Origin: Bradyrhizobium sp. CCGUVB1N3
GTDB lineage: Bacteria > Pseudomonadota > Alphaproteobacteria > Rhizobiales > Xanthobacteraceae
Reading direction: 5' to 3'
Length of the DNA stretch: 64,000 nucleotides
Assembly: GCF_024199925.1 (NCBI RefSeq)
Contig: NZ_JANADR010000001.1
Span: 3,100,001-3,164,000, forward strand
This document shows positions 1-64,000 of the stretch, in pieces. The translations under genes and the position numbers were made by a program. Position 1 is the stretch's first letter. Each line of letters starts with the position of its first letter. The notes beneath the pieces are model-generated. The model saw only the letters and a program-made list of their open reading frames with translations, was not told the origin of the DNA and searched no databases.

Positions 1-239
1 TCCTGCCCTTCCGGCCTCATCGGATCGAGCGTGATGCACTTCTTGTTGCGGTTGACCTGTAGAAACAGCGCGCCTTCACCGCCTTCGCCGACCGGTGCCA
101 CGAAGCGATCCTCGCTGCCGTCGCGCTTTTCCACGCGAATGACCTCGGCGCCGAATTCGGCCAGCAACGTCGCGCAATACGGCCCCGCGATATAGCGCCC
201 GAAATCGAGGACGCGCACGCCCTCCAGAACTCCCCCCAT
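1..239 (-). CDS. CaiB/BaiF family CoA-transferase, N-terminal part
   Basis: This is the 5' end of a gene running off the left edge; about 79 residues are visible. The start [20 protein letters not shown], followed by a [16 protein letters not shown] segment and an N-R-N-K-K stretch, is the standard N-terminus of class III CoA-transferases, which move CoA between carboxylic acids. The catalytic Asp lies beyond the edge, so the substrate cannot be judged. The ATG at 239 fits the family N-terminus exactly. The facing VOC gene is divergent, so the 178 bp between them should carry both promoters. Confidence 0.85.
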
Positions 240-417
240 CGATTTCTTCCCTTATCGTCTTTTACCTTGTGTTTTTGCCAGATTACAGGGACTGGCTGCG
301 GCGGCAAGGTGGCAACGTGCATCGTGCTTTGCCCGCAGATGTGATCGGCTGACAGTTTCGGCTGACGGAAATTCTGCTCTAGTATGGCCTCTCCGTCCCC
401 CAGCCAGAGCGCGATCC

Positions 418-1305
418 ATGCCTCAACAATTCGATCGATCCACTGAAGACCTCGGCAACGCGATCCATTTCGAGCACGTCAACATCCAGGTCCCGGATCA
501 GCGCCTCGCTACCTTGTTTTACGTCACGGGGCTCGGGCTCACCCGCGACCCCTATCTGATGGTGTCCGACACCAACATGTGGATCAATGCCGGTCAGAGC
601 CAGTTTCACTTGCCGAGCGGCAAGCCGCAGGTGCTGCGCGGTCACGTCGGGCTGGTCATCGCGGGCCGTGAGGCGCTGCTACAGCGGCTGTCGTCAGTCG
701 CCAAAAAGCTCGAAGGCACGGCGTTCGCGTTCGCCGAGCATGACGACTATGTCGAGGCTGTCTGTCCGTGGGGTAATCGCCTGCGCTGCCATGAGCCGGA
801 CGCGGCGCGCTTCGGGCGTATCGCGCTCGGCATCCCCTATGTCGAATTCGAGGTGCCGGTCGGAACCGCGCCGGCGATTTGCGCTTTCTATCCCGAGATC
901 ATGGGCATGCCCGCCGAGCTCAGGAATGGCGACGGCCAGGTTGCCGCCGTGAAGACAGGCCGCGGCCAGCACCTGCTATTCCGCGAGATCGATCGGCCTC
1001 AGCCGGATTACGACGGCCACCATGTGCAGATGTACATCACCGATTTCTCCGGTCCTTACCGCAAGCTATCGGCGCGCAACCTGATCTCCCGCGAGGACAA
1101 TCAATACCAGTACCGGTTTTGCGACATCGTCGATCTCGACAGCGGCAAGCATCTCTTCACGGTCGAGCACGAGGTGCGCAGCGCGACCCACCCGATGTTC
1201 ATGCGGCCGATGGTCAACCGCAATCCAGCGCTGACCAACCGCAACTACGCGTTCGGCCACGATCAATCGCTCTGGGCGATGGGGCCGGACCAATACGAGG
1301 GATAG
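418..1305 (+). CDS. VOC-family (glyoxalase/dioxygenase fold) protein
   Basis: The 295-residue protein has two beta-alpha-beta-beta-beta modules. The first begins near residue 16 with FEHVNIQVPDQRLATLFYV, the classic VOC entry strand, and the second near residue 140 with IPYVEFEVPVGTAPAICAFY. H20 and similarly placed His/Glu residues could bind a metal. VOC proteins include extradiol dioxygenases, glyoxalases and isomerases, and nothing here fixes the substrate. It is transcribed divergently from the CoA-transferase, so a shared catabolic role is possible but only inferred. The stop codon is followed at once by the dispersed repeat. Confidence 0.8.
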   Translation: MPQQFDRSTEDLGNAIHFEHVNIQVPDQRLATLFYVTGLGLTRDPYLMVSDTNMWINAGQSQFHLPSGKPQVLRGHVGLVIAGREALLQRLSSVAKKLEGTAFAFAEHDDYVEAVCPWGNRLRCHEPDAARFGRIALGIPYVEFEVPVGTAPAICAFYPEIMGMPAELRNGDGQVAAVKTGRGQHLLFREIDRPQPDYDGHHVQMYITDFSGPYRKLSARNLISREDNQYQYRFCDIVDLDSGKHLFTVEHEVRSATHPMFMRPMVNRNPALTNRNYAFGHDQSLWAMGPDQYEG

Positions 1306-1453
1306 AGCATGATCCGGACCCGAAGGGCCGCGTTAGCGCAAAGTGTGAAGCGGTTTTCCCTCGCGACAAACGCGGAACGCGTTTGCGCGGAGATCATGCT
1401 CAAACAATAACCTAAAGCGCGATGACGATTCATCCCAATCTCATCGCGCTTTA
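1306..1453 (+). repeat. Dispersed intergenic repeat, copy A
   Basis: The unit starts at AGCATGATCCGGA and ends at a hairpin whose arms read GCGCGATGA/TCATCGCGC. A nearly identical unit lies in inverted orientation at 2888-3013. Elements with AGCATGATC ends are common between genes in Bradyrhizobium and relatives. The position right after a stop codon and the internal hairpin suggest an effect on transcription termination or mRNA ends, which is inference. Confidence 0.8.
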
Positions 1454-1614
1454 GGGAGCAACAAGGATTGTGCTTGGCAAAGGCCGGCTCGTGCGCCGCT
1501 TGCTTCGACTGCATCATCAGAAAGAAGATGTCCACGCGCGGAGGCCACCCGTAAATTTCCCAAGTGCTGGCCGCGGGGCTCACTGGTTAACTGGTGCCGG
1601 TCGAGCGCCGCACC

Positions 1615-1779
1615 ATGAAAACACCGAAGCCAAAGCAATGGTCCGAGCAGGAAGTCCGGCGATTGGTCAGGCTCGCCCGGCAGGGAGCTGGCACGTCGAA
1701 GATAGCCGCCGAACTGGGCCGTCACGCCGGCTCGGTGAGGCGAATGGCGCGGACGGTGGGAATATTGTTGAAGAAGTAG
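1615..1779 (+). CDS. Small SANT/HTH-like protein
   Basis: A 54-residue basic protein starting MKTPKPKQWSEQEVRRLVRL. Residues 8-50 look like a SANT or helix-turn-helix fold: an initial W, then the turn AGTSKIAAELGRHAGSVRRMA, which resembles a DNA-recognition helix. Small proteins of this type recur in Bradyrhizobium. A longer reading from 1594 exists, but the internal ATG gives the compact domain alone. A DNA-binding role is inferred from the fold only. Confidence 0.6.
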   Translation: MKTPKPKQWSEQEVRRLVRLARQGAGTSKIAAELGRHAGSVRRMARTVGILLKK

Positions 1780-1903
1780 CTGTCTGTTGCGGCGCAAAGC
1801 GCGGCGTCGGCCACGGCTAACTCTTAATATCCATGGCTTTCTTACCGCAAAGGCTCAAAGTTCTCAGCATCAGGCGAAGCCAAATCTTCCTGGCGGAGAC
1901 CCT

Positions 1904-2221
1904 ATGAGTCGCTCCCCCTCTATCGTGCCGCATGCGTCAGCCAACCATGACGTCTATCTTGTGCTTGAAGACTTCGGCGGCCGGCTCGGGTGTGCCTGGT
2001 GCGAGACTGCCGAAGAGGACGCAAATCGCGCCACGCTGGTGCGGCACCTGGTCGAGGGCCAATACGAACATCCCGTCCGCATCGTTGCCTTCAATCCGGT
2101 CGAGGGATGGTCGCGCGATGTGACTGCGGACATCGCCGATGAGCTTCGCCGCCAATTCGTCGAACTCGACGACGTGGCGCCATCTCTGCTGGAGTTTCTG
2201 GACAGAGCGGCCGGCCGCTGA
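1904..2221 (+). CDS. Conserved hypothetical protein, ~105 residues
   Basis: The frame is open from 1787, but the ATG at 1904 has GGAG just upstream and starts the part with normal amino-acid composition. The protein is acidic and soluble, with no signal peptide or membrane segment. It has a C-x-W-C motif near residue 31 (GCAWCETAEEDANRATLV) and a C-terminal helix ending in FLDRAAGR. It resembles a small family I associate with Bradyrhizobium without known function. It lies between the two inverted repeat copies with three other small genes. Confidence 0.6.
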   Translation: MSRSPSIVPHASANHDVYLVLEDFGGRLGCAWCETAEEDANRATLVRHLVEGQYEHPVRIVAFNPVEGWSRDVTADIADELRRQFVELDDVAPSLLEFLDRAAGR

Positions 2222-2354
2222 TGCGGGCGATGATCGAGTCTCTTGCCACGCTTGCGAGCTCGTCAAACAAGAAGTCCTGTTTGGGGACTTACTCAAAAGT
2301 CATGGATCGCTATACTCACCCAATTGCAGTATCGTTTTTCGTACGGGGGCGACC

Positions 2355-2552
2355 ATGTTGGACGATGAATTCAACAAGCAGCGCGCGAAGATATTGCGTG
2401 ACCTCGCAGAGCAAGCTGATCCCTTTATCAAAAGACGTCTCCTGAAGTTGGTGGAGCGCTACGAACCCAAGCGACGGACCGCGCCAATTGACCAACAATT
2501 TCAAGCCAGGCTTCAGCGGGACATCGAACATCGCGACATCACTTCTGACTGA
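2355..2552 (+). CDS. Small conserved hypothetical protein, 65 residues
   Basis: A charged helical protein beginning MLDDEFNKQRAKILRDLAEQ. Residues 4-38 should form an amphipathic helix pair containing ADPFIKRRLLKLVERY. Short proteins with this 'EQADPFIKRRLL' pattern are frequent in Bradyrhizobium and have no known role. The ATG at 2355 is preferred over the longer open frame from 2139, whose upstream translation is not protein-like. Confidence 0.55.
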   Translation: MLDDEFNKQRAKILRDLAEQADPFIKRRLLKLVERYEPKRRTAPIDQQFQARLQRDIEHRDITSD

Positions 2553-2694
2553 TTATTGAGGGCCCTCTCTTTTGAAGCCGGTCAAAAAGAACTGGCGTTC
2601 GAGAGCAAGAGGGTGGAAACTCCGGTCCACGAGCATCACGTCAGCCGTAAATTCGAAAGTCGCGATTTCGCCATCCACACGCTGGAGCAGCGTC

Positions 2695-2889
2695 ATGCGA
2701 TACGCTTTTGGGCGGGCAGTTTCTCCTCAAGACCAGCTCTCGAAAGTCGCGCAGGAGAGCCGTGAACACGCGAAAACGATGCCTGCCGGCAAGGAGAGAG
2801 AGGAGCTTCAGAGGAAGGCCAGCCAGGCCGAAACGGCAGCTCACATAGATGAGTGGGTCAATTCGCCCGGGCTCCGCCCCCCAACTTGA
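2695..2889 (+). CDS. Small conserved hypothetical protein, 64 residues
   Basis: A helical protein starting MRYAFGRAVSPQDQ, with the pattern AKTMPAGKEREELQRKA-Q-E-T-A-A-H and the ending WVNSPGLRPP. This 'reduce-the-chain, then HIDEW..SPGL.PP' signature marks a small protein family abundant in Bradyrhizobium with unknown function. GAG lies eight bases before the ATG. The stop codon overlaps the first bases of repeat copy B. Confidence 0.6.
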   Translation: MRYAFGRAVSPQDQLSKVAQESREHAKTMPAGKEREELQRKASQAETAAHIDEWVNSPGLRPPT

Positions 2890-3013
2890 AGCGCGATGAG
2901 ATTGGGATGAATCGTCATCGCGCTTTGGGTTATTGTTCGAGCATGATCTCCGCGCAAACGCGTTCCGCGTTTGTCGCGAGGGAAAACCGCTTCGCACCTT
3001 TCCGGATCATGCC
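2888..3013 (-). repeat. Dispersed intergenic repeat, copy B (inverted)
   Basis: The reverse complement matches copy A at 1306-1453 over nearly its whole length, including AGCGGTTTTCCCTCGCGACA and the terminal hairpin. The outermost bases differ slightly. The two copies face each other and bracket about 1.4 kb with four small genes. The copy also sits just downstream of the tad locus end. Confidence 0.8.
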
Positions 3014-3050
3014 TTAGTCAGATCAGATCGTCGCCAATTCAAGGTGCTTA

Positions 3051-3587
3051 TCAAGGCTGATTGTTCGGCGGCCTTTCGATGAACCTGCGACTGCCGTTGA
3101 GAAGCTCGAGGTTATTGGCGATAACCGGGTTGCCTGGATCGAGCGAATAGGCCTTCTCGAACTTCCGTCGCGCCGCACTCAGATTGCCGCGCAGCATGTA
3201 CGAATATCCCTGATCATTCAGGATCTGAACGGTTTCGCCCCCAAGCTTGATCGCGTGGGCATAAGACTGGTCCGCAAGGTCGAACCGGCGGATCCGATCA
3301 TAGCTCGCGGCGAGCCCGATCCACGCCGTCACGTCCTTCGGCGATTTCTCGACAGCGTCCTTGAAATAGCGCTGGGCGAGCCCGTAACTACCGCGGTTGA
3401 AATGCTCCAGCCCGAGCCGCACGGGCTCGTCCGACGGGTAGTACTTGACGTCGGTCGGCTCCTGCACGGGGTCCCCGCCCGGCGGATCCACCGGGGCCAC
3501 GATCGCGGCCTCCCGCGTGGTGTAGTCGCACGCCGCAAGGCCTGTCCCCAACCAGCAACAGGTCAACATTAAGAAGATGCGCCGCAT
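3051..3587 (-). CDS. tadD: Tad pilus assembly TPR lipoprotein TadD
   Basis: A 178-residue predicted lipoprotein. The signal peptide ends in GLAAC with Cys19-20 as the likely lipidated residue. Tetratricopeptide repeats follow from about residue 55 to 165 (FNRGSYGLAQRYFKDAVEKS, then LADQSYAHAIKLG and LSAARRKFEKAYSLDPGNP). TadD-type proteins are pilotin-like periplasmic partners of the Tad secretin and inner-membrane complex. It is the last gene of the minus-strand tad set, about 80 bp after the small lipoprotein. A decayed copy of its central TPRs lies at 27.9 kb. Confidence 0.85.
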   Translation of the reverse strand: MRRIFLMLTCCWLGTGLAACDYTTREAAIVAPVDPPGGDPVQEPTDVKYYPSDEPVRLGLEHFNRGSYGLAQRYFKDAVEKSPKDVTAWIGLAASYDRIRRFDLADQSYAHAIKLGGETVQILNDQGYSYMLRGNLSAARRKFEKAYSLDPGNPVIANNLELLNGSRRFIERPPNNQP

Positions 3588-3667
3588 AACAATTGTCCCC
3601 GCCCGGCTCAGCGGACTGATTGAAGTATCATCGTTAGATCATCCAAAGCTGAGGCCCCTTTGGTCCT

Positions 3668-4075
3668 TTACCTGCTCGGTGCTCCGCCCGCTCCGCCGAC
3701 CGGCACCGACACTCCGGCGTTCGCTCCAGCCCCCAATCCTTCTATGTTGATATTCTGGTTGGTGGGAGGCCGCTGGCCCATCGCTTCGGTCGCCGGTCCG
3801 ATATCGGGAAGCTGATCCACCGGCCGGGTCGTGTTGCCATAGCGCGTCACGGCGGCGCCCACGCGCCGAGCGTCGTACGCGATCCTGCGATCGCCGACGT
3901 TTCGCGGCCATGGATGGATCGTATGGGTGACGGCGTTGACCTCTTTGGCGTTGCCGGCGCTCATCGTGATGGAGTCGGACCGTTGCACGTAGCGATCCAT
4001 CTCATCATGACCGGCGAGGCCGTAACATCCGCCGAGCAGCAAGGGCGCGAACAGAGCCAGATACCTGATGGTCAT
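3668..4075 (-). CDS. Small lipoprotein of the tad locus
   Basis: A 135-residue protein with signal peptide MTIRYLALFAPLLLGGC, a clear lipobox with Cys17. The mature part is rich in Gly, Asn and Ala, contains DRYVQRSDSITMSAGNAKEVN, and ends in a flexible Gly/Ala tail. It sits 12 bp after the CpaC stop codon, the place where other tad loci have CpaD. CpaD is usually over 200 residues and I see no CpaD domain, so this may be a reduced CpaD-like secretin partner or a separate outer-membrane lipoprotein. Confidence 0.7.
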   Translation of the reverse strand: MTIRYLALFAPLLLGGCYGLAGHDEMDRYVQRSDSITMSAGNAKEVNAVTHTIHPWPRNVGDRRIAYDARRVGAAVTRYGNTTRPVDQLPDIGPATEAMGQRPPTNQNINIEGLGAGANAGVSVPVGGAGGAPSR

Positions 4076-4087
4076 CTCTCGCTTCCT

Positions 4088-5749
4088 CTAGTTGAGGGTT
4101 TTCACGACCGGCTGGTTTGCAGCGGCGGCCGGTGCGGGAACGGGCGCCCTGAGCTCAGGAGCGATGATGTGACCGTACGGACCCTTCACGTCGCCACCGG
4201 AATTGACATAGTCATCGTAGCGCTTGCGGACTTCCATCTGGCCATTGAGGAAGAAATCGACGTCATTGGCCGGCAGGCGGGAGTCGAGCGGGGAGGCCAG
4301 TTGCTGACCAGGTGCCGCCGGCGCGACCAGGCGCGGCGTCACGATGATCACCAGATCCGTTTCCTCTTGCTGGTACGACTTGCTGCTGAACAAGCTTCCA
4401 ATCACCGGCACCGAGCCGATCCAGGGCAGTTGCGAGACGTCCTGCCGATTGCGGGTCTGGAGCAGGCCGGCGATGGCAAAGCTCTGGCCGTCACGCAACT
4501 CGACCGTGGTGCGCGCGTCGCGGCGGGTCAACGCTGGAACTTGCGTCCCCTGAATCGTCACCGCATTGGCGAAATCAAGCTCGCTGACCGACGGCTCGAC
4601 GCGAAGGTTGATCACACCGCGCGAGAGGACAGTGGGCACGAAGGCGAGCTCAACACCGAACTTCTTGTACTCGATGGTAACGGTGGGAAAACCGTTCGTC
4701 GTCGTGTTCGGGATCGGCACTGGAAATTCACCGCCGGCCAGGAAGCGAGCGGCATCGCCGGAAAGCGTGGTCAAGTTTGGCTCCGCTAACCGGCGAGCCA
4801 ATCCCTTGGTTTCCAGCGCCGAGATCAATAAGTCCACCGAGCCGCCGTTGCTGGTTCGAATGAGACTGGTCAACAGACTTCCGAACGGCGCAGGTGCCAG
4901 ACCGCCCGCGGTGCCAAGGAGCGTCCCCACTGTTCCGAGTATCGGAAGACTGCCGGTAGGAGAAGCACCAACAGGCGTACCGCCAGTATTACCAGAGGGG
5001 TTTGGGACTGTATTAATACCACCGATCGGCTGTCGGACCGTCGCGGCAGTTGCACCACCAAGCCCCGTATTCCCAACATTGGTCCCATTGGCATTCGCCG
5101 CATAAAGGTTCACGCCAAGGTTGCGGCCGGCTTCTCGGCTGACCTCGAGAAAGCGCACCTCCAGCATCACCTGTTGCGGCGCCGCGACACTCATCGCGTT
5201 GACGACGACGCCCCCTTTCGCAACGGTGCTGGTGGCGATCGCCATGGCTCGCTCGGCCGCAACCGCGTCGGTGGCGGTTCCGCTGAGCACCACCTGCCCT
5301 TCGGAGGCCGAGACGCGAACGCCCTGCATGCCGGTGCTGGATCGGATGTTCTGCTGCAGATTACCGGTATCGATCACGACCTCGACGTCGAGGATCCCGA
5401 TCTGCTTCATCGAGGAGTCGAACAGGATGACGTTGGTGGTGCCGGTCTGCTTGCCCTGGACGTAGATCAGGTGATCGCTCAGCGACTTCACGTCGACGAT
5501 GTCAGGCGAGCCCGCGACGATCGTTGCAAAAGGCGTGTCGACCTTGAAGGTGCGTGACTTGTTGACGACCACCTTGACCCGCTGGACGTCGTTCATTTCG
5601 CTGACGAAGACGCCGCCGGAAGAACCCCGCTTGTCTGCAGCCTGCGCGCTGTCAGCGGCCCCAGACAAGGCGAGCGCCGCGCCAAGACCTATCACGCCGA
5701 AGGCGAGAAGCCTCCCTACCCTAATACCCGAAACGCGACCGCCACCCAT
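4088..5749 (-). CDS. cpaC: Tad pilus outer-membrane secretin CpaC/RcpA
   Basis: A 553-residue secretin forming the outer-membrane channel of the Flp/Tad pilus. A signal peptide ends near AADSAQAAD. An N-terminal pilus-associated domain follows (VVVNKSRTFKVDTPFATIV), then a BON-like segment (VRVSASEGQVVLSGTATDAV), then the C-terminal secretin domain with LAEPNLTTLSGDAARFLAGG and LVIIVTPRLVAP. A Gly/Asn/Pro-rich loop of about 80 residues interrupts the middle. I chose the ATG at 5749, preceded by a purine-rich GGGGGGA, over the longer frame. Unlike in Caulobacter, the gene is not beside cpaB but at the far end after a 400-bp gap. Confidence 0.9.
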   Translation of the reverse strand: MGGGRVSGIRVGRLLAFGVIGLGAALALSGAADSAQAADKRGSSGGVFVSEMNDVQRVKVVVNKSRTFKVDTPFATIVAGSPDIVDVKSLSDHLIYVQGKQTGTTNVILFDSSMKQIGILDVEVVIDTGNLQQNIRSSTGMQGVRVSASEGQVVLSGTATDAVAAERAMAIATSTVAKGGVVVNAMSVAAPQQVMLEVRFLEVSREAGRNLGVNLYAANANGTNVGNTGLGGATAATVRQPIGGINTVPNPSGNTGGTPVGASPTGSLPILGTVGTLLGTAGGLAPAPFGSLLTSLIRTSNGGSVDLLISALETKGLARRLAEPNLTTLSGDAARFLAGGEFPVPIPNTTTNGFPTVTIEYKKFGVELAFVPTVLSRGVINLRVEPSVSELDFANAVTIQGTQVPALTRRDARTTVELRDGQSFAIAGLLQTRNRQDVSQLPWIGSVPVIGSLFSSKSYQQEETDLVIIVTPRLVAPAAPGQQLASPLDSRLPANDVDFFLNGQMEVRKRYDDYVNSGGDVKGPYGHIIAPELRAPVPAPAAAANQPVVKTLN

Positions 5750-5996
5750 TCGAGTCCCCCCGCTGCGATCCACGGCTCTCCCCGCAAATCTACGCACTCG
5801 ATGTCCCCTGAGAGTTCCCCTCCGCGCACCACGTCGCAGAGGTTACAATCTGTCCCATTACAAATCGTTACTTCGTATTTCCAACATCATCATCCCGCAT
5901 GCTGCCTCGTTGCAAGAAGAGACGCTTGCCGCACCGCGGCAAGTGCATAGAAAACTTTCCAATGTTGCCAGTGAGCACCACTCTCGCTGCTTGCTC

Positions 5997-6104
5997 GGAA
6001 CTATCCTGCAGCGGAACCGCAAACGGGTTCCCTTTGCCGCATCGCTCGGCGAGTTCCCTATCGATTTTAGGCAAATGGGAACTCACGCGAACGGAACCCG
6101 TTCC
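5997..6104. promoter_or_regulatory. Cluster of GGAAC/GTTCC half-sites upstream of cpaC
   Basis: The 398-bp gap between the TadE gene and cpaC has no convincing gene. In it, GGAAC or its complement GTTCC occurs seven times in about 110 bp: at 5997, 6014, 6028, 6054, 6079, 6093 and 6100. Two pairs form inverted repeats, GGAAC-N9-GTTCC at 6014-6032 and GGAACCCGTTCC at 6093-6104. Chance would give well under one. This looks like a multi-operator array for cpaC and downstream genes; the regulator is unknown. Confidence 0.45.
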
Positions 6105-6147
6105 CGCATCGCTCACGATAATCCAGATGCGATCAAGGTGATTCCCG

Positions 6148-6558
6148 CTAGAAGGGAATGGTTGTGGAGGCGCTCGGCGCGTTCAATGCTGTGCCCCATA
6201 TCGGCATCAGCATGTTGAAACTCGGGAGAGATGCCGTAACAGTGAGTGCGCTGGCTCCCGAAGTCGTGTTCAGCGTCGGCGAGAGACCGCCGAGCATTGG
6301 AGCAACGGCTTTTTTGGCCGCGGCGGATGGCAGGGGGTCACCGCTACAGGTTGGTGAGCTTTTGGTCATTACGTTGTTTACGTAGCAGTCGTTGATCATC
6401 CATGTGCGAGCACCGGCATTCGCGAGCGTCCGCAATGACTGCATGGTGATTGCGTAACGCCCCAGATCGAAGATGGCGAACATCAATGTAAAAAGCGGCA
6501 CGGCGACGAGGCAGAATTCGAACGCCGCCATGCCGCGCTGATCGAGCTTTCTCATCAC
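6148..6558 (-). CDS. TadE-like pseudopilin
   Basis: A 136-residue protein with a short positive N-terminus, the segment RGMAAFEFCLVAVPLFTLMFAIFDLG and no other membrane span. A Glu inside the first hydrophobic stretch after a Gly-containing cleavage region is typical of TadE/TadF minor pseudopilins processed by the Tad prepilin peptidase. The start overlaps the TadG stop codon as ATGA, so translation is probably coupled. Two Cys residues in the mature domain (about 57 and 71) could form a disulfide. Confidence 0.8.
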   Translation of the reverse strand: MMRKLDQRGMAAFEFCLVAVPLFTLMFAIFDLGRYAITMQSLRTLANAGARTWMINDCYVNNVMTKSSPTCSGDPLPSAAAKKAVAPMLGGLSPTLNTTSGASALTVTASLPSFNMLMPIWGTALNAPSASTTIPF

Positions 6559-7931
6559 TGCACCAACTGGACATACTGGCTTTTAGGCAGCTTCGTTTGC
6601 GATGGGCACCCTGTGGTGTCAAAAGTGGCATTTCCGTTGAACGCGATCGAGGCGGCGATCAACTGGCCACAACCGCCGGCGCCGCCTACGGCGATCGTCG
6701 GATCGCCCTGAAACGTCACTGCTGCGTTCGGCGCGTAGATGTTTCCTGTGAGGTTGATGTTGCTGTTCCCACCGAAGGTCACAGCCGTCGCTGAAGCATC
6801 GTACATGGACATGTACTGGAATAATGCAGCGCTGGACTGAAGAGCCGCGGGAAGCGACGAGGCACTCGGGGCAGTTGCCGGCCCCTTCAGGGTGAGCGTG
6901 CCGCCGCCCTTCGTGTCAATGCTCGCCCCAGGCAGCAGGATGAAGGTCACTCCTGTGCATGGACTGTTACAGGTGATCGAGGAACCGCCTTTGAGGGTCA
7001 GAGTACCAGATATGAAGTACACCGACACGCCTGCAGCCAGGTTGAAAGCGGTATTGCCCTTCGTCGAGGTATTGTTATTCGTGCATGCAGTGCTGGCCGA
7101 ACCGGCCACGTAAGCGACGAGATCCGATCCTGGACATGCTGGAAGGCCGCATTTGGCCGGGAGCGTGGGGTTCGCTCCGCACAACGTGGTGAGGGCGCCA
7201 TCGAGAGCAGAGAAGGGATTGACGGTCGGGGCCGGCAGATACTTCAACGCCGTGTCACAGAAAGACGCGGTACCCGTGCAACCGCCGACGGTCGATAGCG
7301 AGCCGAGATTCATGGTCATCCCGCCGCCGGTGAAGTTTATTGCATCCTTGGCCGGATCGTTCGAGGCCATGCCGCAATTCGGCGCATTGATGTTCGGGCT
7401 GCCCTGGAAACTGAGAGAGCCTATCAATGACAAGACGCAGGGCGGGAACGTCACACTCTTGACTGAGGCCACGGCTGTCGCGCCAATGTTGACGGTGGAC
7501 AAACCAAGCATTTGTGCCAGGTATGCCGGCTGTTGCTGGATAGCAGTGGCCTGAACGTAAGTTCCGGGCGTCCCGTTCCATGAAGCGAGTGAAGCGACCG
7601 TGACGGTCTGCGAGACTCCCGCCGGAAGGCTGGTGCTACACTGGGAGCCGGGATAAGAGGTGCCGCCTGCGTTGCAGAACGCGTTCTGTGCCGCGGCTTG
7701 TTTGGCGCGATAGTCCACCGTCTGTGTCACCGCGCACGGCGCGTTCGATAGGCACAGTTGCTGCATGGCGCCCGAAACGGCCGCCGCATCGGCGGCATTC
7801 TGCGCGTGTTGCCTGGTAACGTACCACGATCCCGCCTCGCCCCCGAGTGCGACCACGCCTATCAACGGTATCAGGGCGATAATGGTCCCGAAGGTGACGG
7901 AACCACGACGAGAGTGAAGCAAGCCACGCAT
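6555..7931 (-). CDS. tadG: TadG-like pilus-assembly protein
   Basis: A 458-residue protein with the TadG N-terminal motif RRGSVTFGTIIALIPLIGVVALGGEAGSWYVTRQ (read with its middle residues), followed by QNAADAAAVSGAMQ. The long extracytoplasmic part is rich in Gly, Ser, Thr and Asn, with repeated beta-type segments such as GGSSITCNSPCTG and many Cys pairs. TadG proteins anchor or support the Flp fibre at the envelope. It ends in an ATGA overlap with the next TadE gene and starts 9 bp after the preceding TadE-like gene, so all three are in one transcript. Confidence 0.8.
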   Translation of the reverse strand: MRGLLHSRRGSVTFGTIIALIPLIGVVALGGEAGSWYVTRQHAQNAADAAAVSGAMQQLCLSNAPCAVTQTVDYRAKQAAAQNAFCNAGGTSYPGSQCSTSLPAGVSQTVTVASLASWNGTPGTYVQATAIQQQPAYLAQMLGLSTVNIGATAVASVKSVTFPPCVLSLIGSLSFQGSPNINAPNCGMASNDPAKDAINFTGGGMTMNLGSLSTVGGCTGTASFCDTALKYLPAPTVNPFSALDGALTTLCGANPTLPAKCGLPACPGSDLVAYVAGSASTACTNNNTSTKGNTAFNLAAGVSVYFISGTLTLKGGSSITCNSPCTGVTFILLPGASIDTKGGGTLTLKGPATAPSASSLPAALQSSAALFQYMSMYDASATAVTFGGNSNINLTGNIYAPNAAVTFQGDPTIAVGGAGGCGQLIAASIAFNGNATFDTTGCPSQTKLPKSQYVQLVQ

Positions 7932-7940
7932 GGACCACTC

Positions 7941-8474
7941 CTATTGAAACCGTTCGGCGTAAGACAGTGTGTACGTGCAGGGATCGGCGTTGGTACTCCG
8001 ACAGATCCAGGCTCTTGACACGATGGGAGCCACGGTGACCGTCGTCGAGTACGTGTAGTGCTTGGGCGAACCGGAGTTGGTTGTGGAGCAGGCAGCCATG
8101 CTATCGCTGCAGACGACCTGGAGATTGTTGATGGGATAACCCGAAACCGAAGTGGGGAGCGCTGACTTCCAGGTCGCCCAATCGGTAACGTCCTGCGGCG
8201 GGTTGTACTGGATCCTTTGCCCGAAGGCGCGCAATGCCTCCCACGCGGATACAAACCGAAAACCGGCGGCGGCAACGTCAGCAAGCGGCAGAAGCAGGAA
8301 CGTTCCCAAGAAAGAAAAGACGATCAGCATTTCAAACGCCGCGGCACCGTGCTGATCGGCAATGAAAGACCTTCGATGGCTCGCGCGCGGGCCTCGACGG
8401 ACAGTTACCAAGTCTGGACGCCGACTCCGAGCACGAGCAGTTTGAACGATGTCCATGTCAATTCGGCCACGCAT
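7941..8474 (-). CDS. TadE-like pilus protein with extended N-terminus
   Basis: A 177-residue protein. About 40 basic cytoplasmic residues precede DQHGAAAFEMLIVFSFLGTF, the TadE-type motif with the Gly cleavage site and Glu inside the hydrophobic helix. The periplasmic part has Cys residues around 127 and 133 and two near the C-terminus. The ATG at 8474 follows GGTGAG at good spacing; a shorter start at Met7 is possible. It is the first of three TadE/TadG-type genes downstream of the methyltransferase-like gene. Confidence 0.7.
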   Translation of the reverse strand: MRGRIDMDIVQTARARSRRPDLVTVRRGPRASHRRSFIADQHGAAAFEMLIVFSFLGTFLLLPLADVAAAGFRFVSAWEALRAFGQRIQYNPPQDVTDWATWKSALPTSVSGYPINNLQVVCSDSMAACSTTNSGSPKHYTYSTTVTVAPIVSRAWICRSTNADPCTYTLSYAERFQ

Positions 8475-8480
8475 GGCCGC

Positions 8481-9125
8481 TCACCAAACATAAGGGACCA
8501 ATCTCCAACGCGATGCTTCGTAGCTGGAATACTCAGGGCAAGTGCGCCGAAGCAGATCTTCTTCGTAAAGAATTCGGCAGACTTGAACGCCGATATGCAG
8601 GACCAGCACGATCACCGTGAGCGGCGTCAGATATTGCAGCACCACGCCCACGATCACGATCTCTTCCGCGAAGTAGAGCGGATGCTTGATCCATCGATAG
8701 GGACCGCTCTGCACCACCGAACGCGCCTGCGGCACCAGGCTGAACGACCGCCCCAGGTGTCGGATGGTGACAAGCATCATGACCAGGCCGATCAGCACGC
8801 AAGCGGTCGACAGCAGATTCGGCAACGCCTCGTCGGTCTTGCCGAAGAAGGAGATCGTCCACGGCATATAAGAGCCGACGAATGCAGCTATTCTTGGCAT
8901 GACCCCGTCCGCATGCGCCTTTGCCGGTGACCTGCTCAGGATCAACACCGCCAGAAGCATGTAGAAGATGGCAAGGCAAAAACTCGACAGAAGCGACGGC
9001 CAGGGATCGGTAAATGACCCAATTCTAATGGCGACGCAAAGTGTCAGCAACAAGAACCACATGCTGCCGAGCAGTTGCATCATCCACTCGTACGACCGGC
9101 TTCTCGACAGGGTCACTGTGCTCAT
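8481..9125 (-). CDS. Isoprenylcysteine carboxyl methyltransferase-like membrane protein
   Basis: A 214-residue protein with about five membrane segments. It has the ICMT/phospholipid methyltransferase signature: GPYRWIKHPLYFAEE near residues 139-153 and the C-terminal EEDLLRRTCPEYSSYEA...LVPYVW. The family transfers methyl groups from SAM to small membrane-proximal targets. The gene lies 3 bp after tadC and before the TadE genes, inside the pilus operon. Prenylated proteins are not expected here. The tad prepilin peptidase lacks an N-methyltransferase domain, so this protein could methylate the processed pilin N-terminus; that is a hypothesis. Confidence 0.75.
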   Translation of the reverse strand: MSTVTLSRSRSYEWMMQLLGSMWFLLLTLCVAIRIGSFTDPWPSLLSSFCLAIFYMLLAVLILSRSPAKAHADGVMPRIAAFVGSYMPWTISFFGKTDEALPNLLSTACVLIGLVMMLVTIRHLGRSFSLVPQARSVVQSGPYRWIKHPLYFAEEIVIVGVVLQYLTPLTVIVLVLHIGVQVCRILYEEDLLRRTCPEYSSYEASRWRLVPYVW

Positions 9126-9128
9126 GGC

Positions 9129-10040
9129 TTACTTCACCGAGATGCTGGAGAATGTACGCACGAGGTGCAGAAACGGACTTCCGCCCAAAATGATGAACAT
9201 GGCTGGAAGCATGAACAACACCATCGGAATGGTCAGCTTGGCGCCCAGCTTGTGCGCTCTTTCCTCCAGGTTGGTAATGCGTTCCCGCCTGAGGTCGATA
9301 GCGATGCTGCGGAGAGCCTGGCTCAGGGGCGTTCCGTATTGCAGGCTTTGGCTTACCATGGTGCCGAACCGGCGAAGTCCTTCTGACGTAGATGCCAATT
9401 TCTCGAAGGCCTCGCTGCGATTTGGCAATATCCGGAGATCATCAAGAAGGCCGTACAAAACCCGGGCCATGGCAGGATTGGTCCGTTTCATTTCTTCCGC
9501 TACGCGTTCCAGCGCGCTCTCCAGACCCATTCCCGCTTCGCTGCAGACAACCAGCAAGTCGATCATATCCGGCGTGCCTAGCCGAATGCCGGCATTGAAA
9601 CGCCGTCTCAGCACCAACAGGATCAACCGCGGCCCCACAATTCCGATCACCACGCCAATGAGACTGAAGACCAGCACATCGGTCAGTGGCTTCCCAAGAA
9701 GCTGCGCAACAAACAGGGCAATGATCGGGAATAAGAACATGCTGACGGTTTTGACACCGATCCAGATCGACAAGGCCCGATGAGGATTCAAGCCCGACGA
9801 TTGAACGATCGTTCGGAGCTGGTCCAGATTTTCCGCAGAGTAGAAGCGCCGATACCGCGCGCCGAGCGACGAAAGCCAACTGGTGATGTCCTGGATGGGC
9901 GCGGACCGGCCAGGAACGCCCAACACGGCATTTGACACCCGTATGTTCAACACACGAATGTGCAGTTCGTGGATGATCAACACGAAGGTCGCAGTCGCAA
10001 GTACTATGGCGAGGGCCACCAAACTGAGACCGAAAGTCAT
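9129..10040 (-). CDS. tadC: Tad inner-membrane platform protein TadC
   Basis: About 303 residues, type II secretion F-domain family. The N-terminal hydrophobic segment is followed by soluble helices and the F-domain with DLLVVCSEAGMGLESALERVA around residues 170-190. C-terminal membrane helices contain KLTIPMVLFMLPAMFIILGG. TadC pairs with TadB to form the platform driven by the CpaF ATPase. I chose the ATG at 10040, which overlaps the tadB stop as ATGA, over the longer frame starting inside tadB. Confidence 0.9.
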   Translation of the reverse strand: MTFGLSLVALAIVLATATFVLIIHELHIRVLNIRVSNAVLGVPGRSAPIQDITSWLSSLGARYRRFYSAENLDQLRTIVQSSGLNPHRALSIWIGVKTVSMFLFPIIALFVAQLLGKPLTDVLVFSLIGVVIGIVGPRLILLVLRRRFNAGIRLGTPDMIDLLVVCSEAGMGLESALERVAEEMKRTNPAMARVLYGLLDDLRILPNRSEAFEKLASTSEGLRRFGTMVSQSLQYGTPLSQALRSIAIDLRRERITNLEERAHKLGAKLTIPMVLFMLPAMFIILGGSPFLHLVRTFSSISVK

Positions 10041-10966
10041 AGCGCTGTTTCCCTTCTGACCATCCAACGGATCACAAGGGACCCGACAATCACCGAGGCT
10101 GCTGCGTAAGCCAGCAGCCTGTTTCCGGTCGGATCATAGATCAGCAGATCGACTGTTTGCGGATTGATCAGGTATAGTAACCCACCGACAATGACGGGCG
10201 ACAATGAAAGCGCGCGCGAGGAAAAGATCACCTCTCCGGCCAGAGCCTTCGCGCGAGCAGCGAGCGCAACACGCTGCCTCACGGTATCTCCCAATGTTTG
10301 CAAGGTTTCGGTCAAACTGCCACCTGACTTCAGCTGGACTGCGAGCGTGACCGCAAAGATCCCATACTCCGCCACTTGCGTTCGTTGATAGACGGCTTCG
10401 ACGGCCTCCTCTGGAGGTCTCCCCATACTCACTTCGCTGCAGACGATGGCGAACTGCCCAGCCGTTGGTTGCGGCATCTCGCGAGCAATGGTGCGAAATG
10501 CTTCAGTCACGGGTAACCCGGATCGAACAGTACTCGTCACCAGCTGGATCGTGTCAGGCAGCTGTCGAAACAGTTGACTGGTGAGGCGATGCCGCTGCCA
10601 TCCAAACAGACCTCGCACCACCGAAATCGCTACAATTACTGCCACCGGATACGCATAGAGGCTGGGAAAATCCAGCACGCTATTGGCATAAAGGATTGCG
10701 GCTGCTGCGATCGCACCGGCAAACAGCACGTATGCGGGGTGGCAAACGTAAGCGATCCCGGCCTCGTAACTGACGATGCGGAAGACAAACTGCCAGCGGG
10801 ATCCGGCCTCTAGCCGGCGAATGGAGGGCAGGTTCGCCGAATCTGAAACTGGCAGAGCTATCGCTACCTGACGATCGATGCGTCGTTGTCGTGCGTCGAG
10901 CCACAAACTTAAGGCTGCTGCACATGTCAGGAGCACGAGGTCAAAGGTGGTCAAAAACTCCGACAT
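10037..10966 (-). CDS. tadB: Tad inner-membrane platform protein TadB
   Basis: A 309-residue F-domain protein. Membrane segments near residues 8-25 and 75-110 precede the cytoplasmic domain with LPDTIQLVTSTVRSGLPVTEAF and IVCSEVSMGRPPEEAV, followed by two C-terminal helices. It is the partner of TadC. The start codon shares a base with the cpaF stop (TAATG), and the stop overlaps the tadC start, so cpaF-tadB-tadC are translationally coupled, as expected for subunits of one machine. Confidence 0.9.
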   Translation of the reverse strand: MSEFLTTFDLVLLTCAAALSLWLDARQRRIDRQVAIALPVSDSANLPSIRRLEAGSRWQFVFRIVSYEAGIAYVCHPAYVLFAGAIAAAAILYANSVLDFPSLYAYPVAVIVAISVVRGLFGWQRHRLTSQLFRQLPDTIQLVTSTVRSGLPVTEAFRTIAREMPQPTAGQFAIVCSEVSMGRPPEEAVEAVYQRTQVAEYGIFAVTLAVQLKSGGSLTETLQTLGDTVRQRVALAARAKALAGEVIFSSRALSLSPVIVGGLLYLINPQTVDLLIYDPTGNRLLAYAAASVIVGSLVIRWMVRRETAL

Positions 10967-12387
10967 TATAGTTGCCTCATAGCCTCGGCCCAGGCTCGAT
11001 CAAGCCCATAATAGGTAAGACGGCTCTTGAATTTTGGGACCGCGTTCGTGGACCTGTAGGTGCCCGATATCCGTCCGTGAACATCCTCGTGTTCGTACTC
11101 GAACGCCGCGATGTCATTGGTGGTGATCACCTCGCCTTCCAGCCCGATCACCTCGCTGATCTGGATAACGCGACGCTGTCCATCCCGCATGCGTTCGACC
11201 TGCACGATGAGATCCAGCGCAGCGACGATCTGAGACCTGATCGCCCGCAGCGGCAGGTTTGGCTGTCCCATCTGCACCATGTTTTCAATACGGGTCATTG
11301 CATCGCGGGCGCTGTTCGCATGCACCGTCGAGATCGAACCATCATGGCCGGTGTTCATCGCTTGCAGCATGTCAAACGCTTCAGCGCCGCGCACCTCGCC
11401 GACGACGATCCGGTCAGGACGCATGCGTAGCGCATTCCACACCAGATCGCGTTGTGTCACCTGCCCCGTGCCTTCGAGGCTGGGGGGCCGCGTCTCCAGG
11501 CTGATCACGTGCGGCTGTTGAAGCTGCAACTCTGCGGCGTCCTCGATGGTGACGATGCGCTCACTGTGATCGATGAACTGGCTCAGGGCGTTCAACAGCG
11601 TCGTCTTGCCGGAACCGGTGCCGCCAGAGACCAGAATATTGAGCCGGGATCGGGCGGCAATCTCCAGCAATTGTCCCATGGCCGCGGTCACCGAGCCGTT
11701 CTGGATCATCCCGGCCATGTCCAAACGGCGACTTGGAAATTTTCGGATGGATATGCAGGGGCTATGGATCGCGAGCGGCGGGAAGATGATGTTGACCCGG
11801 CTGCCGTCAGGCAGGCGGCAATCCACCATCGGACTGGATTCGTCCACTCGGCGCCCGACTTGCGCGGCAATTTTCTGCGCCACCGAGGCGATATGATCAT
11901 TGTCGCGGAATCGCACCGCGATCCGTTCCAGCTTGCCGCTTCGCTCGACATAAACGTTACTCGGCCCGTTGACCATGATGTCGTTGATCGATTGATCCAG
12001 CAGAAGCGGACGCAGCGGCCCGTAGCCGGTCATGTCGTCTGCAATCTCGTCCGCCAGCTGAAACTGCTCGCGGCCTGACAGTTCGAGCCGTTCCTCGTTG
12101 GCGATTCCGTGGATGATTTCCTCGATCTGCCGCCGAAGAACATCGCGCGAAACAGTTGCGGCCACCGACGGCTCAATCTGCTCGATGACCCGTTCGCGCA
12201 GCGAAGCCGGCATCGCGGGGCGCTGAATCGTAGATTCGTCGCGTCTCGGCGTCGATGCAGGCGAGCTTGGCGCCGGCAAGCTCGGCGTCGACGCAGGCAA
12301 GCTTGGCATCAATGCAGGCAAACGAGCTGGCGTGTCGTCTTCGCGCCTACCAAATGTCTTCGTCACCCGAGCAGCCTCCTCAACCAT
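10966..12387 (-). CDS. cpaF: Tad secretion ATPase CpaF/TadA
   Basis: A 473-residue hexameric traffic ATPase powering Flp pilus assembly. A Pro/Ser-rich N-terminus (residues 20-50, repeats of LPA-S-TPS) precedes the N-terminal domain with [11 protein letters not shown] and DIMVNGP. The ATPase core follows: Walker [15 protein letters not shown] near residue 258, an Asp box [12 protein letters not shown], Walker [14 protein letters not shown] and a His box [16 protein letters not shown]. All key residues are present. Its start lies 24 bp inside the end of cpaE, so the two genes overlap. Confidence 0.95.
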
Positions 12388-13571
12388 CCCTTCCGTTCGG
12401 CACCGACGCCTGCGATCTCCCGGACAATTGGGGCGAGGTGACGTCGCAACCCTCGTACGTGCTTGAGAGCCGGAATTCCGAGATTGACCGCTTGGGTCAT
12501 CCCCTTGCCGAGATCGGGAATCACCATGTCGGGTTCTGCGCCCAAGGCCTTGACAATCGTATCCCTGGGAAGGCCGCCGGGACGATCGGCGCGATTGAGC
12601 AAAGTAAACACGCGATCCTTGCCGGCGATGTTGGTGACGGCCGCGCGAAGTGCATGGGCGTTGCGCAGTCCGGTCACTTCCGCTTCCAGCAGCACCAGCA
12701 CGTGGCGAGAAAGAGTGATCACCGGATGGATGGATGGCGGAAACGGGACTGGAACATCGACCACGACGTAATTGAACCGTTGGCGGAGCAGACCCAGCAC
12801 GTGTCTCACTCCCGCCTCAGTAATGTTCAGCTGCGCATCCAGGTCCTCGTCGGCGGAAATGAGGCAAACTCGCTCGTTGACATCAATAGCCGCGCGTTCG
12901 AGGAACAACGTGTCCGCCCGCATCGGGTTCTCCAAGGCGATGCGCAGCCCAGGTCCAGGCTGAACACCCAACATTACGGCTGTTTCGCCGCCTTGCAGAT
13001 GAAGGTCGAGCAGCGCGACCTTGGCCTTGGTGGTCTCGGCCAGCTGCAGCGCGAGATTGATGGCGATACTCGTTGCGCCGGCACCGCCCTGCGCACCACA
13101 GATCGAGATCACATGCCCGCCACGATCGGTGGGACCGGGCGCCACGTCGCCAAGCAACTTCGGGCGCAGCTGGTCTAGCACCATATCGCGCGTAAGCGGC
13201 CTCGGCAGATACTCGGTCAAGCCGATTTCCATAAGCTCGCGGTAGAAGGTGATCTCCTTGCTCTCACCGATCAGAGCCACCCGGACATCGGGTGGGCAGA
13301 CGCCGGCCAACCTTTCCAGTTCGGTAAATGGATCATCGATTCCACTGATGTCCGTCACCAACGCGAATAACTCGGTGTCGGTCTCGAGCATCTTTATGGC
13401 ATTACGGATCGTGCCACGCCTGATCGACAAGTTGCTGCCTTCGAGGCCTTTGCGCAGAGCCGCTGCACTAAGCTCGTCATTCACGAAACAGACGATTCGA
13501 TTGCGCGTTGCAACCGACGGAGATTCTTCGGACGAACTGACGACTGCCATATTTACGTTTACGCTCACCAC
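12363..13571 (-). CDS. cpaE: Pilus assembly localisation protein CpaE/TadZ
   Basis: A 402-residue protein with an N-terminal receiver-like domain (residues 25-130) and a C-terminal MinD/ParA-type ATPase domain. The P-loop reads GAQGGAGATSIAINL, lacking the usual first Lys of the deviant Walker A and the terminal Lys, as in other atypical CpaE/TadZ proteins. VVVDVPVPF marks the Walker B region. CpaE places the pilus machine at the cell pole. The first codon is GTG, with GGGAGG just upstream; a second GTG at 13568 or ATG at 13550 could also serve. The 8-bp gap to cpaB indicates one operon. Confidence 0.88.
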   Translation of the reverse strand: MVSVNVNMAVVSSSEESPSVATRNRIVCFVNDELSAAALRKGLEGSNLSIRRGTIRNAIKMLETDTELFALVTDISGIDDPFTELERLAGVCPPDVRVALIGESKEITFYRELMEIGLTEYLPRPLTRDMVLDQLRPKLLGDVAPGPTDRGGHVISICGAQGGAGATSIAINLALQLAETTKAKVALLDLHLQGGETAVMLGVQPGPGLRIALENPMRADTLFLERAAIDVNERVCLISADEDLDAQLNITEAGVRHVLGLLRQRFNYVVVDVPVPFPPSIHPVITLSRHVLVLLEAEVTGLRNAHALRAAVTNIAGKDRVFTLLNRADRPGGLPRDTIVKALGAEPDMVIPDLGKGMTQAVNLGIPALKHVRGLRRHLAPIVREIAGVGAERKGWLRRLLG

Positions 13572-13579
13572 TGCCTCCC

Positions 13580-14494
13580 TTACCGACGTGACGACACGGC
13601 CGACGCGAGCGGCGCTGACGGGGCAATCGCCGGCAGCACGTCGCCGCTCAACAGCGTGCGCGTGTTCCCTGTATCGTCTCGCCTGACTGAGTATTTCGTA
13701 CCGCTGTTGCGCGCATAAACCACCACCGTCGCGGCCGTGTCTCCTGTATCCTGTCGATCGACCGCTGACCGTACGGCCAAGGTGAGCTTTCCGAGCACTG
13801 CTGCGACCGTGACTTTCTTGACCTGCTCTGGCGCAAGCTGCAACGATACGGTACGCGCTACCTTCCCGGCCGTGGCGTTGCTGGCTGAGCCACCTTGCAC
13901 GATCTCCTGGTCAATCGCGACAATTCGAACGTTGTGAACAACGGTTTCGCTCAGCGTGCCATGCTGTTGATCGGGATTTCTCTTGTCGTCGTTCGCTGCT
14001 GTCGATTCCTGGGTCATCACGACATCCACATAGTCACCCGGCCAGATCAGGCCCGAGACACCAGACGCGGCGTCAACGTTGATGCTGATGGCACGGCTAT
14101 CGGGTGCCAGGACGGTGGCGAGAAAACCCCGTTCCCGCGGGCGCAATATGTCCTTTGATGTGACGGGACTGCCGGTGTCGAGAAAGTTGCGAACCAGAGC
14201 TCCGCGAAGTCCGATCTTGGCGTCGGCCGTATCAAGGATTGCCCCTGCAGGAGCACCATCCGACGCTGGCACCGAGCGTACTGTGAAATCCTCATCGCGG
14301 GCCAGCGTCCCTCTCGGTAGCGGACGTGCCGCGACCAAGTACGCTACAGCGGGAGGCGGCTCCGGCGCCTTCTCCGCGACCTGTACGACCGCGACCTGTT
14401 CTTTCGGCAGAACCATGTTGTAGGCAATAAGCCCGAGCGCAGCGGTCGCGAGCAAAAACACCATGATGATCGAGAGACGCAAAGTGGATGACAT
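13580..14494 (-). CDS. cpaB: Flp pilus assembly protein CpaB/RcpC
   Basis: About 304 residues. An N-terminal membrane anchor (LRLSIIMVFLLATAALGLIA) is followed by an SAF domain near residues 50-110 (ARPLPRGTLARDEDFTVRSV) and the RcpC domain (ISINVDAASGVSGLIWPGDYVDVV). CpaB proteins modulate the secretin and bind in the periplasm. The ATG at 14494 has AGGA eight bases upstream and lies one base from the cpaA stop, making it better than the longer frame starting at 14545. Confidence 0.9.
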   Translation of the reverse strand: MSSTLRLSIIMVFLLATAALGLIAYNMVLPKEQVAVVQVAEKAPEPPPAVAYLVAARPLPRGTLARDEDFTVRSVPASDGAPAGAILDTADAKIGLRGALVRNFLDTGSPVTSKDILRPRERGFLATVLAPDSRAISINVDAASGVSGLIWPGDYVDVVMTQESTAANDDKRNPDQQHGTLSETVVHNVRIVAIDQEIVQGGSASNATAGKVARTVSLQLAPEQVKKVTVAAVLGKLTLAVRSAVDRQDTGDTAATVVVYARNSGTKYSVRRDDTGNTRTLLSGDVLPAIAPSAPLASAVSSRR

Positions 14495-14495
14495 G

Positions 14496-15002
14496 TCAAA
14501 GTCCTTTGCTGAAAATGGCCCAGATACCGCCGCACGCGATGGCAACCCCGTAAGGCAGCGGTGCCTGTCGCAAATGGCGCCAACGCTCTATCGAGTAGAC
14601 GCGGCGTACGAGCGACGATCCGGCGGGCGCCAGCCTGGGATATGGCAGCATGCGCATCATCAGATGCACCAGGGCAAGAACGCCGCCGGCAAGCGCGGTT
14701 ATGGTCAACAACTGAATCACACCCGTCAGCGGGAGACCAACCGCTAATGCGACCAGCAGCTTGACGTCACCGCCGCCAATCCATCCCCGCTGGTATATGA
14801 CCAGCAGCAGCAGCAACAGGATTGTTGCGGCGATTAGCGATTCGGCAACTTGCATCGGGCTGGTAAATTGACTGGCGATTCCGAGCAGCGCCAGCGCCAC
14901 ACAAATTTCATTTCGGATCAATCGTGTCGCGATATCGATCGTTGCGACATACAGCAACAACAGGATTTCCAGAAACGAGGTTATGGGAACAATCCAATTC
15001 AT
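14496..15002 (-). CDS. cpaA: Flp prepilin peptidase CpaA/TadV
   Basis: A 168-residue polytopic aspartic protease of the A24A family. The catalytic aspartates are D23 (ATIDIATRLIRNE) and D79 in the invariant GGGDVK motif at residues 76-81. It cleaves the short leader of Flp pilins and TadE/F pseudopilins. The family lacks the N-methyltransferase domain of PilD, which matters for the methyltransferase-like gene nearby. It is separated from the pilin genes by about 117 bp containing a strong hairpin, so it is probably expressed below pilin level. Confidence 0.92.
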   Translation of the reverse strand: MNWIVPITSFLEILLLLYVATIDIATRLIRNEICVALALLGIASQFTSPMQVAESLIAATILLLLLLVIYQRGWIGGGDVKLLVALAVGLPLTGVIQLLTITALAGGVLALVHLMMRMLPYPRLAPAGSSLVRRVYSIERWRHLRQAPLPYGVAIACGGIWAIFSKGL

Positions 15003-15076
15003 GAAATGCAGGCCTCAAAAACGCGAGGGCACATCAACAAACCTAAAGTGGGGTCACATAAAAAACTTTAAGAAGC

Positions 15077-15102
15077 GGAGGGCACATTCCGATGCCCCCT
15101 CC
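15077..15102 (-). terminator. Hairpin after the first Flp pilin gene
   Basis: GGAGGGCA and TGCCCCCTCC pair around a short CATTCCGA loop, just beyond the pilin stop at 15120. It is nearly identical to the hairpin after the other pilin gene at 15432. No T-run follows, so it may be an attenuator or RNA-end stabiliser letting a little transcript reach cpaA and the rest of the operon. Confidence 0.5.
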
Positions 15103-15119
15103 GGCGTCAGATAGGCGTA

Positions 15120-15329
15120 TTACACGGCCGCAGTGAAGGCGGCGGTGATAGTGGTGATCCCGGTAGCCAACGCCGTCGCGATAGCACCACCTGCTCCCGT
15201 ACCGAACGCAGCAGCCACTGCGCCGATGATACAAGCGGCGACGATAATGTACTCGAACGACACCACGCCGTTCTGATCCGTGCGCAGGTTCTTCAAAGCT
15301 TCGGCGGTCTTGATGTAATAGTTCAACAT
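15120..15329 (-). CDS. flp: Flp/Fap-type major pilin, copy 1
   Basis: A 69-residue Flp pilin. The leader MLNYYIKTAEALKNLRTDQNG is cleaved after Gly21, giving a mature start VVSFEY with Glu at +5 and Tyr at +6, the Flp hallmark. The hydrophobic helix VAACIIGAVAAAFG follows, then a Gly/Ala/Thr tail. The ATG at 15329 has AAGGA upstream; the longer frame adds non-leader sequence. It is almost identical to copy 2, 355 bp away, including flanking DNA, so the pair arose by tandem duplication. Confidence 0.95.
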   Translation of the reverse strand: MLNYYIKTAEALKNLRTDQNGVVSFEYIIVAACIIGAVAAAFGTGAGGAIATALATGITTITAAFTAAV

Positions 15330-15431
15330 GGGAGACAATCCTTCTTGCAAGACGAACCACAACTACTAACCCTGGCAGACATTGCCGCGCTTCCAACTGC
15401 GTACAATTCAGGTGGGAGGCACATTTTAAGT

Positions 15432-15458
15432 GGGAGGCACATTCCGATGCCCCCCTCC
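15432..15458 (-). terminator. Hairpin after the second Flp pilin gene
   Basis: GGGAGGCA pairs with TGCCCCCC/TCC across CATTCCGA, mirroring the hairpin at 15077-15102. A 14-base direct repeat GTGGGAGGCACATT occurs at 15411 and 15430. It lies between the two pilin genes, so it probably tempers read-through from the upstream to the downstream pilin. Confidence 0.5.
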
Positions 15459-15474
15459 GGGTCAGATAGCCGTA

Positions 15475-15684
15475 TTACACGGCCGCAGTGAACGCGGCTG
15501 TGATAGTGGTGATCCCGGTAGTCAGCGCCGTCTTGATGGCACCACCAGCTCCGGTACCGAACGCAGCAGACACTGCGCCGATGATGCAAGCCGCGACAAT
15601 GATGTACTCGAACGACACAACGCCGTCCTGGTCCGTGCGCAGATGCTTCAACGCTTTCCTAGTCTCGAAATAGTACTTCAACAT
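15475..15684 (-). CDS. flp: Flp/Fap-type major pilin, copy 2
   Basis: A 69-residue Flp pilin, first gene of the tad operon. The leader MLKYYFETRKALKHLRTDQDG is cleaved before VVSFEY. The hydrophobic core is VAACIIGAVSAAFG and the tail is the same as in copy 1. The two copies differ mainly in the leader and at a few mature positions (such as Lys in GGAIKTALTTG), so one may be preferred or they may co-assemble. GAAGGGG lies 8-14 bases before the ATG at 15684. The main operon promoter should be upstream. Confidence 0.95.
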   Translation of the reverse strand: MLKYYFETRKALKHLRTDQDGVVSFEYIIVAACIIGAVSAAFGTGAGGAIKTALTTGITTITAAFTAAV

Positions 15685-16251
15685 CGTAAAACCCCTTCTT
15701 TGAAGATGAATTTGCACTTCTCCGGCAGGTGAAAGCCGGTGCCAACGCGTGCATTTATAGCGTGGCGAACATCACGGCGGCTGTGATTTCCGGGAGTAGC
15801 CCGAAATTGCCGAGTATTCCCGACCTAGGTGCTTCGCGATGTTTGCGCCGCAAGCCTTGAGTTCGCCGCGCTTCGCTCAACGTGTGTAAGGCCTTCACGG
15901 AATGGCGAAAACTTCACTCGGGGTGGATGACGAATTGAGATGCAAGTCTCGTTGAACACAACCTCCGCAGCAGTTAACCAAAGGCTGAGAACAGTCCTTC
16001 CCCAGTAAACATACGGGCTCTGCGTAGCGGCGTTGGACAGGAGAAAGTGGCAAGCACAAAGTAAACGACGCTCGTTACACTTCGATCTATTGCAATGGTG
16101 AAGGATGTTGCGGCGCAAAGCGGAGCGTCTTTGCAGAGCGACCTTCCCTGCAGCGCGCATGCATGCGCCCGTCATGTCATGCGCACTATAGCACCACCAC
16201 TAACGGCGGCGTCGTGCTGGCGCTCCCATAGGGTGATGCGAGAGCGGCCGC
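15685..16251. other. Intergenic region upstream of the tad operon
   Basis: These 567 bp contain no protein-like frame. The tad operon promoter should lie in the part next to 15684, but I cannot identify a clear sigma-70 or sigma-54 box by eye. The composition is less GC-rich than the flanking genes. Confidence 0.5.
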
Positions 16252-16464
16252 CTAGTAGACGCACTGACGGACGTAATAGCCGTTCACCCGTATCCACTGG
16301 CACGGGCTCGGCGGAGGCTCCTTGATGATGGTGAAGCCGTGATAGTCGATGTTGGTTGGCGCGGTCAGGCCGCGCCAGAACACCGCATTCGCGTCGGACG
16401 GGCTCAGGGTCATCGCTGCCAAGAAACAGGCCAGGGCAGCACAGAGCGGAAAGAGTGTTCGCAT
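16252..16464 (-). CDS. Small secreted protein, hypothetical
   Basis: A 70-residue protein with signal peptide MRTLFPLCAALACFLAAM and cleavage likely near SDANA. The mature part of about 45 residues contains DYHGFTIIKEPPPSPCQWIRV and a C-terminal Cys (YYVRQCVY), so the two mature Cys may pair. The start at 16464 is preferred because upstream codons add nothing that looks like a leader. It stands alone between the tad operon and the aminotransferase; function unknown. Confidence 0.6.
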   Translation of the reverse strand: MRTLFPLCAALACFLAAMTLSPSDANAVFWRGLTAPTNIDYHGFTIIKEPPPSPCQWIRVNGYYVRQCVY

Positions 16465-16569
16465 CGTCGTTTTCCGGTTTGGAATTGCCTGCAGTCGCGC
16501 GCTCATCCTGATTGGTCCCGCGGAGGGTCGCAAGTCCTATCGCACCATCAGAAGGCCTGCGGGGAGCTC

Positions 16570-17457
16570 TCACGCCGCAAGCTTCACCCCGTGTGCGAAA
16601 TCCCAATACAGCTTTCGTGCACGCGCATAAAAGCGCCCGGGCATGAGTTGCCGGTCGTCGATCCGGATCACGGGCGCGACCTTGGCGAAATTGCCGGTCG
16701 AAAAGATCTCGTCCGCAATGACGAAATCCGAATAGCGTAACGTCGCCTCTATCACCGTGATGCCGTCACCGCGCAAAAGGTCGATCACGCGCTGCCGCGT
16801 GATTCCGTTCAGGAACGTGCCATTCGGCGCCGGCGTATAGACGACGCCGGCTTTCGCCATGAACACGTTGGAATTGCCGAACTCGGCGACGTTGCCGAGC
16901 ATATCCAGCATCAGGCAATTCTGGAAGCCACGCGAGGCGGCCTCCCTGAGCGCACGGGAGCTGTTCGGGTAAAGGCAGGAGGCCTTGACGTCGGCCGGCG
17001 CGCATTCGGCGGTCGGTCTGCGGAACGGCGACAGCGTAATCGCGCTGCCGACGGGCTCCGGGATCGGCGATTCGTAGATGCAAAGGCACCAGTCCGTCGT
17101 TTCCGGATCGAACAGCACGCCGCCGCCGACGCCGTTCTGCGGCCAGTACATCGGGCGGATGTAGAGTTCGGCGTTGGCCGGGAAGCGGGCGATACCTTCA
17201 CGCGCCAGTTCGAGCCACGTGCCGAGATCGACGATCGGTTTGAGGCCGAAGTTGAGCGCAGATTGATTGACGCGGGCGCAATGACGATCGAGGTCGGGCA
17301 TGACGCCTTCGAAGGCGCGCGCGCCATCGAACACAGTCGAGGCGAGCCAGAGCCCATGGGTGCGTGGCCCCATGATCGGCAAATTGCCCTCGTGCCACTC
17401 GCCTCGGAAGAATGTCCATGTCCTCGAATGGCTGACGGATTTGGTGTTGGGAACCAT
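16570..17457 (-). CDS. Branched-chain aminotransferase-like class IV PLP enzyme
   Basis: A 295-residue fold-type IV aminotransferase. K158 in ADVKASCLYPNSSRAL is the PLP Schiff-base Lys, and E192 lies in AEFGNSNVFM, the PLP N1 contact region. RGEWHEGNLPIMGPRTHGLW is the expected N-terminus. IlvE-type enzymes interconvert branched-chain amino and keto acids, but the relative could be a specialised transaminase. It closes the minus-strand operon with the aa:CP ligase, MetY and MetA, 28 bp after the acyltransferase gene, so it may act in that pathway and not in general metabolism. Confidence 0.85.
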   Translation of the reverse strand: MVPNTKSVSHSRTWTFFRGEWHEGNLPIMGPRTHGLWLASTVFDGARAFEGVMPDLDRHCARVNQSALNFGLKPIVDLGTWLELAREGIARFPANAELYIRPMYWPQNGVGGGVLFDPETTDWCLCIYESPIPEPVGSAITLSPFRRPTAECAPADVKASCLYPNSSRALREAASRGFQNCLMLDMLGNVAEFGNSNVFMAKAGVVYTPAPNGTFLNGITRQRVIDLLRGDGITVIEATLRYSDFVIADEIFSTGNFAKVAPVIRIDDRQLMPGRFYARARKLYWDFAHGVKLAA

Positions 17458-17485
17458 GACGAACCTCCATTCCGGGACGACTGAG

Positions 17486-18340
17486 TTATGGTCCGTAGAT
17501 CACCAGCTCGGAATCCGACAGATCGGCAAGGCGGGGGCAATGCGGACCCTTGAAGTATTTGCGGCGTTCCCTGTAGAGCCCGGCAAGGCCCTTCATGCGG
17601 CCATTGGCGTCGAGAGCGACGGAGATCCGGCCGCGCCAGAGCAGGAAGCGGCCGATGGCGCCGGCGCAGGCGACGTAGTCGGCCACATCGGTGCAATAGA
17701 TCAACTGCATGGCGGGAGGCGCGATCCTGCGGATTCGCATCGACTGCAGGACGAACGGAAAGGCGCGGCCATCGGCAGCGCGGCATACCAGGCTGAGGCA
17801 GCCATACGCTGCGTGACGTGCAAGCAGCGCGACGTCAGCCTCGGACAGGCCGTCGACCGCCTGCGTGTGCTGCCGGACGACTTCAACGCGCATATCCCTG
17901 GCCCGACGCGACAGCGCTGGAAAGGAGAAGAACAAGCCGCCGCAATAGCGGCGGAATCCCTGCGCTTCGATGGCTGGCCACGTCCATTGCGCCGGACTGA
18001 TATTGACGTAGGTGACGTCCTTGTGACGCTGCGCGACCTTGGTCAGCATCGGCGCGTAGCTGCGGAAGGCAGGTTTCACATACCAGCTGGAGAGATTGCA
18101 GCGGATCGAGATACAGCCGTCATCGTTCCGTGCGGTGTGGATCAACAGCAGAGCGCCGACGGGCGTCCGATCATGCTCGAGCATGTAGCCGAAGCGCGGG
18201 AAACTGTCGGGCGTCTCGCGCACGGACAAGCGCCGTAGTCCGTCGATCCAGTAGTCGCGCGAGCGGATCGGAAAGCCTCGTGTCAGAAGATCGGCGATAA
18301 CGTCAAGATCGGCTATTCCTATTTCGCGGCATCGGATCAT
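17486..18340 (-). CDS. GNAT-like acyltransferase
   Basis: A 284-residue protein. The N-terminus IRCREIGIADLDVIADLLTRGFP is a typical GNAT first helix-strand pair, and the segment RFGYMLEHDRTPVGALLLIHT fits the following strands. A second half from about residue 150 may be a diverged second domain. The acceptor is unknown; in this operon an acyl or aminoacyl transfer from a carrier protein would make sense but is not shown. The ATG at 18340 is 12 bp after the MetA stop codon; the longer frame begins with GTG. Confidence 0.65.
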   Translation of the reverse strand: MIRCREIGIADLDVIADLLTRGFPIRSRDYWIDGLRRLSVRETPDSFPRFGYMLEHDRTPVGALLLIHTARNDDGCISIRCNLSSWYVKPAFRSYAPMLTKVAQRHKDVTYVNISPAQWTWPAIEAQGFRRYCGGLFFSFPALSRRARDMRVEVVRQHTQAVDGLSEADVALLARHAAYGCLSLVCRAADGRAFPFVLQSMRIRRIAPPAMQLIYCTDVADYVACAGAIGRFLLWRGRISVALDANGRMKGLAGLYRERRKYFKGPHCPRLADLSDSELVIYGP

Positions 18341-18351
18341 GGTCCGAACTC

Positions 18352-19515
18352 TCACTCACAACTTCCGAGCCGCTTCTTGTTCTTGGTCATCGGGTCTGGC
18401 AGGTGCGCCAGGCGGGCGGATCGAGCGGCAACCAACTTGCGACCATGGCGGCGCGCCGGCATTCCGGATGCGGAGAGAGCCGCTTCCCCTGCCCCCAACG
18501 GTTTGGAGCGTCCAGCTCGCTGCGACACCATGTACAGCAACCAGTTGCGGTAGATGCGCTTGGCCGGCAGATGCCAGACGTTGTTCAGATCCTTCGTCAC
18601 CTGATCGGCCGGAAAGTCGGCGAAAAGCTCTGGGCGTCTGTCGGAAAGGGCTTTCTGTCGGAAAGCGATCAATATCTCTTCCGCCTCCTCGTTCAAATAA
18701 CCCCTCGGTATCGTCGGACAGACTTCGTTCTCTCCCCGGAGGAAGCGACCCATGTCTCTTCTATGTTCGCCCAACAGGCTCAGGGATTCGTATTCCGGGT
18801 GGCCCTGGAAATGGACGAAAAGGCTCTTCTTCTGCTGCTTGACGAAGCAGTCGACCCCCGCCTCCGCCGACCAGGAGAGAATCGAATATCCGCAGTTCGC
18901 GAGATCCTCCTCCTGCACTTCGTTCCACCGGGCGTGCGGTATTCTGAAGGTCGTCGGCACATCTTGCATCAAGGAATGATGCCTCATCTTTCTTTGAGCG
19001 AAGACACCGAAGCATTTGGCAGGCAGCTTGTGGCGCGCAACGCCATCCAAGTGCAGGACAGCCCCATGGACGGCCAGACACGAAAACACCGACGACACGG
19101 TATTCTCCCTGGCCCAGTCGGCGATCTGGACGAAGGTGCTCCAATAGGGCTCTTCCGTCAGGCTGGCGGCTCTGGGTTCGGCGCCGGTCACGATCACCCC
19201 GTCCAGCCTCCTGTTCAAGAGATCGTCGATGCCACGGTAGTATCGACGCACGTAATCGCGCCCCCATTCCGTACGGGGGGTCGCCTCCATCGTGTAGAAA
19301 TGCAGCCTGACGAGAAGTCGTCCGGCCGCCGCGTTGAGCAGGTCGAACAGCTGACGCTCGGTCGACATCAAGGCAGCATCTGACATGTTGTTGATGAGCC
19401 CGATGTCGAGGCACTCCACCCGGTGTTTCGGCGAGGTCTTGTCATAAGCGCTTCCGCGCGGCGCTCTGGATAGAAGATGGTGTTCGTACGAATCTACGTC
19501 AATCAAAACAGTCAT
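18352..19515 (-). CDS. metA: Homoserine O-acyltransferase, MetA family
   Basis: A 387-residue MetA-type (class I glutamine amidotransferase fold) enzyme activating the homoserine hydroxyl by succinyl or acetyl transfer. The nucleophile is C146 in SVFSCLAVHGAVL, and the H239/E241 pair lies in QGHPEYES, completing the family's triad. The sequence is of the longer Bradyrhizobium-type branch with a basic tail after residue 345. It lies 27 bp after MetY, so acylhomoserine made here is probably passed to that enzyme. It may be a pathway-dedicated copy. Confidence 0.82.
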   Translation of the reverse strand: MTVLIDVDSYEHHLLSRAPRGSAYDKTSPKHRVECLDIGLINNMSDAALMSTERQLFDLLNAAAGRLLVRLHFYTMEATPRTEWGRDYVRRYYRGIDDLLNRRLDGVIVTGAEPRAASLTEEPYWSTFVQIADWARENTVSSVFSCLAVHGAVLHLDGVARHKLPAKCFGVFAQRKMRHHSLMQDVPTTFRIPHARWNEVQEEDLANCGYSILSWSAEAGVDCFVKQQKKSLFVHFQGHPEYESLSLLGEHRRDMGRFLRGENEVCPTIPRGYLNEEAEEILIAFRQKALSDRRPELFADFPADQVTKDLNNVWHLPAKRIYRNWLLYMVSQRAGRSKPLGAGEAALSASGMPARRHGRKLVAARSARLAHLPDPMTKNKKRLGSCE

Positions 19516-19542
19516 TCGAATGCCTTCACAGTTGACGAAACA

Positions 19543-20817
19543 TCAATTCGCGGCACGGAGGGCCTGATCGAGATCCGCGATGATGTCGTCGATGTGCTCG
19601 ATTCCGACGCTCAGCCTGATCATCTCGGGCCGCACGCCGGCTTTGTCCTGCTCTTCGGGCGACATTTGCCGATGCGTGGTCGATGCGGGGTGGCAGGCGA
19701 GCGTTTTCGCGTCGCCAATATTGACCAGCCGTTTGCAGAGCTTCAGCGCGTCGTAAAACCGCTTGCCCGCCTCGAAGCCTCCAGCCACGCCAAAGGTCAG
19801 CAGCGAACACGCCCGGCCGCCCAGATATTTCTGTGTCAGCGCGTAATAGGGGCTGTCGTGAAAGCCCGCATAATTCACCCACCCGACACCGTGGGCATTG
19901 CGCAAGAACTGCGCGACCTTCTCGCCATTATCGACGTGCCGCTCGATCCGCAGCGCGACGGTTTCAATGCCCTGGAGCAGCAGGAAAGCGTTCATCGGCG
20001 CCAGGACGGCGCCGGTGGTCCTCTGCGAGACGGCGCGGCAACGCGCAATGTAGGCAGCGGCCCCGTAGCGCTCGGTGAAGACCAACCCGTGGTACGATGA
20101 CTCCGGCTCGTTCATCATCGGGAAGCGCCGGCGATGCTCCGTCCATGGGAACCTGCCCCCGTCGATGATAATTCCACCGAGCGTGGTGCCATGCCCGCCC
20201 ATGAATTTCGTCAGCGACTCCACGACGATGTCAGCGCCATGTTCGATCGGCCGGAGCAGGATCGGTGTCGGCACCGTGTTGTCGACGATCAGCGGAACGC
20301 CGTGCCGGTGCGCGACGTCGGCCATCGCTTCGATATCGCAGACGTTTCCGGCCGGGTTTCCGACGCTCTCGCAGAACACCGCCCGGGTATCGTCGTCGAT
20401 CAGTCCTTCTACGCTCGCCGGCCGGTCGTCTTCCGAAAACCGCACCGTAATGCCCTGCCTCGGCAGGATGTGCGCGAACAGCGTATGCGTGGTTCCGTAG
20501 AGCTGAGGGACCGAGACGATGTTGGTGCCCATCTCCGCGATATTGATCACCGCATAGTTCACCGCGGCCTGGCCACAGGCCACGCTGAGTGCCCCGATGC
20601 CTCCTTCCAAGTCGGCAACGCGACTCTCAAGCACCGCATTGGTCGGATTGCCGATCCGGGTGTAGCGGAAGCCGTCCACTTCGAGGTTAAACAGCGCGGC
20701 TCCATGGTCGGCGCTGTCGAATGCGTACGAGGCGGTCTGATAGATCGGCACGGCGACGGCCTTGGTGACCGGATCGTCCTTGAAGCCGCCGTGGACGGCG
20801 ATGGTCTCTCTTCTCAT
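19543..20817 (-). CDS. metY: O-acyl-homoserine sulfhydrylase-like PLP enzyme, MetY family
   Basis: A 424-residue Cys/Met-metabolism PLP enzyme. K204 in VVESLTKFMGGHGTTLGG binds PLP. Other family landmarks are YTRIGNPTN (residues 52-60) and the C-terminal RLSVGIEHIDDIIADL. It replaces the acyl group of O-acylhomoserine with a nucleophile, usually sulfide. The ATG at 20817 with AAGGA upstream is the start; the frame stays open much further but that part is antisense to the ligase gene. Its place between the aa:CP ligase and MetA suggests it makes a homoserine-derived building block; compare rhizobitoxine synthesis, where a related enzyme is used. Confidence 0.85.
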   Translation of the reverse strand: MRRETIAVHGGFKDDPVTKAVAVPIYQTASYAFDSADHGAALFNLEVDGFRYTRIGNPTNAVLESRVADLEGGIGALSVACGQAAVNYAVINIAEMGTNIVSVPQLYGTTHTLFAHILPRQGITVRFSEDDRPASVEGLIDDDTRAVFCESVGNPAGNVCDIEAMADVAHRHGVPLIVDNTVPTPILLRPIEHGADIVVESLTKFMGGHGTTLGGIIIDGGRFPWTEHRRRFPMMNEPESSYHGLVFTERYGAAAYIARCRAVSQRTTGAVLAPMNAFLLLQGIETVALRIERHVDNGEKVAQFLRNAHGVGWVNYAGFHDSPYYALTQKYLGGRACSLLTFGVAGGFEAGKRFYDALKLCKRLVNIGDAKTLACHPASTTHRQMSPEEQDKAGVRPEMIRLSVGIEHIDDIIADLDQALRAAN

Positions 20818-20900
20818 GGAGGAGGGTCCTTCGACCCTTCGATCCCGGGCGATCTCGGGATGTCCCTGGCGCATCGCACGTCCTCCAATTCCAACGCCAC

Positions 20901-21854
20901 CTACCGGTCGTTCCGCGGGAAACCGAGCAGGTCCCGCACCGCGGCCGGCCAGCGGGTCGTGTTTCCGCCGTGGGTGTGGAACATGGCGACCGCGAGACGG
21001 TCCATTCCGAACGCCACGCAGGCGGTATGGGCCGGCTCGCCGGCCGCATCCACGATGCCCCAGGCGGCACCGAAATGTTCGCGGTGATAGTTGAAGCTCA
21101 TGCAGGCAGTCGGCTGCTCCTCGGAGCGCAGAGGCACCAGCAGCTCGAACTTCAGCGACATTTGCTTTTGGCTCAGGGCCATCATCTGGCCGACCCGCCC
21201 GAAGAACGGATCGCTGGCGTAGTCGATCCTGAAGGTCAACCCGAGATCGCGAGCGATCCCCTGTGCCCGCTCGATCCAACGCTCCCGGAACGTGAAGGCC
21301 TGATCAGGGCTGCCGATGCAGACGAATTCGCGCATCCTGAAGGACTGAAGCCGGTCGAGATGGTGCGAGGGCTCGCGGCGGAAGCAATCGGCGGCAACGT
21401 CGAAACGCCAACCGCATGCGGGTATGGGACCGCGGCTCGCTGCGATCGGATAGACCGGATAGCAGGCTGCTGGCGACAGCACGAGGTCGGCCGGTGAAAG
21501 CGACTGCGTCCAGTCGCCGCCGGCCTCGAAGCGGCTGACTGCGGCGTGGATCTCGCTATCCGTGCCGTGCAAGCCGCAAACGCAACCCAGGAGGTTCGGA
21601 AAGCTTTTCAGATAGCCCGACCTCTCAAGCTGCGCACGACTCATGACGGGGGGGAAGCGCATCACCTCGGTGTCCGCTTCGCGATGCCGCGAGATCAGCA
21701 CCGCAAGCCGCTCTACGACGTCTTCATAGAGCGCGGTGCGACCATAGACCCCCGGAGAGCCCATCTCGTGGAACAGCAAATCGGCAAGATGGTCCAACGG
21801 ATCGGACGGACGCGAAGCGGATTCCGGCGGTGCTGCAAACATGGCCACGTTCAT
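20901..21854 (-). CDS. Amino acid:[carrier protein] ligase (truncated seryl-tRNA synthetase homologue)
   Basis: A 317-residue class II synthetase-like catalytic core without a tRNA-binding arm. With the ATG at 21854, C131 (AACYP), E176 (RMRE) and C279 (HTACV) fall exactly where I recall the zinc ligands of Bll0957 of B. japonicum, supporting both identity and start. Class II motifs appear as FRMREFV and FGMDRLAVAMF. Bll0957 activates glycine with ATP and loads it on a small carrier protein. Here the carrier gene is two genes away. The longer frame to 21890 begins with TTG overlapping the dehydrogenase stop. Confidence 0.9.
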   Translation of the reverse strand: MNVAMFAAPPESASRPSDPLDHLADLLFHEMGSPGVYGRTALYEDVVERLAVLISRHREADTEVMRFPPVMSRAQLERSGYLKSFPNLLGCVCGLHGTDSEIHAAVSRFEAGGDWTQSLSPADLVLSPAACYPVYPIAASRGPIPACGWRFDVAADCFRREPSHHLDRLQSFRMREFVCIGSPDQAFTFRERWIERAQGIARDLGLTFRIDYASDPFFGRVGQMMALSQKQMSLKFELLVPLRSEEQPTACMSFNYHREHFGAAWGIVDAAGEPAHTACVAFGMDRLAVAMFHTHGGNTTRWPAAVRDLLGFPRNDR

Positions 21855-21886
21855 ATCGAGCCCCATTTCCTTTCGAGGACCAAATA

Positions 21887-23113
21887 TCAATCGCGCAGGG
21901 AATCCGGGACGGCGCTCATCAGCGTAGCGGTACCCATGCTGGCGAGGATACGATCGTTGTTGATCATGATCGGAGCGGAAAGCACGTCGCGCAGGTGGCG
22001 GCCGATACTTACGTCGGTGTCGTTGCGGTAGCCGGACAGGCCGCAGGCGCGCATCGCGTGCATAACGGCCGCGACCGCGAGCTCGGAGGCCTCCACCTTG
22101 AGAAGATTGATCGAGGACTGGAAGTCGACGGACGACAGCGCGCGCTCGTCCCGTTCGCGAGCTTCATAGAACTGGAGATTCGCGGCAATGACGGCGCGCA
22201 ATTTCGTCAGCGTCATTTTGGCGGCAGTGAAATGCGCCGCGCCGGGAGGCATATTGCCGCCCGCCCCGCGGGCGGCCTTGCGGATGAAGAGCTGCGCCCG
22301 GTCCGCCGCCGCAGCCGCGATCCCCGCCCAGACCGAGGACCAGCACAGGTGGGCGACGGGCGTCATCGTCTGCGCATGGATCCTTTCGTATGCCACGGGA
22401 AATATCTGGTCCGCAGCGCCCCTGAAATTCAGCTTGAACCCGGCGCTGCAGGTCCCACGCATGCCAAGGGTCTCCCAGGCGAGAGTGGGTTCCAGCGTAT
22501 AGTCGTCGCGGGTGATGGCCAGCAGAACCTGATCGGATCCGGTGGCAGAGTCGGAGCGGCGGGCGACGGTGATGATACCGTCCGCCTCGGCGCCGTACGA
22601 GATCACTGTCGCGTCGCGCACCAGCGAAATCTCGGCGCCAGCGCGTTCCACTGCGGCCGTGCTGAACCGGATGTTTCCGCCGTTCTGGCCTTCCGTGGTC
22701 GACGATGCCAGCAGCAGCTGTTCGGCAGCCACGCGGCGCATGAGATTTTCGTGCCAGCCGCTGCCAGCGCCATGGCGGACCAGGCACGCGATCTTGGTCT
22801 GATGCATCGCGAAGATCATCCCGACCGAGGCGCAGGCGCGGCCGAGCGCGTAACACATATCGGTCACGTCGGAGATGGATGCGCCGTCTCCGCCGAATTC
22901 GGCCGGAATCTGAGCGCCCAGAAGCCTCTCCTTGCGGGCCGCGTCGATCGCCTCCCGCGGGAAGCGCGCCTCGCGGTCGACCGCCCCGGCCTCCGTCGCA
23001 GCGACCTTCGCGACATTTGCCGTCCGCTGCTGGAACGAGGAACCATCGGGAGAGAACGCTACTCGGCTAATGTCCGTGGCAATGTTGCGGAACTGGACTT
23101 CCTGCACACTCAT
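21887..23113 (-). CDS. Acyl-CoA dehydrogenase-like flavoprotein
   Basis: A 408-residue protein of the acyl-CoA dehydrogenase fold: N-terminal helices (GAQIPAEFGGDGASISDV), a middle beta-domain (ASSTTEGQNGGNIRFSTAAV) and C-terminal helices ending ILASMGTATLMSAVPDSL. The family oxidises acyl thioesters using FAD; members in biosynthetic clusters oxidise aminoacyl groups on carrier proteins. Next to an aa:CP ligase and a carrier protein, an aminoacyl-carrier substrate is a reasonable guess. A Glu base cannot be assigned by eye. It is the first gene of the minus operon, divergent from the carrier-protein gene. Confidence 0.8.
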   Translation of the reverse strand: MSVQEVQFRNIATDISRVAFSPDGSSFQQRTANVAKVAATEAGAVDREARFPREAIDAARKERLLGAQIPAEFGGDGASISDVTDMCYALGRACASVGMIFAMHQTKIACLVRHGAGSGWHENLMRRVAAEQLLLASSTTEGQNGGNIRFSTAAVERAGAEISLVRDATVISYGAEADGIITVARRSDSATGSDQVLLAITRDDYTLEPTLAWETLGMRGTCSAGFKLNFRGAADQIFPVAYERIHAQTMTPVAHLCWSSVWAGIAAAAADRAQLFIRKAARGAGGNMPPGAAHFTAAKMTLTKLRAVIAANLQFYEARERDERALSSVDFQSSINLLKVEASELAVAAVMHAMRACGLSGYRNDTDVSIGRHLRDVLSAPIMINNDRILASMGTATLMSAVPDSLRD

Positions 23114-23331
23114 GGGCCAAAGCCTCGCATTTCACGGTTGGACGACGCGAACCCAGCTCGAAAATCGACCACTAGCCCACTTCCCCGGCGACGTCGTTGG
23201 CGCAAAAGTGGGTGTCGGGGAGCTTCCACTCCCGAGCGAGGTACCTCCGAAGCACAGCTATTGACGGGAAGAACGGTTGGGTATCGTCCTCCGATTGTGA
23301 TCACGCCCGGTCACGGCGAGGGGCCGTTGAA
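23114..23331. promoter_or_regulatory. Divergent promoter region of the carrier-protein cluster
   Basis: A 218-bp gap separates the first gene of the minus operon from the first gene of the plus operon, so both promoters must lie here. This would keep ligase, dehydrogenase and carrier in balance. I see no clear operator. GAGGGG at about 23318 serves as ribosome binding site for carrier protein 1. Confidence 0.45.
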
Positions 23332-23601
23332 ATGCATGACTTTGCCGTCAACGTTCAGAACCGTGTTCTATCCGTCGTCAGGAGCGTCCTTGAGCAGAAC
23401 GCGATCACCGCCGATGTCCACCCGGAGTCGCGGCTTGTGGATATCGGATTGAGCTCGATGGGCATGGTCGAGCTGATGCTCAAGGTTGAGGCCGAGTTCG
23501 ACCTCATCCTTCCCCAACTCGCGATCACGCCCGAGAATTTTCAATCGGTGAAGACGATGGAGCGGATGATCCTCAACCAGCTCGGACCCGGGTCGGGATG
23601 A
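23332..23601 (+). CDS. Carrier protein 1, probable partner of the aa:CP ligase
   Basis: An 89-residue acyl/peptidyl carrier protein: helix 1 AVNVQNRVLSVVRSVLEQ, a loop, then VDIGLSSMGMVELMLKVEAEF with S42 as the phosphopantetheine Ser. The site reads LSSM where most carriers have LDSL. It corresponds by position to the carrier gene near bll0957. The ATG at 23332 follows GAGGGG. The stop overlaps the next ligase start as ATGA, so the two are coupled. It should receive the amino acid activated by the ligase encoded across the promoter. Confidence 0.88.
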   Translation: MHDFAVNVQNRVLSVVRSVLEQNAITADVHPESRLVDIGLSSMGMVELMLKVEAEFDLILPQLAITPENFQSVKTMERMILNQLGPGSG

Positions 23602-25538
23602 AGCCGGTTGAACAGAGATTCTGTTTCGACGACCAGGCAGGCCGCATAGACAATGATTGCACGGTCGCTCTGGCCGCGACCTTGCCGACCAGCGGGCAGG
23701 TGCGCGCGGATGTCGATCCAGCCCAACTGCACGATCAGGTCGTGACGACCAGAGGCGACGCGCCGCAGCGCGGACGCTCTGCCGCCAAGACCTGGCTGCA
23801 AGCCTTCGAACGAACCGCGCGGGTCGCAGCGGAGCCGCATCGTTTGTTCGCCGACATCGTAGAAGAATGGGCTCAGCGTCAGCCCGGGCGACCTGCCTTG
23901 CTCTCGGACGGCCACTCGTTCACCTATGGAGAACTCGCCGCCCGGATCAACCGGTATGCGCGCTGGGCGCGCAGCCTTGGCCTTCATGCAGGCCGCACCG
24001 CCTGTCTGCTGATGCCGAACCGGCCGGACTACCTCGCCTGCTGGCTCGGCATCAGCAGGGTCGGCGGAACGGTCGCGCTGATCAATACCAGGCTGGTGGG
24101 CCGGTCGCTCGCCCACTGCATCGACGTCGCGCAGGCCGATCACATCATCCTTGCTGCCGATTGCGTGGATGCGTTCGAGACCGCACGTCCGTACCTGCAC
24201 CGCCTGCCGCAAAGCTGGAGCATCGGCACTGGCGACCCAAGCGGCGATCTGGACGCGACACTCGCCGCCTTCGAGCCGGGCCCGCTGTCCGCCGCCGAAC
24301 GTGGCGAGGTCACGATCGATGGACGCGCACTCCTCATCTACACCTCGGGCACCACGGGGCTACCGAAGGCCGCGAACATCAGTCATCGCCGCATTCTCAC
24401 CTGGGGCGGATGGTTTGCCGGCCTGATGGACGCGTCCGCCAACGATCGTCTCTACGACTGCCTACCGCTCCACCATTCCGTGGGCGGCGTCGCGGCTCCC
24501 TGTAGCATGCTCAGCGCGGGCGGTTCGGTCGTGATTGCGGAGAAATTCTCCGCTGGCAGCTTCTGGGACGACATCGTGCGTTTCGACTGCACCGTCTTCC
24601 AATATATTGGCGAGCTCTGCCGGTACTTGCTCAAGGCGCCGGCTTCTGAACGAGAGGCGCGACACGGGCTGCGGCTGGCTGTCGGCAACGGATTACGCGG
24701 CGACATCTGGGAGATGTTCGCCAGCCGGTTCGCGATTCCGCAGATCCTCGAATTCTATGCCGCAACGGAAGGCAATTTTTCGCTGTTCAACGTCGAAGGA
24801 AAACCCGGCGCGATCGGTCGGATTCCGCCGATGCTGGCGCATCGCTTTCCCGCCGCGATCATCAAGGTCGATGCCGACAGCGGCAACCCGCTCCGCAGCG
24901 ACGCCGGGCTCTGCATCGCCTGCGCCCCTGGCGAGACGGGCGAGGCTGTCGGGCGCATCAGCAGCGCCGGTCGCAACGGCGTACCTTTCGAAGGCTACAC
25001 GGACCCCGGCGAGACGGAGAAAAAGATTCTGCGCGACGTCTTTACCGAGGGCGATGTCTGGTTCCGCACCGGCGATCTGATGCTGCGCGACGAACAGGGT
25101 TACTTGCACTTCGTCGACCGCGTCGGCGATACCTTCCGCTGGAAGGGCGAGAACGTCGCGACCAGCGAGGTGAACGACGCAATAAGGGACTGCCCCGGCG
25201 TTCTCGACGCCTCGACCTATGGAGTTGCCGTTTCCGGGGCCGACGGCCGCGCGGGCATGGCGGCTTTGGTGGTGGATCGAGGTTTCGATTTCGGGATGTT
25301 CAGCGAACACCTTTCGCATCGGCTTCCGCCCTACGCAATTCCAGCCTTCGTCAGGCTGTGCGGGGCACTGGAGGCGACCGACACTTTTAAGCAGAAGAAG
25401 CAGCGGCTGATCCGCGAAGGGTTCGATCCTTCGGTCGTGGACGATCCGCTGTTCCTGCGCGATCCAGCGACCGGTCACTATCATTCGATCGACCGGGCCG
25501 CCTACGCGCGCATCGTTGAAGGCGAAATCAGGCTCTAA
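23598..25538 (+). CDS. ANL-superfamily acyl ligase (FATP/very-long-chain acyl-CoA synthetase-like)
   Basis: A 646-residue adenylate-forming enzyme. About 75 unusual N-terminal residues precede the ligase core. The P-loop is IYTSGTTGLPKAAN at 247-260, the substrate motif FYAATEGNFSLFN lies near 393-405, and VWFRTGDLM plus DRVGDTFRWKGENVAT are the ATP and hinge motifs. The pattern resembles bacterial FATP-type long-chain acyl-CoA synthetases. Sitting between two carrier-protein genes, it may load a fatty acyl group on a carrier or CoA, perhaps for N-acylation of the bound amino acid (inference). Confidence 0.85.
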   Translation: MKPVEQRFCFDDQAGRIDNDCTVALAATLPTSGQVRADVDPAQLHDQVVTTRGDAPQRGRSAAKTWLQAFERTARVAAEPHRLFADIVEEWAQRQPGRPALLSDGHSFTYGELAARINRYARWARSLGLHAGRTACLLMPNRPDYLACWLGISRVGGTVALINTRLVGRSLAHCIDVAQADHIILAADCVDAFETARPYLHRLPQSWSIGTGDPSGDLDATLAAFEPGPLSAAERGEVTIDGRALLIYTSGTTGLPKAANISHRRILTWGGWFAGLMDASANDRLYDCLPLHHSVGGVAAPCSMLSAGGSVVIAEKFSAGSFWDDIVRFDCTVFQYIGELCRYLLKAPASEREARHGLRLAVGNGLRGDIWEMFASRFAIPQILEFYAATEGNFSLFNVEGKPGAIGRIPPMLAHRFPAAIIKVDADSGNPLRSDAGLCIACAPGETGEAVGRISSAGRNGVPFEGYTDPGETEKKILRDVFTEGDVWFRTGDLMLRDEQGYLHFVDRVGDTFRWKGENVATSEVNDAIRDCPGVLDASTYGVAVSGADGRAGMAALVVDRGFDFGMFSEHLSHRLPPYAIPAFVRLCGALEATDTFKQKKQRLIREGFDPSVVDDPLFLRDPATGHYHSIDRAAYARIVEGEIRL

Positions 25539-25572
25539 CATCGGCTCGGAAAGCCGAGATGTGAGGTGTACC

Positions 25573-25818
25573 ATGTCGGTCAGGTCAAAGATTTTCTCCG
25601 CGATGAAGCAGATCGCCGAGGAACAGAAGGTCACGCTTCCGCCGCTTGAGGACGATCTGTCACTGAACGAAACCGGGTTCGATTCGCTGGCATTCGCAAT
25701 CCTGGTTGCACGGCTGGAGGACGAACTCGGTATTGATCCCTTTACGGTCGCCGAGGACGCAGCCTTCCCGTCAACCCTCGGTGAGTTCGTCAGAGCTTAC
25801 GAGAATGTCCCCGCCTGA
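25573..25818 (+). CDS. Carrier protein 2
   Basis: An 81-residue acyl carrier protein with the standard motif NETGFDSLAFAIL, S38 being the phosphopantetheine site. It has an acidic recognition helix (LEDELGIDPF) and lies 34 bp after the ligase. Its site is canonical, unlike carrier protein 1, so the two carriers probably serve different loading enzymes. The following ligase starts 14 bp before its stop codon, indicating tight coupling and likely a dedicated pair. Confidence 0.88.
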   Translation: MSVRSKIFSAMKQIAEEQKVTLPPLEDDLSLNETGFDSLAFAILVARLEDELGIDPFTVAEDAAFPSTLGEFVRAYENVPA

Positions 25819-27190
25819 CATCTTCGCGCTGCGCCAATATCTCGGCCCGGAGCTGACGGACCGCAAGATTTCCGATGCCCGGCACAGTGTATCGCTGACC
25901 GACATTATCGAGCACAGCTGCCTGACTGGCAGGCCCTGCGAGCTGTCCGGCCGCTCGGTGCTGCTTGCGACGTCGGGACAGCTGCTGTCCGCGCTTGCAT
26001 TGATCGAGCTCGACGGCGTCGCCCGCCGCATACTCCTATGCCCGCCCGACCTCGATTGGGATCGCCTGCAGGTCCTGCTCGAGCAGGCCGAGATCGACAC
26101 CATCGTCACCGACCGGCCGTTACAGCGATGCAGTGCCGGCAAGTACGCCGTTATCGGCATCGACCTGCCCGAACGGAGGACCTTGGGGTGGAAGGTCGAC
26201 CGCGCGACCGAGTGGCTCATGCTAACCTCGGGGACGTCAGGGCTGCCGAAGATCGTCCGGCATACGCTCGATGGGCTCGCCGGCGCGATCATCGCCGACG
26301 GGCCTTCACGCTACCGGAACGCAACCTGGGCGACATTTTACGACATCCGTCGCTACGGCGGCCTGCAAATCTTCCTGCGAACCTTGATCGGCGGCGGATC
26401 GATGGTGCTTTCGGAGCCCGGGGAAGCCGTCGCGGCCCATGTGGCGCGGTTGCGCACGGGCGGGGTCACCCACATCTCCGGGACGCCGTCGCACTGGCGC
26501 AAGCTCCTGATGAGCGGCGCGGCTGCAGACTTTTCGCCGCACTATGTCCGCCTGTCGGGCGAGATCGCAGATCAGGCAGTGCTCGACGGCCTGGCTCGGG
26601 CATTTCCGCATGCGTCGATCGGCCACGCCTATGCCTCGACCGAGGCTGGCGTCGGTTTCGGTGTGGACGACGGGCGCGAAGGTTTTCCCGCCGGCCTGAT
26701 CGGCCGGAATCGCGACGGTGTCGAGATGAAGGTGGTCGACGGCTCGCTGCGGATCCGTTCCAAGAGGACCGCGCGCGCCTATGTCGGCGCCGATGCGCCG
26801 CCGCTCGCCGACGCAGACGGCTTCGTCGATACCGGCGATATTGTCGAGCTGCGCGGCGAACGATACCACTTCGTCGGCCGGCGAGGCGGCATCATCAACA
26901 TCGGCGGGTTGAAGGTGCATCCGGAGGAGGTGGAAGCCGTGATCAACCGGCACGCCTGCGTCCTGATGTCGCGCGCGCGATCGCGCAGGAGCCCGATCAC
27001 CGGTGCCATTGTGGTCGCCGATGTCATCCTCGCCGACGGCATCGATCCGGAGCGCCACGAGACGATCCGCAAGGAGATTCTCGGCCGGTGCAAAGACTGC
27101 CTGGCGGTATGGAAGGTGCCTGCGGTGATCCGCTTCGTCGAACGGCTCGACGTCACGGCAGCGGGGAAACTGGCGCGCACCGATGCGTAA
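25805..27190 (+). CDS. ANL-superfamily ligase partner of carrier protein 2
   Basis: A 461-residue adenylate-forming enzyme, short for the superfamily. The P-loop TSGTSGLPKIVRH is at 141-153, the aromatic/Glu motif YASTEAGVGFG near 278, and FVDTGDIV plus FVGRRGGIINIGGLKVHPEEVE are the ATP and hinge/core motifs. The architecture is like small fatty-acyl-AMP or aryl ligases. It overlaps the carrier-protein gene at its 5' end and the SDR gene at its 3' end by 8 bp. The substrate is unknown. Confidence 0.83.
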   Translation: MSPPDIFALRQYLGPELTDRKISDARHSVSLTDIIEHSCLTGRPCELSGRSVLLATSGQLLSALALIELDGVARRILLCPPDLDWDRLQVLLEQAEIDTIVTDRPLQRCSAGKYAVIGIDLPERRTLGWKVDRATEWLMLTSGTSGLPKIVRHTLDGLAGAIIADGPSRYRNATWATFYDIRRYGGLQIFLRTLIGGGSMVLSEPGEAVAAHVARLRTGGVTHISGTPSHWRKLLMSGAAADFSPHYVRLSGEIADQAVLDGLARAFPHASIGHAYASTEAGVGFGVDDGREGFPAGLIGRNRDGVEMKVVDGSLRIRSKRTARAYVGADAPPLADADGFVDTGDIVELRGERYHFVGRRGGIINIGGLKVHPEEVEAVINRHACVLMSRARSRRSPITGAIVVADVILADGIDPERHETIRKEILGRCKDCLAVWKVPAVIRFVERLDVTAAGKLARTDA

Positions 27191-27908
27191 CGTCCTCGTC
27201 ACCGGCGGCAGCCGCGGCATCGGTCTTGCCATTGCGCGCAGGCTCGCCGCATCCGGCGACTACAATGTGGTCGCGGTAGCGCGCCGCGAGAGCGGGGAGC
27301 TTGCGGCTGCCATCCGCGAAGCGGAGCGGCGCCTGCATTTCCGCGCCTGCGACCTTGCGGTGACCGATGCGATCCCGGCCTTCGCAAAATCGGTGCGCGA
27401 CGAATTCGGCACGATCTACGGCCTCGTCAACAATGCCGGGATCGGCACCGATGGGCTGCTGGCCACCATGCACAATTCCGAGATCGAGGCCTTGATTCGC
27501 CTGAACGTATTGTCGCCGATCATCCTGACCAAATATTTGGCGCGCCATATGATGGCAGACGGCGCGGGGCGGATCGTCAACGTCTCCTCTATCGTCGCCT
27601 CGACCGGCTACAGCGGCCTGGCCGTGTATGCCGCGTCCAAGGCCGCGATTGCCGGCTTCACCCGTTCGCTGGCCCGAGAAGTCGGCAGGGTCGGCATCAC
27701 CGTGAACGCGATCGCGCCCGGCTTCATCGACACGGAATTGACCGGGTCCTTGGACGACGAAGGCCGTCGACGCATTACCGGCCGCAGCGCATTACGCCGC
27801 CTGCCCGAAGCCGACGACGTCGCTTCCATGGTCGAATATCTTCTCGGCGAAGGTGGCCGAAACATCACCGGCACCGTCGTGACGGTCGACGCCGGCAACA
27901 CCGCCTGA
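27183..27908 (+). CDS. FabG-like short-chain dehydrogenase/reductase
   Basis: A 241-residue classical SDR. TGGSRGIG at 7-14 binds NAD(P), NNAG is at 83-86, and the catalytic residues are S136, Y149 and K153 (VYAASKAA). The ending NITGTVVTVDAGNTA is typical of FabG. FabG enzymes reduce 3-ketoacyl groups on carrier proteins, which fits an operon with two carriers. It is the last gene of the plus operon and overlaps the previous gene by 8 bp. Confidence 0.88.
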   Translation: MRNVLVTGGSRGIGLAIARRLAASGDYNVVAVARRESGELAAAIREAERRLHFRACDLAVTDAIPAFAKSVRDEFGTIYGLVNNAGIGTDGLLATMHNSEIEALIRLNVLSPIILTKYLARHMMADGAGRIVNVSSIVASTGYSGLAVYAASKAAIAGFTRSLAREVGRVGITVNAIAPGFIDTELTGSLDDEGRRRITGRSALRRLPEADDVASMVEYLLGEGGRNITGTVVTVDAGNTA

Positions 27909-27932
27909 CTACCGGGACTCAGCATCCGTCCA

Positions 27933-28067
27933 TCCGCCGGTTCGACCTTCCGGACCAGGCTTATGTCCATGCCGATCAAACTTGGGGGCGAAAACCGTTC
28001 AAATCCTGAATCACAGAGATATTCGTACATGCTGCGTGGCAATCTGAATGCGGCGCCGACGGAAGAA
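27933..28067 (+). pseudogene. Relic of a tadD TPR segment
   Basis: The DNA matches the central part of tadD at 3.05-3.59 kb (sense strand) with several substitutions and single-base indels: shared blocks include ATCCGCCGGTTCGACCTT, ATTCGTACATGCTGCG and GGCAATCTGA-TGCGGCG. In tadD these blocks encode the IRRFDLADQSY to RGNLSAARRK repeats. No frame is maintained. It sits right after the SDR gene, 24 kb from the intact tadD, and probably reflects an old duplication or a second tad locus. Confidence 0.7.
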
Positions 28068-28376
28068 GTCAATTTCGGCCGCGACTCCGATCTCCCTTCC
28101 CTTCTCCCTGCGAACAGGCAAATCTACAGGCAAAACGCCCCGTTGCGGGGCGGCCGACCCCAAGAGAAGGGGCAAGAAGTACTTGAAAATACCTGCAAAA
28201 TCCAACCGTCGGAGCGGCGCTGCGCTTGAATCGGAACAGGGAGCTTTTCGGCAAGGAACAGGGAATCTGTCTGCCGCGAGCAGGGAAATGCTAAGCGTCC
28301 AATTCTCACACGCTTTGTCTCGTCCTTTGCGAACACGATCTGTTCTCGCTCTCGACTTGCAGATGAGGAGAGCAAG
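28068..28376. other. Non-coding stretch with short imperfect repeats
   Basis: No gene seen. The motif GGAACAGGGA appears at about 28232 and 28255, with a related GAGCAGGGAAA at about 28279, giving imperfect repeats of about 23-25 bp. It lies between the tadD relic and an IS66 relic, so it is probably decayed mobile-element border DNA. Confidence 0.4.
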
Positions 28377-28579
28377 ATGGTGGATGAGAACGGAGCGTGG
28401 ACCCGTCAAGGCGAGGCTTTCTGGCGGGAGCGCCACGATGCCTGGAAGCGCAGCGACTTGAATCAACGGCAGTATTGCGAGGCGGACGTATTCCGCTCAA
28501 GGCGTTCGGCAACTGGCGCGCGAAGTTCAGAGCGGAGACGGCAGCGGTAGCCGGCGAATGTCGAGTGGCCTCGAGCTGA
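28377..28579 (+). pseudogene. IS66-family accessory protein (TnpA) relic, frameshifted
   Basis: Translation from the ATG at 28377 gives MVDENGAWTRQGEAFWRERH and then LNQRQYCEA, the start of a common Rhizobiales IS66 accessory protein. One base is missing near 28485; the homology continues in another frame as IPLKAFGNWRAKFRAE and then stops. The rest of the element is gone. It marks the left border of the accessory region. Confidence 0.75.
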
Positions 28580-28848
28580 GGTCGATTTTTGAAGGGAACT
28601 TGCGGCGGGAATTGGCAAGCCAAAAGCGGCCCCGTCGAGAGCTGGGCCGTTCGAGGTTGTCCGGCTTCGGTCATGGTGTCCGGCAGTACCGAAGCCTGCG
28701 ACGAACGCGGCCCATTGTCACTTTCCTTGCCGCAATGAAAGGGCAAGGGGTACCTCCAGAGAGGCGCGGCAAAGTGCTCTCTTTACGCTCGCGTGAAAAA
28801 ACGGAAATTGATATTTCCGATGCCGTGCAATTTCCAGTGGGAATACCC

Positions 28849-29313
28849 ATGCCGCTCGCAATGATTGAAACGGGGCACTACAAGGTAGATCTCGGTCCGG
28901 CGCCGATCAAGCAATCCTGGATCATTGAAGGCACTCCGGAAGCTCGTTCGCGCCTGCTGTCGGCGAGCGCATGCAAAACTTCCAAAACGGTGGTCTGGTC
29001 GTGCACCGAAGGAAAATTCAACTGGTACTACGATCGCGACGAGACCATCTTGATCCTGGAAGGATCAATCGTGCTTGAGAGCGAAGGCATGCCGCCGAAG
29101 CGCTATGGCGTCGGTGACGTGATCACTTTTCGCGAGGGAGCGCACGCCAAATGGCACGTCGAGGGTTACGTGAGGAAGCTAGCGTTCCTCCACGTGAACA
29201 GTCCATTCCCGATTGCCGTCGCCATCCGCGTCATCAGAAAGCTCAGGTCGTTGATCGCGCGGAACGCGCCCGGCGGGCAGCAAGACCGCCCGTCCGCTAT
29301 GCCCACGGACTAA
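28849..29313 (+). CDS. Cupin-domain protein
   Basis: About 154 residues with a single small cupin (DUF861-like): KTVVWSCTEGKFNWYYDRDETILILEG, then the second motif DVITFREGAHAKWHVEGYVRKLAFL. Aromatic WY and Asp residues replace some usual His ligands, so metal binding is uncertain. Similar small cupins are frequent in Bradyrhizobium. The start is uncertain: the frame is open from 28558, with ATGs at 28735, 28849 and 28861; the core domain starts after 28861. It stands alone beside IS debris. Confidence 0.65.
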   Translation: MPLAMIETGHYKVDLGPAPIKQSWIIEGTPEARSRLLSASACKTSKTVVWSCTEGKFNWYYDRDETILILEGSIVLESEGMPPKRYGVGDVITFREGAHAKWHVEGYVRKLAFLHVNSPFPIAVAIRVIRKLRSLIARNAPGGQQDRPSAMPTD

Positions 29314-29660
29314 GGCTCCAGCCGTGTCACGTAGGCGGGAAACCGGATGCCGCTTCCAGCTTGGATAGTTGCGAGCAGGGAAAATTGTAAGATCCGCAGA
29401 TCCGCCGAGCGGGGCTTGTTGAGGACTGGCACTTCCTCAAAGCCGTTGGAGGCGCCTACTGTGCGGTACCCGCTAAAGAAGAAGAGGGAAGCGGCCTATG
29501 GGCAACCACCGCGGCGACGGGCCCCACCCTTTTTCCCGACCTGTTTCTCTCGAATGCGAACTGAGCGTGAGCTTCAGCCTCCGCGCCGCCCCGGTTTGGC
29601 GGCCTCTCCTTTCGGCTCAAAGGTACTCGAAGGTCGATGCCTGATTGCAGGCTGGTCACT
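29314..29660. other. Intergenic, no gene seen
   Basis: Short overlapping frames occur on both strands but none has a protein-like composition or a recognisable motif. Confidence 0.4.
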
Positions 29661-29984
29661 TCAGCCCACCGCGGGCCCCCTCAGATCCTCAAGCGTCGTG
29701 TTGCAGGCCTCCTCGGCCTCCGTGAAAGTCGCAAACGCCGAAGCGCCGATCTTGATCGCGCCGTCATTCCGATAGAGCGACCGCCACGACGCCACATAGC
29801 CGGCACTTCCATGAAAGCCAGAACCAGCAGGGCTCTCATACGTGATCACAAAGGAAAAGCCGTCGCCGATCGCGCTCCAAATTTCCATGTGCTCGACGGC
29901 ACGGTGAAAATGAAGGGACATCACGATGCGCCCACGCGCTTTCGGCTCGACGACAGAGTTTAGTCCCGATGGCAGGCCGTCCAT
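29661..29984 (-). CDS. Conserved hypothetical protein, ~107 residues
   Basis: A soluble protein beginning MDGLPSGLNSVVEPKARGRIV, with an alternative start at Met22 (MSLHFHRAVEHMEIWSAIGD). It contains GFSFVITYESPAGSGFHGSAGYVASWRSLY and a C-terminal acidic helix (FTEAEEACNTTLEDL). No signal peptide or known domain is seen. The pattern resembles a small uncharacterised family in Bradyrhizobium. It is convergent with the cupin gene. Confidence 0.5.
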   Translation of the reverse strand: MDGLPSGLNSVVEPKARGRIVMSLHFHRAVEHMEIWSAIGDGFSFVITYESPAGSGFHGSAGYVASWRSLYRNDGAIKIGASAFATFTEAEEACNTTLEDLRGPAVG

Positions 29985-30421
29985 GGAGAAACGGCCCTGA
30001 CCATAGGGGGCAGCAGGGAGGGCCAGGGCCGCCGCTCCAGATGTGCCCACGTCCAGTCGGCACATCTCTGCTATCGCATCTGGAGCCGTTCGCTATCGCC
30101 CGCGACTGCGTTTTACCTGACAACGGACAAACCGCGATGGATCCAGAGCTGCAGATCACGGATAAATACACTGCTCTGCCGGTCGTTTGGCTGCGATTTG
30201 GAATCAGCCGCCTGCCCCGACGGACTACCCCGCCAAGCTTGCGGGAAACATCGACCTCGCCGATCAAGCGGCGCCCGCACCGATCATTCCCGGCGCACGC
30301 CGACGCCTGGCGCCTCGTTCCCCGCCGGTCGAGCCAGATCGCGCAGATGGGGGCCGCCGGCCCATAGCAGCAGGAGCGTCGACCAAGCGCGGTGGCGCGA
30401 CGATTTCTCAGCGCTCCGGAT
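29985..30421. other. Intergenic, no gene seen
   Basis: These 437 bp separate the hypothetical gene and the LuxR-type gene, both on the minus strand. Frames here are GC-rich shadows with Pro/Arg-rich translations and no ribosome binding site. Confidence 0.4.
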
Positions 30422-31090
30422 TCAATCCGGAATGCGGGCCTTCTCCCGCGGGGCGGTCGCGCGATCGTTTTGCGAGATGGCGAGGGCCGCAAGCACCGTC
30501 CGATTGCTGATTTCAAGCTTTTGAAAGATGTTGTGCAGGTGCACCTTGATGGTGCCATCGGCAATGTTCAGCCGCCGCCCGATCTCCTTGTTCGACAACC
30601 CTTCGGAGACCAGCCGCATGATCTGACGCTCGCGGTCCGTCAGCGCAGTCAGGGCGCTCTCCGTATTGGTACCCTGCCCCTGCGACACGATCGACTCGGA
30701 TGGGGCGGCCGGCAGCAGATTGTGATTGTTGGCGACGTGCCGCAAGGACTGCACCAGCGGTTCGGGCTCCGTATCCTTCAGGACGATGCTGCAGGTCATG
30801 GGCGTCGCCGCGAGTACCAGCTCACAATCTTCACTCGCGGCGAAGAACACCAAACGGGTCGAGCGATTTTCTGAATTGACGGTCGAAAGTATTCTCAGCG
30901 CGCCGAGTTCAGGCAATGCGGGATCGACAATCGCGATATCGGGCGCCAAGTTACGGATCGCTTCGATGCAGCTCGCGGCATCGCTGCAAGATGCGACGAT
31001 ATTGAAATCCGCTACGGCACCGAGCACGTTGCTCAGGCCCTGCAAAACGACCGGATGCCGGTCTGCAATGACTACACTGGTACGTCGCAT
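30422..31090 (-). CDS. NarL/LuxR-family response regulator
   Basis: A 222-residue regulator. The receiver domain (residues 3-120) keeps the phospho-acceptor Asp in DIAIVDPALP and the conserved Lys in IVLKDTEPEP. The C-terminal LuxR HTH is ALTDRERQIMRLVSEGLSNKEIGRRL...GTIKVHLHNIF. The ATG at 31090 starts the usual MRRTSVVIADRHPVVLQGL. No sensor kinase is nearby. It is divergent from a second LuxR-type regulator across 730 bp, so the two may cross-regulate and control the surface polysaccharide genes (inference). Confidence 0.85.
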   Translation of the reverse strand: MRRTSVVIADRHPVVLQGLSNVLGAVADFNIVASCSDAASCIEAIRNLAPDIAIVDPALPELGALRILSTVNSENRSTRLVFFAASEDCELVLAATPMTCSIVLKDTEPEPLVQSLRHVANNHNLLPAAPSESIVSQGQGTNTESALTALTDRERQIMRLVSEGLSNKEIGRRLNIADGTIKVHLHNIFQKLEISNRTVLAALAISQNDRATAPREKARIPD

Positions 31091-31821
31091 TGGGCGCTCC
31101 TCAGCGTGTCGCCCCCAAAAGATAAACGCCCCCAAAAAGATAAACTCTGTAGCCCCGGCACTATTTCACCAATATCGATAGAATCATCCGAAATTTCCAA
31201 AAACACAAGCGATACTTAAGGGTTAACGGACGCGGCGGTCTGCTCGCTTCCCGACTCTCATCCAGCAATTTGGCCCGTAAGAACCCGGTAGTCCGGCCGC
31301 GGCACACAGGCCTTGGTTGCGAACGCGCCCGGACAACGGCGAAATCTTGAACGGCCAACACCTTCGATATTTCCGCAACGTTGATGTGTACCGCGTCGTT
31401 AACTCACTTGCAGAATGTGTTCGCGCAGACGTGGCATCGACCAACAAAAACTCCGAGAAGTTCTTCAACGTTGAATCAACATCTCGACCTTATTCGCGCA
31501 GAGACTGTGCCAGAAGCGGTTTTTAACCACCGCACTCGTACGGATATATCCGCGCCCGCTCCTATAACGAACGATATATAGGGCGATCTCAAATTCGCAT
31601 CTAACATTCATAAACGCTTAAGAAAATGTGGTGCGATCGCCGACAACGTTCGGCAAACGACAAAAGAGGAGGGCCACGATCGAAGTACCTCAATTTTTTT
31701 GAAGACTGAAAGCTCAGGGAGAACGACCAATTTAACAACAACGATTCGTTCGTCCGTCGAAGAACCAAATTGAGTTCAACCGTCCGTCGCTGTTGTGTCA
31801 TTGCGTAGGCTGGAGGGTAAA
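31091..31821. promoter_or_regulatory. Long AT-rich divergent region between two LuxR-type regulators
   Basis: These 731 bp hold no convincing gene and are clearly richer in A/T than the surroundings (for example the T-run near 31692). Both regulators must be transcribed from here. The gap is much longer than a simple divergent promoter needs, so several binding sites or a small RNA are possible. GGAGGG at about 31810 is the ribosome binding site of the plus-strand regulator. Confidence 0.45.
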
Positions 31822-32715
31822 ATGAGGAGGCGGCAATCTTACGGAATGGTTCTTATTGGAAGAAACGTTCTGATTAGAGAAGGTATTGCTAGAATATTGC
31901 ACGCGGCTAATTTTCGTATCGCGGCATCGACGTTAAGCCCCGCGGAATTGCCAAGCTCACTTCAAACAGAGCAACTGATGTTTCTCATCGTCCACACCGG
32001 CGATGATTTCGATCTCGCGAGAGAACAAATCGGATATGTGAAAGATCGGTATCCGGAGGCGCGCATCGCGATCGTCTCGGACAACTATCGGCCGGCCGAA
32101 CTGGCTTCTGCATTTCGTGCTGGCGCCAACGGCTATTTCGTCAACGTCATTTCGTGCGACGCTTTCATCAAGTCGGTGGAGCTCGTCACGATGGGCGAGA
32201 CCGTCTTCCCGCCCGCATTTCTGTCGTTCGCTCTTGACGGAAATCGCGAGCGCGAAGCAACGCCGCTCAGCGAAAGCGAGCACGCAATCCTCGTCACGTC
32301 GGAGGACACGATCTCGCCGCAGCTGTCGCCGCGCGAAAAGGCAATTCTATCGTGCCTTATCGAGGGCGATTCCAACAAATGCATTGCCCGAAAGATCGAT
32401 ATCGCCGAAGCGACCGTGAAGGTCCACGTCAAGGCGATCCTGCGCAAGATCCGGGTCCAGAACCGGACACAAGCGGCGATCTGGGGAATGAACCATGGAT
32501 CGCTGGTACGAGCGGCAAGCGGTCGCGCGCTCACAGCCGTCGATCCGGGCAGAGGGATCGCGAAGCCGCTCGATGTGATCTCCGAGATGGAGCAGATCAA
32601 CGAGCCGGCCTCATTGGTCCCCCAGTCCAGTCACGTCGCGGTACCCCCTATCGACGGTCTGCTCCGCAAGGGCGCCGACCGAGGGACACGCGTGGCGACA
32701 CGGCTCTACAAGTAG
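31822..32715 (+). CDS. LuxR-family regulator with degenerate receiver domain
   Basis: A 297-residue protein. The N-terminal domain follows a receiver fold (SYGMVLIGRNVLIREGIARIL), but where the phospho-acceptor Asp is expected it reads MFLIVHTGDDFD, so phosphorylation at the usual place is unlikely. The LuxR HTH is QLSPREKAILSCLIEGDSNKCIARKI...ATVKVHVKAIL near residues 165-225. A tail of about 75 residues follows. The ATG at 31822 has GGAGGG upstream. Related regulators control exopolysaccharide and surface genes in rhizobia. Confidence 0.8.
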   Translation: MRRRQSYGMVLIGRNVLIREGIARILHAANFRIAASTLSPAELPSSLQTEQLMFLIVHTGDDFDLAREQIGYVKDRYPEARIAIVSDNYRPAELASAFRAGANGYFVNVISCDAFIKSVELVTMGETVFPPAFLSFALDGNREREATPLSESEHAILVTSEDTISPQLSPREKAILSCLIEGDSNKCIARKIDIAEATVKVHVKAILRKIRVQNRTQAAIWGMNHGSLVRAASGRALTAVDPGRGIAKPLDVISEMEQINEPASLVPQSSHVAVPPIDGLLRKGADRGTRVATRLYK

Positions 32716-33318
32716 GCGCAGGGATCCGAACACGACTGCCATCGCGCGAGTGATCCCATCGCGGAATAAGTTGCGACACTTTCGTCGACTTCCCCGACGT
32801 CCAGGACGCGTTCCTGCTGCGCTCGCGTGAATAGCACGCAAGCGCAGCAGGGACTCTCCTCGGTTGACGAGGCGCAGCGTGCAGACTGCGGGAGCCGGTC
32901 TCTTCTATCGCTCCCGTTGCAGGGACTTTCGCAGCTCCACTGCGCCGCTTTCGCCGCTATGGTTCCGCTGGAACGTTTCCTCCTTACCTTCGCCGCCCAG
33001 CGCGGCCGATTTGCGACTCGATCTGGCAGTGCCGTCGACCATCGTAGTTACCTAATTATCGCCAACTCCCATCATTATCGCCAATTCCCATCCAGTGAGC
33101 TGTAATGTACTGGTTTAATTGGAGATGAGCGACTGGGTAGCAGAGTTACATGGGTCATCTGTCCTTCACCAATTTGCCGGCCTCAACAAAGTGTCCGGCA
33201 CATTCGGTCGACGGCGGCAGGGCGCCCCCAGCAAGCGTCGGTAGGGGCCGGTTAGTTGCCTCGTGCGACTTCGTCTGCTGCATCTTCCGCCAACCGACGT
33301 TCGCCTTGGTAAATCGAC
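32716..33318. other. Intergenic, no intact gene seen
   Basis: About 600 bp before the Wzz-like gene. The frame at 32827-33105 has no recognisable motif and a composition like random GC-rich DNA. The only clear structure is the 19-bp tandem repeat at 33055-33092. It probably contains the promoter for the Wzz-like and asnB genes. Confidence 0.4.
33055..33092 (+). repeat. 19-bp tandem repeat, two copies
   Basis: ATTATCGCCAACTCCCATC is followed directly by ATTATCGCCAATTCCCATC, one mismatch. It lies 230 bp upstream of the Wzz-like gene and may be an operator pair or simply slippage. Confidence 0.6.
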
Positions 33319-34461
33319 ATGTTTAACTTGGGCACCGTCGCGAAGCCTCAACTATCAGCGGTGGTGCGAATGCTGCAGACCAATGGAACGGATAATAGGG
33401 TAAATCGGGACAACGTGCCGCGTGAACTTCGACCGGCACCGACCGTGTCGCTGGTAGAAGTGCTAGCCTTCCTACGACGACATCTCCCGATCATATCGCT
33501 GACAACCTTGGCAACGCTTAGCGTTGCCATCCTTTACCTAATCATCGCGGTACCGACGTTTACGGCGAAGGCGGAACTCATCGTAGACTCGAAAGCGGTC
33601 GACCCCACGTCGGTGTCAACGATCGTCGAAAGTCAGATAAGGATCATCACGTCTGACAGCATCGCCAGCGCTGTGATCGGAAAGCTCGGCCTTGCTCAAG
33701 ATCCGGAATTTGAGGTCGGCCAAACCAGCCTCTTGAGCTCGGTATCCCGTCTGCTCGGCTGGAGTAAACCAGAAACGAAAGCTACTGCCGCGCGCTATGT
33801 CGTGGAATCGTTCCAACGCAAGCTCTCGGCAAAGCGAATAGGCCCGACATATCTTGTCGAAATTGCTTTCGACTCCAGAGATCCTGATCGCGCGGCGCAG
33901 ATCCTAAACGCCGTTGCGGAAAAATATATTACCCATCAAATGGACTATGGCGGCTTGCAAGATGATTCATGGATCAAGGATCGATTGAACGAGTTGAGCA
34001 CTCAGGCATCAGCTGCTCAAAAGGCATTGGCGGATTACAGCAGAGATGGGAAGGATGCAGCGGATTCCGCTGCTACTATCGATAGACTGACGGCTGCTGC
34101 CGAATCTTCCAAAAGCGCCTATGATAATTTTCGCCACGTGCTGCGTAAGATGGAAGTCACGCGACAACAAACCTCGCCGGTATTTGAGGCGAGTCTCATC
34201 ACTGGGGCGTCGCCTCCCTTGAGGCCCAGTTCGCCGAAAGCCAGAATCGTGCTTGGAGCAGCGATCGTTGTGGGCGGGCTTCTTGGCATCGCTATCGGAA
34301 TACTGCGCGATCTGTCGGAAATTCTCGCCATCGGGCGGGAGCCCCGTCTAAGCGCACAAGACGACTGGATCGAGCGACCTATTCCGGACGTGGTTCGAAC
34401 AGATCATCAACCTGAAATATCGGCAAAGACAAGGCCAGCGCGCCTTACGGGTTCGGGGTGA
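33319..34461 (+). CDS. Wzz/ExoP-type polysaccharide co-polymerase without kinase domain
   Basis: A 380-residue chain-length regulator. TM1 is IISLTTLATLSVAILYLIIA (about 57-77), then the periplasmic Wzz domain (AKAELIVDSKAVDP, DSRDPDRAAQILNAVAEKY), a coiled-coil stretch around 210-265, the Pro-rich PPLRPSSPKA motif and TM2 (VLGAAIVVGGLLGIAIGIL). Only about 50 cytoplasmic residues follow, so the tyrosine-kinase domain of ExoP/Wzc is missing, and no separate kinase gene is seen. The periplasmic part also seems shorter than in full ExoP. It controls polymer length for an exopolysaccharide with the adjacent genes. Confidence 0.8.
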   Translation: MFNLGTVAKPQLSAVVRMLQTNGTDNRVNRDNVPRELRPAPTVSLVEVLAFLRRHLPIISLTTLATLSVAILYLIIAVPTFTAKAELIVDSKAVDPTSVSTIVESQIRIITSDSIASAVIGKLGLAQDPEFEVGQTSLLSSVSRLLGWSKPETKATAARYVVESFQRKLSAKRIGPTYLVEIAFDSRDPDRAAQILNAVAEKYITHQMDYGGLQDDSWIKDRLNELSTQASAAQKALADYSRDGKDAADSAATIDRLTAAAESSKSAYDNFRHVLRKMEVTRQQTSPVFEASLITGASPPLRPSSPKARIVLGAAIVVGGLLGIAIGILRDLSEILAIGREPRLSAQDDWIERPIPDVVRTDHQPEISAKTRPARLTGSG

Positions 34462-34580
34462 ATCATACCTGACAATCGGCATGCCGCCGGCAGTTGGCTT
34501 GTCCTGGACGCGAAAGCGCTTCGGATCGCGCTTACCGCCAGGCTGCGAGGAGTACATCCTGAAACTCATGGGATGAAAGC

Positions 34581-36605
34581 ATGTGCGGAATTTCCGGTAT
34601 TTGGGAGCGTAACGGTTGCAGCCTTCAAGATCTGAAAACGCGCGCGTCTGCAATGACGCAAACCCTGAGCCACCGCGGGCCGGATGACAGCGGAGTTTGG
34701 TTAAACGAACAAGCCAGCATTGCCTTCGGGCAACGTCGCCTGGCAATTATCGACCTGTCCCCAATGGGACATCAACCGATGGTCTCGACCAACGGGCGAT
34801 ATACAATCACGTTCAACGGCGAAATATATAATTTCCGAGAACTGAGGGCCGAATTGGAGCGCCGCGGAGTTCAGTTTCGCGGGCATTCAGATACAGAAGT
34901 TATTGTCGAAGGGTTCGCCCGATGGGGCGTCAAATCGACTATCGCTCGCTTGAACGGGATGTTCGCAATTGCCGCGTGGGACGCCCGAGAGCGTCAACTG
35001 TTCCTGGCTCGTGATCGAATGGGCGAAAAGCCGCTCTACTGGGCGATTTTCGATGGACTGGTTTTGTTCGGATCAGAATTGAAGGCGCTGCGCGCGCATC
35101 CAGGCTGGAAGCCAAGACTCAATCGTGGAGCGATCGCCGCCTTTCTTCGGCACGGCTATGTGCCAGGTCCGTTCACGATCTATGAAGGTGTCTACAAACT
35201 GCCGCCCGCCGGGTTCGCCAAAATTGCGAGCGGCGGCGGTCCCGAAGTGGGCGTGTACTGGGATCTGGCCGGTGTTGTTTCGCAAGGGCAGCGCAATACG
35301 CTTCGAGCCGACGAAGAGGGACTGGTCGATGAGCTCGAGGCGTTGCTGCATGATGCAGTATCGCGCCGCATGATAGCGGATGTCCCGCTTGGCGCCTTTC
35401 TGTCGGGCGGCTATGACTCATCTACCGTCGTCGCACTGATGCAGAAAGCCTCTCCGAGACCGGTCAGGACGTTTACCATCAGCTTTGAGAACCCGACATT
35501 CGACGAAGCGAAACACGCTGAGGCTGTCGCGCGACATCTTGGGACCGACCATACAACGTTTCCCGTTAGCGGCGCTGACGCTCTCAATGTAGTGCCGAAT
35601 CTGGCCGATATGTATGACGAGCCATTCGCCGACTCCTCCCAGATTCCGACCCATATTGTTTCCGCCTTGACGCGAAAACGCGTCACGGTGGCTCTGTCAG
35701 GAGATGGTGGAGACGAATTGTTTTCCGGATACGACCGGTATCAACGGATGGACAATGTTTGGCGACCGGCTGCGAAGATGCCGCTTGCGCTCCGCCGCCT
35801 CGCGTCTTCAAGCATTCGCGCTGTTCCGCCTAGCACTTTCGACAGCATAGCGCGCTATGTACCATACGTTCGGCGCGTGCCACGTGTCGGCCAAAAGGCT
35901 CATCGGTTAGCGCAAATCCTCTCAACGTCATCGATCGATTCCATGTACTATCAAATTATGTCACAGACCCAAGACGATCTTGTAAAAGGATCACAAGAGG
36001 TGCGGACGGCCTGCTGGGACCAAAACCTCGAGGTCCTCTTGCCAGATCCGATCGACCGTATGCGCTACCTCGACATGTGCGCGTATTTGCCCGATGACAT
36101 CCTGACCAAGGTTGATCGGGCCTCTATGGCTGTCGCTCTCGAGGTGCGTGTTCCGCTCCTCGACCATCGACTGGTTGAATGGGTCTGGAAGCTGCCGTCC
36201 GTTCAGAACGCGCGTGCCCGGCGCCCCAAACATTTGCTCCGGCGTGTTCTTGCCCGCCATGTGCCCGATCGTTTGGTCGAGCGCCCGAAAATGGGGTTCG
36301 GGGTTCCGCTCGCAGATTGGTTGCGCGGTCCATTACGGAATTGGGCCGAAGACCTGATGAGCGAAGCTTGCCTGATCGCCGGTGATATTTTTTACGTCGA
36401 GGCCATTCGCTCGCTCTGGGCCGAATTTCTGAGCGGAGATAGTCGGCGGTATTATCTCATTTGGAATATCTTGATGTTTCAGGCGTGGCACCGTCGGTGG
36501 GGCGAGGCGTCGGTGGCGGATACCGGAACAAGCGCTTGGCATCCCTTTCGAATTGAAGATATGGCGATGACACCCTCTATCGTTTTGGGAGCCGGCAGCG
36601 CGTGA
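34581..36605 (+). CDS. asnB: Glutamine-dependent asparagine synthetase-like amidotransferase
   Basis: A 674-residue AsnB-type enzyme. Cys2 (MCGISG) is the class II glutaminase nucleophile, with RGPDDSG and FNGEIYNFRELR completing the domain. The synthetase domain has the PP-loop AFLSGGYDSSTVVALM, where the usual SGGLDSS has Tyr for Leu. ALSGDGGDELFSGYDRY is also present. In surface-polysaccharide loci such enzymes often amidate uronic acids instead of aspartate. It follows the Wzz-like gene by 119 bp on the same strand, so a glycan role is likely but inferred. Confidence 0.85.
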   Translation: MCGISGIWERNGCSLQDLKTRASAMTQTLSHRGPDDSGVWLNEQASIAFGQRRLAIIDLSPMGHQPMVSTNGRYTITFNGEIYNFRELRAELERRGVQFRGHSDTEVIVEGFARWGVKSTIARLNGMFAIAAWDARERQLFLARDRMGEKPLYWAIFDGLVLFGSELKALRAHPGWKPRLNRGAIAAFLRHGYVPGPFTIYEGVYKLPPAGFAKIASGGGPEVGVYWDLAGVVSQGQRNTLRADEEGLVDELEALLHDAVSRRMIADVPLGAFLSGGYDSSTVVALMQKASPRPVRTFTISFENPTFDEAKHAEAVARHLGTDHTTFPVSGADALNVVPNLADMYDEPFADSSQIPTHIVSALTRKRVTVALSGDGGDELFSGYDRYQRMDNVWRPAAKMPLALRRLASSSIRAVPPSTFDSIARYVPYVRRVPRVGQKAHRLAQILSTSSIDSMYYQIMSQTQDDLVKGSQEVRTACWDQNLEVLLPDPIDRMRYLDMCAYLPDDILTKVDRASMAVALEVRVPLLDHRLVEWVWKLPSVQNARARRPKHLLRRVLARHVPDRLVERPKMGFGVPLADWLRGPLRNWAEDLMSEACLIAGDIFYVEAIRSLWAEFLSGDSRRYYLIWNILMFQAWHRRWGEASVADTGTSAWHPFRIEDMAMTPSIVLGAGSA

Positions 36606-36646
36606 CGACTGACCCATTGAGCTCGGGTGTCAGGTCCGAATTCTCT

Positions 36647-36675
36647 CGATGGATTTTTCCATTCCCTATCCATCG
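36647..36675. terminator. Hairpin between convergent genes
   Basis: CGATGGAT and ATCCATCG form a perfect 8-bp stem with a 13-base loop, 42 bp after the asnB stop codon and before the convergent HlyD gene. The T-rich part is in the loop, so efficiency as a terminator is uncertain. Confidence 0.35.
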
Positions 36676-36867
36676 AAGGATCATAGCTATCCGATTGGGC
36701 GGCTGGGAAGTCCAACCTTAAATATGGCTTCGCGCATGCGCGTGACGACGCCCGGCTGAGTTTTGCCGAGGAGGACATACCGGTGAGGACACTAAGACGG
36801 GAAATCGTCCAGCCGGTTCGACATCGGCAGGTTGCGGGCAACGCTCATCGATGACGCTCCGCTTCGT

Positions 36868-38298
36868 CTAGCGCTCCCGCAACGATTCCTGCTTGTACCT
36901 CGCCAGCGGCGAGAGAAGGTAGCTGATGATCGTACGCGCGCCGGTCTTGATCTCGACCGTCACTGCCATACCGGGGCCGAGCTTGACCAGTTTGTCCTCC
37001 ACCTGCATATGCGTGCGATCGAGTGAAATGCGCGCCGCATATTCCAGCTCCTGGCCCCTCGGCTCACTGCTGCCCTGCGCCGTGCCCGATGCCCGGTCAT
37101 TCGACCCGCCTTGTTGTTGCCTGTCGCGCGCTATGGCGTCCGTCGACACGCTGAGCACGTCCCCATGGAGGAGTCCGTAGCGCGTGAAGTTGAACGTATC
37201 GACCTTGATCTCCGCCTTCTGCCCCGGGTGAACGAACCCGATGTCGCGGTTGGAGAGCATGGCCTCGATCTCGAGCTGACTCTCGCTTGGAACCACGATG
37301 GCGAGCGCCTGCGCCGGCGTCACCACGCCGCCCACGGTATGAACGGCGAGCTGTTGCACGACGCCGTCGACCGGCGCGGTCAACTGCTGGAGCTTCGTGC
37401 GCCGCTCCGCCTTGACCACTTCCTGCGCAGCGCTCGCCGACTTCTGCTCGGCTTTCGCAAGTGCGTCATAGGTCGCGCGCCGGTACTCTGCGGCGGTCCT
37501 CTCTTTCGTCTCCTTCAGTAAGGCGATGGCTGCGTCGGCCTCGCGGAGCCGGCTCTGCTGAAGAACGAGATCCTGCTGAAGGCCGACCAGCTCCTGATAC
37601 TCGGAAAGATAAACGACCTTGGACGCGAGCGCCTTGTCGACGAGCCCCTTGCGGATGTCGACCCGCTCCTGGAGTACCGGGATGGTCGCCTGCAGCTTCG
37701 CCACGCTCGCCGACGTGGTCGCCCGCTCGGCGTCCTTCTGACCCTGCTGGCGCTCGATCTCGGCGAGCTTGGCGTTCTGCTCGGAGCGCTGGCTGATCAG
37801 AAACTGCCGATGCATCTCGATCTCCGCGGCACTGGCGCTCTGCGGTGGCCGGAAGGCGGCAAGCGGATCCTCGGCGAGCGCCGCGCGCAGCCGCGCGACG
37901 TCGAGCTCGGCCGCAAGGAGATCACTTCTCTGGCGCTCCTGATCGGCTTCCGTCATCGTTGGGTCGAGCTCGATCAGAACGTCGCCGGCCTTGACGCTCT
38001 GTCCGTCGCGGACGTGGATGGCGCGGACAACGCCCGTCTCGAACGGCTGGATCAGCTTGGTGCGGCCGCCTGGCACGATCTTGCCCGTCGCGGTCGCGAC
38101 GATATCGACGCTGCCGACCGATGCCCACAACAGCGCGATGCAAAAGACCGCGATGATGCTCACTCCGATCGCACGCCCGACCGGCGACGGCGGCGTTTCA
38201 GTGATCTCGAGTGCCGCCGGCAGGAACGCGATTTCGTGTTCGCGGCGGCGAGGTTCGCGCCTCGGAAACGGAACGATATTTCGGCTAGCGGATGTCAT
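36868..38298 (-). CDS. HlyD-family type I secretion adaptor
   Basis: A 476-residue membrane fusion protein. A single N-terminal TM (VSIIAVFCIALLWASVGSV) follows the basic, Pro-rich cytoplasmic end. The lipoyl half-motif TKLIQPFETGVVRAIHVRDGQ comes next, then a long coiled coil (about residues 130-310) and the C-terminal beta-barrel and lipoyl second half (TAPVDGVVQQLAVHTVGGVV). The final part GMAVTVEIKTGARTIISYLL is the HlyD signature. It links the ABC transporter to an outer-membrane TolC not encoded here. Its start overlaps the transporter stop by 14 bp. Confidence 0.92.
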   Translation of the reverse strand: MTSASRNIVPFPRREPRRREHEIAFLPAALEITETPPSPVGRAIGVSIIAVFCIALLWASVGSVDIVATATGKIVPGGRTKLIQPFETGVVRAIHVRDGQSVKAGDVLIELDPTMTEADQERQRSDLLAAELDVARLRAALAEDPLAAFRPPQSASAAEIEMHRQFLISQRSEQNAKLAEIERQQGQKDAERATTSASVAKLQATIPVLQERVDIRKGLVDKALASKVVYLSEYQELVGLQQDLVLQQSRLREADAAIALLKETKERTAAEYRRATYDALAKAEQKSASAAQEVVKAERRTKLQQLTAPVDGVVQQLAVHTVGGVVTPAQALAIVVPSESQLEIEAMLSNRDIGFVHPGQKAEIKVDTFNFTRYGLLHGDVLSVSTDAIARDRQQQGGSNDRASGTAQGSSEPRGQELEYAARISLDRTHMQVEDKLVKLGPGMAVTVEIKTGARTIISYLLSPLARYKQESLRER

Positions 38299-40996
38299 GG
38301 ATTCCGGCCTGCAGATAATGAAGGTTGGCGTAGCGCCCATTCGAGCGGATCAGCTCGTCATGGCTGCCGTCCTCGACGATGCGGCCATGCTCGAGTGTGA
38401 TGATCCGGTTCGCGTTGCGTACGGTCGAAAGCCGATGCGCGATGACGAAGACAGTCCGCCCCGCGGCAATCCGCTTCATGTTCTGCTGGATAGCCCGCTC
38501 GCTTTCATAGTCGAGCGCGCTGGTCGCCTCATCGAGGATGAGGATACGCGGATCGGTGATGAGCGCGCGCGCGATCGCAACACGTTGACGTTGGCCGCCT
38601 GAGAGACTGCTGCCGCGTTCACCGACGATGGTATCGTAACCCTCGGGCAGCTCCAGGATGAAGTCGTGCGCGCCAGCCAGCGACGCCGCCTCGATGACAC
38701 GCTCCATGGGCATGGCCGGGTCGGCGAGTGCGATGTTCTCTCGGATCGAGCGATTGAAGAGCACGTTCTCCTGCAAGACCACGCCGATCTGGCGCCGAAG
38801 CCAGGTCAGATCGACCATCGCAAGGTCGACGCCATCGACCAGCACACGGCCGCTCTCCGGCACATAGAGACGCTGGATCAGCTTGGTAATGGTGCTCTTG
38901 CCCGAGCCCGACGAGCCCACAATACCGACGACCTGGCCGGGATCGACGTTGAAGGACACGTTGTGCAGCACTTCGGGACCGTCGGCGCGGTAGCGGAAGG
39001 TCGCGTGCTCGAACGTAACCTTGCCGCGGATCGGTGGCAGGGCAGCCCGGGCCGGACTGAAGCTCGGCTCGGGAATGGTGTTGAGGATGTCGCCAAGACG
39101 ATCGATCGACAGACGGGCCTGATGGAAGTCCTGCCACATCTGCGCGAGCCGAAGCACCGGCATACTCACCCGCCCCGCCAGCATGTTGAACGCAACGAGC
39201 TCGCCGACGCTCAGGTCGCCGCCGATCACGAGCTTGGCGCCGAAGTAGAGCGTTGCGGCGGTGACCAGCTTGTTGATCATCTGGACCGCCTGACTTGCCG
39301 TATTGTTCAGGCTGAGCACGCGGAAGCTCGCGCTCACATAGCCGGCGAGCTGCTCCTCCCAGCGACGCTGCATCTGCGGCTCGACCGCCATCGCCTTCAG
39401 CGTCTCGACGCCGGTGACGCTCTCGACCAGGAAGGCCTGATTCTCCGAACCGCGATTGAATTTCTCGTCGAGGCGCCGGCGGAACAACGGCGCGGCGCCT
39501 GCAGAAATGCCGATATAGAGCGGGAACGATGCCATGACGATCAGCGTCAGCGGCGTCGAATAGTAGAACATCACCGCAAGGAAGACGACGGTGAACAGGA
39601 GATCGACAACAAGCGTGAGCGCCGAGCTCGTCAGGAACTGACGGATGTTCTCCAGCTCGCGGACGCGTGCGACTGAATCGCCGACGCGGCGCGCCTGGAA
39701 ATATGCGATCGGCAATGCCATCAGGTGACGAAACAGCCGCGCGCCAAGCTCGACGTCGATGCGGTTCGTCGTGTGCGCGAACAGATAGACGCGCAGCGTG
39801 CCGAGAACAGTCTCGAACACGGTCAGCGCGACGAGGCCCGCAACCAGGACGTCGAGCGTGCTGAGGCTTCGATGCACGAGCACCTTGTCGATGACAACTT
39901 GGAAGAACAGCGGAGAAATGAGAGCAAAGACCTGGAGGAAGAACGACGCGGCCAGCACTTCGCCGAGCAGGCGGCGATACTTGTGGACCGCACCAATGAA
40001 CCAGCTGATATCAAATCGCCGGGACAGATCCGTCAGAGCCGCACGCCGGGTCATTAGGATGATGTCACCGTCCCAGATGGCCTCGAGCTCCGCCTGGGTC
40101 ATGGATTCGGGTCGGGGAGACAATGGGCGCTGAACGAGAAGCTTGTCGTCGATGACCTTGCCCAGGATCAGGAAGCCGCCGTCGCGCAGCACGGCAATTG
40201 CCGGCAGCGGCGTGACTGCAAGCCTGCTCCAGCTCGATCTCTGGGCCCGGGCCTTGAGCCCGAACTCCTTGGCACAGCGCAGGATTTCGGTCGCACCGAC
40301 CCGCGCGGTGCCCAGGCGGTGCCGAATTTGCTCCGGGTCGGCCGCAATGCCATGGCAACGCAGCAATATCGCCACCGCAATGAGCCCTGACTCGTCGCCG
40401 CTCGCAGGCTCAAGACCCGCCTCGTGGACAGCCATATCGGGTTGATCGGGTGACTGCGTGCGCGTCACGATATCGCGGGCGCGCATGAAGACGTCCCGGG
40501 CGTGCGTCAACAGATTGCCGGCATGCATCACGGCGTAGCCGGCGCGCTGCGCCAGATCACGCCCCGGGATGCTCATGCCGGCAAGGGAATGAAGCAACCG
40601 GTGCACGAGATTTTGTGAGCCGGCCAGGATCAAACGGCCGTCCCACACTTCTTCGAACTCGGCGCGCGTCATTGTGTTCGGACGCGATGCGGTTGGATGC
40701 AGCACAAGTGCCGTCTCGTCATCGACCTTGCCGAGAAGCAGGAATCCGCCATCACGCAGCGACGCGATCCCGGGCAGCGTGGTGCTCGCAAGTCGCTTCC
40801 AACGCGTCGTGCGCGAACGGACTTTGACCCCGAATTCATGGGCACAGCGAAGCATCGCGCTGATGCCGATATCGTTGCTCCCGCAACGGTCGCGGAGCTG
40901 GTCAGGCTCGGCGTTCACGCCATGAAGGCGCAGGAACAGAGCAAGGGCTCGAAGCCCGAGGTCTGCGGCATGGGCATTTCCATTCTGGATCGCCAT
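38285..40996 (-). CDS. Type I secretion ABC transporter with two tandem C39-like domains
   Basis: A 903-residue exporter, about 190 longer than the usual 700-730. Residues 11-125 and 201-316 are two copies of the same C39-peptidase-like domain, 190 residues apart: CAHEFGVKVR / CAKEFGLKAR, LRDGGFLLLGK / LRDGGFLILGK, EVWDG / AIWDG. Both lack the catalytic Cys (DLGLRAL, ESGLIAV), so they should bind, not cut, the substrate. The membrane domain spans about 335-620. The ATPase has Walker A GSSGSGKST at 694, LSGGQ at 798 and ILILDEATSALD. It exports the protein encoded upstream. Confidence 0.93.
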   Translation of the reverse strand: MAIQNGNAHAADLGLRALALFLRLHGVNAEPDQLRDRCGSNDIGISAMLRCAHEFGVKVRSRTTRWKRLASTTLPGIASLRDGGFLLLGKVDDETALVLHPTASRPNTMTRAEFEEVWDGRLILAGSQNLVHRLLHSLAGMSIPGRDLAQRAGYAVMHAGNLLTHARDVFMRARDIVTRTQSPDQPDMAVHEAGLEPASGDESGLIAVAILLRCHGIAADPEQIRHRLGTARVGATEILRCAKEFGLKARAQRSSWSRLAVTPLPAIAVLRDGGFLILGKVIDDKLLVQRPLSPRPESMTQAELEAIWDGDIILMTRRAALTDLSRRFDISWFIGAVHKYRRLLGEVLAASFFLQVFALISPLFFQVVIDKVLVHRSLSTLDVLVAGLVALTVFETVLGTLRVYLFAHTTNRIDVELGARLFRHLMALPIAYFQARRVGDSVARVRELENIRQFLTSSALTLVVDLLFTVVFLAVMFYYSTPLTLIVMASFPLYIGISAGAAPLFRRRLDEKFNRGSENQAFLVESVTGVETLKAMAVEPQMQRRWEEQLAGYVSASFRVLSLNNTASQAVQMINKLVTAATLYFGAKLVIGGDLSVGELVAFNMLAGRVSMPVLRLAQMWQDFHQARLSIDRLGDILNTIPEPSFSPARAALPPIRGKVTFEHATFRYRADGPEVLHNVSFNVDPGQVVGIVGSSGSGKSTITKLIQRLYVPESGRVLVDGVDLAMVDLTWLRRQIGVVLQENVLFNRSIRENIALADPAMPMERVIEAASLAGAHDFILELPEGYDTIVGERGSSLSGGQRQRVAIARALITDPRILILDEATSALDYESERAIQQNMKRIAAGRTVFVIAHRLSTVRNANRIITLEHGRIVEDGSHDELIRSNGRYANLHYLQAGIHDIR

Positions 40997-41067
40997 TTTT
41001 AACTCAACCCTTCGCGGTTACCGACCGCGTATGTGTTCCTTCTCATGCATTCACAAATATTGACGGT

Positions 41068-41098
41068 GCCGCACCCAGGCGCTGAGCCTGGGTGCGGC
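41068..41098 (-). terminator. Strong hairpin between the secreted-protein gene and the transporter gene
   Basis: A perfect 13-bp stem, GCCGCACCCAGGC paired with GCCTGGGTGCGGC, with a 5-base loop, begins 7 bp after the stop codon of the secreted protein. No long T-run follows. It would cut read-through to the ABC-HlyD genes, giving more substrate than transporter, as in other type I secretion operons. Confidence 0.7.
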
Positions 41099-41104
41099 CA
41101 GGCA

Positions 41105-43249
41105 TCAATGTTGCGGTCTGGCCAGCAACGATTCCAGACCCGAACCGGTCGCTTGCGACACAGCGGCGACGATCTGTCCGGGATCCACCCGGCCTGTGTT
41201 ACCGGCCAGATACTGGTTCAGCAGCGCAAAGCTCTGGCTCGCCAGGGACGCCGTGCTCGTGCCGGCCGCAACCGGATGATCCGCCACGATGATCGGCTGC
41301 TGTGCGGTCGTTGCCAGGGTGCTGGTGGCCGGGTCCACATGCTGCTGGAGCAGCGCGAAGGCCCGGCTTGCCAAGCCCCCCGCGTTCGCGGCGATCGCAT
41401 GCTGAAGATCGGTGAAGTCGAACCTCTGCGGCGATGTCGTGGTCGTGGCGGGCGTGGTCGTCGCGGCCGTGGTCGTGATGGGCGTGGTAACCGTCGGCAC
41501 ATGATCCGTCACGGTGCTCGTCTGCGACGACGTTGTGCTCGTGTGCGACGACGTCGAGGTCGTTCGGGGATCCGTCACGGTGATGGTCTGCGGCGAGGCC
41601 GTCGAAACCGCACCGGTGGTCGGATCCTTCGCGCTCGCAGTCAGCGTGAGCGTTGCGACAGGATGGCCGCCGCCGCGATAGTACGAGTGCAGTTCCAGTC
41701 CGCTGTCGACCTGCGCAGCCGTCAAGGTGATGTTGCTTCCTCGGAACGTCTGACCATCGAGCTTATCGGTGATCGTCTCGTACCTCGGCAACCCCGTGAT
41801 GTTCACTGTCACGTTGTCGTTGGTGTCGGTCGTCGCCACCTTGGTCCCCAGGTCGACGTGACCGCCTCTCCCGCCCACCCAGAGCGAGTTATCCGCGATC
41901 GTCAGGACCGGCTTGGTCACTGACGGGGTCGTCGGCGTCGTCGGAGTCGTTGGCGAGGTCGGCGTCGTTGATGTCGGCGGGTCGATTTGGAGACCCGTGA
42001 ACGTCCTCGCCGCGCCCGAGAGATTGGCGGCAGTGCCGGACGAATCCTTGATGCTCGCACCGTTCGGGAGGTTGACCCCGGTGATGGCGAGCGAGGACAC
42101 ATTGGTGTCGGTCGACGCGACAGTCGTCTTGAAGACGAGCGAACCCGTCCCGGAGCCGCTCACATAGGTGGCCTTTGCGCCGTCATTGAGTGACAGCGTC
42201 GGCGTGCCGCTGACCGTCACGGCTTTGCTGAACGCGAGCGTCAATGTGATGGTATCGCCGACATTCTCAATTCCCGTCCCCGGTGAAGCGGAGGCCTGGG
42301 TCACCGTCGGTGCGACGTCTGTCGGGGTAGTTGGCGTCGTTGTCGTGCCGGACGAGGAGGTGCTGCCCGACGGTGTCGGCGTGCCCCCGCTCACCGCCTT
42401 GAGCATGGGAAGGAGCTTATTCATGTCCGTATTGAGGGCGCTCAACGTCGTCGCATCATAGGCGTTCTGCTGGACGCGAAGGGCGGTCTGGGAGCCTCCC
42501 CGCTCGGTGATGTAGGCGCCGTATTGTTCGAGGGCGCGGAACACCTCCTGGCCGAGCGGCGAAAGGCCGTTCGGCATCGGCGTTCCGGGCGCAATGGCCA
42601 GAAGCTGGCCTTCCTTCAAGGGAGCACCGGCAGTGTAGCCGTCGGTGCCAATGGCGGGGGAGACATAGCCTGACGACAACAGCGAGTTGTCGACGGCGAG
42701 CTGCAGCGCATGATCGATCGTGCCCGTGTCCGTCTGCGCCTTGACCAGGAGCCCGCCGAGCTCGCTCGAGCCGTCGGCAGAGACGCCTGCGCCCAGCATG
42801 GATGACCAATTATTTGCCGCAGTGGGTGTCCGGAGGGTGCCCCAGCCGGTGCCCGTGGCCACGTTCGCCTCGCCATACGCCTGGGCGCTAGCGGTCGTGT
42901 TGCTCGTGCGGCTGAATCGCCAGAAATTGTAGGCGGTGTCGCCGTCGATGACGATGATCGGGTTGTCGGGATTCGGGTCTGACCCATATCCCGCGCCGCC
43001 CCCGCCGGTCGCCCCGACCGGGATATGGACGCTGACGGTTCCGGCGGGCCATCCATAGGTCTCGGGAACAGAAACCTGCACGACCGGGTCCGACGACGAG
43101 GCGACGTAGACTGGAAACAGGTCCGACGCGGCGTAGTTATATCCGGTCGAGGTGGGCCAGTTGATCGACGTATATGTTGCTCCGGTGTTGACCTGCTGGT
43201 TCCAAAGCGAGGTCGACGAAAACGGAGCTGATGACAAGTTGAATGACAT
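41105..43249 (-). CDS. Large Thr/Ser-rich secreted protein, probable type I secretion substrate
   Basis: A 714-residue protein without a signal peptide. Residues 1-285 form a domain of a secreted type marked by SLWNQQV, IIVIDGDTAYNFW, TIDHALQLAV and FRALEQYGAYITERGG. Two beta-sandwich-like modules follow (about 318-425 and 445-560), joined by TTPTTPT linkers. The C-terminus has two related helices, LASRAFALLQQHV and LASQSFALLNQYL, and ends ATGSGLESLLARPQH. There are no RTX nonapeptides, so folding would be calcium-independent. Being upstream of the ABC/HlyD genes makes it their likely cargo. An enzyme role for the N-domain is possible but unproven. Confidence 0.75.
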   Translation of the reverse strand: MSFNLSSAPFSSTSLWNQQVNTGATYTSINWPTSTGYNYAASDLFPVYVASSSDPVVQVSVPETYGWPAGTVSVHIPVGATGGGGAGYGSDPNPDNPIIVIDGDTAYNFWRFSRTSNTTASAQAYGEANVATGTGWGTLRTPTAANNWSSMLGAGVSADGSSELGGLLVKAQTDTGTIDHALQLAVDNSLLSSGYVSPAIGTDGYTAGAPLKEGQLLAIAPGTPMPNGLSPLGQEVFRALEQYGAYITERGGSQTALRVQQNAYDATTLSALNTDMNKLLPMLKAVSGGTPTPSGSTSSSGTTTTPTTPTDVAPTVTQASASPGTGIENVGDTITLTLAFSKAVTVSGTPTLSLNDGAKATYVSGSGTGSLVFKTTVASTDTNVSSLAITGVNLPNGASIKDSSGTAANLSGAARTFTGLQIDPPTSTTPTSPTTPTTPTTPSVTKPVLTIADNSLWVGGRGGHVDLGTKVATTDTNDNVTVNITGLPRYETITDKLDGQTFRGSNITLTAAQVDSGLELHSYYRGGGHPVATLTLTASAKDPTTGAVSTASPQTITVTDPRTTSTSSHTSTTSSQTSTVTDHVPTVTTPITTTAATTTPATTTTSPQRFDFTDLQHAIAANAGGLASRAFALLQQHVDPATSTLATTAQQPIIVADHPVAAGTSTASLASQSFALLNQYLAGNTGRVDPGQIVAAVSQATGSGLESLLARPQH

Positions 43250-43323
43250 GCGTACCCTTTCGTTCTGTTTACACAGTCTTTGACACAAGGGATTCCACTG
43301 CCGCGCATCACGAAGGCGCGCGA

Positions 43324-43443
43324 CATACCACGTGCTCGCAACCTCAGGCCGCGAGCAGATTCCAACGCATCGCAGTCTCGGACCGCGAGCGGATTCCAAC
43401 GCATCGCAGTCTCGGACGACGAGCGGATTCCAAAGCAGTGGGA
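43324..43443 (+). repeat. 34-bp tandem repeats upstream of the secreted-protein gene
   Basis: The unit GATTCCAACGCATCGCAGTC plus TCGGACCGCGAGCG starts at 43358, 43392 and 43426 (partial). A more diverged copy precedes it at 43324. The period is exactly 34 bp. It lies 75-195 bp upstream of the start codon, so it may carry operators. The copies are contiguous, without spacers, so this is not a CRISPR. Confidence 0.75.
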
Positions 43444-43619
43444 TTTTAGAAGGTGCCCCCCCAACTGCTGGGTCGGTTGGTTAATGAGCAAAAATGGCGA
43501 AAAAACTTTCAAAGTGTGATTTATACTCAAGTATGTAGCGCCCGGCACTACGCGCCGATTTTGCGCCACGTATTGAATTAGTTGGTTTTCTGTCAGCTTG
43601 TGCCGCTGTCCGGAGAGGT

Positions 43620-43806
43620 ACAGCTGGGTCCGATGCTACGGCGGGCACGTCGCGTAGGCGAACACATCAGTCTTGGGCGCTTGCGCCTGCTGCATCTTCC
43701 TTGGGCGAACGGTGGCGATGGAAGCAGAGACGACGCACCGTCAGCTTTTGCCCGCACGCGCCAGAGCGTTGCGCATGAACTGCACGTGGCAACGCTGCGC
43801 CGATAA
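43620..43806 (-). pseudogene. IS256-family transposase relic, middle part
   Basis: The minus-strand translation QRCHVQFMRNALARAGKS matches the conserved centre of IS256 transposases. It then hits a stop, continues as VVSASIAT, and picks up again at KTDVFAYA-CP in the same order as the family (TDVLAYM-FP). Both ends are missing. Confidence 0.65.
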
Positions 43807-44327
43807 ACATGCGATGTGGCGTTGCTTCTCGATCTGTTTGGAGCAAGTGGCGTTGCGAGTCCTCTGAGCGGCATGGCGGAGTCATCTTGCCGCCGAACAG
43901 ATTGCGCTCCGGGGTGCCCCTAGGGCTTATTGAAGGCTGAACTCGAGTACGACCTGGACGTTGAACGCGTTGCCAGTGACCTGCGCCCAGCATTCGGAAG
44001 AGAGGCGAACCGGACGGCCTACAATGGCGCGCGGCGCACAGCGGCAGACCCGTCCATCGGCATCGGCTTCACCAGTGCTCCGCCGTCATTTGCACCTGAC
44101 CCCTATCAGTTCGTCATGGCTCAACAGTCGAGCGCTTGGCACTCCTCACCGAGCAGGCGCGGCGTCTATGCAGCGTAGCCGCCCTGAGCCCGACCGATTT
44201 ACGATCGCATTCAAACAACGCGGACAGAATTGAAAGAGGTAGACCAAAAGAGGTACCGCCCCAGACACATCAATCTCGGCGACCTCGCGATCGAGCAGTT
44301 CTCCCGCTCCACCACGTGTTTCCGCTC
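43807..44327. other. Intergenic, no gene seen
   Basis: About 520 bp between the IS256 relic and the 3' end of the glycosyltransferase. Frames on both strands are short and without motifs. Confidence 0.4.
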
Positions 44328-45596
44328 TCATCGAGCACTCGTGTTGACTGGTGTCTCTGCATGCGCACGTGCGCGCCTCGGCACCAACCTCGCATAGGCG
44401 GCCAGGAGAGAACGCTTTTCGACCTCCCACTGAAATTCGCCGTAGGCACGCTCCCTGCCGTAGTTCCGCATACGCTCGCGCCGGGCCTCATCCTCAAGCA
44501 GCGCGACGATTCTTTCGCCGAGCGCCTGCGGTGTCGGCTCCGCCACCACCAGGCCAGCCTCGCCTGCATCACCCCTCGCCTGTGCCAAGTCGAACAGGAC
44601 GAACGGCAGCCCGAGGGCCATGTATTCAAAGACCTTGATCATCGACATCATTACGTTGCAGGCATTAGGAGGATCCGGAACGACACCGATATCGCAAGCC
44701 GCCAGCTTGGCGGGAAGCGCATCGCCCGAAATGTAGCCGGCAAATTCGACATAGTCGCCGATCCCGAGTTCGCCTGTTTGCGTCCTGAGCCGGCCCGCTT
44801 CCGGCCCGTCGCCGATGATCAGGCAGGCGATATCCGTTCGATGCAGACGCTTGACGATGTGTTCCATCGCCCCAACCAGGAGGTCTACACCGTCCTGCTC
44901 GGCCATCACTCCTACGTAGCCGACGAGATATCGAAAGGTCCGCCTGACCGACAGGTCGGGCTTGACCTGACTGAAGCGCCTAACATCGGGGACGCTTCTG
45001 ACGATCCAGACCCTGTCTGGCGGCATTCCGCCTCGCTCCACGGCCTGCTGCTTCAGGGTTGGGTTTGTCGCGAGGACCCCGTCGGCCGATCGAAATGTCC
45101 AGCGTTCAAACAGGAGCAGGAGACGATAACAGAAATCCCGGCGGCCGAACTTGACCTCATAGAGCTCCGGCGAGGGATCATGCTGATCAAACAGAAATTT
45201 CTTGCCAAAGAAGAACTTGTAAAAAATCGCGATCAAGAATGTCAGATCCGGCGGATTGCACGCTTGAAGAATATCGAATCCATGCCTGTGCGCCACCTTC
45301 AACGAGAGAACGAATTGCCAAAAAAGAGCGACAGTATATTCGAGAAGATAGGTCACGGCGCCCGAGCCTTCCACACCGCGTGGATGGCGGTAGATATGGA
45401 CACCGTCTATCTGCTCGTACGCCTTGTCATATCCCCTCCCTTTCGGACAAATGACTGAAACGGTGTAACCAGCCTGTCGCAGCGCTGTGGCCTCCGACCA
45501 GACCCGGCGATCGACCGGCACCGGCAGGTTCTCGACGATGATAAGGACCGCGCCGAGCCGATCATCTCCCGCAGATGTGTTCGCTGAGAGCCCCAT
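44328..45596 (-). CDS. GT4-family glycosyltransferase
   Basis: A 422-residue GT-B enzyme. The N-terminal half starts with VLIIVENLPVPVDRRVWSEATAL, a WcaI/WbuB-like opening, and has DILQACNPPDLTFL and FDQHDPSPELY. The C-terminal nucleotide-sugar half contains IGDGPEAGRL and the E-x7-E region VFEYMALGLPFVLFDL...GEAGLVV. It adds a hexose-type sugar to a lipid-linked glycan at the inner membrane face. The ATG at 45596 is chosen because the longer frame begins with GTG. Its neighbours are relics, so it may be an isolated remnant of a larger cluster. Confidence 0.88.
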   Translation of the reverse strand: MGLSANTSAGDDRLGAVLIIVENLPVPVDRRVWSEATALRQAGYTVSVICPKGRGYDKAYEQIDGVHIYRHPRGVEGSGAVTYLLEYTVALFWQFVLSLKVAHRHGFDILQACNPPDLTFLIAIFYKFFFGKKFLFDQHDPSPELYEVKFGRRDFCYRLLLLFERWTFRSADGVLATNPTLKQQAVERGGMPPDRVWIVRSVPDVRRFSQVKPDLSVRRTFRYLVGYVGVMAEQDGVDLLVGAMEHIVKRLHRTDIACLIIGDGPEAGRLRTQTGELGIGDYVEFAGYISGDALPAKLAACDIGVVPDPPNACNVMMSMIKVFEYMALGLPFVLFDLAQARGDAGEAGLVVAEPTPQALGERIVALLEDEARRERMRNYGRERAYGEFQWEVEKRSLLAAYARLVPRRARAHAETPVNTSAR

Positions 45597-45730
45597 TGCG
45601 CCTACCTCTGTCAGTGGGAAGCGAGCTTTTGTATAGGCCTTCCCAAAGAGGAGCACAATTCGAGGTCGCGGTTCAAACCGGAGTAAGCCAAAGGGGCAAG
45701 GTCAATTCGATCCAGCATCATGCTATTGTA

Positions 45731-45840
45731 ATGAGGCGACGCGAGTTCATCTCGCTTCTCGGCGCAGCGACCGTGTGGCCGTTCCCGGGGCTGGCGCGGC
45801 AGTCCCGCCAGATGAGACGGATCGGTGTAGCTGATGGATG
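45731..45840 (+). pseudogene. Relic of an ABC-transporter substrate-binding protein (N-terminus)
   Basis: The ATG at 45731 begins MRRREFISLLGAATVWPFPG, the twin-arginine-type leader typical of the numerous uncharacterised ABC substrate-binding proteins in Rhizobiales. About 35 codons later the homology ends at a sequence junction. Only this 5' piece remains. Confidence 0.6.
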
Positions 45841-45976
45841 GCTTCGACGAAGGCAATCAGAAAGCGCAGTCCTCCAACGTCTAGGCGAAATTTGCCAGCC
45901 TGTACCGGCAAACCCGCGCCGCCGCGCTCGAGCATGAGCGCCGCCAAGAGGAGCTCAAAGCGTCGCCGCCGGTGGC

Positions 45977-46192
45977 AAGCAGCCCTGCGATCCGCATCAT
46001 TTGCGCTTTGCCCAAGCCCGCGGGCTCGGACAAAAGGTCAGTGACGAGTTCACCGTCCCGCTCTGCCGCGCCCATCACCGCGGGCTGCATCGCGCCGTAA
46101 CCGAAGGGGAATGGTGGTCGCGATTGGGAAGCGAACCGCTGCAGGCGGCACGGACGTTGTGGCTAGCGACCCACCCAAGTAGTGTAGCTTAG
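45977..46192 (+). pseudogene. Relic of an HNH-like C-terminal domain (ERF-associated)
   Basis: HHLRFAQARGLGQKVSDEFT, then VPLCRAHHRGLHR and ARTLWLATHP, closely follows a zinc-finger/HNH-like C-terminal segment found in Bradyrhizobium proteins that may also carry an ERF-type N-terminal part. The Cys/His signature L-C-x-x-H-H is present, but the upstream zinc-binding half is lost. A decayed ERF piece lies at 48.5 kb on the same strand. Confidence 0.55.
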
Positions 46193-46259
46193 GACGCGCT
46201 TGCGCTGGACGCGCGAACGCTGGGCCGCGTCCTCCTGAGCGATCGGGCGCCGAGATGAG

Positions 46260-46789
46260 TTATTCATGTGACCCGTTCGTTGAGCTCGCCGAGAATGCAA
46301 ATCGTGTTTCTCGCAGACGCAAGCCCCATGCAGCGAGCCTCACCAAAGGAGCCGCGATAGCCATTGCGCTGAAGGGCAGATATTCAGCGATATGTTGGAC
46401 ACCACCATGCATGGGATCTTGCATGAAATCCTTGAGAAACGCGTAGAGTATGAGATTCATGCCGATCGTCCGTAACAGCCGCCACGGCTTCGGACCAAGC
46501 ACCGTATGTAGGTTTCCAAAGGATAAGAGCGCGAGAATGAAGGTAAGGGCTGCAACAGGTCCGAAAAAGACGAATACGCCGACAGGCGGCGCGGAGCCGA
46601 TCCAGCAAAGCCAGCCGACTAGAGCGAGATGAACTAGGAGTGCGGCCGCGAATGCGAGGCCAAGTTCCCGACCGAGTTGCTTTAGCGGTAGAAACGCTGC
46701 ACCAAACAAGATCGGTAACGCTCCTCCGGCATATGCGGCCCAGAACCAAAGAAAGGCCACGCGCGCGGTGGCGGCGAGCGCCAGTGAAG
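46260..46789 (-). pseudogene. Membrane-protein gene, 3' part, split by the IS3 element
   Basis: About 175 codons remain, coding for five or six membrane spans (for example VAFLWFWAAYAGGALPILFG and LALVGWLCWIG) and ending LRETRFAFSASSTNGSHE. The 5' part lies on the other side of the IS at 48155-48260. Removing the IS and one AAG copy joins GVHGT to SLALAATARVAF in frame. The original protein was about 210 residues. I do not recognise the family; an acyltransferase-type membrane protein is possible. Confidence 0.75.
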
Positions 46790-46936
46790 AGAGCTGGCCC
46801 CGGTTGTTTGGACAGCGCCCCGCGAAAATTAAGTGGATTCCTGCCGGGTTATGCTGAAGGCGGGGCTTTACGATTTTGCTGTGGCGTCGGGAGGGCGTAA
46901 GCCCGACCAGAGCCGCAGCAAAATCGTTGGCGACGA

Positions 46937-47764
46937 TCATGCGGCCGTCACCATCGTTTGCGCGCCGAAGTAAGCCTCGTCGGGCGTGCGTTCGTCAAGG
47001 CTCGAGTGAGGACGTCCTCGGTTGTAGAACGCCAGATATTTGGAAATCGATGCTCGCGCCTCGAGCACGCTGTCGTAAGCACGCAGATAGACTTCCTCGT
47101 ATTTGACAGTGCGCCACAGCCGCTCGACGAACACGTTGTCGCGCCAGGCACCCTTGCCGTCCATGCTGATGGCGATGTTCGCGTCCAGCAGCACGCCGGT
47201 GAAGTCGAGGCTGGTGAACTGGCTACCCTGATCCGTGTTGAAGATCTCGGGCCTGCCGTGCTTCGCCAACGCCTCCTGGAGCGCTTCGACGCAGAATATC
47301 GTCTCCATCGTGATCGATACGCGATGGACCAACACCCGTCGGCTGAACACATCGACGACCGCCGCGAGGTAGACGAATCCACGTCGCATCGGAATGTAGC
47401 TGATGTCCATTGCCCAGACCTGGTTCGGCCGCTCGATCTTCAATCCGCGCAATAGGTACGGGTAGATCTTGTGGCCCGGTGCGGGCTTGCTCGTGTTCGG
47501 ACGGCGATAGATCGCCTCGATCCCCATGCGCTTCATCAGCGTCGCGACGTGGCGGCGGCCAATCTGCATGCCCTCACGCTGCAACAGCGATCGCAGCATG
47601 CGCGCCCCTGCGAAGGGATAATCGAGGTGCAGCTCATCGAGCCGGCGCATCAAGACAAGGTCCTCGGCCGAAACCGGCCGAGGTTCATAGTAAACCGTAC
47701 TGCGGGCAAGGTTCAGGACCTTCGCCTGGCGCACGACAGACAGATCATGGTCGCGGTCGATCAT
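46937..47764 (-). CDS. IS3-family transposase OrfB (DDE integrase)
   Basis: A 275-residue catalytic subunit. An HTH_21-type N-terminal region (MRRLDELHLDYPFAGARML) precedes the integrase core with the DDE triad D120 (WAMDISYIP), D178 (NTDQGSQF) and E214 (FVERLWRTVKYE). The C-terminus YNRGRPHSSLDERTPDEAYF is typical. The start overlaps the orfA stop as ATGA, so it may be made by coupling or, as usual in IS3, by -1 frameshifting to OrfAB. Confidence 0.95.
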   Translation of the reverse strand: MIDRDHDLSVVRQAKVLNLARSTVYYEPRPVSAEDLVLMRRLDELHLDYPFAGARMLRSLLQREGMQIGRRHVATLMKRMGIEAIYRRPNTSKPAPGHKIYPYLLRGLKIERPNQVWAMDISYIPMRRGFVYLAAVVDVFSRRVLVHRVSITMETIFCVEALQEALAKHGRPEIFNTDQGSQFTSLDFTGVLLDANIAISMDGKGAWRDNVFVERLWRTVKYEEVYLRAYDSVLEARASISKYLAFYNRGRPHSSLDERTPDEAYFGAQTMVTAA

Positions 47765-48066
47765 CGCTTTGCGCTCAGCAGGCCCGCCTTGGTGAGCGCG
47801 CCGGACAAAAAATCGTTCTCCAACGCAAGCTCGCCGATCTTGGCATGTAACGCCTTCAAATCGACCGGCGCCTCGGCCGGTCCGTTGTCCTGCCCAAACA
47901 CTCCGGCGGCGCCTTCCAGGAGTTGGGTCTTCCAGGTCGTGATCTGGTTCGGATGGACATCAAACAATTGCGCCAGCTCGGCCAACGTCTTCTCCCCCTT
48001 CACGGCCGCCAAAGCCACCTTTGCCTTGAATGCCGGAGAATGCGTCCGGCGACTCCTCTTCGTCAT
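47761..48066 (-). CDS. IS3-family transposase OrfA
   Basis: A 101-residue DNA-binding subunit. The HTH_Tnp_1 helix-turn-helix is RRTHSPAFKAKVALAAVKGE...LAELAQLFDVHPNQITTWK, followed by the leucine-zipper-like region LHAKIGELALENDFLSGAL used for dimerisation. The ATG at 48066 begins MTKRSRRTHS; the longer frame to 48120 adds no family-like residues. Confidence 0.92.
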   Translation of the reverse strand: MTKRSRRTHSPAFKAKVALAAVKGEKTLAELAQLFDVHPNQITTWKTQLLEGAAGVFGQDNGPAEAPVDLKALHAKIGELALENDFLSGALTKAGLLSAKR

Positions 48067-48154
48067 CTTCGCTCCTGATTCGCGGCAAGAAGCCTCGCCG
48101 CTCTCAGGCAGAAAATCCACTCAAGCTACTGTCCGAATTTGCGGAGCCAGCTCT

Positions 48155-48260
48155 AAGTGCCATGAACGCCGGAGCCGCTAGTCGCAAGTATGATGGCTGC
48201 CAAAAACAGATTGGCTCCAAGCGCCGTGCCCATCCACCATTCTGCAGACCTAGATCGCAT
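48155..48260 (-). pseudogene. Membrane-protein gene, 5' part, split by the IS3 element
   Basis: From the ATG at 48260 the minus strand reads MRSRSAEWWMGTALGANLFL and AAIILATSGSGVHGT, then meets the IS target site. The hydrophobic stretch is a first membrane span that joins in frame with the 3' part at 46789. Confidence 0.7.
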
Positions 48261-48455
48261 CTTCCGCGCCTCGGCCCTAAGGGTTTGAGGCGGCCATTCT
48301 CGCAGGCGGCTGCGCCTAGGGCAAATCAATTAGATAGCAACTAGATAGAATGAGTCCGGCGCCCCGCATTGCCGCAGCGAAGTGTTTTCCCGGATGCAGC
48401 TGTACTGCAGTCGCTAACCTGCAACAGTCGGCCTAATTCGTCCTGACCTCTCCGC

Positions 48456-48853
48456 TGCCGCAGGCGCGCTGGCGGTGGCGCTGCCAAGGCGCAATCTGAG
48501 AACCCGCTCAAATCGCTGACGGCGACGATCGAATCGCCCTACCTGCGCGAAGGCCAGCGCTCGTTTCGCTATGCCCCGCTTGCCGCCGGCCTCGACAACA
48601 CCCGCAAGTGCCTCGGCCAGCACGAGAATGCAACCGTTCAGGCCACGACCATCAACCGCGACCGGCCTGATCAGGCTGACGACGACGCCCTCCACGCCTC
48701 CGGGGAATGGATCTCGTCAGACTGGCCAGTTTGCCCGGTCATCGAGACCGCAACACCGCATCGGAATGGGCGCCGCGCTGACGCATGCCAGGCGCTATGC
48801 GCTATGCCCTTTTTACGCTGGTGGGAATCGCCGGCGAGGATGATCTGAATGCG
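48456..48853 (+). pseudogene. Relic of an ERF-family single-strand annealing protein
   Basis: The plus strand gives NPLKSLTATIESPYLREGQR, FRYAPLAAGLDNTRKCLGQHE and ASGEWISSDWPVCPV in one frame, then MGAALTHARRYAL and VGIAGEDDLNA in two others. This is the order of ERF-superfamily proteins, which are phage-type annealing proteins. At least two frameshifts and no start remain. It probably marks an old prophage or integrated element, with the HNH-like relic at 46 kb. Confidence 0.75.
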
Positions 48854-49089
48854 CGGCCCGGCTTGATGCGCTGCGCTGGCCAGAGCCAGGCTCATGCGGG
48901 CCTCGCCCTCGGAAGGCCTCGCTGTTGGGAGTAATCCCTCCGGGCTGTTGCGCTCGACGTATTGGAGATAGCTCGGGCTCGATATCCAGTTCAAGCTCTG
49001 ACACAGCGGCCACTCTTTCCTAGCAACCCGTTAGCTCGGACTCGCCAAAAAAGTGGTAACACGAGTCACTCTTCAGGAGTTTGCTCAAA

Positions 49090-50778
49090 ATGATCAAGAG
49101 CCGCGTGGACGAAACGGTCACCGCCGAAAGGGCAGTAGTCGACGTCTACGTGCACCCAGCGATCAACTCGCTTGACCCGATGATAAAGGATCTCCTGGAG
49201 AGTCTTACCCCTATACGGTTCAAGGACTGCCAGAATCTGTTCGAGCGCCGGCCTGGGGAAGTCGTGCTCAGCCTTTCCGGGGACGAGAGAGTCGCGGAGG
49301 AATTATGGAAACGTCAGGTCCGTCACTTTCACGCGATGCCCCGCCGGGTTGAGCGAGGCGCCAGCGGCGATAGCAGCAAAGTCGTGTTCACTGCGTCCAG
49401 GCAGCTCAAGCCCCTCCTGCGGAACCGGACATTGCGACACGCCGCATTTTCCAACGTTCCCGTGTTGCAAGACCCTGATGGCGAAGTCCTTGCATATTTT
49501 GATCGCCGCCCAGTGTGGGTCGAAACAAGAAAAAACGGATGCGTTGGCCAGATGGCTTCTATTCCTCTGCCAGATTTACGACCGGGGGAACAGCCATTGG
49601 ATTATCTGAATGGCAGCAATTTTATCCAGCTCTTACCCTTGTTGCAGTTTTTAGTTAAGGAAACTGAAGAAATTGGTTGGAGACGCGCGCCACTGCGTGC
49701 GTGCTTTACTCTCGATGATCCGAATTTGCGCTTGCCCTCGTACGGGTTTTTGAATTATCGCGAACTTATCGAGCAAGCGCAAAAGCACCACTTTCATGTT
49801 GCGCTGGCGACGATACCATTTGACGTTTCGAGCACACACTCAAACACAGTGCGTTTAATGAAGCGCAACTCACAGTGTGTCTCACTTCTTATTCATGGCA
49901 ACAATCATACGCGAGCCGAACTGGGCTGGTCTCGCCCACGCGAGCGCTCTTTGGCAATTTTGAGCCAAAGTCTGTCGAGAATCGAATGGCTGGAAAAAAC
50001 CACCGCGCTGCAGGTGGACCGGGTGATGGTACCACCTCATAACGCCTTATCCGACAAAATAGCCCCGCTTATGCTGGCGTTGGGATTCGAAGGTGCCGCA
50101 GTCGCAATGACAGCTCTACGTGATTGGAACCCCGAAATGGTAAATCGGCCGACTTTCGGGTTACGAATGGCCGAAATGACGAGCGACGGATTCCCTGTAT
50201 TGGGGCGAATTGAGCTGTCTGCGGCCTGCGAAGGTAATGCTGTCATCTCCGCGACGCTCGGCGCACCGATCATATTCGGTGGGCATCACGAATGTGCGGC
50301 GGGAGGCCTTGACCTGTTGTCCGATTGTGCCGCGACGGTGAATTCCTTAGGGGACGTGCAGTGGTGCAGCCTCGAAACAATACTGCGGTCGAACTACCTT
50401 TCTCGGCAGGAGAATTGCAGGCTGTGGATACAACCATACTCTTGCCGCCTTGAGTTGCGCGTGCCAGAGGGCGTGTCATCAATGATGATAGTTGGGCCGC
50501 ATGGCGCTGATCTCCAAAAAGCTGGCGCGTTCCGATTAATTCGAAAGAGCGATGTTGTCGCCGGAAGGCGAACCGTGCTTGTCCACGCGAACACGCCATT
50601 TGACGTGGTGCCCGGGGAGGCTGTTGAGTTGATTTCATCGAATTTAGGTACGATTGACCATCGTCACATCAAGATGGTGCGACCGTCTGCGTGGGCGCTG
50701 GTCAGGCGATTCCTGTCTGAAGCTCGCGACAGGGGGCGACCATTCCTACCTGTGGCGCGTGCGGCGCACAAGCGATGA
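49090..50778 (+). CDS. Polysaccharide-deacetylase-like (NodB-fold) protein
   Basis: A 562-residue protein. A metal-binding NodB-like pattern is visible in the middle: F-T-L-D209-D210-P-N and IHGNNH at 268-273, with VMVPPHNAL near 330 as the third motif. The first 190 residues and last 150 are unassigned. Such proteins deacetylate N-acetyl-sugars in cell-surface glycans. The ATG at 49090 with CAGGAG eleven bases upstream is preferred to the TTG at 49081. The C-terminus runs up to IS-like DNA, so the natural end may have been replaced. GC is lower than in the flanking core genes, suggesting acquisition. Confidence 0.65.
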   Translation: MIKSRVDETVTAERAVVDVYVHPAINSLDPMIKDLLESLTPIRFKDCQNLFERRPGEVVLSLSGDERVAEELWKRQVRHFHAMPRRVERGASGDSSKVVFTASRQLKPLLRNRTLRHAAFSNVPVLQDPDGEVLAYFDRRPVWVETRKNGCVGQMASIPLPDLRPGEQPLDYLNGSNFIQLLPLLQFLVKETEEIGWRRAPLRACFTLDDPNLRLPSYGFLNYRELIEQAQKHHFHVALATIPFDVSSTHSNTVRLMKRNSQCVSLLIHGNNHTRAELGWSRPRERSLAILSQSLSRIEWLEKTTALQVDRVMVPPHNALSDKIAPLMLALGFEGAAVAMTALRDWNPEMVNRPTFGLRMAEMTSDGFPVLGRIELSAACEGNAVISATLGAPIIFGGHHECAAGGLDLLSDCAATVNSLGDVQWCSLETILRSNYLSRQENCRLWIQPYSCRLELRVPEGVSSMMIVGPHGADLQKAGAFRLIRKSDVVAGRRTVLVHANTPFDVVPGEAVELISSNLGTIDHRHIKMVRPSAWALVRRFLSEARDRGRPFLPVARAAHKR

Positions 50779-50925
50779 GAGATGCCGATCGCCCCTGAGA
50801 AGACCTGAAGGTGCGCAAATCTGGTCCGTTGAGCCCGAGGATTTGTCGGGCGACCTCCTGGCCCAGCTCGGCATCTCCTGGCCCAGGTCGAAATCCGGCG
50901 CCATCAGCTTTGAGCCTCTGAAAGA

Positions 50926-51317
50926 CGAGCCGCGACACCTGGCTCTTGGAGATCCCCGTCATGCCCATCGCCTGCACCAGGCCGTGGACCGAGCGGGTCG
51001 AAACGCCCCTCCTGCACCACGGCGGTGAGTGCCTTCTCGGCCATCCGCCGCGGTTCGAGGAAGCCCGGGAAGCAGGAGCCGTTGCGCAGTTTGGGGATGC
51101 GAAGCTCGACGGTGCCGGCGCGGGTCTCCCATTTCCGATCGCGGTAGCCATTGCGCTGCGCCAGACGCTCCTGGCTCTTCTCGCTATGGGCGGCCCCGGT
51201 CAGTCCCTCGACCTCGAGCTCCATGAGCCGGTGGGCGGCAAAGCCGATCATCTCGCGCAAAAGATCGGCGTCCGGGGTCTTCTCCACGAGCGCGCGCAGG
51301 TTCATCATGTCGGTCAT
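50926..51317 (-). pseudogene. IS256-family transposase relic, N-terminal part
   Basis: The minus strand begins [20 protein letters not shown] and continues through [20 protein letters not shown] and [20 protein letters not shown]. It then shifts frame near 51020 to [20 protein letters not shown] and SQVSRL, where IS256 homology stops. The catalytic core is missing. Confidence 0.8.
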
Positions 51318-51354
51318 CGGTGGCTACGGCGCTATCGGAGGGCGCGCGTGCGGA

Positions 51355-51398
51355 CGGCTTTGCTCTACCGAGCTACACCATCACAGGGGACACGACCC
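51355..51398 (+). repeat. ~44-bp element, copy 1
   Basis: CGGCTTTGCTCTACCGAGCT followed by ACACCATCACAGGGGACACGACCC. A near-identical inverted copy is at 57255-57298. The pair brackets the ligase fusion, the asnB relics and the methyltransferase gene. Confidence 0.75.
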
Positions 51399-51432
51399 TC
51401 ACCAGCTACAAAGTGTGGATGGAGAACCGCTT

Positions 51433-51640
51433 TCACTTCAGCCGCTTGGCCTCCGAGACCTCCATCCCGCCAAACTTGGCTTTCCATTTGTAGATGCTGG
51501 CGCCGCTGATGCCATGCTTGCGTCACAGATCGGCGACCGAAACGCCGACCTCGTGCTCCTTCAAAATCCCGATGATCTGCTCTTCCGAAAAGCGGTTGCG
51601 CCTTATGCTCTGCTGGGCCAGAACGAACCTCAAACGTTTT
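51433..51640 (-). pseudogene. IS3-family orfA relic with an internal stop
   Basis: The minus strand gives RRNRFSEEQIIGILKEHEVG, VSVADL, a TGA stop, then RKHGISGASIYKWKAKFGGM and EVSEAKRLK. In relatives the stop codon position is Cys (LCRKHG), so a single TGC-to-TGA change explains it. No orfB follows. It belongs to a different IS3 subgroup from the intact element at 46.8 kb. Confidence 0.8.
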
Positions 51641-51792
51641 GAGCCAAAGGGCGAGGTCACCGCGCGACCAGCGATCCGCAGACTCGAGCCCTATTGAGCC
51701 GCGAGGGCCGGTCGATCCGCCCTTTTTTTCGGAAATCAGAGGCATGTCGCAAACGCCAGCGAATCTACGTCCGCAGGCGCAGAGTCTTCCGT

Positions 51793-54780
51793 CTATGGTT
51801 CGAATTTCAATTCAATAGATTCTGCGCCATCAATCGCTGCAGACTTTTTGCGGGAGCTTTCCTGGATTGAGCCCCGGGTTCCCCATGGGCCCGTTATAAT
51901 ATTCTTCATAACGATTTTGGCTGGATTGCCCATTACGATGGATCCCGCTGGCACATTTTGCAAAACGACGCTGTTTGGTGACACAATGCAACTATTTCCG
52001 ATTTGAACGCCTGGCATGATTACTGAACCAGCTCCGATTAGGCAGTTGTCGCCAATAAAAACGTCCTTGTACTTTCCGTTTACGAAATCATGAGCAAGTA
52101 TTGCAGATCCAAAAGCAACCGCAGTATTCTTACCAATGTGCATACCTGAAGGATTTACCTTATCAAGTTTTGCGCTAAGTGAGATGCGTGTCCCCTTTTT
52201 TATATCCATTTTCCAAAAGAAAACAAAATACAACCGCCTCAACTCATAATTGAGCAAAGCGAACTTAGATCTAACAAGCGAGATCATCGGTGTTGGCATA
52301 TTATCACTCCGAACAATACTTACTGTCGCAATTGTCTCGCGCTCGACTCGCGGAAAGGCCTCCTCGGGGAAGCGACAGACCGGCTTCTGGTCGTCCGGAC
52401 CCCAACCAGCCTGCTGCGCCGCAATTGCCTCAGGGCCGATAGACAGTACCGTGGCCAAGGCTTCGACCGACTGCGCCGACAGAAAGGCCGAAAGGGGCAT
52501 GGGACGCCCAGCGTAGCCCTCGATCTCGAGCAGCAGGTTCACTAGTGCCAGCGAGTCCGCGCCGAGGCCAAGAAGATTCTCGGACCAGCCGATGGGCGAG
52601 ACGCCCAGCACGTGCTCGCAGATCGCCTGCAGCTCCCGCCGCAGCCGGTCACCATCCTGGATCACCCCACCGGCCGGCGCCGTCCCGCGCGATGCCCTGA
52701 TGGCCGCAGGCGCCCGGAGAACTGGATGCTTGGCAATCTTTTCGAGGCATTCCGGGTTCTGCAGGGCATCACGGTTCCGTACAGGGCGGTGATTCACCGC
52801 ATCCCGCGCCGCCGCCTCGGACCGCTTGCCGCTAAAGGTGACGGGAAGCGCCGCGACCTGTGCGATGCGCGCCGGCGCGAAGGCGGGAGAGCCGCAGCGC
52901 GCAAGCTCCGAGCGGATGTGCTTCGCCAGCATGTCGTCGAGCACCCGGCCTTCGCGCAGCACGATCAGCAGAATCATGCGCGAGCCGCCCGCCTCCTCCT
53001 CGGCCTGCTGCTCGACCGCCATTGCCTCGCGGATCTCCTCGATGTTGCCCAGGATCCCGTAAATCTCCGCGGTGCCGATGCGGATGCCGCGCACGTTAAG
53101 AACGCCGTCGGAACGACCATGCAGCCGCCAGCCGCCTTGGGGAGTAGCCTCGATCAGATCGCCATGGGTCCAGAAGCCGGGGTTCTGGGCGAAATAGGCG
53201 GCATGGAAACGCGCGCCGTCGGCGTCACCATGAAAGCCGAGCGGGCGGGAGGGAAAAGGATTGACGCAGACCAGCTCGCCGATGCCCGCCTCCGGATCGT
53301 TGGGCGGCGGCAGCGAGCGGACATCGAGGCCAAGGCTGCGGCATTGTATCTCTCCGCGATGGATGGGCAGGTTCGGATTGCCCAGCACAAAGCAGCCGAT
53401 AATGTCGGTGCCGCCGGAGATCGACTGCAGCGGCATCGCGGCCTTCACCTCATCGCGGACCCAGTCGTACTGGCGGGGATACAGGATCGAGCCGGTCGAG
53501 AGCATAGCTCGCAGGGCAGAAGGAGCGAATACTCTGCACGGGGATAAGCCTGCCTTCTCGCAAAAGTCTAGATAGGCAGGGTTGGTGCCGAACACGGTCA
53601 CGCGCTCGTCGGCGACGATCCGCCAGAAAGTATCCGGTCCTTCGAGCGGCCCATCGTAGAGGACGATCTCCACGCCGGAGGCGAGCGCGGAGAGCTGCCA
53701 GTTCCACATCATCCAGCCGCAGGAGGTCTGGAAGAACAGCTTGTCGCCGGGGGCGAGATCGCAGTGCAGCCGGTGCTCCTTCACATGCTCCAGCAGCGTG
53801 CCGCCGGTGCCGTGCTGGATGCATTTCGGCGGCCCTGTGGTGCCGGAGGAGAACATCGTGAACAGGGGCTGATTGAATGGATAACGCAGCCAGCCCGGTC
53901 CCTCCTCGTCGCCAACGGCATCGCGGAGCAGATCGGCGAGCCTGTGCAGGGGCACTATCCTCTCGCCGGCGGGAAGAGAACCGTTGTCCAGCGCAACCAT
54001 CGCGGCGAGGCTCGGTAGACCGGCCGCCGCACCGGCGACACGCTGGGCGACGGGGGCCCCCGAATCCCACGGCTTCGCCCCGAGACACCCGAATAGCACC
54101 ACGGGATCTAAGGGGGCGAAGCGCGCGAGGATGGCTGGCACGCCCATGTCGGGCGCGCAGCTGGCGAAGGTCGCGCCAACAGCAGCGGTGGCGAGCGCGG
54201 CAATGACCACTTCCGCATTGTTGCGTGCGATAGCCGCGACATGGTCGCCACGACGCACACCCAACCGCTGTAACGATGATGCCAGCCCGGCCACCGCGGC
54301 GCGCAGTGCGCCGCGCGTGAACCTCTCCCCGCTGCCGCCCCCATGGCAGGCCGTCAGGACGGGTTGGTCTGGACTACCGGCGAGGAGGCACTCGGCGTAG
54401 TTAAGACGGAGATCCGGGAAAAAGCGGGCGGTCTCGCAGGCATCGCCGACACAGACCGGCTCGACCGCCCCCTCCCGAGGTAGGTCGCACCACTCCAGGA
54501 AGAGGCGCCAAAAGCTGCGGAACTCCTTCACCGAGAAACGGTCCATCGCAGCATGATCGGGCAGGTTCTGCCCCGTCCGAGCCTCGCACCATTGTCTGAA
54601 GACGGTCAGCTGCGAATGCGCGACAGCCCAGTCATCGGGACGGTACACCACTTCCTCTCCCCTTCCTCCAGAGGAGCGACCGTTCCTTCCTCCAGAGGAA
54701 CGACCGTTGCGCAAAACCTCGGTCAGCGGATCGGCAAAAGTTCCTGGCTGGGTGAGTTGGAAAACGTTAGCGTCGGTCAT
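51793..54780 (-). CDS. Fusion: acetoacetyl-CoA-synthetase-like ligase + carrier protein + left-handed beta-helix acyltransferase
   Basis: A 995-residue three-part protein. Residues 45-640 are an acetoacetyl-CoA-synthetase-type ligase (FSSGTTGPPKCIQHG at 310-324, SCGWMMWNWQLSALASG, RLHGRSDGVLNVRGIRIGTAEIY). A carrier domain lies about 690-780 with LLGLGADSLALVNLLLEI, S743 taking phosphopantetheine. Residues about 850-960 form hexapeptide repeats of an acetyltransferase-type LbH fold, with H897 in ILAHDFVNGKY and VFIGDNCLIGAGSVIMPGVQIG. It could activate an acid, hold it as a thioester and pass it to a sugar. ATG at 54780; the longer frame begins with TTG. Confidence 0.88.
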   Translation of the reverse strand: MTDANVFQLTQPGTFADPLTEVLRNGRSSGGRNGRSSGGRGEEVVYRPDDWAVAHSQLTVFRQWCEARTGQNLPDHAAMDRFSVKEFRSFWRLFLEWCDLPREGAVEPVCVGDACETARFFPDLRLNYAECLLAGSPDQPVLTACHGGGSGERFTRGALRAAVAGLASSLQRLGVRRGDHVAAIARNNAEVVIAALATAAVGATFASCAPDMGVPAILARFAPLDPVVLFGCLGAKPWDSGAPVAQRVAGAAAGLPSLAAMVALDNGSLPAGERIVPLHRLADLLRDAVGDEEGPGWLRYPFNQPLFTMFSSGTTGPPKCIQHGTGGTLLEHVKEHRLHCDLAPGDKLFFQTSCGWMMWNWQLSALASGVEIVLYDGPLEGPDTFWRIVADERVTVFGTNPAYLDFCEKAGLSPCRVFAPSALRAMLSTGSILYPRQYDWVRDEVKAAMPLQSISGGTDIIGCFVLGNPNLPIHRGEIQCRSLGLDVRSLPPPNDPEAGIGELVCVNPFPSRPLGFHGDADGARFHAAYFAQNPGFWTHGDLIEATPQGGWRLHGRSDGVLNVRGIRIGTAEIYGILGNIEEIREAMAVEQQAEEEAGGSRMILLIVLREGRVLDDMLAKHIRSELARCGSPAFAPARIAQVAALPVTFSGKRSEAAARDAVNHRPVRNRDALQNPECLEKIAKHPVLRAPAAIRASRGTAPAGGVIQDGDRLRRELQAICEHVLGVSPIGWSENLLGLGADSLALVNLLLEIEGYAGRPMPLSAFLSAQSVEALATVLSIGPEAIAAQQAGWGPDDQKPVCRFPEEAFPRVERETIATVSIVRSDNMPTPMISLVRSKFALLNYELRRLYFVFFWKMDIKKGTRISLSAKLDKVNPSGMHIGKNTAVAFGSAILAHDFVNGKYKDVFIGDNCLIGAGSVIMPGVQIGNSCIVSPNSVVLQNVPAGSIVMGNPAKIVMKNIITGPWGTRGSIQESSRKKSAAIDGAESIELKFEP
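54661..54708 (-). repeat. In-frame 24-bp tandem duplication in the fusion gene
   Basis: The 24-bp unit encoding NGRSSGGR occurs twice in a row (residues 25-40), one base different. It adds a flexible basic patch before the ligase domain. Confidence 0.85.
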
Positions 54781-54916
54781 GGCGTAGTCACCAACTTTCG
54801 CGCATAGCTCGCCGACCTCTAGCTCACGCTCTCTGTGGGTCGAACGCAACAGCCCCGAAGGACTACTCCCTCCGGTTTCGTCGCTTCAGTATGGCCAATC
54901 GTCAGGGATAGCTCTC

Positions 54917-54960
54917 GAAAGGCGTTGAGTTCGTCCAGGTTTTCGAAGGCCGGCCTGACC
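54917..54960 (-). pseudogene. Short asnB relic (minus strand)
   Basis: About 44 bp read RPAFENLDELNAF on the minus strand, matching RPAFENLDDLNAF of the intact asnB at 57.6 kb almost base for base. Homology fades on both sides. It is on the opposite strand to the other asnB relic next to it, so the region was rearranged. Confidence 0.6.
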
Positions 54961-55214
54961 TTGCCCCAAATCCGCGCTTCATCCTTGGCTTCTGAAGATC
55001 GCGCAACTGCGGAAGTTTGGCCTGCATCGGCTCGGATTGGAGGCACTCGCCGCAAAATCGATGCCGTTGGGAATCAAAGGATGCAGCGCGATCATGGCGC
55101 TACTCAGCTGCACCGAGCCACAAACAGCGCTGACGCGACTACTTGATCCGATTACGCGGTCGCGACTGACCGGCCGGCCGATGTCGGCTAGCCCGGAACT
55201 TCGCCGCGCTGGAT

Positions 55215-55687
55215 TGGAAACAGTCTGCGGTGGCATAGATGCGATTTGTGCCACGGAGTTCCGCAGCTACTTACCCGACGACATTCTCGTCAAAGTCGAT
55301 CGGGCGACCATACTCACATCCCTGGAGGTGCGCGCGTCCCTCCTGGATGATCGAATCGTTGAGTTTGCTTTTTGGGCAGTTGCCTGGAAGGTTCAAAGTC
55401 GAGAACGACCGAAGAAAGATTATTTTGCGTGCGCTTGCACAGCGCTGGCTACCTCCCGACTTTAATAGTCACCGAAAGCAGGGTTTCTCCCTTTGCACGA
55501 ATGGTTCCAGGAACCTTGGAAACCGCTCGCGGACGATCTCATCGCGACCAGCTCGCCACTTTTCGACAAACGATTATTGGCGCGCTTTCTGTCAAGACTG
55601 CGGTCGACAGAGCGCGGAAGTCACCGTCTATTTCAGCTCATGATGGTCGAGATGTGGCGCCGTGAGTATCGTGTTTCCGTATCATAA
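55215..55687 (+). pseudogene. asnB C-terminal relic, frameshifted
   Basis: The order of AsnB synthetase-domain motifs is kept over three frames: EFRSYLPDDILVKVDRATIL and SLEVRASLLDDRIVEFAF, then GRFKVENDRRKIILRALAQR with HRKQGFSL, then LHEWFQEPWKPLADDL to MVEMWRREY. At least two frameshifts and no N-terminal half. It is not a copy of the 57.6-kb gene; it resembles another AsnB subgroup. A third asparagine synthetase must have existed here. Confidence 0.8.
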
Positions 55688-55817
55688 GGCCTGCGCTTCG
55701 GTTCGAGCTCTGCAACAGGCGTTGTCATCGCCGCTATCACAGCAGACTCGCCGCCAATCGCCCAAAACTTTTAACGCCTTGATTCAATTCGCCGAGGCTC
55801 TCAAACCAAGCGGCCGG

Positions 55818-56180
55818 CGTGCAGATCGCCGAGTTGACGGCGGTCGTCAAGATGCTCGAGCGCACGCTGCACGGCACGCGCTCGAAACGCGACACTGAGC
55901 GATGAGCAGATTGCCTTCGTGTTTAACGAGATCGCGACCGGTGCAGCAGCAGTCGAGGCGGAACTGGCGGAAACGGCCGGCACGGAGAAGACGAAGCGAG
56001 CGCCGCAGCCGCGCAAGGAGTTCGACGCGCATCTGGAGGTCGAGACTGTCATCGAGCCGGAGGTTACCTGGTTGCGAAGGGTTGGAGAAGGTCCTGATCG
56101 GCGAGGACGGGTTGAAGGGCCTGATCGTGACGCCGGCGAAAATCCGCCTGATTGTGACGTGCCGCCCGAAAGGCGGACAT
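55818..56180 (+). pseudogene. IS66-family transposase (TnpC) N-terminal relic
   Basis: QIAELTAVVKMLERTLHGTR, a stop, then EQIAFVFNEIATGAAAVEAE and KTKRAPQPRKEF, then after a frameshift CEGLEKVLIGED and VTPAKIRLIVTCRPK. This is the N-terminal helical region and zinc-finger area of IS66 TnpC. The catalytic part is missing. Confidence 0.8.
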
Positions 56181-56232
56181 AGCCCAAGAGACCGACACTT
56201 GATAGACATGACGCGTCGCTAGAGGCCGCAGA

Positions 56233-57012
56233 TCAGGCGGGAGGAGCGGCGCTGACCTGCAGGTCAGCCCTCGCGGGGAGAGCCGGTTTGCGGATCATAA
56301 AGATGATGTCGTCGTAATCGGAGCTCAGGCGGCCGAGAGACAGGACCTGAAGCGCTTTCTTGTAGGCTTCCACCAAGTTCTGTCTAAGGCTCTTGTTAGT
56401 CAGGGTGCCAGAATACCCATATTCGGCGGCCAAGACCAGTCCGTTCTGTCCGCAGAAGGCCCGAACGCCTTCGCGCGACACCACCTTATCGTAGGTGACG
56501 CGGTAGGGGGCGTAGCCTGGCTTGCCGGCGTTCTTCGATCCGCGGATCAGACGATAGAAGAGCACGTGAAACCAGTGCGGCGTCATCCTGGAGGTGAAGC
56601 CGAACGCAGAGTAGGGGTCGGGGATCACGATGATGATCAGCCCGCCCGGTTTCACCCATCTGTTGAATTTCTCCAGGACCTGCTGCGCCCCCGACACGTG
56701 CTCCAGGACAAAGCAGTTGAAGATCACGTCGAAGGTCCGCTCACCGAAATCAGCTGTGCGCAGATCCCCGACGATCGCTTCGTGGAGGTCCTTCGTTTCG
56801 TCGCGCCGGATGCGAAGGGCTTCGGGGTCGAGGTCGATGCCGGTCAGCACATAGCCGCCATCGCCGATGTCGAGATCCCACTTCTGGCCGCAACCAGCTT
56901 CGAGGATCTCAAGAACCTTGTCGGGATCCTTGATCAAGCGAATCTCCCGGGACATCACCTGCACCGCGTGATCCCAACCGATCGTCAGCGGAATTCGGCT
57001 TCGTGCTTTCAT
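56233..57012 (-). CDS. SAM-dependent class I methyltransferase
   Basis: A 259-residue methyltransferase. Motif I is VLEILEAGCGQKWDLDI (about 34-50), the acidic motif II is LTGIDLDPEALRIRR, and FDVIFNCFVLEHVSGAQQVL plus WVKPGGLIIIVIPDP are motifs III/IV. The fold is like SAM methyltransferases that modify sugars or lipids in O-antigen/exopolysaccharide loci. The ATG at 57012 has GGAG nine bases upstream. It lies inside the 44-bp repeat bracket, separate from other intact genes. Confidence 0.85.
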   Translation of the reverse strand: MKARSRIPLTIGWDHAVQVMSREIRLIKDPDKVLEILEAGCGQKWDLDIGDGGYVLTGIDLDPEALRIRRDETKDLHEAIVGDLRTADFGERTFDVIFNCFVLEHVSGAQQVLEKFNRWVKPGGLIIIVIPDPYSAFGFTSRMTPHWFHVLFYRLIRGSKNAGKPGYAPYRVTYDKVVSREGVRAFCGQNGLVLAAEYGYSGTLTNKSLRQNLVEAYKKALQVLSLGRLSSDYDDIIFMIRKPALPARADLQVSAAPPA

Positions 57013-57603
57013 TGACTTGGCTCCATTGGCGCAGGCACTTCCCGTCCGGCCGGCCTCTCCGATGTGGCGCACTCAGCAGGCGCTGTGCCGCCAACAGGCC
57101 GGCTTACATCACTAGCGCTCGAATTTTTTATTACAACCAGCCCAGTGGAGAGCGCACTATTGAGGACTACCCCCTAACGATGAGCAGCGCGAAATAACCG
57201 CGTCGCAACCGCTAAGTTCTTGGCGCTGATCGATAAGCCCAATAAACGGGAAACGGGTCGTGTCCTCGGTGATGGTATAGCTCGGTATAGCAAAGCCGCC
57301 CGAGGGCGGGCCAATCCCGCCCAACACGCATGATACTTAATTGCATGTGCAGCTGGCTTCACCTTCGGGTAGGAACTGGAGTCGGGGCAGACCGCGTCCT
57401 CGAGTCGACAGAGCGGACGGGCGCGAGCCGGGACGGTTGAGAAAATGGAGCTTTAGGTGGAGCTGCTGCTTGCTGCCAAGGTTCTAATTGCCGCACTGTG
57501 GCGTCTCTTGCCAGAAGCGCTGGGCCTGGTCGGGGATCGTTTTGGCATCGGCTGCAGCCTCAACTAGTCACCGAGTCACCAGGTCGCGCTAAAGGACTCC
57601 ATC
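57013..57603. other. Intergenic region upstream of asnB 2
   Basis: These 591 bp hold no gene. They contain the inverted 44-bp element at 57255-57298 and should include the promoters of the divergent methyltransferase and asnB genes. No clear promoter box was recognised. Confidence 0.45.
57255..57298 (-). repeat. ~44-bp element, copy 2 (inverted)
   Basis: Its reverse complement CGGCTTTGCTATACCGAGCT, followed by ATACCATCACCGAGGACACGACCC, matches copy 1 at 51355-51398 with about five differences. Confidence 0.75.
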
Positions 57604-59562
57604 ATGTGTGGCATTTGCGGGCAGTTTAACTTCGGCAGCGGTGCGCCCGTCAGCGCTTCCACCATCGAAGCGATGATGGGCACGATCATCCACCGCGGCC
57701 CCGACGATGCCGGCCGCCATTTGGACGGGAATCTCGGCTTGGGTTTCCGCCGCCTGGCGATCATCGATCTGTCACCCGCCGGCCACCAACCGATGTCCGA
57801 CCAAGCCCAAACGGTGTGGGTGGTCTTCAACGGGGAGATCTACAACTATCAGCAGCTCCGGCAGGAGTTGCAGGGGCACGGCCACGTGTTTCGTTCCAAC
57901 TGCGACACCGAGGTGATCGTGCACGGCTACAAGCAGTGGGGTGACGCCGTGCTGAACCGCTTCAACGGCATGTTCGGCCTCGCCATCTGGGACGTGAAAA
58001 AGCGCCGGCTGCTGTTGGCGCGCGATCCGATGGGCATCAAGCCGGTCTACTACGCAATCCACAACGGATCGCTCGCCTTTGGTTCGGAGATCCGGCCGGT
58101 CCGCGTTGCTCTCGGCGAGCCGCCGGGCATTGATCCCGAAGCCGTCGCTCTTTTTCTGCGCTATCGCTACACGCCCGCCCCGCGCACGATGTTCAAGGGC
58201 ATCCACAAGCTCGCCGCGGGTGAAAAACTCGTTGTCGAAAACGGCCAGGTGCACGTCTCGCGCTACTACCAGTTCGCTCCTGTGCCATTCGCCCCGCAGC
58301 CCCGCCCGGAGGAGGCGGCGGAGAAATTGATCGAGCTCTACAAGGCAGCCATGAAGCGGCATCTCATCAGCGACGTTCCGCTCGGACTGCTGCTCAGCGG
58401 CGGCCTGGATTCGGGGCTGCTGCTCGCGCTGATGAGCTTCTATGGCCGCGACTGGCACACGTTCAGCGTCGGGTATGGATCCTCGTTCGCCGATGATGAG
58501 CTCGAGGATGCCGCTAAAACGGCCCGGATCTACGGGGCCAAGCACAACGCGGTTCGCCTCACCCGGGAAACGTTTGAAGACGTCTTGCCCCGCGTCGTGA
58601 ACGTCCTCGAAGAACCGGTCGCCTCGTCGTCGATCGTGCCGATGTACTTCGTCTGCCAGCGGGCCCGTGAAAACGTGAAGGTGGCGCTCATCGGCCAGGG
58701 GCCGGATGAGCTGTTCGGCGGATACACCCGACACCTTGGCGTGCACTATGGCGCCGCCTGGCGCGCGCTGCCCGGCTGGTTGCAGACACCCAGTGCCGCA
58801 CTCGCGCGCGCCTTCCCGCGGAACGATACGGTCAAGCGTGGCCTTTACTCGCTGCACGAGCCCGACCGGCTACGTCGTTTTCAGCAGGTATTCTCCCTGG
58901 TATCGGACAACGCGATGCAGGGGCTTTTTCGCCCCGAGCTGATCGCCGACGGCGAAGCTACCGTGGCCGCCCGCTGCTGGGAGGAATACCGGCCGGCCTT
59001 CGAAAACCTGGACGACCTGAACGCCTTTCAGTTACTCGAGCTGCGCTCGTCGTTGCCGGACGAACTGCTCATGTATGGCGACAAGTTGTCCATGGCGCAC
59101 GCCCTCGAGGTTCGCGTACCCTACCTCGATCGCGAAGTGGTCGAGCACGTCCAGCAATTGGGCGCGTCCTTCAAGGTGCGCCATGGCGTTCGCAAGTGGC
59201 TTCATCGCGAAGTGAGCAAGCGGCAATTGTCGTCGGAAATCATCCATCGCAAGAAGCGCGGATTTGCGGTGAATGTGGTCGATGGGTGGCTCCGCCAATC
59301 CCTCGACGGACGGATCCGGCAATACCTGGCCGATCCGCAGTCACAGGTCTACCGCTTCCTGGAGCCGGCTGCGGTGCAATCCATGCTGGGCGACCACGCG
59401 GCAGGCCGGGCCGACCACCACAAGATCTTATTCAGTGTCGTCGTGCTGGAGCAATGGTTCCGCATCGCCCGCGAACGCGACGTAAACTGCATTAACAGGC
59501 GGGACGCTTTACACGAGTCTCCAAGCGGGGTGGCAGCGAGTAGCTCCCCAGCGAGCACCTAG
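57604..59562 (+). CDS. asnB: Glutamine-dependent asparagine synthetase-like amidotransferase 2
   Basis: A 652-residue AsnB-type enzyme. Cys2 (MCGICGQF), HRGPDDAG and FNGEIYNYQQLRQEL form the glutaminase domain. The PP-loop is GLLLSGGLDSGLLLALM, with IGQGPDELFGGYTRH for ATP binding. It differs in subgroup from the 34.6-kb copy: GQGPDE replaces GDGGDE, as in a branch often found in exopolysaccharide clusters. The beta-helix gene follows after 7 bp, so the two form an operon and may act on the same glycan. Confidence 0.88.
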   Translation: MCGICGQFNFGSGAPVSASTIEAMMGTIIHRGPDDAGRHLDGNLGLGFRRLAIIDLSPAGHQPMSDQAQTVWVVFNGEIYNYQQLRQELQGHGHVFRSNCDTEVIVHGYKQWGDAVLNRFNGMFGLAIWDVKKRRLLLARDPMGIKPVYYAIHNGSLAFGSEIRPVRVALGEPPGIDPEAVALFLRYRYTPAPRTMFKGIHKLAAGEKLVVENGQVHVSRYYQFAPVPFAPQPRPEEAAEKLIELYKAAMKRHLISDVPLGLLLSGGLDSGLLLALMSFYGRDWHTFSVGYGSSFADDELEDAAKTARIYGAKHNAVRLTRETFEDVLPRVVNVLEEPVASSSIVPMYFVCQRARENVKVALIGQGPDELFGGYTRHLGVHYGAAWRALPGWLQTPSAALARAFPRNDTVKRGLYSLHEPDRLRRFQQVFSLVSDNAMQGLFRPELIADGEATVAARCWEEYRPAFENLDDLNAFQLLELRSSLPDELLMYGDKLSMAHALEVRVPYLDREVVEHVQQLGASFKVRHGVRKWLHREVSKRQLSSEIIHRKKRGFAVNVVDGWLRQSLDGRIRQYLADPQSQVYRFLEPAAVQSMLGDHAAGRADHHKILFSVVVLEQWFRIARERDVNCINRRDALHESPSGVAASSSPAST

Positions 59563-59569
59563 TAGACCC

Positions 59570-61198
59570 ATGCGTACGTCCAATTATCGGAACTTAATCA
59601 TTCGCTTTTGCTTGTTCGCGTCGGCCAACGTCGCTGCTGTCACGGGCTATTCGGACGTGGACTTTGTGATCGGCAGGGGAGCGTGGCCTCCAGCGAACAT
59701 GAAATGGACCCGCGAAGCGGGACCGCTTCGACCGGTTGTTAGTTGGAAATCCCCTTCTATCACTCTGCTGCAGTTGCTGTGGGCATGTGGTCAACGCGTC
59801 TTCTTGTTCCTAGCCATTTTGTTTTTGCCCTTAATGATTGCTCCGACCGCAGCGTTCGGTGTCACGTATTTTGTGAATCCCGGAGACAACATTTCGGCAA
59901 AGCTAGGCGTACTAAAGCCCGGAGACACGCTCATTTTCAACGACGGCACCTATTACCAATTGTATATTAACGCAGCAAACGGCACGGCTCTGAAAGGAAC
60001 CGCGACCGCTCCTATTGCTCTCAAAGCTGCTAACGACGGCAAAGCTGTTTTTGACTCTGGAGGCACTGCAGAGCCGATTTTTATTACCGGAAGTTCCTAT
60101 TTGACTCTTCAAGGATTTGTCGCGCGCAATTCCTCAGCCAGCGTGGTCCATGTTTATGGAGGAGGCCGCGGCGGGCAAAACAACGACCATATTACTCTGC
60201 GACGGATCACTGCTTACAATGCGGGCGCTGATAACAACCACGTCTTCAACATTGAATACCCGCAAACCAACATTCTGGTCGAGGATTGCGCTGCCTGGGG
60301 AAGAGGCAGGTACAAGTTTATCGCTTATCATTCCAGTTACGTCACGTTCAGACGAGATTGGGCTTTTTGGGAGGGAATCACTACCTTTGGCCCCGCTCCG
60401 CGCGCGCCCTTTGCCGTGTATGGCGCAAGCAATGTGAGCCTGGAGAATGTCATCGGCACCAACGCGATCCCCACTCAGGTTGACGACAATTACTACACAT
60501 CGCTTTGGCACACCACCGATGATGCCATTAATTTTCCGGCCAACAATATGACCATTCTTGGGTCTATCTTTTACAATAACTGTGAAGGTCATTGGGAGAA
60601 CGAGTCGGCTGGTGCTGGTACGTACATGAAGGACAATTACTTCTCCATTCCCGTCAACCCAGCATGCCCACAGTTTACGACGCGCCCCTACGGCGATGGT
60701 TTGACGTGGAACCACAATACCAACACAGGGACCATCACCAACGCAGTATTTGTAAACAACAATGTTGGGCTCAACCAATTTGGCGCAGTCGGATCGCTCT
60801 TACTCAGCAACTCCGTCATGCTCAGCAACACAACCGCGGTCGTTTCAAGCGCCACCCATAGCAACGTCGATTTTTTGGGCAACGGTGATAATGGCATCGC
60901 CTTAAAGTCCAGTGATCAAACCATCAACCCCGGCTACGACAGCGACACCTTTGGAACCGGCGCCTACTTTTTCGTGCCCGCGCGCTCACCCCTCAAGGGC
61001 GCAGGATCTGGAGGCTCGGACATCGGTGCCAATATCATTCATCAATACGTCAATGGCACATTGACCCAAACGCCACTTTGGCCGTGGCCGATGGAGGGAA
61101 GAATCCTCGCTGAAAAGGGCATCAGCGTGACTTACGCGAGCAATGGCGGTTTTTGGAATACCCTTAATGGCGTATACTCAACACCCGCGCATAAGTAG
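59570..61198 (+). CDS. Secreted right-handed parallel beta-helix protein
   Basis: A 542-residue protein. A long N-terminus with a membrane/signal segment near 76-93 (VFLFLAILFLPLMIAPTAA) precedes YFVNPGDNISAKLGVLKPGDT, the cap of polysaccharide-lyase-like beta-helices. Repeated turns follow, such as SSYLTLQGFVARNSSAS, NDHITLRRITAYNAGADNN and NNMTILGSIFYNN, as in pectate-lyase or C5-epimerase folds. Catalytic residues cannot be assigned. It probably trims, epimerises or anchors the exopolysaccharide outside the cell. An internal start nearer the signal segment is possible (Met44). Confidence 0.78.
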   Translation: MRTSNYRNLIIRFCLFASANVAAVTGYSDVDFVIGRGAWPPANMKWTREAGPLRPVVSWKSPSITLLQLLWACGQRVFLFLAILFLPLMIAPTAAFGVTYFVNPGDNISAKLGVLKPGDTLIFNDGTYYQLYINAANGTALKGTATAPIALKAANDGKAVFDSGGTAEPIFITGSSYLTLQGFVARNSSASVVHVYGGGRGGQNNDHITLRRITAYNAGADNNHVFNIEYPQTNILVEDCAAWGRGRYKFIAYHSSYVTFRRDWAFWEGITTFGPAPRAPFAVYGASNVSLENVIGTNAIPTQVDDNYYTSLWHTTDDAINFPANNMTILGSIFYNNCEGHWENESAGAGTYMKDNYFSIPVNPACPQFTTRPYGDGLTWNHNTNTGTITNAVFVNNNVGLNQFGAVGSLLLSNSVMLSNTTAVVSSATHSNVDFLGNGDNGIALKSSDQTINPGYDSDTFGTGAYFFVPARSPLKGAGSGGSDIGANIIHQYVNGTLTQTPLWPWPMEGRILAEKGISVTYASNGGFWNTLNGVYSTPAHK

Positions 61199-61301
61199 AG
61201 ACCCTCGTCCCGCTAAGCATTGACTTCTTCTCCCACGAGAGTCCTAGAAGCCTCGAAGTTCTCACGGCGAGCCCCTGTGCGGCCGTCGATCAGTCCGGCA
61301 C

Positions 61302-61560
61302 GCAGTTACCGGTCATGGTCGGATGAGGAGAAGGCGAGGATTGTGAGAGACGCTGGTTGCCGGAGCGAATGTATCGGCGGTTGTGCGGTCAAATGGGCTC
61401 GATCCGTCGCAACATTTCGCGTGGCGCCGCAAGGCGAAGGCGTCTGGGGTGGTCGTGCTGTTGGCAGGCAGCCCGAGCAAGCCGGTCAAATTTGTGCGCG
61501 TTGAAGCGATGCGGAGCGACACGGTAGAAATTGTTATCGGCGATAACGATCGTCATCCAC
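61302..61560 (+). pseudogene. IS66-family accessory (OrfA-like) relic
   Basis: SWSDEEKARIVRDA opens an HTH_Tnp_1 domain. After a frameshift come QHFAWRRKAKASGVVVLLAG, PVKFVRVEAM and TVEIVIGDN, as in IS66 OrfA proteins. Start and end are lost. It is the third IS66 trace in the accessory region. Confidence 0.75.
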
Positions 61561-61593
61561 GCGCCCCGCGCCAACCTCTCCCCTCCGGCAGCT

Positions 61594-62562
61594 TCAGGAG
61601 AGAACGTGCTCATACAAAGATTGTATTCGCCTGCCGATCTTCGCGAGCGAAATTTCATCGACCGCGGCATAAGCGCCGGAAAGACGCTTTCCACGGACCA
61701 GTACCTTCGCTACAGCTTCCGCGATAAAGGCCGGTTCGTCAGGCACGATGTAACATCCTTCGAACTCTCTAATTCGCTCGGCCACGTCGCCAACATCGAC
61801 GGAGACAATCGGTAGATTGCAGGCAAGAGCTTCTTTGACAATGTTCGGAGAACCCTCATGAGCGGATGTAAGCAGCAAACAATCGACGGCGTTCAGGAAT
61901 CGCGCGACTTCTTGTTGAGGTCTCTTATCAAGAGTGACCAATTTGGCAGATGGATTTGATTTTCGAACTAACTCAAAAGCGGCTTCGGCGAGCGGGTATC
62001 TCTTATAACCCCCTGCTGAGGGCCTGCCTGCAAATAGAACGTGCTGCTCGCATTCCTTCAGACCCACTTCGCGCTTAGCGACCGTTCTGGGATAGAAGAT
62101 ATCAAGATCCACTCCATTGGAAATAATCGACGTTGTTTTGGCGCGAAGATATTTTGCAAGACCGGCACTCTTCGCAATATTGTGAGCCGTCGCGTACGAC
62201 AATAAACGGGAGAATAGTCCGTGCAACACTCGATTAGAGGATCGATATTCTCCCCACTCGCTGCAATTTCCATATACGTCGTTGCCCATAAAAGACACAA
62301 CGAGTGGCAGGGCAGTAGCTAATCTGGCAGTCCAGCCTGAGTACATATAGTGCGCATGAACGATATCGTACTCCCTCGAACGCACAGCCTTCCGTACTTC
62401 AGCAATGCCCTTGAAATATTTGCCAATGCCAGTGCCATTGAGCAGGCAAACATCAACATCAATCCCAAGCTTCGCCAGCGACTCCACTTGAGTGCGGATG
62501 AAAACTCCCTCAGACGGATTCTGTTCAGTAGGGTATGCGCCCGTCACATGCAGAACCATCAT
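61594..62562 (-). CDS. GT4-family glycosyltransferase
   Basis: A 322-residue GT-B enzyme. VLHVTGAYPTEQNPSEGVFIRTQVESL is the family opening (read in parts), DIVHAHYMYSGWTARLA the acceptor-side loop, and LLTSAHEGSPNIVKEALACNLPIVSVDVGDV the E-x7-E nucleotide-sugar motif. The ATG at 62562 has AAGGAG upstream; the longer frame is open but unlike the family. It follows the asnB relic on the same strand and belongs with the next glycosyltransferase to a polysaccharide operon. Confidence 0.88.
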   Translation of the reverse strand: MMVLHVTGAYPTEQNPSEGVFIRTQVESLAKLGIDVDVCLLNGTGIGKYFKGIAEVRKAVRSREYDIVHAHYMYSGWTARLATALPLVVSFMGNDVYGNCSEWGEYRSSNRVLHGLFSRLLSYATAHNIAKSAGLAKYLRAKTTSIISNGVDLDIFYPRTVAKREVGLKECEQHVLFAGRPSAGGYKRYPLAEAAFELVRKSNPSAKLVTLDKRPQQEVARFLNAVDCLLLTSAHEGSPNIVKEALACNLPIVSVDVGDVAERIREFEGCYIVPDEPAFIAEAVAKVLVRGKRLSGAYAAVDEISLAKIGRRIQSLYEHVLS

Positions 62563-62816
62563 CGCGGCTTGCTCCTTGTGGTCTCCGGGAATGGCGACCG
62601 CCTGATAATTCGCTATCAACAAACCTCGATGAAGTTTTGTGGCCCGGTCTCTGCCGACTCGGATACATACATGTTGGTGACATAGCGGATCCTCACGATC
62701 CTGCGTTCCCTCAGCGCCCGGCAGTAATTGCCATCGCATTACTGGCCTGCGCCGGCCGCCGGCGCATTTGCTCGGCCCATTGTCGTCGCCACGCCTCGAA
62801 GGAAAGAAGGCGAATT

Positions 62817-63071
62817 TCATCCGCATTTTATCTCGTCATTGTAACTCACGACCCACCGCCCATCTGCTGACATCATGGGCTGCGCTCCGGCCTCACTTAC
62901 GTCAATTATGGCAAGTCGGCGGTGTGAAATCCCGACGCCAATCGCTGCATCAATCCACCCCCCCTCACCGTCTGGTCCGCGATGCGCAATCGCATTCGCC
63001 ATGTCGCGCGCCGAACACTCCAACGCCTCCGGCTGCGCAGCGAGACTAATCAAACCTGCAATCCCGCACAT
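62817..63071 (-). pseudogene. asnB N-terminal relic
   Basis: MCGIAGLISLAAQPEALECS starts a glutaminase domain and continues through AHRGPDGEGGW and ISHRRLAIIDVSEAGAQPM to VSYNDEIKCG, then stops after 84 codons. Normal AsnB reads YNGEIYN here, so the ending is both mutated and truncated; the rest of the gene is gone. It is closest to asnB genes of exopolysaccharide loci and is the fourth asnB-derived locus at least in this window. Confidence 0.8.
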
Positions 63072-63115
63072 AGCGACCAATACCCTTTCAGCAGCCTCCA
63101 AATATGATCGTTCGA

Positions 63116-64000
63116 TCAACTTGAGGCCCCATCTCGCAATCCAACTTCAAAGCGCTCCCTACTTGCCAATCGCCGAAACAGTTCAACGTGCTTCTGCACC
63201 ATTTGCTCAATCCCGAACTTCTGCTCCACGAGCGCCCGTCCTGCGCGACCGAACGCGCTTCCAACGTCAGGACGGTCGACAATTTCCCTTATCCGCAACG
63301 CCAGTGCATTTTCATCTCCGAATGGAATTAGGAATCCATTCTCCCCGTCCTTGACAATTTCGCGATTGCCAGCTGCGTCTGTGGCTATGACCGGCTTTTC
63401 CAGCGCCATGTACTCCAGAATTGCATTAGCTATTCCCTCTCCGTGGTATCTTGTGTCCGTTACCAAGACTCCGACGGAAAACGTTTTTACGATTTCTTCG
63501 ACCCGTTTGCTGACTCCTAGAATGCGTATATTCGCCTGACTGTCGCTCTTCAGACGCCCCCTGAAGCTTTCCAGATCCGGTCCTTCACCGACAGCAACGA
63601 ATGTAATGTCCTTGCGCTCGCTGCACAGCAATTTTGCCGCTTTAAAAAACGTACTATAATCTTTCTCTCGATGGAATCGTGCGATCATACCGACCACATG
63701 CTTGGTTCTTATCTCCAACGAATGCTTGACGGTGTTGACGTCAGGAAGATTGTTTACTCGGTTAAGATTGAAACCGTTGTGTATGCAAAGACCTTTTTTG
63801 CCATCAACTCCAAAAGCTCTAAGTCCCGCCAATGAGTTTGCCAGGATTACCGTTGAAAATGGAGCTGTCAGAAGTAAACGTCGGTATGCTTGATCTTTCA
63901 AATTCAAAACGAGCGGTGCGTATCGTATCATCCCATTGATCAAAGCCGATCTAAATAACAACGCAATTGGTGACGCATACACCGAGCACATCGACTCCCA
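63116..64000 (-). CDS. GT4-family glycosyltransferase, C-terminal part
   Basis: The frame is open to the window edge, so the N-terminal part lies outside. About 295 residues are visible. The nucleotide-sugar half has HVVGMIARFHREKDYSTFFK, FVAVGEGPDLESF, NIRILGVSKRVEEI and the E-x7-E motif GIANAILEYMALEKPVIATDAAG, then EIVKDGENGFLIP. This is a WcaL/RfaG-type GT4 for glycan assembly. Its stop lies just before the asnB relic start, so the two were once in one operon. Confidence 0.88.
   Translation of the reverse strand, partial: WESMCSVYASPIALLFRSALINGMIRYAPLVLNLKDQAYRRLLLTAPFSTVILANSLAGLRAFGVDGKKGLCIHNGFNLNRVNNLPDVNTVKHSLEIRTKHVVGMIARFHREKDYSTFFKAAKLLCSERKDITFVAVGEGPDLESFRGRLKSDSQANIRILGVSKRVEEIVKTFSVGVLVTDTRYHGEGIANAILEYMALEKPVIATDAAGNREIVKDGENGFLIPFGDENALALRIREIVDRPDVGSAFGRAGRALVEQKFGIEQMVQKHVELFRRLASRERFEVGLRDGASS

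Follow-up and report, generated by a model that had tools for sequence, protein, structure and literature searches.

What becomes of an amino acid once it has been loaded onto a carrier protein is the question raised by a locus built around a ligase of the Bll0957 type. Work on such ligases by Mocibob et al. in 2010 reportedly ends at the aminoacylation of the carrier, and despite crystal structures that have been available for years (PDB 3mey, 4h2s and others, which we take to represent ligases of this type), we know of no pathway for Bll0957. The window, i.e., the whole stretch of 64,000 nucleotides of Bradyrhizobium sp. CCGUVB1N3 analyzed here, holds such a ligase in a divergent cluster, and we consider it fairly probable that the eleven genes of this cluster, together with a cupin gene, belong to a single biosynthetic pathway, in which a small molecule is put together from units attached to two dedicated carriers. 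We found no description of the gene set in the open-access literature searched, which agrees with the original prediction of an undescribed pathway, while some of the ligase's surroundings have been described for a sister clade (PMC2922099).

Gene content and layout of the locus

All eleven genes proposed to lie in two divergent operons between positions 16570 and 27908 are present there and belong to the families claimed. That list holds for its eleven members and overlooked an EutQ-like cupin gene just beyond the interval, which, judged from the comparisons below, is part of the set. In order of transcription, the minus strand carries the ACAD-like enzyme, the ligase, MetY, MetA, an acyltransferase (AcT) and a class IV aminotransferase (AT4), and the plus strand carries CP1, ANL1, CP2, ANL2 and an SDR, with both carrier proteins on the latter and 218 bp (23114-23331) between the operon starts. 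The features are as follows, bit scores being given with the cut-off of the model.

16570..17457, minus strand: AT4, class IV aminotransferase, branched-chain type (NCBIfam PRK13356, 468.8 bits, cut-off 262)
17486..18340, minus strand: AcT, tandem GNAT-fold transferase without a Pfam family (AlphaFold2 model and fold matches)
18352..19515, minus strand: MetA, homoserine O-acyltransferase family (474.3 bits, cut-off 358)
19543..20817, minus strand: MetY, O-acylhomoserine sulfhydrylase family, gamma-replacement PLP enzyme (TIGR01326, 599.6 bits, cut-off 495.1)
20901..21854, minus strand: amino acid:[carrier protein] ligase (PRK07080, 469.8 bits, curated cut-off 357)
21887..23113, minus strand: ACAD-fold flavoenzyme, with A254 and I384 at the usual catalytic Glu positions and an invariant His255
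23238..23247, no strand: palindrome GAGGTACCTC between the two divergent operons, a candidate operator
23332..23601, plus strand: CP1, carrier protein, pantetheine site Ser42 (LSSM; under the PRK07081 cut-off)
23598..25538, plus strand: ANL1, FATP-like long-chain acyl-CoA synthetase family (PRK08279, 749.1 bits, cut-off 625)
25573..25818, plus strand: CP2, carrier protein, Ser38
25805..27190, plus strand: ANL2, adenylate-forming ligase overlapping CP2 (nearest to MenE models, under their cut-off)
27183..27908, plus strand: SDR, FabG-like reductase (under the FabG equivalog cut-off)
28849..29313, plus strand: EutQ-like cupin (PF05899; start inferred from homologues, open frame from 28558)

Genes for Wzz and AsnB lie on the right-hand side of the cluster, at a distance of 5-9 kb. 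Pairwise dN/dS values of 0.03-0.37 across the genes, each compared with four to six relatives, indicate that the genes are under purifying selection, and their predicted catalytic residues are kept.

The divergent gap contains a GTAC-centred near-palindrome that is kept in 24/24 related two-operon loci, 21 of them with the core GGTACC (raw counts), and the extended motif occurs a single time in the 10.4 Mb genome. The presence of the bare 10-mer GAGGTACCTC means little, since the genome has five copies of it but 11 of its reversed control. This greater abundance of the control, the lack of GRGGTACCYC in three loci (L003, L135 and L138) and the finding that none of 18 CP1-ACAD gaps tested at other ligase loci, L003 included, has a GGTACC core led us to abandon the idea that a shared operator marks a regulon. 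The window has another copy at 28747, for which no claim is made because a similar sequence lies upstream of the cupin relative in only 1/16 loci (L017).

Co-inheritance within and beyond Bradyrhizobium

Among 265 genomes of the same genus, the ligase was found in 176, i.e., in about two thirds, CP2 in 179, MetA in 179 (counted at E values up to 1e-20) and the cupin in 182, or 176 once six weak matches, dropped from the joint counts, are left aside. All four genes are present in 171 of these genomes and none of them in 81, so the two operons are clearly co-conserved. The pattern is also seen in the 227 genomes that remain after setting aside 38 with ligase and CP2 genes 12 kb or less apart: here the two genes were not seen linked, and 135 genomes have both, 83 neither and nine only one. 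The synteny expected across Bradyrhizobium therefore holds as co-inheritance but not as a uniform arrangement, as most of the sampled gene-bearing genomes keep the genes in separate places; the window's own genome has a second, divergent gene set split between two loci 2 Mb apart. The set may have gone unnoticed as a cluster because the ligase-bearing genomes mostly have the other genes elsewhere. Co-inheritance thus names CP2, ANL2, the SDR, AcT, MetA, MetY, ANL1, AT4, the cupin and an alpha/beta-hydrolase as likely partners of Bll0957, and the role of aminoacyl-carrier proteins becomes directly testable through unlinked genes.

In five other families, most genes are shuffled within single loci, which have two added members, the EutQ-like cupin and the alpha/beta-hydrolase, the latter absent from the window locus. 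As far as sequence comparison can tell, the block of about 12 genes is inherited as a unit across several bacterial families, and its product is most likely a small molecule. The 26 ligase-bearing genomes compared outside the genus comprise 12 with a Bradyrhizobium-type ligase, all of which have MetA, ANL2 and AcT (12/12), and 14 with another type, among which these genes gave 0, 1 and 1 strong matches, respectively; in the tree, the two ligase types form separate clades. AT4 was found in 6/12 outside-genus loci of the Bradyrhizobium kind and is absent from some two-operon loci, for which reason it was discarded as a strict member and is likely accessory.

The sister ligase clade has DUF1839 and GH2 in its context and mostly lacks the present pathway genes, and in the window the ligase is followed by MetY and MetA instead of those two. 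The Agrobacterium-type operon, CP-ACAD-ligase-DUF1839-GH2, resembles the present one in its homologous carrier protein, ACAD-like enzyme and ligase, but its ligase is of the sister clade, DUF1839 stands where AcT does here, and MetA, ANL2 and AcT are missing in most genomes tested. Part of the context of the Atu2574 ligase was noted by Iyer et al. (2010; PMC2922099). In a class-wide sample of 385 genomes, the ligase was matched in 19 (10 over the cut-off), and four of the distant loci (L147-L150), compared with the partner genes of the present pathway, gave nothing beyond weak SDR similarity, which two of them showed.

Predicted enzymes and the proposed pathway

The ligase is 79% identical to Bll0957 (250/315 aligned residues), has 317 amino acids and lacks a tRNA-binding domain, its SerRS match spanning residues 301-506 of a 527-residue chain. 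C131, E176 and C279, which we take to be zinc ligands as in Bll0957, are correctly placed if counting starts at the ATG at 21854, and all 178 ligase sequences aligned (134 distinct) share them. In close relatives the carrier protein and ACAD genes also adjoin the ligase, as for the Bll0957 type; the remaining genes of the present cluster were presumably not assigned in the work on Bll0957.

An acyl-CoA dehydrogenase oxidizing an aminoacyl thioester had been proposed, and while the ACAD fold is indeed present, alpha,beta-oxidation is unlikely, because both usual ACAD glutamates are missing: in 164/164 aligned sequences (126 distinct), position 254 is A, S, C, T or G and position 384 is I or V, the equivalents of E254 in IVD and E376 in MCAD, respectively, having been placed by sequence alignment and known motifs instead of structure superposition. 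With the catalytic Glu missing and glycine, if it is the cargo, having no beta-carbon, the flavoenzyme probably oxidizes its cargo at nitrogen or at the C-N bond. In favor of this reading, the best 25 Foldseek matches include DszC, KijD3 and nitrososynthases, intermixed with dehydrogenases. A missing Glu is not by itself proof against dehydrogenation, as Glu is also lacking at the aligned positions of 7p98, the PDB entry closest in sequence.

AcT was modeled by AlphaFold2 with a mean pLDDT of 87.2 and matches GNAT proteins, some of them tandem, though the usual CoA loop RxxGxG/A is missing in all 112 sequences aligned. The labels 'acyl-CoA dehydrogenase' and 'acyl-CoA acyltransferase' may thus mislead here. 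Since AcT adjoins CP2 in 8/8 outside-genus loci that have it, and sits in the ligase operon in Bradyrhizobium, it appears to bridge both halves of the set and probably joins the cargo of the two carriers.

The other members keep the residues expected of working enzymes and carriers: Ser42 of CP1 (107/107 sequences), the Ser of CP2 (71/71), Lys455 of ANL2 (65/65), Lys153 (40/40) and Tyr149 (39/40) of the SDR, Cys146, His239 and Glu241 of MetA (59/59), Lys204 of MetY (64/64) and the PLP-binding Lys158 of AT4 (44/44). The ANL2 motif FYDIRRYGG is invariant (12/12), and an amino-acid specificity read from it was given up, as some acyl-CoA synthetases also have Asp in this region.

Taken together as a pathway, the ligase would load an amino acid, most likely glycine (which we take to be the specificity of Bll0957), onto CP1, and the flavoenzyme would oxidize glycyl-S-CP1 at N or C-N, giving an N-hydroxylated, oxime or imine form, and not by alpha,beta-dehydrogenation. 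ANL2 would put an acid on CP2, where the SDR could reduce or oxidize it; ANL1 would activate a fatty acid, MetA and MetY would turn homoserine into a gamma-substituted amino acid, and AT4 may interconvert amino and keto forms. An amide or ester bond between the CP2-bound acyl unit and the CP1-bound or homoserine-derived amine would be formed by AcT, with the cupin, and the alpha/beta-hydrolase in other genomes, serving in finishing or release of the product.

Alternative readings and related systems

A surface polysaccharide or lipid decorated with an amino acid, instead of a free small molecule, is a possible product that we rate as somewhat unlikely. In the Dlt and Alm systems, too, a carrier protein is loaded with an amino acid for transfer, and ANL1 as a long-chain acyl ligase, the nearby Wzz and AsnB genes, and a polysaccharide-deacetylase gene (closest to the NCBIfam model HfsH, with 173.8 bits at a cut-off of 400), which many Bradyrhizobium loci and G404 carry next to MetA or elsewhere in the locus, would suit such a role. 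It was also predicted for the Atu2574 ligase operon from its glycosidase and liposaccharide neighbours, by Iyer et al. (2010; PMC2922099), and DUF1839, modeled as papain-like, was guessed to process glycans in PMC10318531. Against this, a Pfam scan of the cluster ORFs found no MBOAT (DltB), AlmG-type, glycosyltransferase or condensation domain, the last being the mark of an NRPS, the deacetylase occurs in 1/28 outside-genus loci compared (L144), and it is hard to see what MetA, MetY and AT4 would do in envelope decoration.

Genuine dehydrogenation by the ACAD-like enzyme, leading to a dehydroamino acid or a vinylglycine-type product by a rhizobitoxine-like logic, seems quite unlikely given the missing glutamates and a glycine cargo, if such it is. 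Nearby folds do include dehydrogenases, among them ColB1, which by the title of its entry dehydrogenates an assembly-line-tethered cysteine, and the example of 7p98 weakens the argument from Glu. Rhizobitoxine biosynthesis also employs a MetY-family gamma-replacement. In the rtx cluster, as generally described, RtxA is a fusion of aminotransferase and MetY and RtxC a desaturase; that MetY is a separate gene here speaks against the reading, and no desaturase is found among the scanned ORFs.

We considered AcT as a SAM-using synthase of homoserine-lactone type that releases methylthioadenosine, with MetA, MetY, AT4, MtnP and MtnA in recycling, since in 50/56 ligase loci without the second operon CP1 is followed by genes for MtnP and MtnA, and LuxI enzymes have a GNAT-like fold. 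This minor rival is very improbable, because AcT is modeled as a tandem GNAT with no LuxI-type entry among the 50 fold matches listed, a fold result that is not decisive by itself, and MtnP and MtnA were found in 0/24 two-operon loci. That everyday genes for methionine, fatty-acid and branched-chain amino acid metabolism have come to lie together by chance, most families being common when taken singly, is hardly credible when unlinked copies are co-inherited and the genes are re-clustered in several families.

Returning to the small-molecule pathway, a bolder form of it, which we regard as unlikely, is a tRNA-free counterpart of the Fem/VlmA systems, in which glycine, put on a carrier by a SerRS-derived ligase, would be N-oxygenated by the ACAD-fold enzyme while tethered, and the tandem GNAT would couple this glycine to the acyl cargo of CP2 and to an amino acid derived from homoserine, yielding a class of N-oxygenated lipo-amino-acid metabolites widespread in Bradyrhizobium and related families. 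The valanimycin pathway, whose flavin N-hydroxylase enters the comparison by its fold, likewise combines a SerRS-like activating enzyme, a tandem GNAT transferase and a flavoenzyme, here possibly acting at nitrogen, but proceeds through seryl-tRNA, which a carrier protein would replace in the present case. No Fem-type protein is among the top fold matches listed for AcT, an absence that proves nothing. VlmA itself is a double-GNAT transferase, according to PMC12945691. A further parallel, drawn by description, is AlnG of L-alanosine biosynthesis, which has another substrate in another cluster and is presented in PMC7347517 as a putative flavin-dependent homologue of ACADs, with N-hydroxylation of a unit derived from an amino acid as its proposed role.

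Gene set and co-inheritance of the two operons

The cluster is real and conserved, and it extends beyond the original prediction. All eleven genes claimed for it were found as described, in a genome of 10.44 Mb, and the zinc ligands attributed to the amino acid:[carrier protein] ligase (C131, E176 and C279) are retained in alignment with ligase relatives. The ligase is the clearest assignment among the eleven, matching Bll0957 at 588 bits with 250 identical of 315 aligned residues. Among rows drawn from the fetched loci, duplicates included, the catalytic residues of MetA (59/59), MetY (64/64), the class IV aminotransferase AT4 (44/44) and the adenylate-forming ligase ANL2 (65/65) are retained throughout, as are the serines of the carrier proteins CP1 (107/107) and CP2 (71/71); in the other adenylate-forming ligase, ANL1, 7 of 41 rows carry Arg instead of the C-terminal Lys, and the Tyr of the SDR is missing in 1 of 40. 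Pairwise dN/dS, for which ANL1 was compared with four relatives and the other genes with six, ranged from 0.03 to 0.37, the highest being MetA (0.37) and then CP1 (0.32).

The two operons, predicted to belong together, are indeed co-conserved: ligase and CP2 were concordant in 256 of 265 Bradyrhizobium genomes (173 with both, 83 with neither). MetA (E up to 1e-20) gave the same counts against the ligase, and the cupin described below was found with it in 173 genomes, both being absent from 86 if six weak cupin matches are left out and from 80 if they are counted. Setting aside 38 genomes with ligase and CP2 within 12 kb on one contig, judged by eye from the listed places, 227 remain, with both genes in 135 and neither in 83, although in draft genomes a pair that appears unlinked may simply lie on different contigs. 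P-values for such co-occurrence are inflated by the shared ancestry of the genomes. Nevertheless, genes at different loci are present together and absent together, a pattern for which other explanations are hard to find, and the gene set very probably constitutes one pathway. Three genomes had the ligase without CP2; in two of them, G036 and G090, the ligase match is weaker (about 1e-93) and may belong to the sister type discussed below. In a study of a Bradyrhizobium diazoefficiens phaR mutant under low oxygen, Bll0957 and Bll0958 both showed a fold change of 3.0 (PMC10888616), which fits joint expression.

Arrangement within Bradyrhizobium and further members

Among the best 80 of 566 ligase loci in the collection scan, all carried the name Bradyrhizobium in their titles bar one titled Frankia, and 24 (L004-L027) have the two-operon arrangement. 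Synteny of all eleven genes across the genus held in part. By tblastn, all were matched in 16 of these 24 loci, and in eight the tandem GNAT-fold transferase AcT, AT4, ANL2 or the SDR is missing or fragmentary; among the 16, one match is partial or distant at each of L008, L011, L013 and L015. The remaining 56 of the best 80 have CP1, the acyl-CoA dehydrogenase (ACAD)-like gene, the ligase and AcT, some also with AT4, MetA and MetY nearby, and there ANL1, CP2, ANL2 and the SDR were not found in the flanking DNA covered, up to 10 kb on each side. In the window's own genome a further ligase locus, L003, also contains MetA, MetY and AT4, and L135, about 2 Mb from it, contains ANL1, CP2, ANL2 and SDR; this genome therefore carries the gene set twice, the copies being 43-81% identical. 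At L003, MtnP and MtnA genes immediately follow CP1 (12456-14453 of that locus), as they do in 50 of the 56 loci without a second operon among the best 80 of 566, an association of methylthioadenosine salvage genes with the ligase.

One member of the set was missed by the original prediction, lying to the right of the SDR and retained alongside the cluster both in Bradyrhizobium and beyond it:

28849-29313 (+), EutQ-like cupin

Its relatives occur in 8 of the 24 two-operon loci among the best 80 of 566 (L007, L010, L012, L014-L017, L021) and in 8 of 12 outside loci of the window's kind (L201-L204, L207, L208, L211, L215), the weakest being those at L203 and L204 (34-35% identity); the cupin is multi-copy, with four matches in the window's own genome. 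An alpha/beta-hydrolase (PF07859), present in several other Bradyrhizobium loci and in L144, L203, L204, L207 and L211, was not found near the window's cluster.

Two kinds of ligase locus outside the genus

By profile search, the ligase was found in 93 of 397 genomes of the order, eleven of the 93 in Bradyrhizobium, and 32 contexts were fetched, 20 from the order-wide and 12 from a class-wide search. Twelve are of the window's kind: in seven (L144, L203, L204, L207, L208, L211, L215) most members occur, in rearranged order, over about 10-15 kb, L201 and L202 contain ligase, ACAD, CP1, AcT, CP2, ANL2, SDR and cupin, and L145, L210 and L212 hold part of the set, with ANL2 and AcT (in L212 also MetA) on other contigs. 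Fourteen (L139, L140, L142, L143, L205, L206, L209, L213, L214, L216-L220) have CP-ACAD-ligase-DUF1839, with a GH2-like gene in all but L139. These agree with the context noted by Iyer et al. in 2010 (PMC2922099), in which an ACP, a glycosidase, a redox enzyme and the conserved protein Atu2574 accompany the SerRS-like ligase; those authors predicted that an amide would be formed with a sugar of the cell surface, and that mono-oxygenation was probable. L141 and L146, related to this sister kind, have ligase and CP with no ACAD match, and at four distant ligases (L147-L150) neither gene set was found among the queries run.

Partner genes were sought in 26 of the 32 genomes (12 of the window's kind and 14 of the sister kind, leaving aside G395, G580 and the genomes with the four distant ligases). 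MetA, ANL2 and AcT were found in 12/12 of the former; in the 14 sister-kind genomes MetA gave two weak matches, and ANL2 and AcT each gave one strong (G892) and one weak match. A ligase tree of 68 rows, which carries a long-branch warning that includes L144, gives full support to the split between the two kinds and places the window's 22-row group on a single branch. The sister clade would represent a second pathway type. No paper on the larger gene set appeared among the matches listed in searches of an open-access library, which mostly does not cover subscription papers.

Proposed chemistry and neighbouring genes

Glycine is the probable cargo, as Bll0957 is specific for it; support comes from a review table in which Gly, Ala and Ser are entered for ligases of this kind (PMC9437257). 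If the cargo is glycine, alpha,beta-desaturation is impossible. Sequence alignment and known motifs were used to locate the sites of Glu376 of medium-chain enzymes and Glu254 of isovaleryl-CoA dehydrogenase; in the ACAD-like family the former is occupied by I or V and the latter by A, S, C, T or G (164/164 rows each), and His255 is invariant (164/164). Glu is likewise missing from the aligned positions of one dehydrogenase of known structure, 7p98. The enzyme plainly has the ACAD fold (model mean pLDDT 83.2), and since this fold is common to dehydrogenases and N-/S-oxygenases, it cannot decide between them.

AcT, modelled as a two-domain GNAT protein, has Rxx(A/S)x(M/L/F) in place of the CoA-binding loop RxxGxG/A in 112/112 rows. 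In each of the eight outside loci with AcT, it divergently adjoins CP2, and in Bradyrhizobium it sits in the ligase operon. It is therefore proposed as the enzyme that would join the cargo of CP1 and CP2. The presence of MetA and MetY suggests an amino acid derived from homoserine. We regard the overall explanation as somewhat probable and the detailed mechanism as tentative.

The cluster's neighbours in the window are as follows:

6555-14545, Flp/Tad pilus assembly genes, left of the cluster
31795-36605, LuxR-type regulator, Wzz chain-length determinant and asparagine-synthase-like gene, in the stretch separating the cluster from the secretion genes
36868-40996, HlyD-type and C39-peptidase ABC transporter genes (type I secretion)
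41105-43399, 764-residue open frame with no Pfam family, adjacent to the genes for secretion
46937-47764, IS-type integrase (rve) gene

Flp/Tad pilus genes also adjoin the cluster in L005, L006 and L024. Within the DNA covered around many two-operon loci, there are relatives of the secretion genes of at least 80% identity, at L014-L017, L019, L021-L024, L027, L136, L137, L152 and L154. The 764-residue frame, with relatives in L136 and L137, is possibly a substrate of the adjoining secretion genes.
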